Part shown: piece by piece, positions 1-26,215 of the stretch
How the letters are laid out: the number at the start of each line of letters is the position of its first letter
Numbering within the stretch: the stretch's first letter is position 1
Source of the DNA: an uncultured Erythrobacter sp.
GTDB lineage: Bacteria > Pseudomonadota > Alphaproteobacteria > Sphingomonadales > Sphingomonadaceae
DNA: 26,215 bases
Assembly (NCBI GenBank): GCA_913061345.1
Contig: CAJXTZ010000032.1
Location: forward strand, 1 to 26,215
Direction of reading: 5' to 3'
Made by a program: the position numbers and the translations under genes
The notes under the pieces: model-generated
What the model saw: only the letters and a program-made list of their open reading frames with translations
Databases searched by the model: none
Told to the model about the DNA's origin: nothing

Positions 1-766
1 TCAACGGGTTGTTCGAACCGAACCGCTCGAACTGCACTTCCTGCTTGAGCCGATAGCCCGGCACATAGGACTGGACGGTCTGGACCATCTCTTTCACCGA
101 TGCGCGGATATCGTCCTCATTGACCTGATCAGTGAGTGTGAAGATCGTATCACGCATGATCATCGGCGGTTCGGCCGGATTGAGGATAATGATCGCACGC
201 CCGCGGCCTGCGCCGCCAACATCCTCGATCGCCTTTGCCGTGGTCCGGGTGAACTCGTCGATATTCGCCCTGGTCCCGGGCCCGGCCGAACGCGAGGACA
301 CTGACGCAACGATTTCAGCATAATGTACCGGGGAAACACGAGAAACCGCCGCAACAATCGGTATCGTCGCCTGTCCGCCGCAGGTCACCATGTTGACGTT
401 TCGGACCCCGCTGTCGAGCGCCGCATCGACCGGCGGCACGAAGAACGGACCAATCGCAGCCGGGGTCAGATCGACCACCAGCTTGCCATCCTGCTGCAGA
501 GCGGCGTCATGTTCCTTATGGGCATAGGCCGAGGTCGCGTCGAAGGCGATGCCTATCTCCGGATAAACGGACATCTTGCGCAGCCCTTCTATCCCTTCAT
601 GGGTCGTGGCAACGCCACGCTCACGAGCCATCGCAAGCCCTTCAGATGCCGGATCAATGCCCACCACGGCGACAAGCTCCAGACTGTCTGAACCCTTGAG
701 AAGCTTGATCATCAGATCGGTGCCAATATTGCCCGACCCGATTATTGCGCATTTCATCTTGGCCAC
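1..766 (-). CDS. Acetaldehyde dehydrogenase (acetylating), 3' end cut by window edge
   Basis: This enzyme oxidises acetaldehyde with CoA and NAD+ to acetyl-CoA, the last step of catechol meta-cleavage pathways (BphJ/DmpF/MhpF family), usually in complex with 4-hydroxy-2-oxovalerate aldolase. The translation begins [19 protein letters not shown], with the NAD-binding GSGNIG near residue 10. The catalytic Cys lies in [11 protein letters not shown] (about residue 129). Later come TRANIDEFT and [13 protein letters not shown], both typical of the family. The frame is open through position 1, so about 255 of roughly 310 residues are present and the C-terminus lies outside. I chose the GTG at 766 because AAGAAGGG sits 7 nt upstream and the family often starts MAKxKCA; an ATG three codons in (757) is the alternative. 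It lies 94 nt downstream of the dioxygenase on the same strand, so it is probably in one operon with it. The partner aldolase is expected beyond the left edge. Confidence 0.93.
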
Positions 767-860
767 TTGATTACCCTTCTTTCAAATCTAGTCGGACGCA
801 GACGCAAAAGCTGCGCGAACCGTACCTACCCCATTAATCCGTGCCTCAACCACGTCACAG

Positions 861-1784
861 TCAAGTGTTCACCGTCATGAACCGATCGGTGAGCTCTTTT
901 TCGTAATAGAAGATTGCCTTGCCGGCACTCTCGGCCTGCCACGTGCGGCGAGGGTTGTCGGGATAATAAGTGTAGCCACCAGAGAATGTTTCGTTGCGAT
1001 TGCCGGAGGGGTCAAAAAAGTAGATCGTTTGCCCGCGCGTGATCCCGTGGCGTGTCGGTCCGATATCAAGCGAGACATCGTAGCGGCTGATGATATCCGC
1101 AGCATGCCCCACGTCATGCCATGATTCCAGATTGAAGGAGGTGTGATGAATTCTTCCATCCTCCGCATAATCGAGAAATGCCACGTCGTGCGCCTTGTTG
1201 CTGCAGGACAGGAATATGCCAAGTCGCGCACCCGAAGCCTCGTCAACAAGCTCTTCAGTGACCGAGAAATCGAGCGCTTCGACAAAAAGCTTGGCGGTTG
1301 CCGAAATATCCTTGCCATTAAGCGCGCAGTGATCAAAGCGGGTCGCCCGCATGCCGCGTGGCTCGGCCAGCCAGACGTCGGGATTACGCACCGCTGGCCT
1401 GGTTTCAGACAATTCCATTTCCGCATAGAGATCGAACATATGGCGGGTCGGCGTGTTGAAACGGATTTTCCGACCGACCCCGGGATCTTCACCGGCAGCT
1501 ATGTCATCAACGTGGACACCCAGACCGCGAAGACGCTCGGCAAAATGATCCAGCTCGGCATCCTTGGCTACCTTGAATGCCATCCGGTCAAGCCCGGACG
1601 TTTCTGCTTCGCGCAAGATAATGCTGTGGCGGTCAAATTCGTCGAATGCCTGAAAGAAGGCACGTCCGTTTTCTACGCCAACCAGGTTTAAGCCAATCCG
1701 GTCACGGTAATGCTGGATCGCCTCATCAAGGTCCAGAACTCGCAATTGCACATAGCCGGGACGAAGCACTCCTGTCAGAGCCAT
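861..1784 (-). CDS. Catechol 2,3-dioxygenase (extradiol, XylE-type)
   Basis: This Fe(II) extradiol dioxygenase of the vicinal oxygen chelate superfamily opens catechol (or alkylcatechol) between C2 and C3 to a 2-hydroxymuconic semialdehyde. The 307-residue protein matches the family length (XylE 307). It opens with LRPGYVQLRVLDLDEAIQHY and carries RFDHCALNG, AHDVAFL, RIHHTSF, DIGPTRHG, IYFFDPSGNRNE and a C-terminal RFMTV. By comparison with XylE the metal ligands are His152, His214 and Glu265, and all are present. The start is ATG with GGAGAA 7 nt upstream. It lies between the alpha/beta hydrolase (182 nt upstream) and the acylating acetaldehyde dehydrogenase on the same strand, so it is the ring-opening enzyme of this arm. 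No XylT-type ferredoxin, which often repairs such enzymes, is seen nearby. Ring substitution preference cannot be read from the sequence. Confidence 0.96.
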   Translation of the reverse strand: MALTGVLRPGYVQLRVLDLDEAIQHYRDRIGLNLVGVENGRAFFQAFDEFDRHSIILREAETSGLDRMAFKVAKDAELDHFAERLRGLGVHVDDIAAGEDPGVGRKIRFNTPTRHMFDLYAEMELSETRPAVRNPDVWLAEPRGMRATRFDHCALNGKDISATAKLFVEALDFSVTEELVDEASGARLGIFLSCSNKAHDVAFLDYAEDGRIHHTSFNLESWHDVGHAADIISRYDVSLDIGPTRHGITRGQTIYFFDPSGNRNETFSGGYTYYPDNPRRTWQAESAGKAIFYYEKELTDRFMTVNT

Positions 1785-1966
1785 TTCAGTTCTCCATATA
1801 TCAGCAGGCCTTGCGGCCCTTCTCCAAAAGTTCAGCCACTAGTTGGTTGAACCTGATCATCCGTTCGATCTGAACCAATCTCCGTATTCCCCGAAAATAT
1901 CTTTTCTTATCAAGCGAAAAACGCGCCAAACTCAGTTCCTGCGAGTAGTTCAGGGCCTGATCTGAG

Positions 1967-2917
1967 CTATTCCAGACGGCCAAGAAAACTAAGCGCCGCT
2001 TCAACGAATATGTCGTTCTGATCGCCTGTCATCATATGGCGGGCGCCCTCTATTTCCGTATAGTGGATTTGCGGCATTAGCTCGCAAAAATGCCTCGCCG
2101 ATTCCTTCGTAACAAGCTTGCTTTCGCTGCCGCGCATGAAATGAACAGGAAGGCTCAAATTCTTGGCGGCCTCAATAAGCTCCTGCTCAAATTGTTCAGG
2201 AGCGAGATATAGCGTTTCCACGAAGGCAGGGTCCCAATGCCAACGCCAGCGCCCGTCTTCCCCTTGGCGCAGGTTTCTTTTCAGCCCGCTGAAATCCGTG
2301 TTGGACCGCGAGTTGGGGCGGGGGAAGTGGCTAGACAGAAAGCTGGCGGCTTCACTCGGATCTGCGAAGCCGCGCTTTGCCCCATCAAGCATGAATTTCC
2401 TGATGGATTCAAATTCCTGCTGACTGATCTTCGGGGCGACATCAACCAGGGTGAGGGATGCAAACCCGTCATGGCGGATCCGTCCGGCCGCGACGAGCCC
2501 GGCAACGCCGCCCAGAGACGCGCCGATCAAATGGGGCCTGATGCCAGTGTTTTCTCCCACCCAATCACTCAGCGCGAGCGTATCGCGGGCATAATCTTGA
2601 TAGGAGTAGATCGAAGTAGGCGCGCGATCACTATCGCCATGACCGCGAAGATCCGGGCAAAGCACCAAGTAACCCGCGCGCTCAAAAGTCCGTGCAGCAC
2701 CAGACCATGAATGCCGCGTCTGACCGCCACCGTGCGAAAGAATGATCGCACCCTTCTTCGCTGCGCCAAATTGACTGGCGACAAGTGTGCAGCCATCGAA
2801 AGTTGTGATGTTAACCGTGGCTGGGCCACTGTCTTCATGGGGGGCGTCCATCAAGGATAGCCTCGTGTAACTGTCGGTCTGATATGCTTGATGCGAAACT
2901 GGTTCATTCGCCCACAT
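1967..2917 (-). CDS. Alpha/beta-fold hydrolase
   Basis: A 316-residue alpha/beta hydrolase. The oxyanion-loop motif HGGGQTRHSW is at residues 62-71, the DLRGHGDSD strand-turn at 89-97, the nucleophile elbow GASLGG places Ser134, and the C-terminal ARHMMTGD supplies the likely catalytic His294. The acid residue was not fixed; Asp160 in LVDVAP and Glu265 are candidates. The HGGG loop and the WHWDP segment resemble a broad family of uncharacterised proteobacterial and actinobacterial hydrolases more than classical meta-cleavage hydrolases such as XylF/DmpD. A role as the ring-fission product hydrolase is therefore possible from context but unproven; thioester or ester hydrolysis is an alternative. 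It starts 31 nt after the acyl-CoA ligase stop, in the same operon. An internal ATG at 2851 has a better Shine-Dalgarno (GAGG, 9 nt spacing) and may be the true start, giving 294 residues. Confidence 0.88.
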   Translation of the reverse strand: MWANEPVSHQAYQTDSYTRLSLMDAPHEDSGPATVNITTFDGCTLVASQFGAAKKGAIILSHGGGQTRHSWSGAARTFERAGYLVLCPDLRGHGDSDRAPTSIYSYQDYARDTLALSDWVGENTGIRPHLIGASLGGVAGLVAAGRIRHDGFASLTLVDVAPKISQQEFESIRKFMLDGAKRGFADPSEAASFLSSHFPRPNSRSNTDFSGLKRNLRQGEDGRWRWHWDPAFVETLYLAPEQFEQELIEAAKNLSLPVHFMRGSESKLVTKESARHFCELMPQIHYTEIEGARHMMTGDQNDIFVEAALSFLGRLE

Positions 2918-2948
2918 CCGTTCTGCGGGGCGGGGATGGCCGACCGGA

Positions 2949-4544
2949 TCATGTCGTCCACGGCAGAGTGATCTTGTCTGTAAGATAGGTCTTCAGATCA
3001 TTCTTCTGCAGCTTTCCAGTAATCGTGCGAGGAAGATCATCCATGAAGGTAAAGTATTTGGGACATTCCTGCTTATTCAAATTCGTGGAACAATGGGTCT
3101 CCAGTCGATCTATACATTCGGTCTGCGATACACTGACGCTTTTTCGCAGCACGATGGCGGCGACCACCGCTTCTCCCCAACGTGGATGCGGCACACCGAC
3201 AACGGAAGATTCAGCCACGATATCGCATTCGGCAAGTATCGCCTCAATCTGGGCAGGAAACACGTTCACACCGCCGGAATTTATCAAGAAATTGCGTCGA
3301 TCGAGCAAATAGACATAGCCATCTGAATCGACCTTGCCGATGTCATTGGTTTTTAGCCAACCATCAGCGCTGAGCACCTCCGCCGTTTCCTCAGGCTGAT
3401 TGAGATAGCCGGTCATGATGGTATCGCCCTTGAGATAAATGACGCCTGGCTCCCCCGTCGGTACTTCCTCGCCAGAATCGTCGCAAATCTTGAAATCAAC
3501 AAAAGCACCGAGTCGGCCCGACGATCTCAGGAGGTGCTTCTCGCCTGCTAGCGCGCGCTTATGATCTTCCGGTTGAAGAAAACAAGCCCAGGCTACGCAT
3601 TCGGTCATCCCGTAGAGTTGAACAAGATCGACACCCAGCGTATCGATTGTGCGACGGATGAGCGCGGGTGTCGCTGGCGCGGAACCGTATATAATCGTCC
3701 GCAAAGATTGAAATGTTGTCCCCTTTTCTTCAAGTGCATCGAGCACGACATTCAACATTGCAGGGACGAACAGTGCCACTGTCGCCTGGTGCGCGTTAAC
3801 GTCTCTAATGCAGCTTTCGAGATCGAAGGAGTCGGTCGGGATAATCGTGGCCGAACCCGATGCCAAGCCCAAAGCTCCGGCGAATACAGCCACCCAGGCC
3901 GACTGGGCCGGCATGTAAAAACGATCACTAGCCGATATTTCGCAATAATGTGGAGCATTGGCAATCTCGGTAAAGATTGCTTTTTGCGATAGAATCACCG
4001 CTTTTGGATGTGCAGTGGTGCCCGATGTATAACTGTGGAGCAGGGCAGTATCTTCGCTAAATTGTGTTTCGGTAAAGACCGGCGCCTGCTCGATAAGCGT
4101 TTCGTAATCCATTCCAAAATCGTGCCCGTCACCCAGACCGACAAGATCAATCGACATCTCCTGTATTTCATTGCACCGAGATTCTATCAATGGCCAGAGC
4201 TTCTCTTGCACTATGCATATTGAAACGTCGCTGTTCTTCAAGACATGCAACATTTCGCGCGCACTGTATCGCCAGTTTACCCCGACGCGCACTGCGCCCA
4301 GCATCATGCAGGCGAAGAGATGTTCGTATACCTCGATGCATTCTTTAGAAAGAATGGCGACCCGGTCACCTGGTTTAACGCCATGACTTTGAAGCGCTCC
4401 AGCCAGAGCCGAAGATCGGCGATAGATTTCCGACCAAGTAATGGTTCGGTCGCCTTGGTAAAATGCGACTTTGTCCGGATAGTGCTTGGCACATCGGCGG
4501 ATATTATCTCGGAGCATTCCTGTTCCCTGGTTTAGTAACGGCAT
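2949..4544 (-). CDS. AMP-dependent acyl-CoA synthetase/ligase
   Basis: A class I adenylate-forming enzyme, 531 residues, expected to activate a carboxylic acid to its CoA thioester through an acyl-AMP. The phosphate loop YTSGTTAHPK is at residues 172-181, the YGMTE motif at 311-315 and the hinge region near 417-430. The C-terminal PRTITGK puts the catalytic Lys at 511. The usual TGD motif reads TND (399-401), a variation at an ATP-ribose contact. No signal peptide or membrane segment is seen, so it should be cytoplasmic. It lies between the TonB receptor (67 nt upstream) and the hydrolase, and it is distinct from the second ligase at 12145-13776. The substrate is unknown; the dioxygenase operon suggests an aromatic or side-chain acid. 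The ATG at 4517 (AGGG 7 nt upstream) is a credible alternative start that removes nine residues. Confidence 0.93.
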   Translation of the reverse strand: MPLLNQGTGMLRDNIRRCAKHYPDKVAFYQGDRTITWSEIYRRSSALAGALQSHGVKPGDRVAILSKECIEVYEHLFACMMLGAVRVGVNWRYSAREMLHVLKNSDVSICIVQEKLWPLIESRCNEIQEMSIDLVGLGDGHDFGMDYETLIEQAPVFTETQFSEDTALLHSYTSGTTAHPKAVILSQKAIFTEIANAPHYCEISASDRFYMPAQSAWVAVFAGALGLASGSATIIPTDSFDLESCIRDVNAHQATVALFVPAMLNVVLDALEEKGTTFQSLRTIIYGSAPATPALIRRTIDTLGVDLVQLYGMTECVAWACFLQPEDHKRALAGEKHLLRSSGRLGAFVDFKICDDSGEEVPTGEPGVIYLKGDTIMTGYLNQPEETAEVLSADGWLKTNDIGKVDSDGYVYLLDRRNFLINSGGVNVFPAQIEAILAECDIVAESSVVGVPHPRWGEAVVAAIVLRKSVSVSQTECIDRLETHCSTNLNKQECPKYFTFMDDLPRTITGKLQKNDLKTYLTDKITLPWTT

Positions 4545-4611
4545 AACCGAAGCTCAATTCCTGGATGCCAGATGGAAGAAAGGTGTAGTGTTTGAAGCAG
4601 AATCTTCGCTT

Positions 4612-6915
4612 TTAAAAAGAAACCAGCACTTCTCCGCCGATCACTCTTCCCTTATTCAGCCCGGCATAAGTCCCTGGTTGACCAGGGGGGAATGGCAATG
4701 GGTTTTCCGAACCTTCTGTCACGTCGTTCAGAAGATTCTTCCCATATATAGAAAATCTATAATTCCTATTATTGGTATCCAGACTAATTGAAGCATCAAG
4801 AATATTACCAGGACTGAGAACACCGACATTGTTATCTGTGTAAAAGGAACTGTCGCGGTGGCTGTAGTTCACGCGCGTTGTCGCGTCTCCAATCTCGCCA
4901 AGCGGGAAATCCAGAAGGGCGCCAATTCCGTAGGTCCATTTAGGGGCCCGTGGAAGTTCGAGGTTTAAATCGATTTCATCTACCACTCCATCTTGAGTTA
5001 TATCGTAGAGAACCTTAGTATATTTAGCATCTGTATGGCCTACAAATCCAGTTATGATGAGATTATCCATGACAACGAGTTGACCGTCTATTTCAAAACC
5101 ACGAATTCGAGCATCGGCTGTATTTTCGATGACCTGAATAAGTCCGACAACAGGATCGGGAAATATCACTTCGCGCTGCATGTCACTTACTTCGTTTTGG
5201 AAGAATGCAGCATTCAAGGTGAGGCGGTTATCGAAGGACCTAGTCTTCACACCCAATTCGAAAGCATCAATCGTTTCCTGATCGAAAGGACCAGGCAGCG
5301 CCACAGGTGACGTGTTGCGCAGATTGTAGCCGCCTGAGCGATTGCCGCGCGACCAATGAGCATAAGCTTGCGCGTTGTCGTCGATTTCCCATTGCAGGCC
5401 GATCTTGGGACTCCACGAAGAGAAGTCCACTTCCGGTTCAAAATTGGGATCGGCATTCACGTTGAAGACGCAGTCGCCAGCTGGCAGGTTACACGTTCCA
5501 GGCGGAGGAGTGAAACCATCCGCTGATGCCGGTCCGGGGACTATTGTGGCAATCTGGACGCTCTTTTCCTCATGGGAATATCGCAGACCCAAGAGTAAAG
5601 ACAGGTCCGTGACAACTGGGAATTCGACGTGACCAAAGGCACCGTAGGTGGAGTGGTCCTGAATCCCTCCCCCATAAAAAGATATCGGCGGCGGCACAAT
5701 GCCCGCGTTCTGCCCCGGACCCAAGATTGGATCTTGAAAAAGAAAGCGTACTTCTTGGTATAGGATGTCTTGCGTAAAGTAATAAACGCCAAAAGTAAGA
5801 TCTATGTCAATAAACGATCCTGAATAGCGAAGTTCATTGCTCATCTGCTCCTGATCAGTTACTTCACCAAAATTGAAGTAACTAACATCAGTACTGTCAG
5901 CATCGAAAATTGATCGGGAATTGAAATCACGCCAGCCAAAGATATTGGTAATCGTTCCGTCACCCAGTGCTACATCCAAATTTGCCGTGGCCGTTACCAT
6001 GTCCCAATTCTGATTCAGGAAGCCTGGGTCACTCACTTCCAGATCAAAAGAATCCCTGTCATACAGGGCTCTGTTTTGACCTACGCCATGACCGTCCTCA
6101 GCCTCACCATGTTCGTATCGGACATAGAGATCAAACGAGTTACCAAGCGTCAATTCTACCGAAGGCCGAATTGAAAAGCTTTGTCCGGGGTTGAATTTTT
6201 TACCGGTGGCGAGATTGGTGAACCAACCTTCGTCATCATTAAACATGCCGGAAACCTTCGCATTCAAGATGCCAGGAACCACCGGTCCAGACACGGCAAG
6301 CTGATACGTTTGGTTAAGCCCTGTTTCCCACTGCCCTTTCGCCTTGAATTCAAACTCATCCGAGGGGCGCTTGGTATTGATGAGTACTGCGCCGCCGGTA
6401 ACGTTTCGTCCAAACAGCACGCCTTGCGGGCCACGAAGAATTTCGACGCCCTCCAGGTCGAAAGTGTCGAATGTCGCGCCAGTGGTAATGCCCAGATATA
6501 CGCCATCTATGAATACGCCCACAGCCGGATCGATCGACGGTATTGAGCTGTTGACGCCAAGGCCGCGGATGGAAAAATTCAAAGCGCCGCCGACCGAATT
6601 GATGTTTTCCAGCGTGACATTTGGTTGTGAGAAACTGATGTCCGCAACATCATTTACAAACAAAGCGTCCAGCTGATCTTCGCCATAGGCGGTAATTGCC
6701 AGCGGGACGTCCTGCACGTTTTCAGCTTGAGAGCTCTTGGTGGCAGTAACGATAATCTCATTTCTGAGAGCGTCCGTGCCTTGCGAGCCAGCTTCCTGGG
6801 CGAATACCGCGCAAGGCCCAAGGGCAATGGAAGACGCAAGGACTGCGCTTGGAATAATGAATTGATTGCAAATGCTACGATGATTATATACTAATCGCGC
6901 GTTATGTTTTTTCAT
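4612..6915 (-). CDS. TonB-dependent outer membrane receptor (copy 1)
   Basis: A 767-residue outer-membrane active transporter, energised by TonB-ExbBD, for import of a ligand too large or scarce for porins. An N-terminal signal sequence ends near AVFAQ. The plug domain follows, with NEIIVTATKSSQ, VQDVPLAITAYGEDQL and the strongly conserved VEILRGPQGVLFGRNVTGGAV. The barrel ends in NKGRVIGGEVLVSF with a terminal Phe, as outer-membrane assembly requires. I set the start at ATG 6915, with GGGGAGAAGG just upstream, rather than an in-frame TTG at 6930. The gene looks more AT-rich than the formaldehyde genes next to it. It heads the minus-strand catabolic operon, so it probably imports the substrate that the ligase and dioxygenase process. 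It is clearly paralogous to the receptor at 14087-16408. Confidence 0.95.
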   Translation of the reverse strand: MKKHNARLVYNHRSICNQFIIPSAVLASSIALGPCAVFAQEAGSQGTDALRNEIIVTATKSSQAENVQDVPLAITAYGEDQLDALFVNDVADISFSQPNVTLENINSVGGALNFSIRGLGVNSSIPSIDPAVGVFIDGVYLGITTGATFDTFDLEGVEILRGPQGVLFGRNVTGGAVLINTKRPSDEFEFKAKGQWETGLNQTYQLAVSGPVVPGILNAKVSGMFNDDEGWFTNLATGKKFNPGQSFSIRPSVELTLGNSFDLYVRYEHGEAEDGHGVGQNRALYDRDSFDLEVSDPGFLNQNWDMVTATANLDVALGDGTITNIFGWRDFNSRSIFDADSTDVSYFNFGEVTDQEQMSNELRYSGSFIDIDLTFGVYYFTQDILYQEVRFLFQDPILGPGQNAGIVPPPISFYGGGIQDHSTYGAFGHVEFPVVTDLSLLLGLRYSHEEKSVQIATIVPGPASADGFTPPPGTCNLPAGDCVFNVNADPNFEPEVDFSSWSPKIGLQWEIDDNAQAYAHWSRGNRSGGYNLRNTSPVALPGPFDQETIDAFELGVKTRSFDNRLTLNAAFFQNEVSDMQREVIFPDPVVGLIQVIENTADARIRGFEIDGQLVVMDNLIITGFVGHTDAKYTKVLYDITQDGVVDEIDLNLELPRAPKWTYGIGALLDFPLGEIGDATTRVNYSHRDSSFYTDNNVGVLSPGNILDASISLDTNNRNYRFSIYGKNLLNDVTEGSENPLPFPPGQPGTYAGLNKGRVIGGEVLVSF

Positions 6916-7388
6916 GCGCCTTCTCCCCAAAATATTATTTCAATTGATTAGCATGAACAATTTATCGGTTGAAATATAGGGAGCTTATAACTCATATTAC
7001 GTAGGCGAGGGTGTGCTGTGCGCGTGCCCTGATTTTCAATTGGGAGGAAGGTTTACCGCTCGGATGAAGGATTTATTCGATATTGCGAAGGGATCGAGAT
7101 AGGCGCCTCCAATGAAGCTTCGGCATTTTTTGGTGACTGCGATTAGGGCAATAATGGGATCGGCGGCGATTTTCCCATCGCTTGTTATATGACTTTGGCT
7201 TGCCGCTGGTAGCAGAGGTCAACTATGTTCCCGCTAATTGGCTCACATGGGCAATCCGTAGTCCCACCGCGCATCGGTGCGCTAGCAAGTTCCAGCTTAA
7301 AAGGCTGTGCGAGATACTTCCGGTCAAGCGGAGCTATGCGTCAGGGCGAGAACGGCCCGCTCCGGATGCAGAACATGAATGAAGAAAC
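6916..7388. other. Gene-free stretch upstream of TonB receptor copy 1
   Basis: These 473 bases separate the LysR stop from the receptor start. Short open frames here have no recognisable protein character. The stretch should hold the promoter of the minus-strand catabolic operon, and its part next to 6916 is AT-rich. I could not pick a convincing -35/-10 pair or a clear dyad operator, and no terminator with a T-run is visible downstream of lysR, so read-through from lysR is possible. Confidence 0.5.
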
Positions 7389-8273
7389 TCACGCTGCAGC
7401 TATCGTCAGCATGTTTTGCAGGCGATCCCGCAAGAGGGTGACAAGCTGGCTGACCTTGGGCGAGAGATGCCGGCGGGTAGGATAGATTGCCCATATGGGC
7501 TCATTCTCCGGGCTTTCATCGATCAGGACAGGTTGAAGACGTCCAGCAGCGAAATTATCACCGATATAGAAAACCGGGATCTGGCATACGCCCATCCCGG
7601 CAATGCAGGCGTCCAGAACAGAAATGCCCGAATTGCATTTCCATCGTCCTCTGGGCCGGAATCGCTGCCCGCGCCGGAACTGCCAATGCAATGATGACCC
7701 CACAAGACATTGGTGATTGTTCAAATCCGCAATCGAGCGAGGTTTGCCGTGTTGCGAGATATATTCGCGCGATGCGACCGTCGCCAGCTCGCGCTCGGCG
7801 ACACGGGTCGCGATGAGGCGCGAATCTTCCAGATGACCTGTCCGTACAGCAAGGTCATAACCCTGGCTGACGATGTCCACGATCTGGTTGTCGAAATTAA
7901 TCGTGATATTGAGCGCGGGGTAACGCTGCGCATATTCGCGGACCAACGGGCCGATGAATTTCTCACCCAGCGCATGTGAGCAGGTAAGCCGCAAGGATCC
8001 GCGCGGTTCGCCCTGCACGCCAAGCGCGGTAATGGCGTCCTCACGTTCTTCGACGAGGCGCTTGCACCGCTCAAGAAAGATTCGTCCGGTTTCAGTGAGA
8101 TTGAGCGATCGGGTAGTGCGAAGAAATAATTGGGTTTCGATCCGCTTTTCAAGTCGAGCGACGGATCGGCTCATATGCGTGACGGATGCCCCAAAGCTGC
8201 GTGCCCCGGCGGTGAAGCTGCCAGCGGTGGCCACAGCAACAAATTCTTCAATTCCATCCCAGCCGTGGATCAT
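7389..8273 (-). CDS. LysR-family transcriptional regulator
   Basis: A 294-residue LysR-type regulator. The N-terminal winged helix-turn-helix runs IEEFVAVATAGSFTAGARSFGASVTHMSRSVARLEKRIETQLFLRTT (split across roughly residues 7-53), followed by SLNLTETGR and a linker helix. The C-terminal effector domain includes GSLRLTCSHALGEKFIGPLV, YDLAVRTG and the WAIYPTRRHLSPKV end typical of the family. I placed the start at ATG 8273 (MIHGWDGIEEF), with GAAGG five bases before it, because the longer frame begins with TTG and adds residues unlike LysR N-termini. It is transcribed divergently from the formaldehyde dehydrogenase gene, the usual geometry for a LysR protein and its target, so formaldehyde or its glutathione adduct may be the cue. 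It could also affect the TonB operon downstream of it. Confidence 0.93.
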   Translation of the reverse strand: MIHGWDGIEEFVAVATAGSFTAGARSFGASVTHMSRSVARLEKRIETQLFLRTTRSLNLTETGRIFLERCKRLVEEREDAITALGVQGEPRGSLRLTCSHALGEKFIGPLVREYAQRYPALNITINFDNQIVDIVSQGYDLAVRTGHLEDSRLIATRVAERELATVASREYISQHGKPRSIADLNNHQCLVGSSLHWQFRRGQRFRPRGRWKCNSGISVLDACIAGMGVCQIPVFYIGDNFAAGRLQPVLIDESPENEPIWAIYPTRRHLSPKVSQLVTLLRDRLQNMLTIAAA

Positions 8274-8385
8274 AACCGCCTTCGTTTCGATTATTGCACG
8301 TAAGTTATAGTCATTTTCCAAGATAGCTCTTTATCACCCTTCAGGGCAAGGTGTAGGATACCCGGAAAATCTCAGGAGCATACGC
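8274..8385. promoter_or_regulatory. Divergent lysR / formaldehyde cassette promoter region
   Basis: This 112-bp intergenic region lies between two divergent genes and must contain both promoters and, by family habit, the LysR binding site. The middle is AT-rich (around 8290-8335). I saw no single convincing T-N11-A palindrome, so no operator is assigned. Downstream, AGGAG with 7 nt spacing precedes the ATG of the dehydrogenase. Confidence 0.55.
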
Positions 8386-9492
8386 ATGAAGACTCGCGCA
8401 GCGGTGGCATTCGAAGCGAAACAACCCCTCGAAATTGTTGAACTTGACTTGGAGGGCCCAAAGGCAGGTGAGGTTCTGATCGAGATCATGGCGACCGGGA
8501 TCTGCCACACCGACGCCTATACGCTTGATGGTTTTGATTCGGAGGGCATCTTCCCTTCGGTGCTCGGCCACGAAGGCGCAGGAATTGTGCGCGAAACCGG
8601 CCCCGGCGTTGCCAGCGTGAAGCCGGGTGATCACGTCATACCGCTTTACACGCCTGAATGTCGCCAGTGTAAGATGTGCCTGTCGGGCAAGACCAATCTG
8701 TGCAGCGCCATCCGCGAGACGCAGGGTAAGGGGCTTATGCCCGACGGTACTTCGCGTTTCAGCTATAAGGGAGAGACGATCTTCCATTATATGGGCTGTT
8801 CGACATTTTCGAATTTTACCGTGCTACCCGAAATCGCAGTGGCGAAGATCCGGGAGGACGCGCCGTTCAAGACCAGTTGCTATATCGGGTGCGGCGTGAC
8901 CACGGGCGTTGGCGCAGTGGTGAATACCGCCAAGGTTCAGCCGGGTGACAATGTGGTTGTGTTCGGGCTGGGCGGCATTGGCCTCAACGTGCTGCAAGGC
9001 GCGAAAATGGCAGGCGCGGATCGGATCGTGGGCGTGGATATCAATTCTGACCGCGAAGAATGGGGCCGCAAATTCGGCATGACCGATTTCGTCAACCCCA
9101 GGGATGTCGACGATGTCGTGCAATATCTTGTCGGCATGCTTGACGGCGGGGCGGATTATTCGTTCGACTGCACCGGCAATACCGATGTCATGCGCCAAGC
9201 GCTGAAATGCTGCCATAAGGGGTGGGGGACTAGCATCGTAATCGGCGTGGCCGAAGTGGGCAAGGAAATCAGCACGCGCCCTTTTCAGCTGGTGACGGGC
9301 CGAAATTGGCGCGGCACAGCATTCGGAGGAGCCAGGGGCCGGACTGATGTGCCGAAAATCGTGGACTGGTACATGAACGGCAAGATCCAGATCGACCCGA
9401 TGATCACTCATGTCCTTACACTGGAAGAGATCAACAAGGGTTTTGACCTGATGCACGCTGGCGAATCCATTCGCAGTGTCATCCTGTTCTAG
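8386..9492 (+). CDS. frmA: S-(hydroxymethyl)glutathione dehydrogenase (class III alcohol dehydrogenase)
   Basis: This cytoplasmic enzyme oxidises S-hydroxymethylglutathione, the spontaneous adduct of formaldehyde and glutathione, to S-formylglutathione with NAD+; it can also reduce S-nitrosoglutathione. The 368 residues fit the family. Catalytic zinc ligands are in [11 protein letters not shown] (Cys40) and LGHEGAG (His62, Glu63), with Cys169 in [11 protein letters not shown]. The structural zinc site is Cys92, 95, 98 and 106 in [15 protein letters not shown]. The Rossmann loop reads [15 protein letters not shown]. The start has AGGAG 7 nt upstream. It is the first gene of a three-gene cassette with the VOC protein and S-formylglutathione hydrolase, divergent from lysR. 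The family call is secure; adhC is used for the same gene in other annotations. Confidence 0.97.
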
Positions 9493-9519
9493 GATGTCAC
9501 TTGATCATCGGGGAGAGGA

Positions 9520-9927
9520 ATGATGGCCGAACCAGCAATCTCGGGGAACGACGTTTTTTCGCACGTCTGCGTGGGAACCGATAACCTCGTCGCCACAAGC
9601 GCATTCTACGATGCAACGCTCGCTCCGCTGGGCATTAAAAACATGGGGCCATTCGGCGATAGGATCATCATTTACGGCAAGGACAAGCCGGCGTTTCTGG
9701 TGCTTCAGCCCAGCAATGGGGAACCTGCATCAGTCAGCAATGGGGCAACATTAGGCTTTTCCGCGAAAACCACAGATGAAGTCGATGCGTTTCACGCCGC
9801 AGGCCTTGCCAATGGCGGGACGGATGAGGGCTCGCCGGGACCGCGTGGCCATCTGCCGGGCTCCTATGCCGCCTATGTGCGCGATCCCGCGGGCAATAAG
9901 ATCTGCGCATTTACTTTCACCGAATAA
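9520..9927 (+). CDS. VOC (glyoxalase/bleomycin-resistance) family protein
   Basis: A 135-residue single vicinal oxygen chelate protein. It starts with VFSHVCVGTDNLVATSAFYDATLAPLG and ends YAAYVRDPAGNKICAFTF, the usual beta-alpha-beta-beta-beta halves with the DPxGNK turn. It sits 27 nt after the formaldehyde dehydrogenase and 21 nt before the formylglutathione hydrolase, so it is co-transcribed with them. Small VOC proteins occur in this place in other proteobacterial formaldehyde cassettes, but their role is not settled; handling of a glutathione adduct is an inference. Two adjacent ATGs (9520, 9523) follow GGGGAGAGGA and either could be used. Confidence 0.88.
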   Translation: MMAEPAISGNDVFSHVCVGTDNLVATSAFYDATLAPLGIKNMGPFGDRIIIYGKDKPAFLVLQPSNGEPASVSNGATLGFSAKTTDEVDAFHAAGLANGGTDEGSPGPRGHLPGSYAAYVRDPAGNKICAFTFTE

Positions 9928-9948
9928 GATTTGGAAACCAGGACAATC

Positions 9949-10794
9949 ATGACGATGGAGCAAATTAGTGCAAACCTCAGTCACGGCGGCATGCAGGGTG
10001 TCTATTCGCATCAATCGAGCGAGACGGGGACAGAGATGCAATTTTCCGTCTATGTTCCTGACCATCAACAGGGCGCGAAGCTACCGGTGCTCTGGTACCT
10101 GTCCGGGCTGACCTGCACTCATGCCAATGTTACCGAAAAGGGCGAATACCGGGCCGCCTGCGCGAAACACGGTATAGTTTTCGTGGCGCCGGATACTTCG
10201 CCCCGCGGTGATGATGTTCCCGATGACGAGAGCTATGATTTTGGCAAGGGGGCGGGCTTCTATGTCGATGCCGCGCAAGAGCCTTGGGCAAGGCATTTCC
10301 AGATGCGCAGTTATATCGAGAGCGAATTGCCCACTCTCATTGCGCAGCAATTCCCGGTCGACATGCAGCGGCAGGGTATCACCGGGCATTCGATGGGTGG
10401 GCACGGCGCGCTCACCATCGGCTTGCGCAATCCGGACAGGTTCCGCTCGGTCAGCGCCTTTTCACCGATTGTCGCGCCTGCCCAGGTTCCATGGGGTGAA
10501 AAGGCGCTGAGCAGTTATCTTGGGGATGATCGATATCTATGGCGGGAATATGATGCCTGCGCATTGATAGAGGATGGCGCACGGCTTCCTGATCTGCTGA
10601 TCGATCAGGGCATGGCGGACAATTTCCTGGGCGAACAGCTCAAGACCCATCTGCTGGATCAGGCAGTTGCAGATGCCGGGATTCCTGCAAACATCCGCAT
10701 GCATCCCGGTTATGACCATTCCTATTACTTCATCTCAAGCTTCATGGACGAACATGTCGGCTGGCACGCAGAGAGGCTGAAGGAATACGCTTGA
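9949..10794 (+). CDS. fghA: S-formylglutathione hydrolase
   Basis: This serine hydrolase of the esterase D family splits S-formylglutathione to formate and glutathione, the second step of glutathione-dependent formaldehyde oxidation. From ATG 9949 the protein has 281 residues, matching the family. The motifs are LPVLWYLSGLTCTHANVTEKGEYR, the nucleophile elbow TGHSMGGHGA (Ser148), Asp224 in DQGMADNFL and His257 in HPGYDHSYYF, giving a complete triad. I rejected an upstream in-frame TTG (9931) because ATG 9949 has AGGA five bases before it and gives the usual N-terminus. It is the last gene of the cassette, and the intrinsic terminator at 10879-10922 follows. Called frmB or fghA in different species. 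Confidence 0.96.
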   Translation: MTMEQISANLSHGGMQGVYSHQSSETGTEMQFSVYVPDHQQGAKLPVLWYLSGLTCTHANVTEKGEYRAACAKHGIVFVAPDTSPRGDDVPDDESYDFGKGAGFYVDAAQEPWARHFQMRSYIESELPTLIAQQFPVDMQRQGITGHSMGGHGALTIGLRNPDRFRSVSAFSPIVAPAQVPWGEKALSSYLGDDRYLWREYDACALIEDGARLPDLLIDQGMADNFLGEQLKTHLLDQAVADAGIPANIRMHPGYDHSYYFISSFMDEHVGWHAERLKEYA

Positions 10795-10878
10795 TGGCCC
10801 GCACTTGATGGGTTGAAAATCCGGAGAAATATGGCTGAAATGCCGTGTCTTTCTGGCCGGAAGGAGGAATCATATCAG

Positions 10879-10922
10879 GGCCGGGCAGGCCCAATGGTAA
10901 TTGGACCTGCCCGGCCTTTTTT
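10879..10922 (+). terminator. Intrinsic terminator of the formaldehyde cassette
   Basis: A strong rho-independent terminator. The arm GGCCGGGCAGG (10879-10889) pairs with CCTGCCCGGCC (10906-10916), extended past one C/A mismatch by CCAAT/ATTGG, with a GGTA loop (10896-10899) and six T residues at 10917-10922. There is no T-run on the other side, so it works for the plus strand. It separates this unit from the convergent acyl-CoA dehydrogenase gene, which stops at 10933. Confidence 0.93.
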
Positions 10923-10932
10923 CCGATTTTTG

Positions 10933-12093
10933 TCAGGACAGAAACGGCTCATAATTGTCCGAGAAAATATCACGCCCGATGATGAGCTTCATGATTTCTG
11001 AAGTCCCTGCAAGGATCCGGTTGATCCGAGCATCTGTAAACCGCCGGCAGATCTCAAATTCGCGCATATAGCCAGCGCCACCATGTAGCTGAACGCCTTC
11101 ATCGACCATGCGCCATTCCAGTTCGCTGGTCACAAGCTTCAGTCTGGCAGCTTCCGCCGGCTGCAGCTCTCCGGCATTATGTTTCTCCACGCAGGAATCC
11201 AGATAACATTGCGCTGCATGAAGATGCGCATCCAGTTCGGCGAGCTTGAATTGTGTATTCTGCATGTCCGCTATGCGCTTTCCGAAAGCCTTGCGTTCGA
11301 GCACATAGTTTCTTGTCAGATCGAATACCCGGTGAGCGTTGCACATATAGCTAACCGAACCGATCAGGCGCTCTTCCACCAGGCCTTGCATCAGATAATG
11401 GAAGCCCTTGGTCGGATCGCCGAGAATGTTCTCTTTCGGCACTTTCACATTGTCGAAAAACAGTTCTGCAGTGTCCTGCGCGACCAGGCCCATTTTTTCC
11501 AGATTTCTGCCACGGCGGAAGCCTTCCATTCCGCGCTCTACGCACATTAGCGCCATTGAACGCGGGTTTTCCGACCCCCCTGATTTTGCTGCAACGATGA
11601 CAATATCGGCATTGATCCCGTTGGAGATATAGATCTTCGATCCGTTCAGGAGGAAATGATCGCCCTTATTCTCAATCGTGGTGTGCATGGCAGAAAGATC
11701 GCTGCCGGTATCTGGTTCTGTCATGGCGACGGCAAGTATAGCTTCACCTGACACGGCCTTTGGCAGGAATCTTGCCTGCTGCTCTTCAGAGCCGAAACGT
11801 CTCAAATATGGTCCGACCATTCGGCTATGGAGGGTTGGAAACCACTCGCCGCAATCGGCGCGTGCGACTTCTTCCATGACGACCTGTTCATATCGGAAAT
11901 CGTCATCCCCGATGCCGCCATACTCCTCATCGGCCCAGATCAGTAGAAATCCATTTTCGCCAGCCTTTCTGTAGATTTCCCGATCGACGATGCCTTCGGC
12001 ACGGTACGCTTCCATGTTCGGGGCAACCTCACGTTGCAGAAAGCGACGAAACGCCTCACGGAAGGAATTTTGTTCATCAGTAAATTCGCGCAT
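10933..12093 (-). CDS. Acyl-CoA dehydrogenase
   Basis: A 386-residue FAD flavoprotein that makes the 2,3-enoyl-CoA and passes electrons to ETF. Signatures are MTEPDTGSDLSAM at residues 124-136 (FAD/substrate region), KIYISNG near 153-159, ERKAFGKRIADMQNTQFKLAEL (266-287) and the C-terminal FTDARINRILAGTSEIMKLIIGR. At the place where medium-chain enzymes carry the catalytic Glu (YEGT) this protein has LAGT. The likely base is instead Glu241 in LVEERLIG, the arrangement known from isovaleryl- and long-chain acyl-CoA dehydrogenases. The ATG start has AAGG 8 nt upstream. It follows the acyl-CoA ligase by 51 nt on the same strand, so ligase and dehydrogenase form a two-gene unit that feeds the enoyl-CoA to the MaoC hydratase encoded on the divergent arm. 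Confidence 0.95.
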   Translation of the reverse strand: MREFTDEQNSFREAFRRFLQREVAPNMEAYRAEGIVDREIYRKAGENGFLLIWADEEYGGIGDDDFRYEQVVMEEVARADCGEWFPTLHSRMVGPYLRRFGSEEQQARFLPKAVSGEAILAVAMTEPDTGSDLSAMHTTIENKGDHFLLNGSKIYISNGINADIVIVAAKSGGSENPRSMALMCVERGMEGFRRGRNLEKMGLVAQDTAELFFDNVKVPKENILGDPTKGFHYLMQGLVEERLIGSVSYMCNAHRVFDLTRNYVLERKAFGKRIADMQNTQFKLAELDAHLHAAQCYLDSCVEKHNAGELQPAEAARLKLVTSELEWRMVDEGVQLHGGAGYMREFEICRRFTDARINRILAGTSEIMKLIIGRDIFSDNYEPFLS

Positions 12094-12144
12094 GTCTACT
12101 GCCTTGGATAAGAAGAAAATTAGTAAAAGATTAGCTGGTGAGTG

Positions 12145-13776
12145 CTATTTATAATCATTGTGGGGTTCGATAGGAATTAGATCTTCGCGAAGCTTGGTTT
12201 TGACAATCTTATTCAAAGTCGCGCGCGGGAAATCTTTAACAAAGATGATTTCTCGTACGATTTTAAAATCTGCAAGATCGCGCTTGCAGGCTTCAATTAT
12301 TGAACTTTCGACATCATCTTTATCGCCGTCCTTGGGGATCACGAAAGCTACGGGGACTTCATCGAACATGTAGTGCTTGCGGCCGACGACGGCACATTCC
12401 TCGACCAGTCCGGTCTTCATGATGACGGTTTCAATTTCCGATGCTGCGACGTTTTCCGCGCCAACCTTCAGCATGTCTTTGTCCCGACCGAGGAAGAAGA
12501 GATAACCATCTTCATCAATCGAAATCATATCGCCGGTATTCATCCAGCCGCCCTCGTCCACTGCATTGCGAGTGGCATCCGGATCATTGAAGTATTCTTT
12601 GAACAGAGAGACGCCGGGAACGCCCCGCGCGAATAGATTGCCCTGTCCGCCAGGCCCCACGGGATTGCCGTCATCGTCACGTATTTCGATATCATAGCAT
12701 GGAGCGGCACGGCCGATGGAGCCTTCAGGCGGCGGCTGGTGGGGGTCGGTTACGATACCTTGCGTAATCGTTTCGGTCATGCCCCATGCGCAGACCACTC
12801 TGATTCCGAATTTATTGCGTATTGCTGTGGAATATCCGCCCACCATCCAGAATTTGTAATGATGGCCTTTCGGCACATCGCGCTGCATCAGCGGGTAGAT
12901 CAGGAAAGGTATGACAAATGTCCATGTGCATTTGTTGCGTATGGAAACCTCCCAGAAGCGGGACACAGACAGGCGTGGCTGCAGGACAATCGTGCCGCCA
13001 GACCAAAGGGTTGTCATGGTCGAATACGACACGGCGTTGATGTGAAAGAGCGGAGAAAAAACAAGCGCTGCATCGTCACTTGTGACGCTGAAGTTGCGCG
13101 CATTCATCTGTGCGCCCCATATGAAATTGCCGTGGGTCAGCACTACGGGCTTGGGGCGTGAAGTCGTGCCTGACGTAAACTGGATCAGGAAATCTGCGCT
13201 CGCATCCGGACTGCGGCCTGGCGGCCGGGGCCGGGGGCTAAGGCATGATTCAAAGGACACATAACCAGAGTGGGAAAAGTCTGGCTGCTCGCTGCCGGAA
13301 TTGTCCTTGGTGACAATCACGAAGGCAAGATCCGGGGCGGTTTTACTAATCAAGGAAGCAAAGGCAGGCTGGGTGATGGCAGCGGTTATTTCGGCCTTCT
13401 CGACATAATATTCGATATCCCGTTCAACAGAGCGCGTGTTTGTTGTCACTGCGACTGCGCCAATTCGCGCACATGCGAACAATATAATCATGAATTCGGG
13501 ACAGTTTTCCATGTGGACTAGTAATCTGTCCCCTTGAGATATTCCCCGCTCAACAAGGGCGGATGCGAACCTGTCGGCGCTCTCCCTCATCTCTTTATAT
13601 GTCCAACTGTTCGGAGCGCCTTCAAAAGGCTCCCAGATGAGAAATGTCTTATCCGGAGTTCGCTCAGCCCATTTGTCGAGTATCCAGGCAACATCTTGTC
13701 CATGAACCATCAACCGTTGCGAATCTGCAATACGAGCAAGAGTAGTACCAGGGTCTTCAGACAGGCGTGATGTCAT
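12145..13776 (-). CDS. AMP-dependent acyl-CoA ligase (second copy, CaiC-like)
   Basis: A 543-residue class I adenylate-forming ligase. The phosphate loop FTSGTTSRPK is at 200-209, WGMTET at 331-336, the intact TGD at 414-416, GRDKDMLKVGAENV at 430-443, and the C-terminal RATLNK puts the catalytic Lys at 523. The overall pattern recalls the crotonobetaine/carnitine-CoA ligase and other short acid-CoA ligases, but that does not identify the substrate. The start is ATG 13776 with a perfect GGAGGAG six bases upstream; the longer GTG frame (13791) would begin within that site. The short acyl-CoA dehydrogenase gene follows by 51 nt. It faces away from the TonB receptor/MaoC/thiolase operon, so it probably performs the activating step of that pathway. 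Confidence 0.94.
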   Translation of the reverse strand: MTSRLSEDPGTTLARIADSQRLMVHGQDVAWILDKWAERTPDKTFLIWEPFEGAPNSWTYKEMRESADRFASALVERGISQGDRLLVHMENCPEFMIILFACARIGAVAVTTNTRSVERDIEYYVEKAEITAAITQPAFASLISKTAPDLAFVIVTKDNSGSEQPDFSHSGYVSFESCLSPRPRPPGRSPDASADFLIQFTSGTTSRPKPVVLTHGNFIWGAQMNARNFSVTSDDAALVFSPLFHINAVSYSTMTTLWSGGTIVLQPRLSVSRFWEVSIRNKCTWTFVIPFLIYPLMQRDVPKGHHYKFWMVGGYSTAIRNKFGIRVVCAWGMTETITQGIVTDPHQPPPEGSIGRAAPCYDIEIRDDDGNPVGPGGQGNLFARGVPGVSLFKEYFNDPDATRNAVDEGGWMNTGDMISIDEDGYLFFLGRDKDMLKVGAENVAASEIETVIMKTGLVEECAVVGRKHYMFDEVPVAFVIPKDGDKDDVESSIIEACKRDLADFKIVREIIFVKDFPRATLNKIVKTKLREDLIPIEPHNDYK

Positions 13777-14086
13777 TTTGATCTCCTCCACTTTGCGGCC
13801 TTTTAGATTACGTTTCTATGGCCTTTTTAATCACGTTGCTTGTTCCCTTGAGTAGCTGCTTTTGCGTCGTTTTGATATTTGCAAAACGCATATCATCTAT
13901 TTTGAGAAGGGGAGTATGTTCTGACTGAAACTGTTAGATAAGAAGTGACGACGTTCCGTGAAGGCACCGGTTTAGGGGGCACTGAACAAAGCGAGATGGT
14001 TTGAGATTTCACGCGGCGGCGAAAGATAAAAAATAAAGAAATGCGCAGTGACAGGCTGCAGCTATATAATGCGGGAGGAACGTAAC
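13777..14086. promoter_or_regulatory. Divergent promoter region of the CoA-ester island
   Basis: These 310 bases lie between the divergent acyl-CoA ligase and TonB receptor genes and hold no coding frame I can support. They should contain both promoters. The most notable element is the 21-bp dyad at 13868-13888. A TATAAT hexamer at 14065-14070 lies too near the start codon to be an obvious -10 element. No regulator gene lies next to this region, so the controlling protein is not visible here. Confidence 0.6.
13868..13888. promoter_or_regulatory. Candidate operator dyad CGTTTTG-N7-CAAAACG
   Basis: A perfect 7-bp inverted repeat with a 7-bp spacer (ATATTTG), about 92 bp upstream of the acyl-CoA ligase start and 199 bp upstream of the TonB receptor start. 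Its size and symmetry fit a dimeric regulator of TetR, IclR or similar type. The function is inferred from position and symmetry only. Confidence 0.45.
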
Positions 14087-16408
14087 ATGTCTTGGAAACG
14101 AAATGCATTGTGCCTTGTGTCAGGCACGGCATTGGCCGCTGCGCTGGCGACAACCGCGCATGCTCAGCAAACTACTGCCACAGAGCAGGAAGCCGAACAG
14201 CAGGATTCCGAACGGCAAGATAGAGGCGCACGCCGCGCCTCCGACGCACTCACAAATACAATTATAGTAACAGCCACAAAACGCGCAGGTGGTGTTGCAG
14301 TGCAGCAGGCGCCGATTGCGATTACTGCATATGGCGAAGAGCAGCTGGAGGCCATGCGCGTTCGTGATATCGAATCGCTCAGCTACAGCCAGCCCAATGT
14401 CTCGCTTGAAGATGTGGGTTCCATTCAGGGCACCGCAAATTTTTCTATTCGCGGACTTGGCATAAACAGCTCTATTCCTTCGATAGATCCTACAGTCGGC
14501 GTCTTTGTTGATGGTGTTTATCTTGGCATGAATGCGGGGTTGCTCTTTGATACATTTGACCTCGAGGCAATTGAAATATTGCGCGGGCCGCAGGGGGTAT
14601 TGTTCGGTCGCAATGTAACCGGTGGTGCGGTCTTGCTTCGCACGAAGGGGCCTACGGATGAATTCGAGGCAAGCGCAAAGGCCACACTGGAAACAGGGCT
14701 GAGCCAGACCTATCAGGCATCGGTTTCCGGACCGCTCGCTCCCGGCGTTTTGAACGCCAAGATTGCCGCCTATTACAATCACGATGATGGCTATTTCACC
14801 AATGAGCTTGATGGGGAATCACTCGGGGAAGTCGAAACCTTCGTTATTCGTCCGGTGATAGAATTCACCCCGACCGATGCCCTGGAAATCGTGGTTCGAT
14901 ATGAGCACGGTGAGGCCGAGGGGGACGGCACGATCGGCCAGAATCGTGCATTGTACGAACGGGGAACGGACAAGGTGATAACCGACGAGCCCGGCTTCAT
15001 GGATCACGAGTGGGATTTCGTCAGCGCCGAAACAAACATCGACGTTGGTTTTGGCGATGGTGTGATCACCAATATTTTTGGGTGGCGTAAATACAATTCC
15101 TCTTCTCAAAGCGATTTTGATGCGACATCATTGAATCTATTGTTGTTCGGAGAGATCACCGAGCAGGAACAGTTCAGTAACGAGCTTCGCTATTCCGGGC
15201 GGTTTTTCGATCGTGTGGATTTGACCGTGGGGGGGTTCTGGTTTGATCAACAATTGAAATATCAGGAAACCCGTTTCCTGTTTCAGGATCCCAGTCTTGC
15301 ACCGGCTCAGGATGCTGGACTGGTTCCTCCCCCACTCTCGTTTTATGGCGGCGGCATTCAGGACCATAATGTGCTCGGCGTTTTCGGGCAGGCTGCGATT
15401 GATCTTACGTCCTCTCTGGCGCTGGATGTGGGATTGCGCTGGAGCCGCGAAGAAAAATCCGTTCAGCTGGCGACAGTCCAGCCCGGACCTGCCTCTCCCG
15501 ATCTTCTGTCCATTCCGGCAGGTGCCTGTAATATCCAGGCAGGCGATTGCTTCTTCAATCTGAATGCCGATCCTACTTTCCAGCCGGAGGATGACTGGAA
15601 AAGTCTGTCGCCTCAGGTTGGCCTGAGATATTCGCTATCCGAAGATGTGCGCCTGTATGGCCATTGGTCCAGAGCGTATCGTTCCGGCGGCTATAATCTG
15701 CGCAACACAGTTCCGTCTGCTTCGCCAGGTCCGTTCGATCAGGAGCAGGTCGACAGTTTCGAGCTTGGTTTGAAATCAGAGCCTCTGACTGGTGCAACTC
15801 TCAATGTCGCACTTTTCAGGACGACAATTTCCGACATGCAGCGCGAAGTTCTTCTGAGTGATCCAATTCTTGGAACAATTCAGCAGATTGCGAACACTGC
15901 AGATGCGGAGATATTGGGGTTTGAAGTCGAGGCGATGTATTCGCCAGTCGACGATTTGGTATTCACCGGATCGGTCGGGCACCTGAGCGCTGAATATCAG
16001 GAGATCCTGTTCGACATCAGCGGTGACGGTGTGGTTGATGACAATGACCTTGCCCTGGCTCTGCCGCGTGTGCCGGAGTGGACCTATAATCTTGGCGTCG
16101 TCTACGATTATGACATCGTCAGTGCCGGTATTCTTACTGCGCGGGCAAATTTCAGCCACCGCGATAGCCAGGCATTCACTGACAACAATCGCGGTATCTT
16201 GAGCGGTGCGGACATTCTTGATGCATCATTGTCATTCGTGACGGGAGATGGAACCCTGCGGTTCACGGTCTTCGGGTCCAACCTTCTTGACGAGATAACC
16301 GAGGGATCGGATTCGCAAACGCCATTCCCTCCCGGATCGACAAATGGATCTCATTCGCCACTCAACAAGGGGCGCGTATTTGGAGCTTCGGTGAAGGTCG
16401 AATTTTAA
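14087..16408 (+). CDS. TonB-dependent outer membrane receptor (copy 2)
   Basis: A 773-residue TonB-dependent transporter. The signal peptide MSWKRNALCLVSGTALAAA continues to a cleavage site near AHAQ. A Gln/Glu-rich linker (about residues 25-40) is followed by NTIIVTATKRAGG, the plug with AIEILRGPQGVLFGRNVTGGA, and the barrel ending NKGRVFGASVKVEF. The start is ATG 14087 with GGGAGG at 14073-14078; two upstream ATGs in the same frame lack a ribosome site. It is paralogous to the receptor at 4612-6915: the extracellular segment with VPPPLSFYGGGIQDH, the cysteine pair CNIQAGDC, and DISGDGVVDDNDLALALPR all have close counterparts there. It heads the SDR-MaoC-thiolase operon and probably imports its substrate. 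Confidence 0.95.
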   Translation: MSWKRNALCLVSGTALAAALATTAHAQQTTATEQEAEQQDSERQDRGARRASDALTNTIIVTATKRAGGVAVQQAPIAITAYGEEQLEAMRVRDIESLSYSQPNVSLEDVGSIQGTANFSIRGLGINSSIPSIDPTVGVFVDGVYLGMNAGLLFDTFDLEAIEILRGPQGVLFGRNVTGGAVLLRTKGPTDEFEASAKATLETGLSQTYQASVSGPLAPGVLNAKIAAYYNHDDGYFTNELDGESLGEVETFVIRPVIEFTPTDALEIVVRYEHGEAEGDGTIGQNRALYERGTDKVITDEPGFMDHEWDFVSAETNIDVGFGDGVITNIFGWRKYNSSSQSDFDATSLNLLLFGEITEQEQFSNELRYSGRFFDRVDLTVGGFWFDQQLKYQETRFLFQDPSLAPAQDAGLVPPPLSFYGGGIQDHNVLGVFGQAAIDLTSSLALDVGLRWSREEKSVQLATVQPGPASPDLLSIPAGACNIQAGDCFFNLNADPTFQPEDDWKSLSPQVGLRYSLSEDVRLYGHWSRAYRSGGYNLRNTVPSASPGPFDQEQVDSFELGLKSEPLTGATLNVALFRTTISDMQREVLLSDPILGTIQQIANTADAEILGFEVEAMYSPVDDLVFTGSVGHLSAEYQEILFDISGDGVVDDNDLALALPRVPEWTYNLGVVYDYDIVSAGILTARANFSHRDSQAFTDNNRGILSGADILDASLSFVTGDGTLRFTVFGSNLLDEITEGSDSQTPFPPGSTNGSHSPLNKGRVFGASVKVEF

Positions 16409-16420
16409 TGACGCAGCAGG

Positions 16421-16470
16421 GCGTGGTGGAAGGCGGTACGAAAGCTTTTTCGTCGGTGCGATTACCACGC
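16421..16470 (+). other. Intercistronic hairpin between TonB receptor and SDR genes
   Basis: GCGTGGT (16421-16427) pairs with ACCACGC (16464-16470), enclosing a second stem in which TACGAAA pairs imperfectly with TTTTCGT. No T-run follows, so it is not a classic terminator. In this position it may end most transcripts of the receptor gene or stabilise the 3' end of its message, leaving the enzymes at a different level. That is inference from structure alone. Confidence 0.45.
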
Positions 16471-16491
16471 TCCAATTGCACGGATAAAAAT

Positions 16492-16498
16492 AAGGAGG
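16492..16498 (+). promoter_or_regulatory. Ribosome binding site that fixes the SDR start
   Basis: AAGGAGG, a full anti-Shine-Dalgarno match, lies 9 nt before ATG 16508. The in-frame ATG at 16499 directly abuts this site with no spacer and is therefore very unlikely to be used. Confidence 0.8.
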
Positions 16499-16507
16499 AT
16501 GTGCTTC

Positions 16508-17407
16508 ATGTCATTTGAAGGAAGAGTCGCGCTGGTTTCAGGCGCAGGCAATGGTCTTGGTAGATCGTATGCTTTGATGTTCGCCAGTCTGGGCGCGCGC
16601 GTCGTGGTCAATGATTACGGGACGACGCTGGCCGGCACAGGGAGCGACAACACGCCTGCACAAAAGGTTGTAAGCGAAATAGAAAAGGCAGGCGGCCAAG
16701 CGGTGGCCAATTTTGATACAGTTGAAGACGGAGCCCGCCTTGTCGAAACTGCGATGGATACGTTCGGGCAGCTTGATGTAGTGGTAAACAATGCCGGTTT
16801 CCTGCGCGATACATCTTTTCACAAGATGGAAGAGGGCGATTGGTTCGATGTTATCAACGTCCAGTTGAACGGGGCTTTCAAGGTAAATCGCGCGGCATGG
16901 CCGCACTTGCGCGACCAGAGTTATGGCCGGATCGTCAATACCGCCTCCGCCGCTGGGATTTACGGAAATTTCGGGCAGGTCAATTACAGTTCGGCAAAGC
17001 TGGCCCTGCACGGCATGACACAGTCGCTCGCCATAGAGGGGCGAAAGCGCAACATTCTGGTCAATACCGTTGCGCCTGCTGCGGCATCCCGGCTGACTGA
17101 CACCGTTATCAGTCGTGATCAGGCGACAGGGTTGCGGCCGGAATTGGTGAGCCCGCTGGTCGGCTATCTTTGCAGCGAACAGAGCGAGCAGACAGGCGGA
17201 CTTTTCGAAGCGGGCGCAGGATGGTTTGGCAAGCTGCGTTGGGAACGCAGCGCTGGCATCGCTCTGCCCGGCGAAATTTCGATTGATGATATTGCCGGCA
17301 ATATCGGCGCCATCAACGATTTCGACGACGCGACCCATCCTAAGGACATTTCTGAAGCTTTCGCTCCGTTTGGCAAAGCCTTGGGCGCTGTTGTTGCAGC
17401 ACGATGA
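16508..17407 (+). CDS. SDR-family 3-hydroxyacyl-CoA dehydrogenase (MFE-2-like)
   Basis: A 299-residue short-chain dehydrogenase. The cofactor loop SGAGNGLG is at 11-18, followed by VVNDYG, NNAG at 94-97 and the catalytic set Ser147, Tyr160 and Lys164 (YSSAK). The segment VVNDYGTTLAGTGSDNTPAQKVV and the long C-terminal tail past residue 240 resemble the hydroxyacyl-CoA dehydrogenase part of peroxisomal multifunctional enzyme type 2 rather than the FabG group. It probably oxidises a (3R)-hydroxyacyl-CoA to the 3-oxoacyl-CoA with NAD+. It is followed after 13 nt by the MaoC-type subunit gene. The start is fixed by AAGGAGG 9 nt upstream. The substrate is not visible in the sequence. Confidence 0.92.
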   Translation: MSFEGRVALVSGAGNGLGRSYALMFASLGARVVVNDYGTTLAGTGSDNTPAQKVVSEIEKAGGQAVANFDTVEDGARLVETAMDTFGQLDVVVNNAGFLRDTSFHKMEEGDWFDVINVQLNGAFKVNRAAWPHLRDQSYGRIVNTASAAGIYGNFGQVNYSSAKLALHGMTQSLAIEGRKRNILVNTVAPAAASRLTDTVISRDQATGLRPELVSPLVGYLCSEQSEQTGGLFEAGAGWFGKLRWERSAGIALPGEISIDDIAGNIGAINDFDDATHPKDISEAFAPFGKALGAVVAAR

Positions 17408-17420
17408 GGGGGACGCCAAA

Positions 17421-17864
17421 GTGATTGACCGGTCCTTTATCGGCTATGAAATGGAGCCTTTCGAAGCGCCCCTGGAAATAGGGCAAATGACCTTGTTCGC
17501 CCGAGCGCTGGGGGAGCAAGGATCAATCTACGTCGATGAGAAAGTGGCGCTTGCGCAGGGCTTTTCTTCAATTGTCGCCCTACCGACCTTCCTGATCTGC
17601 CTGGGGACCAGGGAAGACCTGACATACGGGCTCTTCGACAAGCTTGGAATTGAGCTTTCCAAATTGCTGCACGGTGAACAGGAATTCTTCCTCGAACGGA
17701 CTGTATGTGCCGGCGAAATACTGGTCGGCCGCAAGAAGGTGGTGGATATTTACGACAAGAAGGATGGTGCGCTGGAATTCGTAGTCACTGAAATCAGTTA
17801 TCATGATCAACACGAACGATTTGTCGGAAGTGATAGATGCACATTCGTCATCAAGAACAAGTGA
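17421..17864 (+). CDS. MaoC-like dehydratase, N-terminal (FAS1-type) domain subunit
   Basis: A 147-residue single hot-dog domain of the MaoC_dehydrat_N/FAS1-like type. It contains IGQMTLFARALGEQGSIYVDEKVALAQGFSSIVALPTFL, where authentic hydratases read DxNPIH; here the line is GEQGSIYVDE, so the catalytic Asp/His are missing. ERTVCAGEILVGRKKV and FVVTEISYHDQHERFVGSDRCTFVI match the rest of the fold. The start is the GTG at 17421, with GAGGGGG 8 nt upstream, 13 nt after the SDR stop; a longer ATG frame would overlap the SDR gene deeply. It most likely forms a heterodimer with the catalytic partner encoded 18 nt downstream, as ChsH1-ChsH2 do in steroid side-chain degradation. Which partner binds the acyl chain is inferred. 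Confidence 0.88.
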   Translation: MIDRSFIGYEMEPFEAPLEIGQMTLFARALGEQGSIYVDEKVALAQGFSSIVALPTFLICLGTREDLTYGLFDKLGIELSKLLHGEQEFFLERTVCAGEILVGRKKVVDIYDKKDGALEFVVTEISYHDQHERFVGSDRCTFVIKNK

Positions 17865-17882
17865 CAGGCTGGTGGAAAGATA

Positions 17883-18317
17883 ATGAATGAACAGACAACC
17901 GACATCGCGTCTCTGCAGATTGGCGATTCACTTCCATCTATTCAAACGGGGCCCATCTCTCGACATACAATCGCACTGTATGCCGCTGGTTCCAGAGATC
18001 TGAACCCGATCCATACAGATATCGATTTTGCCCAGGGCAAGGCCAGACTTCCCGATGTGATCGTCCATGGCATGTTCGTCATGGGCTATCTCGCGCGGCT
18101 TGGGACGGCGAATGCTCCGGCAGGAGCGGTGCGTCGGATAAAGACCCAGTTCCGCGCCATGACCAATGTGAAGGACAATTTGATCTGTGGGGGCAAGGTT
18201 GTGGGGAGCAAGCTGCATAACGGCTCAAGGATACTCACATGCGCTTTGGAAGCTGCTCGTGAAGACGGCTCTGTGGTGGCGGCCGGAGAGATCGACATCG
18301 ACGTGGGCAGTGAGTGA
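17883..18317 (+). CDS. MaoC-like enoyl-CoA hydratase, catalytic subunit
   Basis: A 144-residue hot-dog protein that adds water to a 2-enoyl-CoA to give a 3-hydroxyacyl-CoA. It carries the hydratase-2 motif YAAGSRDLNPIHTD, with Asp39 and His44 at the same five-residue spacing as the catalytic pair of PhaJ, followed by LPDVIVHGMFVMGYLARLG. Spacing to the preceding non-catalytic subunit gene is 18 nt. The pair equals the two halves of a double-hot-dog hydratase split into two genes. It receives the product of the acyl-CoA dehydrogenase and supplies the SDR. Its stereochemistry should be that of hydratase-2 ((3R)-hydroxy), which suits an MFE-2-like SDR. Confidence 0.92.
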   Translation: MNEQTTDIASLQIGDSLPSIQTGPISRHTIALYAAGSRDLNPIHTDIDFAQGKARLPDVIVHGMFVMGYLARLGTANAPAGAVRRIKTQFRAMTNVKDNLICGGKVVGSKLHNGSRILTCALEAAREDGSVVAAGEIDIDVGSE

Positions 18318-18389
18318 TCGGCATGCAATTTCTGATGCGTGATCACATTCAGCGCAAAACGCGCCAGGATAAGGACGATAGACTGCAGT

Positions 18390-19883
18390 ATGGCTAAGCT
18401 TGATTCAATGACAGGAATAACCGCTTTCGGATTCTATGTCCCATCGTTGAGGCTACAGCGCAAAACGCTGCTGGGTGAGTTTGGCTGGATCAATCCGGGG
18501 CTTGCTGGATACCGGCAGGGCGCGCGCGCCGTCTGCGATTTTGACGAGGATGTCGTTACATTGGCGGTGGAGGCTATACTCCAGTCGCGCAGTTACACAG
18601 CGCTGGCCGATATTTCGGCATTGTTCATGGCTTCGAACAATTTTCCTTTTGTCGACCGCCTGAATACATCAATTGTTGCTGCTGCATGCGGCATGCCCAA
18701 CATGCTTGAAGCTGTCGATGTCGCAAATACGCAGCGCGCCGGGCTTTCTGCCTTCCGAATGGCGAGGGAATTTTCGTCCAACAATGCTTCCAGCCAGGAA
18801 GTCATCTGCGTGGCGTCGGATAGACGGCGCGGCCGGCCCGGCAGCACGGTAGAAATGACGAGTGGGGATGCAGCAGCCGCCTTTGCCTTCGGCAACGAGA
18901 ATGTTCTTGCACGAATCCTTGCTCATCGCGCGTCCACCGTAGATTTCGTTGATCATTACAGGTCCGCTGGCGCATCGTATGATTATGGTTGGGAAGAACG
19001 CTGGATCCGTGATGCAGGTTATCTGAAAATCGCGCCGCCGGTCCTGCTGGCTACGCTAGAGGATGCAGGCGTTTCGCCTGAGGACATTGATCACTTCATC
19101 TTCCCTTCAACCATCCGCGGCGTCACCGCTCAATTGGCGGCGGCTGCAGGAATTGCGAAAGAGGCTGTTCGCGACGATTTTCAGGACATTATGGGAGAAT
19201 CCGGTGTCGCCCATCCTCTTTTGATGCTTGCGGATACCCTTAACAGCGCCGGCGCCGGTGAAAAAATCCTGCTGGCGGGATTTGGTCAGGGCTGCGAGGC
19301 TTTCGTTCTGGAAACCACGCCGGAAATCGCCACTATGCCCCGGCGAGAGGGCGTGCGTGCTAAAGTGCAGAGTGATGAGCAGATAGATCTGCCGACAATA
19401 CGATATCTTTCCTTCAATGGGCAGCTTGACGTGGATTTTGGACCGCGCGCAGAAGCAGATCGCAAGACCTCGCTGAGTGCGGCTTATCGTCATGCCCCGG
19501 ACCTTGCCCGGCTCGTGGCCGGAAAATGCACGGTTTGTGGAACCGTGCAATTTCCCAAGGCGGCGATCTGCGTCAATCCGAATTGTCGCCATGAACGTGA
19601 GCAGGATGACCATTCGCTGGCTCAGGAAGCGGCGAGCATCAGAACGATTACGACGGATTGGCTCGGCTTCTCTCTTAATCCACCAAACCGATATGGCATG
19701 GTCGAATTCGAGAGCGGCGCGCGCATGATTGTGAACTTTACCAGCACCGCTGATGAGCCCGCGATCAGCAGCACGATTAAGATGGCATATCGTATTCAAG
19801 AGTTTGATCCGATGAGGAATTATCATCGGTATTGCTGGAAGGCGAAACCTGATCACGATGAGGCCGGCGGAGAAGAAAAATGA
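18390..19883 (+). CDS. Ketoacyl synthase III/HMG-CoA synthase-like protein fused to DUF35 OB/zinc-ribbon domain
   Basis: A 497-residue fusion. Residues 1-310 have the thiolase fold of HMG-CoA synthase/FabH proteins: ITAFGFYVPSLRL, DFDEDVVTLAVEA, SGDAAAAFAFG and the late EKILLAGFGQGCEAFVLE. Residues about 365-485 are a DUF35 domain, with the zinc ribbon Cys380, 383, 394 and 399 and an OB-like part (MVEFESGARMIVNFT). At the usual nucleophile position the sequence reads NTQRAGLSA, so Cys appears replaced by Gln115. The His-containing HQPN/HQAN segment reads FIFPSTIRG, and the NxGN segment reads MGESGV. The synthase domain therefore looks inactive in condensation and may be structural. The thiolase gene overlaps it by 4 bp (ATGA). 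The start is less certain: ATG 18390 has AAGGA about 13 nt upstream, while ATG 18408 and an upstream GTG 18339 are alternatives. Confidence 0.88.
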   Translation: MAKLDSMTGITAFGFYVPSLRLQRKTLLGEFGWINPGLAGYRQGARAVCDFDEDVVTLAVEAILQSRSYTALADISALFMASNNFPFVDRLNTSIVAAACGMPNMLEAVDVANTQRAGLSAFRMAREFSSNNASSQEVICVASDRRRGRPGSTVEMTSGDAAAAFAFGNENVLARILAHRASTVDFVDHYRSAGASYDYGWEERWIRDAGYLKIAPPVLLATLEDAGVSPEDIDHFIFPSTIRGVTAQLAAAAGIAKEAVRDDFQDIMGESGVAHPLLMLADTLNSAGAGEKILLAGFGQGCEAFVLETTPEIATMPRREGVRAKVQSDEQIDLPTIRYLSFNGQLDVDFGPRAEADRKTSLSAAYRHAPDLARLVAGKCTVCGTVQFPKAAICVNPNCRHEREQDDHSLAQEAASIRTITTDWLGFSLNPPNRYGMVEFESGARMIVNFTSTADEPAISSTIKMAYRIQEFDPMRNYHRYCWKAKPDHDEAGGEEK

Positions 19884-21085
19884 CAAGCGGAATTCGTGAT
19901 AAGGTCGCCATCATCGGCATGGGTTGCAGCAAGTTTGGCGAACGCTTCGATTGCGACGCGCAAGACCTGATGCTCGAAGCCTTTTTCGAGGCGAGGGAAG
20001 ATGCCGGTATCGGCACGAACGAGATTGATGCGGCCTGGCTGGGGCACGCCATGCCGGAACAGGGCATGGGACCGACAGCGACCCCTGCATCTGTTGCACT
20101 TCGATTGCCGAATATCCCCGTCACCCGCGTGGAAAATGCTTGCGCAACAGGGACAGAGGCATTGCGCGGGGCTGTATATGCCGTCGCCTCTGGTGCGTCG
20201 CGAATGGCATTGGCGATTGGCGTGGAGAAGCTGAAAGATACCGGATTTGGCGGTCTGCCGGAATTCGATTTTGGTCCCCGCGCTAATCTCTATGCCCCGT
20301 CCATGAGTGCGCCTGGCGGGTTTGCGCAGCTTGCGTCTGCCTATAGCGCTAAATACGCGATTGACCCTGCTGACGTGAAGCGCGCGATGGCGCATATCTC
20401 TTGGAAAAGTCATGAGAATGGCGTGCTAAATCCGAAGGCGCATCTGCGCAGGCACGTGGAGATGGACACGATCTTGAAGGCGCCGATGATCGCGGCGCCC
20501 CTCGGGCTTTACGATTGCTGCGGTGTGAGTGACGGCGCTGCCTGTGCAATCGTTACCACGCCGGAGGTGGCCGCGAGCCTGAAGCAGAAACATGATTATG
20601 TGATGGTAAAAGCTTTGCAGCTGGCAGTGTCCAATGGCGTAGAGGCGTCTCATTCTTCTTGGGACGGCGCGAGCATCACCACGACACGCAATGCTGCCAA
20701 GCGCGCATATCATGAAGCCGGGATTAAGGATCCTCGCAAGGAAATCAGCCTTATCGAAGTGCATGACTGTTTTTCGATTACCGAACTCGTCACTATGGAG
20801 GACCTCCATATCTCGGAAGACGGTGCGGCTGTGGCCGATGTATTGAATGGATTTTATGATCGAGATGGCGGGGTGCCCTGTCAGATTGACGGTGGCCTGA
20901 AGTGCTTTGGCCATCCGATCGGCGCTTCCGGATTAAGAATGGCGTATGAAGTCTATCTGCAATTGCTGGGTAGGGCTGGGGAGCGGCAGATGGAAAACCC
21001 CTCCATCGGTCTGACGCATAATCTTGGCGGATTTCCGCATGAGAACGTGAGCGGCATCGGCATCTATGGATTGCCTGAAGCCTGA
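19880..21085 (+). CDS. SCPx-type thiolase / acetyl-CoA acyltransferase-like
   Basis: A 401-residue thiolase-fold protein of the sterol-carrier-protein-X/lipid-transfer group. The nucleophile region is VENACATGTEALRGA (Cys88), with EVHDCFSITE (His295, Cys297) and CFGHPIGASG (His345). The C-terminus THNLGGFPHENVSGIGIYG is typical of the SCPx and DUF35-partnered groups, not the FadA group. With Cys88 and His345 retained it can be a true thiolase that releases acetyl- or propionyl-CoA; the Ltp2-like aldolases lack these residues. Its ATG overlaps the stop of the DUF35 fusion, so translation is coupled and a complex with that protein is likely. It is the last gene of the TonB-SDR-MaoC operon. The product chain length is unknown. 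Confidence 0.92.
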   Translation: MTSGIRDKVAIIGMGCSKFGERFDCDAQDLMLEAFFEAREDAGIGTNEIDAAWLGHAMPEQGMGPTATPASVALRLPNIPVTRVENACATGTEALRGAVYAVASGASRMALAIGVEKLKDTGFGGLPEFDFGPRANLYAPSMSAPGGFAQLASAYSAKYAIDPADVKRAMAHISWKSHENGVLNPKAHLRRHVEMDTILKAPMIAAPLGLYDCCGVSDGAACAIVTTPEVAASLKQKHDYVMVKALQLAVSNGVEASHSSWDGASITTTRNAAKRAYHEAGIKDPRKEISLIEVHDCFSITELVTMEDLHISEDGAAVADVLNGFYDRDGGVPCQIDGGLKCFGHPIGASGLRMAYEVYLQLLGRAGERQMENPSIGLTHNLGGFPHENVSGIGIYGLPEA

Positions 21086-21352
21086 ATAGTGGGACTTTTG
21101 CAGTAAATGACCGCGATGGCACGGCGGTGCGGCAGTAATGGCGCAGTCCCGCGTTATTCTCGGCCCAGAGGCACAACTTTCAGGTGGAACGGACCGCACA
21201 TCAATGGTTCTCTGACGCAGGAAAGAGCGCTAGTCGCAGACACACGGAATTTCCACTGCAATCGGATTGCGCTGCTCAGGTGAATCCGCGAATTCGGTCA
21301 AGCGACTGGGCATCGAGTGTGTCGGGCTCTGGACCTTCAAAGCCAAGTCAAA
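21086..21352. other. Gap between thiolase and hemN (convergent 3' ends)
   Basis: These 267 bases lie between two genes that end toward each other. I found no confident terminator hairpin, no RNA gene and no frame with protein-like composition beyond shadows of the hemN region. Confidence 0.4.
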
Positions 21353-22702
21353 CTACACCGCCGAACTGAAGCGGCGGGTAGAAGATGGACGATGGGTATC
21401 GAACATCGCGGCAATCGAGCGGGCGTATGGCAGGCCTTTTGGCAGTATCTTGAGCCAAGGCCCATCTATCGAGACCAGACCGCGTTCCATGAAGAGGCCG
21501 AGCCGGTCCGCCGCCTCGCGCAGCAATGCTGCCCCAAGCCTTGCACGGCCCTGGCACAGCAACTGTTCGATGACGGCCCCGCGATAACGATCATCGGGGG
21601 TGCGTGCGATCCCTCTGCCTGCCGATAGTTCGCCCTGTGAAGAAAGCATGCGGTAACGCCCATTGTTCTTCTCGTTCTGGGAAAGCAAATGCGGGAAGCT
21701 GCTGATGGACGACGCGCCCAGCCCTATCAGCACCTCGCTCTGGTCATGAGTAAAGCCTTGGAAATTGCGTTTCAGTGGTCGGTCGAGGGCGGCTTTTGCA
21801 AGCGGCTCACCATCCGACCTTGCAAAATGATCGAAGCCGATCGGTGTATAGCCGTGGCCGACAAGATAGGCATATCCGAGTTCGGCCATGGCGAAGCGCG
21901 CTTTCTGGTCCGGTAGGTTGCTATCATCGATTGCGCGCTGACGCGGGACGATATGCGGGACGTGGGCGTAGCCAAACAGTGCGATACGATCCGCGCCAAG
22001 AGCGCGGGTGCGCTGGAGGGTATCTTCCAGATCATGCATTGTCTGGCCGGGCAGCCCATACATCAGGTCGAAGTTGATAGATGTGACATTGGCATCACGC
22101 AACCATTCCACGGTCTGCGAGATACAGTCTTCGGATTGCACGCGGCCGATGGCTTTCTGGCAATGACCCGCAAAAGTCTGCACCCCCAGACTGGCGCGGG
22201 AAATGCCCAATTCTGCAATGACTGCTGCCCATTGCGCGCTCATCGTGCGCGGATCGAGTTCGATCGAAACAGTTGGATCGCGTAGAGGAAAATAGTTGCT
22301 CAGCGCGCCAAACATTTCGCGAAAATCGTCTGGCGTAATCGCATTGGGGCTTCCGCCGCCGAAAGCGAGCCTGACGACATTGACCTCGCCAGACAATTCA
22401 TTCGCCACTGTTTCAATTTCGCGGTGCAAAGCTGCAAGGTAGGATTCTAGTCGCTGGCGCTGGCCCACACGGCCCGTATTGCAACCGCAGTAGAAGCATA
22501 TCTTCTCACAGAACGGGATGTGGACGTAAAGCGAAACATCCCCGCAGGCGTTGCGGAGAGCAGAGCGATAAAGATCGGCATCGATCTCGCCAAATTCAGC
22601 GGCGGTCGGATAGCTGGTGTAACGCGGTACAGGCGCTGCGAGCAATTCAGGGTAATAGGTCCACATAAGGGCTTTCTGCGACATTGCCGGGACATCTGTC
22701 AT
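21353..22702 (-). CDS. hemN: Oxygen-independent coproporphyrinogen III oxidase
   Basis: A 449-residue radical SAM enzyme of haem synthesis that decarboxylates two propionates of coproporphyrinogen III without oxygen. It carries RYTSYPTAAEF, YVHIPFCEKICFYCGCNT (the CxxxCxxC cluster at Cys65, 69 and 72, plus Cys74), LAFGGGSPN, SIELDPRTM, SLGVQTF and INFDLMYGLPGQT, as in HemN of Escherichia coli. The start is ATG 22702; no clear Shine-Dalgarno precedes it, and ATG 22684 is an alternative. It lies divergent from ompW, with an FNR/FixK-like palindrome halfway between, so low-oxygen induction is expected. It is unrelated to the neighbouring catabolic genes. Confidence 0.96.
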   Translation of the reverse strand: MTDVPAMSQKALMWTYYPELLAAPVPRYTSYPTAAEFGEIDADLYRSALRNACGDVSLYVHIPFCEKICFYCGCNTGRVGQRQRLESYLAALHREIETVANELSGEVNVVRLAFGGGSPNAITPDDFREMFGALSNYFPLRDPTVSIELDPRTMSAQWAAVIAELGISRASLGVQTFAGHCQKAIGRVQSEDCISQTVEWLRDANVTSINFDLMYGLPGQTMHDLEDTLQRTRALGADRIALFGYAHVPHIVPRQRAIDDSNLPDQKARFAMAELGYAYLVGHGYTPIGFDHFARSDGEPLAKAALDRPLKRNFQGFTHDQSEVLIGLGASSISSFPHLLSQNEKNNGRYRMLSSQGELSAGRGIARTPDDRYRGAVIEQLLCQGRARLGAALLREAADRLGLFMERGLVSIDGPWLKILPKGLPYARSIAAMFDTHRPSSTRRFSSAV

Positions 22703-22715
22703 TGAGCCAGATCAA
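22702..22715. promoter_or_regulatory. Second FNR-like motif overlapping the hemN start codon
   Basis: TTGAG-CCAG-ATCAA matches the FNR/FixK consensus TTGAT-N4-ATCAA in nine of ten defined positions. It covers the last base of the hemN start codon and the bases just upstream, so if bound it would hinder rather than activate hemN. It may be chance. Confidence 0.3.
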
Positions 22716-22795
22716 ACTTTACCGGCAGAACTGCGCACGTTTCTGTAAGCTCATCACAACATCCGAAGTGTCCACGCTGGTGTCGCCGAGCAACT

Positions 22796-22809
22796 TTGAT
22801 TGAGGTCAA
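22796..22809. promoter_or_regulatory. FNR/FixK-type box between hemN and ompW
   Basis: TTGAT-TGAG-GTCAA fits the CRP/FNR-superfamily palindrome for FNR, Anr and FixK sites (TTGAY-N4-RTCAA). It lies about 94 bp from each gene start, in the middle of the 201-bp divergent region. FNR-type control of both hemN and ompW is established in other proteobacteria, which supports the call. Activation of both genes from one site is inference. Confidence 0.65.
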
Positions 22810-22903
22810 TGCAGGGTGGAAAGCCGCCTATTACTGGGGTGTCTGACGTTGCAGAAATCCTCGGTCGCGCGGTGCGATCACTGCAGCGAGAAGGATTATC
22901 GCA

Positions 22904-23572
22904 ATGAACAAGTTGTTTGTGGCACCCCTCGCCGGGCTAGCTATGCTGGCGGCGCCTGCAATGGCGCAGGACGACGTCGGGAAACTCCAGGTCAAGCTGC
23001 TGGGAACCTATGTCGCGCCCGATGGCGAGATCACCGATGTCAGAACGGACATCGTGGGACTGCCCGCAGCCACTCAGACCGAATCGAGCGACAATTTTGT
23101 TCCGACCCTCGCGATAGAATATTTCGTGACGCCCAATTTCTCGGTCGAAACTATCTGTTGCATGACACAGCACGACGTCGATGCGACCGCCGGATTGCCG
23201 GGCGCGGAACTGGCGTCCGACGCGAAACTCATTCCGGCCACTCTGACCGCGAAATATCACGTCGATCTCGGCGGGGTGAAACCTTACGCTGGTATCGGCG
23301 CGACCTATTTCTGGTGGGTCGATTCCGAACCAGGAGCGGGCACCGTCCCGCTGGGCGTCACGCGGACCACTTTGTCTGACGAGTTCGGCCTGGTCCTTCA
23401 AGGCGGGGCAGATATCGCTGTTGGCGCAAGCGGGCTCGGCGTGACATTCGATGCCAAGCGCTATTTTGTCGATACCACAGCACGCTGGTATGCGGACAAC
23501 ACGCTGGCCATCGAAACCGAGCACAAGCTCGATCCATGGGTCATTAGCGCGGGTCTATCCTACCGTTTCTAG
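22904..23572 (+). CDS. ompW: OmpW family outer membrane protein
   Basis: A 222-residue outer-membrane eight-stranded beta-barrel of the OmpW family, which forms a narrow channel for small hydrophobic molecules. The signal peptide MNKLFVAPLAGLAMLAAPAMA is followed by QDD. The mature chain starts LQVKLLGTYVAPDGEITDV, continues with FVPTLAIEYFVTPNFSVETICC, ATLTAKYHVDLGGVKPYAGIGATYF and GVTFDAKRYFVDT, and ends DPWVISAGLSYRF with the terminal Phe of barrel proteins. AGAAGGA lies 8 nt before the start. It is divergent from hemN over a shared FNR-like site. It may help uptake of hydrophobic aromatics or respond to low oxygen; the sequence does not decide. Confidence 0.95.
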   Translation: MNKLFVAPLAGLAMLAAPAMAQDDVGKLQVKLLGTYVAPDGEITDVRTDIVGLPAATQTESSDNFVPTLAIEYFVTPNFSVETICCMTQHDVDATAGLPGAELASDAKLIPATLTAKYHVDLGGVKPYAGIGATYFWWVDSEPGAGTVPLGVTRTTLSDEFGLVLQGGADIAVGASGLGVTFDAKRYFVDTTARWYADNTLAIETEHKLDPWVISAGLSYRF

Positions 23573-23609
23573 CGAAGCTGCAGGATCTGACGTTGTGATC
23601 TCTGCCTGA

Positions 23610-23631
23610 TCCCCGGTATGTGCGCCGGGGA
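23610..23631 (+). terminator. Hairpin downstream of ompW, possible terminator
   Basis: TCCCCGG pairs with CCGGGGA around an 8-nt loop, 37 nt past the ompW stop. The stem is strong, but no T-run follows, so termination would have to be weak or assisted. Confidence 0.45.
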
Positions 23632-24091
23632 CGTTCCGAGAATACTGTGTCATACGAAACGAGTTTCGCGCCATCGGTCCGAAGCCCGCAGATCAAGCCA
23701 TATACCATCCCGATGAACAATGTCGTCGTTGGACTGGACGCTGGGCTGGAAGAAGACGTTCGCTTGGCGCGAACCATCGCCGAACGCTTCGGCCCGGTAA
23801 CAGCAAAGCACTGCGGGGTGTCGAAATTCGCAGACCTGACATTTCCATCCGACGATGAACTTGCGGCCATGAGGCAAGCGCCCAACACGGAAACGTAAGT
23901 CGGACTAGTGATCGCGAATCACGCCGAAATCGCGCCAATTCTATCAACGTCAACTTGTGGGACGGCGCGACTTTCCTTCATAAAAAACCGTAAAATCAAC
24001 GGCCTATGAAGGAAGGTGGCGGAGACGGTGTCCGGCCTATATCTGAAATAACGATTTGATATCAGATCGATATGTAGATTTCAGAGTTCAC

Positions 24092-24115
24092 CAGACCCAC
24101 ACTCAGACCCACACT
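24092..24115 (+). repeat. Perfect 2 x 12-bp tandem repeat (CAGACCCACACT)
   Basis: Two identical head-to-tail 12-mers, 24092-24103 and 24104-24115, lie just downstream of the stop of the minus-strand hypothetical gene. Short direct repeats of this kind occur at the edges of integrated elements (for instance as recombinase arm sites), but no integrase is visible in this window. Confidence 0.6.
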
Positions 24116-24158
24116 TTCGAGTGGATGCAAGCGGACATCCCGAGATCGTGGGGGTTGG

Positions 24159-25394
24159 TTACCAACCATAGCGCGAAGGGTAAAAGCCCTTATCATCGTC
24201 TGGTCCAAACACGTGTTCAGCTTCGAACAAAGCCTCGAACCCTTCGACACTTGAAGTCCGCTCGGCTCGCTCGACGATTGCATTGAGCCAGTCAAGAAAC
24301 TCGTTGGAACGCGGCGAGGAAGTGGCTTTGAGTTCCTCAGTTAGTTGGCTGGCTAGACGGCGCAGCCGATCGCGTTTCTCAACCCGCTCGAATACGAGTT
24401 CAAGCACCTTGAGGCGCCGGTCTTCGATATAGGCTAGCCGTCGAGCCTCGTTGCGCCGACGTGCCTCTTCTTCCGCACGGATTCGGTCTTCTTCGGCCCT
24501 TCTGTCATCCTCGCGCTTGGCAGCGGCCAGAACGGCAAGACCAACGGCGATATCGTTCGCCATGTTTTCCACGCGCTGGATCTTGGCATCCTTGAAGGAG
24601 CGGCGAAGAGCTGACGAGTATCGCAGATAGAGATCGAACTCGAACGATACTTTGCCGGTCGGTGCGTAATCCCATTCTGGCCAATGGCTTAATAAGGAAA
24701 AGCTCGGGGCGTAATCCCAATCGTTCCGTGCCCAGCGCCGCTCCGGCCGTTTTCGTTCCTTCTCTTGCTTCGCCAATTCCTCGGGCGTGGGCTCGTGCTG
24801 CGACCGCTTAACTGCTTCCTTTAGATTGAAGGGGACAATCACATTTCCGTCCGTGAACGCGGCGCGGTCACCCTTGCCGCTGAGTTCAAAGCCTTGGATC
24901 TGTGCTGCCGTGACTATTCGGTTGAGCGATAGCTCGATCCGATCGATTGAATCCGGCGCGATCTCCACGTCGATCAAGCCGGACTGAGCGAGCTTCACCA
25001 ATCCCCGTTCGTCGGGCTTTGCCTTGCGCAACTTGGCCATCGATCGCGTTACGATGGAATGTTCCTGATCGACCTTTTTGGGATCGAATGCCGAGGCCCG
25101 AACGCGGGCCTCTTCGCGCATTTGCGCGACGGAATCGGGCTCGTTGCGTAGCTCTCCGCCAGCAATGTTGATCGTATCGGAAATGCCCGACTTCAGCCTG
25201 GGTAGCGGTGTTCGTTTGACCTTCTGGCCCGCTGCATGTTTTGCCCACCATCCCAGCGGAGGGTTGGGCACATTGTGCTTGCGACAGATTTTGTGCAAGG
25301 CCACGTCAGAAAGACCGAATTCCTTGGCCAAGTGCGTCATCGGCTTGGACCAGACGAGCTCATAGAACTCGGAGCGGGTGAACTGTCGTGCCAT
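24159..25394 (-). CDS. Hypothetical protein with N-terminal HTH-like region and basic/acidic coiled coil
   Basis: A 411-residue protein of unknown function. Residues 1-40 (FTRSEFYELVWSKPMTHLAKEFGLSD followed by VALHKICRKHN) look like a helix-turn-helix; the following PNPPLGWWAKHAAGQKVKRTPLP is a signature I associate with uncharacterised proteins of genomic islands and plasmids. Residues about 288-360 are a highly charged heptad-rich segment (REDDRRAEEDRIRAEEEARRR and the helices after it), predicted as a coiled coil. No signal peptide, membrane segment or catalytic motif is seen. The start is ATG 25394 with weak GAAG upstream. It lies 34 nt after the GIY-YIG gene on the same strand, so the two are probably co-transcribed. 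A DNA-binding or structural role in a mobile or defence locus is a guess. Confidence 0.82.
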   Translation of the reverse strand: MARQFTRSEFYELVWSKPMTHLAKEFGLSDVALHKICRKHNVPNPPLGWWAKHAAGQKVKRTPLPRLKSGISDTINIAGGELRNEPDSVAQMREEARVRASAFDPKKVDQEHSIVTRSMAKLRKAKPDERGLVKLAQSGLIDVEIAPDSIDRIELSLNRIVTAAQIQGFELSGKGDRAAFTDGNVIVPFNLKEAVKRSQHEPTPEELAKQEKERKRPERRWARNDWDYAPSFSLLSHWPEWDYAPTGKVSFEFDLYLRYSSALRRSFKDAKIQRVENMANDIAVGLAVLAAAKREDDRRAEEDRIRAEEEARRRNEARRLAYIEDRRLKVLELVFERVEKRDRLRRLASQLTEELKATSSPRSNEFLDWLNAIVERAERTSSVEGFEALFEAEHVFGPDDDKGFYPSRYGW

Positions 25395-25428
25395 GAGCTA
25401 ACTTCGCCTGATTGCGTCCATCCGTTTG

Positions 25429-26167
25429 TTAGGCGTCATCTTGAGCAACGAACTCCGCCCTTGCGGGATCGTAAACGTGCTGCGTGACAGTACCGTCACT
25501 GATCCGTGACACCAATTCGTTGATGATCGCGAGCGGGACAAGGAACCACTCGCGCGGCTGTACAGTTTTGCCAAATCGATCGCCTGCAGAAAGATCAAGG
25601 CGGGCAGGCCCGAGCGCACGATGGATCAGCCGTTCGAGCTTGGTCCGGTTGATGTTGAAGAGCTTGTACTCTGCCACGACTTCGACGTCCGCGAGCATGA
25701 AAGTCGGATCGTTACGCGCGTTGGCAATCCGGCTGAGGACCGGCTGCCCTGTAACACCGATCTTATGGATCAGCTCGCGATGCTCGTCGACGTAGGGGTG
25801 CGACGATTTGCTTCGGAGTACATAGATCGTGCCGCTCTCCAGATCGTCGGGCTCAGCGGTGTCTCCAAAAAGCGGTCCTGCGCTTTGCTCGCTCACGCGC
25901 CTAGCGGACTCGTCCCGATAGAGCGACTTCTGGAATGAGCGTGAAAGGACCGTCGCCTCGGTTGCGTTGTCATATATGACCCGGACACGGCGATCAGCCC
26001 GCTCATACTGAGTCGTGAAGGCGTCGGTCGAGGCGGCGATGTATGCGAGTTGCCCGCCGACGATGAAGAAATTTCCCGGCTGGATTTCGGCCAGTGTGAC
26101 CTCGGAATTGCCGAGCGCCTTGGCCTGTCTGCTACCGGCCTGCAGATCGACCTGCACCGCCTCGAAC
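25429..26167 (-). CDS. GIY-YIG nuclease-like (T5orf172/MUG113-type) protein, 5' end missing
   Basis: The genuine reading frame runs from the contig end to the TAA at 25429, 245 complete codons. Its C-terminal half has the T5orf172/MUG113 pattern of the GIY-YIG fold: GTIYVLRSK (GIY strand), HKIGVTGQPVLSRIANARNDPT (YIG strand and Arg helix), then AEYKLFNINRTKLERLIHRALG and REWFLVPL. Such proteins are found in phages, plasmids and islands, where most are unstudied. The N-terminal half (VQVDLQAGSRQAKALGNSEVTLAEIQPGNFFI, shown in part) is not recognised. The open frame continues upstream to an apparent ATG at 26208, but the first fourteen residues are translated from sequencing adapter and must be discarded. 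The true start lies beyond the contig. Confidence 0.8.
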
Positions 26168-26215
26168 CTGTCTCTTATACACATCTCCGAGCCCACGAGA
26201 CTAGGCATGATCTCG
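26168..26215. other. Illumina Nextera adapter with i7 index (not genomic)
   Basis: CTGTCTCTTATACACATCT (26168-26186) is the 19-bp Nextera transposase mosaic end. CCGAGCCCACGAGAC (26187-26201) is the Read 2 tail, TAGGCATG (26202-26209) equals the i7 index I know as N706, and ATCTCG (26210-26215) begins the P7 arm. These come in exactly the order of a read that runs through a short insert. The bases are library sequence, and the biological contig ends at 26167. Confidence 0.97.

What the first reader, a model, noticed from the sequence alone, without database searches (positions are those of the whole stretch)
18390..21085. Catalytically degenerate HMG-CoA-synthase-like domain fused to DUF35 and overlapping a thiolase: a possible scaffolded C-C cleaving complex
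The synthase-like domain has Gln115 where Cys is expected and lacks the His and Asn segments, yet keeps the fold signatures and gains a DUF35 zinc ribbon (Cys380/383/394/399). The next gene, an SCPx-type thiolase with Cys88 and His345 intact, overlaps by 4 bp. Archaea channel acetoacetyl-CoA in a thiolase-HMGCS-DUF35 assembly, and PhlACB uses the same three folds for acyl transfer. Here two of the three folds are one polypeptide and the synthase appears dead, which suggests a scaffold that supports thiolysis or retro-aldol cleavage of a bulky acyl-CoA.
Basis: partly seen in the sequence, partly recalled or inferred. Interest (0 to 1): 0.75.

Follow-up and report, generated by a model that had tools for sequence, protein, structure and literature searches.

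The report
Dead synthase partners a working thiolase
A protein often labelled "HMG-CoA synthase" has lost the catalytic residues of that enzyme, is fused to a zinc-ribbon/OB domain, and travels with an intact thiolase, so it is most likely the non-catalytic half of a carbon-chain-cutting complex in breakdown pathways such as the one for estrogens.

Summary
ORF 18390-19883 is an HMG-CoA-synthase-fold domain fused to a DUF35 (zinc-ribbon/OB) module; ORF 19880-21085, overlapping by 4 bp, is an SCP2-type thiolase. The loss is family-wide: none of 240 distinct fusion-family proteins has the catalytic Cys or Glu, and 120 of 120 listed haloarchaeal-type fusions have Thr at the Cys column. The thiolase keeps Cys88, HDCF and His345 in 70 of 70. 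Strong matches to fusion and thiolase fall in the same 22 of 142 alphaproteobacterial genomes. The closest folds are PhlA-type and archaeal HMGCS chains, both from thiolase/HMGCS-like/DUF35 complexes; PhlA is already known to lack Cys and Glu (PMC6392133). Best reading: an HMGCS pseudoenzyme-DUF35 partner of a catabolic beta-ketothiolase; thiolysis, not retro-aldol. A new variant of a known kind. It bears on an open question: the "HMG-CoA synthase" of the estradiol cluster, which its authors could not assign (PMC7793797); a syntenic cluster carries this fusion and thiolase. Complex formation, substrate and any role of the old active-site pocket remain untested.

The parts
18390..19883 (+). HMGCS-like pseudoenzyme domain (about aa 8-320), linker, DUF35 zinc-ribbon/OB domain (about aa 373-487); 497 aa
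19880..21085 (+). SCP2-type thiolase, 401 aa, Cys88 / H295-D-C297-F / His345
19880..19883 (+). ATGA stop/start overlap of the two genes
17883..18317 (+). MaoC-type hydratase (PF01575)
17226..17864 (+). FAS1_DH/MaoC-N type hydratase ORF; the domain starts at about residue 70, true start codon uncertain
16499..17407 (+). short-chain dehydrogenase (candidate 3-hydroxyacyl-CoA dehydrogenase, inferred from context)
14048..16408 (+). TonB-dependent receptor
10933..12093 (-). acyl-CoA dehydrogenase
12145..13791 (-). acyl-CoA ligase

Best explanation
The 401-aa protein is a catabolic SCP2-type beta-ketothiolase, and the 497-aa fusion is its dedicated non-catalytic partner. Inferred mechanism: the SDR and hydratases of the operon deliver a 3-oxoacyl-CoA; Cys88 of the thiolase attacks its 3-keto carbon; the HDCF/His345 set handles proton transfer; acetyl-CoA leaves and CoA releases the shortened acyl-CoA. 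The HMGCS-like domain does no chemistry. By analogy with PhlABC and the archaeal complex, its dimer packs next to the thiolase, with the fused DUF35 module bridging the two and closing the substrate channel. Shown here: loss of the synthase residues, retention of the thiolase residues, close pairing, and fold. Inferred: complex formation, stoichiometry, direction of reaction, substrate.
Against: No complex was modelled or measured. Tree correlation and co-occurrence are partly explained by co-inheritance of one operon; no other operon gene pair was run as a control. In 9 of 89 pairs the thiolase lies 1.2-7 kb downstream. Two of the 80 loci (L005, L010) show no thiolase in about 4 kb of downstream sequence. 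One genome, G085, has a second thiolase of this type without a second listed fusion. Twelve of 240 fusions lack two or more zinc Cys. Some residues of the HMGCS-like domain stay nearly fixed (R146, E155, R191, H275), which could mean a function of its own.
Confidence: 0.75

Rival explanations
1. The thiolase-fold protein is a retro-aldolase like Sal/Ltp2, with the fusion's DUF35 as its partner domain.
For: DUF35 partners are typical of Sal and Ltp2, and hydratase genes sit next door.
Against: HDCF rather than YDCY/YDHF, and Cys88 present where CtSal has Gly. The syntenic estrogen-type cluster L101 has a separate lipid-transfer (Ltp-like) protein with Gly and YDAF in those columns, plus a separate OB-fold gene. 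An SDR that could make the 3-oxo compound is in the operon.
Confidence: 0.05
2. The Cys-to-Gln change makes the HMGCS-like domain a KSQ-type decarboxylase of a malonyl-CoA-like ester (the KSQ analogy is recalled, not from a call).
For: Gln at the Cys column in 178 of 240.
Against: Leu 42, Met 8, Arg 4, Thr 3 and others elsewhere, Thr in 120 of 120 haloarchaeal-type fusions. The His and Asn that such decarboxylation is recalled to need are Pro and Asp/Glu in nearly all of the 240.
Confidence: 0.05
3. PhlABC/MucABC-like C-acyltransferase making a product rather than cleaving one.
For: PhlA-type and MucABC chains are among the closest folds of the fusion.
Against: The thiolase-family proteins of two Bacillota three-gene clusters that look PhlABC/MucABC-like (L100, L104) lack HDCF and have GHA or GHV for GHP, unlike the window thiolase. 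Neighbours here are CoA ligase, acyl-CoA dehydrogenase, hydratases, SDR and TonB receptors.
Confidence: 0.06
4. A genuine HMG-CoA synthase, as often annotated.
For: Best NCBIfam names are HMG-CoA synthase; several source names say the same.
Against: Scores are below the curated cut-offs (148.9 vs 244; 103.7 vs 353.35). The catalytic positions are lost. HMG-CoA reductase in 0 of 23 genomes.
Confidence: 0.01

Closest known systems
PhlABC (PpATase), Pseudomonas protegens; 5m3k, PMC6392133
   Same: HMGCS-like PhlA with Cys and Glu missing, DUF35 PhlB, active thiolase-like PhlC; whole operon needed; among the closest folds
   Different: three separate chains; PhlC is an acyltransferase; biosynthetic operon
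[quoted passage not shown]
   Same: same three folds; HMGCS chain is a top fold match; its thiolase is the second-best solved relative of this thiolase
   Different: HMGCS is active (Cys114, Glu82); separate chains; mevalonate pathway
Benzoylsuccinyl-CoA thiolase BbsAB, 7pxp
   Same: thiolase with a DUF35-type partner; the 7pxp thiolase chain is a sequence relative of this thiolase (122 bits)
   Different: as recalled, no HMGCS-like subunit
Sal-Shy and Ltp2-ChsH2 steroid aldolases, PMC12329534
   Same: thiolase fold bound by a DUF35 domain
   Different: retro-aldol motifs YDHF/YDCY; CtSal has Gly for the thiolase nucleophile; DUF35 sits on a hydratase, not on an HMGCS fold
EGO55_13555/EGO55_13550 of the Caenibius (Novosphingobium) tardaugens edc estrogen cluster, PMC7793797
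   Same: 'HMG-CoA synthase' beside an acetyl-CoA acyltransferase; gene order matches Novosphingobium sp. ES2-1 L101, whose fusion and thiolase are of this family
   Different: the sequence of EGO55_13555 itself was not examined; the L101 fusion is 26% identical to the window protein

Membership tests
HMG-CoA synthase | catalytic Cys, Glu, His | tested here: not met
   Gln115, Asn83, Pro239; Cys and Glu in 0 of 240 relatives, His in 1
HMG-CoA synthase | score over curated model cut-off | tested here: not met
   148.9 vs 244 and 103.7 vs 353.35 bits
HMG-CoA synthase | fold | tested here: met
PhlABC-type thiolase/HMGCS-like/DUF35 assembly | three folds encoded together | tested here: met
PhlABC-type thiolase/HMGCS-like/DUF35 assembly | HMGCS-like subunit without catalytic Cys and Glu | tested here: met
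PhlABC-type thiolase/HMGCS-like/DUF35 assembly | three separate polypeptides | tested here: not met
   HMGCS-like and DUF35 are one ORF
PhlABC-type thiolase/HMGCS-like/DUF35 assembly | physical complex | not testable with these tools
   only single chains could be modelled
SCP2-type thiolase | nucleophilic Cys, HDCF motif, GHP His | tested here: met
   Cys88, 295-298 and His345 in 70 of 70; HDCF as SCP-2 thiolase motif
SCP2-type thiolase | thiolysis activity | not testable with these tools
   needs assay
Sal/Ltp2 retro-aldolase | YDHF/YDCY catalytic motif and no thiolase Cys nucleophile | tested here: not met
   HDCF and Cys88 present
DUF35 (zf-ChsH2 + OB_ChsH2_C) | Cys4 zinc ribbon | tested here: met
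   Cys380/383/394/399; PF12172 26.5 vs 23.2 bits
DUF35 (zf-ChsH2 + OB_ChsH2_C) | OB domain over Pfam cut-off | tested here: inconclusive
   PF01796 16.2 vs 27.1 bits; archaeal complex DUF35 matched at E 3.3e-5 over residues 382-493 of the 514-aa reading
KSQ-type decarboxylase (definition recalled) | Cys-to-Gln with the other catalytic residues kept | tested here: not met
   Gln115 present but Pro239 and Glu270 at the His and Asn columns

The most novel reading that the evidence does not exclude
The former HMGCS active site is not merely dead but rebuilt: residues kept in this family, such as H275 five positions after the lost Asn column and R146, E155 and R191 elsewhere in the domain, line a chamber that holds the bulky acyl group or CoA of the 3-oxoacyl substrate and presents it to the thiolase across a shared CoA site. 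That would make this a separate class of tripartite beta-ketothiolase for ring-bearing acyl-CoAs, present in Proteobacteria, Actinomycetota and haloarchaea and now often annotated as HMG-CoA synthase plus acetyl-CoA acetyltransferase. Where those residues sit in space was not tested; E155 and R191 also occur in the haloarchaeal and PhlA-like rows, so they may be general to this type of chain.
Probability: 0.3. Interest if true: 0.7.

Novelty: new variant of a known kind. Interest (0 to 1): 0.5.

Why it matters
Two searches gave 1828 and 861 hits at E<=0.001 (architecture seen only for the 120 listed in each), and where a source names them the names are often HMG-CoA synthase, which the residues rule out. 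The authors of the estradiol-degradation work left their "HMG-CoA synthase" EGO55_13555 unassigned because an anabolic reaction did not appear to make sense there; they found it in a separate group of the HMGCS tree and suggested another activity, for example thiolase (PMC7793797, passages). The present evidence offers a testable alternative: a non-catalytic partner of the neighbouring thiolase. It also shows that a dead HMGCS-like chain, known from PhlABC biosynthesis, recurs fused to DUF35 in catabolic gene clusters, which bears on why some thiolases need partner proteins.

Tried and rejected
Looked for a displaced Cys nucleophile: among HMGCS-domain columns with Cys in more than 30% of 240 rows, only position 66 exceeds half (176), and it is Ser in the window; positions 302 (116) and 49 (80) are Cys in the window but not conserved; 240 (92), 253 (74) and 268 (88) are not Cys in the window. 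Eight rows have a Cys somewhere in positions 112-118, none at 115.

Own-genome searches were impossible. Vogeli 2018 (PMC5879682) and Hsiao 2022 (PMC8913865) are not held, so what they say was not seen. Literature: in the titles and abstract starts listed by searches I saw none announcing an HMGCS-DUF35 fusion as a thiolase partner; most listed papers were not opened. Passages only were read of PMC6392133, PMC2954200, PMC12329534, PMC7793797, PMC12507874, PMC8700777 and PMC10161427. Subscription journals are largely absent, and supplements, including Figure S6 of PMC7793797, were not seen. PMC12507874 does not mention HMG-CoA; PMC10161427 gave no HMG, thiolase or DUF35 terms. Tree of the HMGCS domain: the node joining PhlA-like and bacterial fusions has support 0.21, so one or several origins of the fusion cannot be decided. 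The window's substrate could not be fixed: a XylE-type catechol 2,3-dioxygenase and an alpha/beta hydrolase only hint at an aromatic compound.

Full report
What is there. Window 18390-19883 (+) encodes a 497-aa protein: an HMGCS/FabH-like domain followed by a zf-ChsH2 zinc ribbon and a weak OB domain. Window 19880-21085 (+) encodes a 401-aa thiolase, the two overlapping by ATGA. Upstream on the same strand are a TonB receptor, an SDR and two MaoC-type hydratases; on the other strand an acyl-CoA dehydrogenase and an acyl-CoA ligase. Together these would cover one round of beta-oxidation (inference from family names).

The synthase domain is dead, and so is the family. Against archaeal HMGCS, Cys114 aligns with Gln115 and Glu82 with Asn83. 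FabH proteins in a joint alignment show C, H and N in the columns of Gln115, Pro239 and Glu270, so the alignment is sound there. In 240 distinct fusion-family proteins, mostly proteobacterial with a few actinobacterial and haloarchaeal ones, the Cys column is Q178, L42, M8, R4, T3, A2, P1, G1, H1; the Glu column T233, S4, N2, A1; the His column P223 with one H; the Asn column D129, E94 with two N. A separate search from a haloarchaeal fusion gave 120 listed proteins (of 861 hits) with Thr at the Cys column in 120 of 120, Gln at the His column in 119 and Asp at the Asn column in 119. Other residues are nearly fixed in the 240: E155 237, R191 236, R146 232, H275 228. E155 and R191 are shared with most haloarchaeal and both PhlA-like rows, R146 with the PhlA-like rows; H275 is not shared.

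The thiolase is intact. Cys88, H295-D-C297-F and His345 occur in 70 of 70 full-length members. SCP-2 thiolases carry HDCF; the DUF35-bound aldolases carry YDHF or YDCY, and CtSal has Gly in place of the nucleophile (PMC12329534, passages). The thiolase-family proteins of two Bacillota three-gene clusters that look PhlABC/MucABC-like lack HDCF. So thiolysis is favoured over retro-aldol cleavage and over PhlC-like transfer.

The two genes go together. In 142 alphaproteobacterial genomes the fusion matches in 24 at E<=1e-3: 22 strongly (E<=3e-97) and two weakly (7e-12, 4e-5). The thiolase at E<=1e-80 is in the same 22 and no other, its weakest match being 1e-169. G042 has two of each; G085 has one fusion and two thiolases. 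Among 89 pairs in fetched loci all are on one strand; 78 have alignment ends within -60 to 300 bases, 9 have the thiolase 1.2-7 kb downstream, and in two haloarchaea it lies just upstream. Of the 80 loci, 74 show the thiolase, some cut by the contig end; four of the other six end within 300 bases of the fusion, two (L005, L010) do not. Genome G002, that of the Aromatoleum locus L027, has three fusions, each with its own thiolase. Patristic distances correlate at 0.94; with 81 core pairs 0 of 1000 label shuffles reach the value, and the fusion diverges about 2.2 times faster. Genomes are not independent and operon co-inheritance adds to both numbers; no control pair was run.

Precedent. In PhlABC the Cys and Glu of HMGCS are missing from PhlA, only PhlC residues act, the whole operon must be expressed, and DUF35 PhlB mediates A-C contact and closes a cavity shared by the three (PMC6392133, passages). 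The SSO2064 paper already calls PhlA an inactive thiolase-superfamily member and reports DUF35 homologs fused to thiolase-superfamily members in general (PMC2954200, passages). So a dead HMGCS-like subunit, and some DUF35 fusion to this superfamily, are known. What is added here is the dead-HMGCS/DUF35 fusion as a conserved family, closely tied to an intact thiolase in catabolic surroundings.

Why it bears on an open question. In the estradiol cluster of Novosphingobium tardaugens, EGO55_13555 is annotated HMG-CoA synthase; [quoted passage not shown] The gene order P450, chsH2-like, lipid-transfer protein, enoyl-CoA hydratase and BadI-like genes, thiolase, HMGCS, dehydrogenase, acyl-CoA dehydrogenase matches Novosphingobium sp. 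ES2-1 plasmid p3 apart from one extra hypothetical gene there; the HMGCS position holds a member of this fusion family with Leu in the nucleophile column, and the next gene is an HDCF thiolase. The same pair lies beside aromatic-ring dioxygenase genes in Rhodococcus qingshengii and Mycobacterium avium plasmids. The sequence of EGO55_13555 itself was not examined.

Not an HMG-CoA synthase. Curated HMGCS models score below cut-off. HMG-CoA reductase was found in 0 of 23 fusion-bearing genomes searched, while the controls ring in 5 of 14.

Verdict. A new variant of the thiolase/HMGCS-like/DUF35 kind. Confidence 0.75 that the fusion is a non-catalytic partner of the thiolase; assembly, substrate and the role of the old pocket are open.

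Noticed in passing
window 26168-26201 (- strand): A stretch that matches, as recalled, the Nextera transposase adapter; the ORF 25429-26208 begins MPSLVGSEMCIRDR because of it. The last bases of the window look like an assembly artefact.
   Followed up: partly
L017, L022, L031, L073, L084, L102, L107, L120, L125-L128: 12 of 240 fusions lack two or more of the four zinc Cys, so zinc seems dispensable in some lineages; L084 and L107 still have the thiolase next door.
   Followed up: no
window 18390-19883, aa 380-399: The zinc knuckle is C-x2-C-x10-C-x4-C, two residues longer at the end than the canonical C-x2-C-x10-C-x2-C quoted in PMC12329534; the actinobacterial and haloarchaeal rows mostly have x2.
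   Followed up: no
window 861-4544 (-): XylE-type catechol 2,3-dioxygenase (310.6 bits to 1mpy), alpha/beta hydrolase and a second acyl-CoA ligase in a row: a possible meta-cleavage branch of the same pathway.
   Followed up: partly
window 4612-6930 (-) and 14048-16408 (+): Two TonB-dependent receptors that look alike by eye.
   Followed up: no
window 8386-10794 (+): Glutathione-dependent formaldehyde dehydrogenase, a VOC protein and S-formylglutathione hydrolase in a row: formaldehyde detoxification.
   Followed up: no
L099, L106: Haloarchaeal fusions have the thiolase upstream instead of downstream and Thr instead of Gln at the Cys column; possibly an independent loss.
   Followed up: partly
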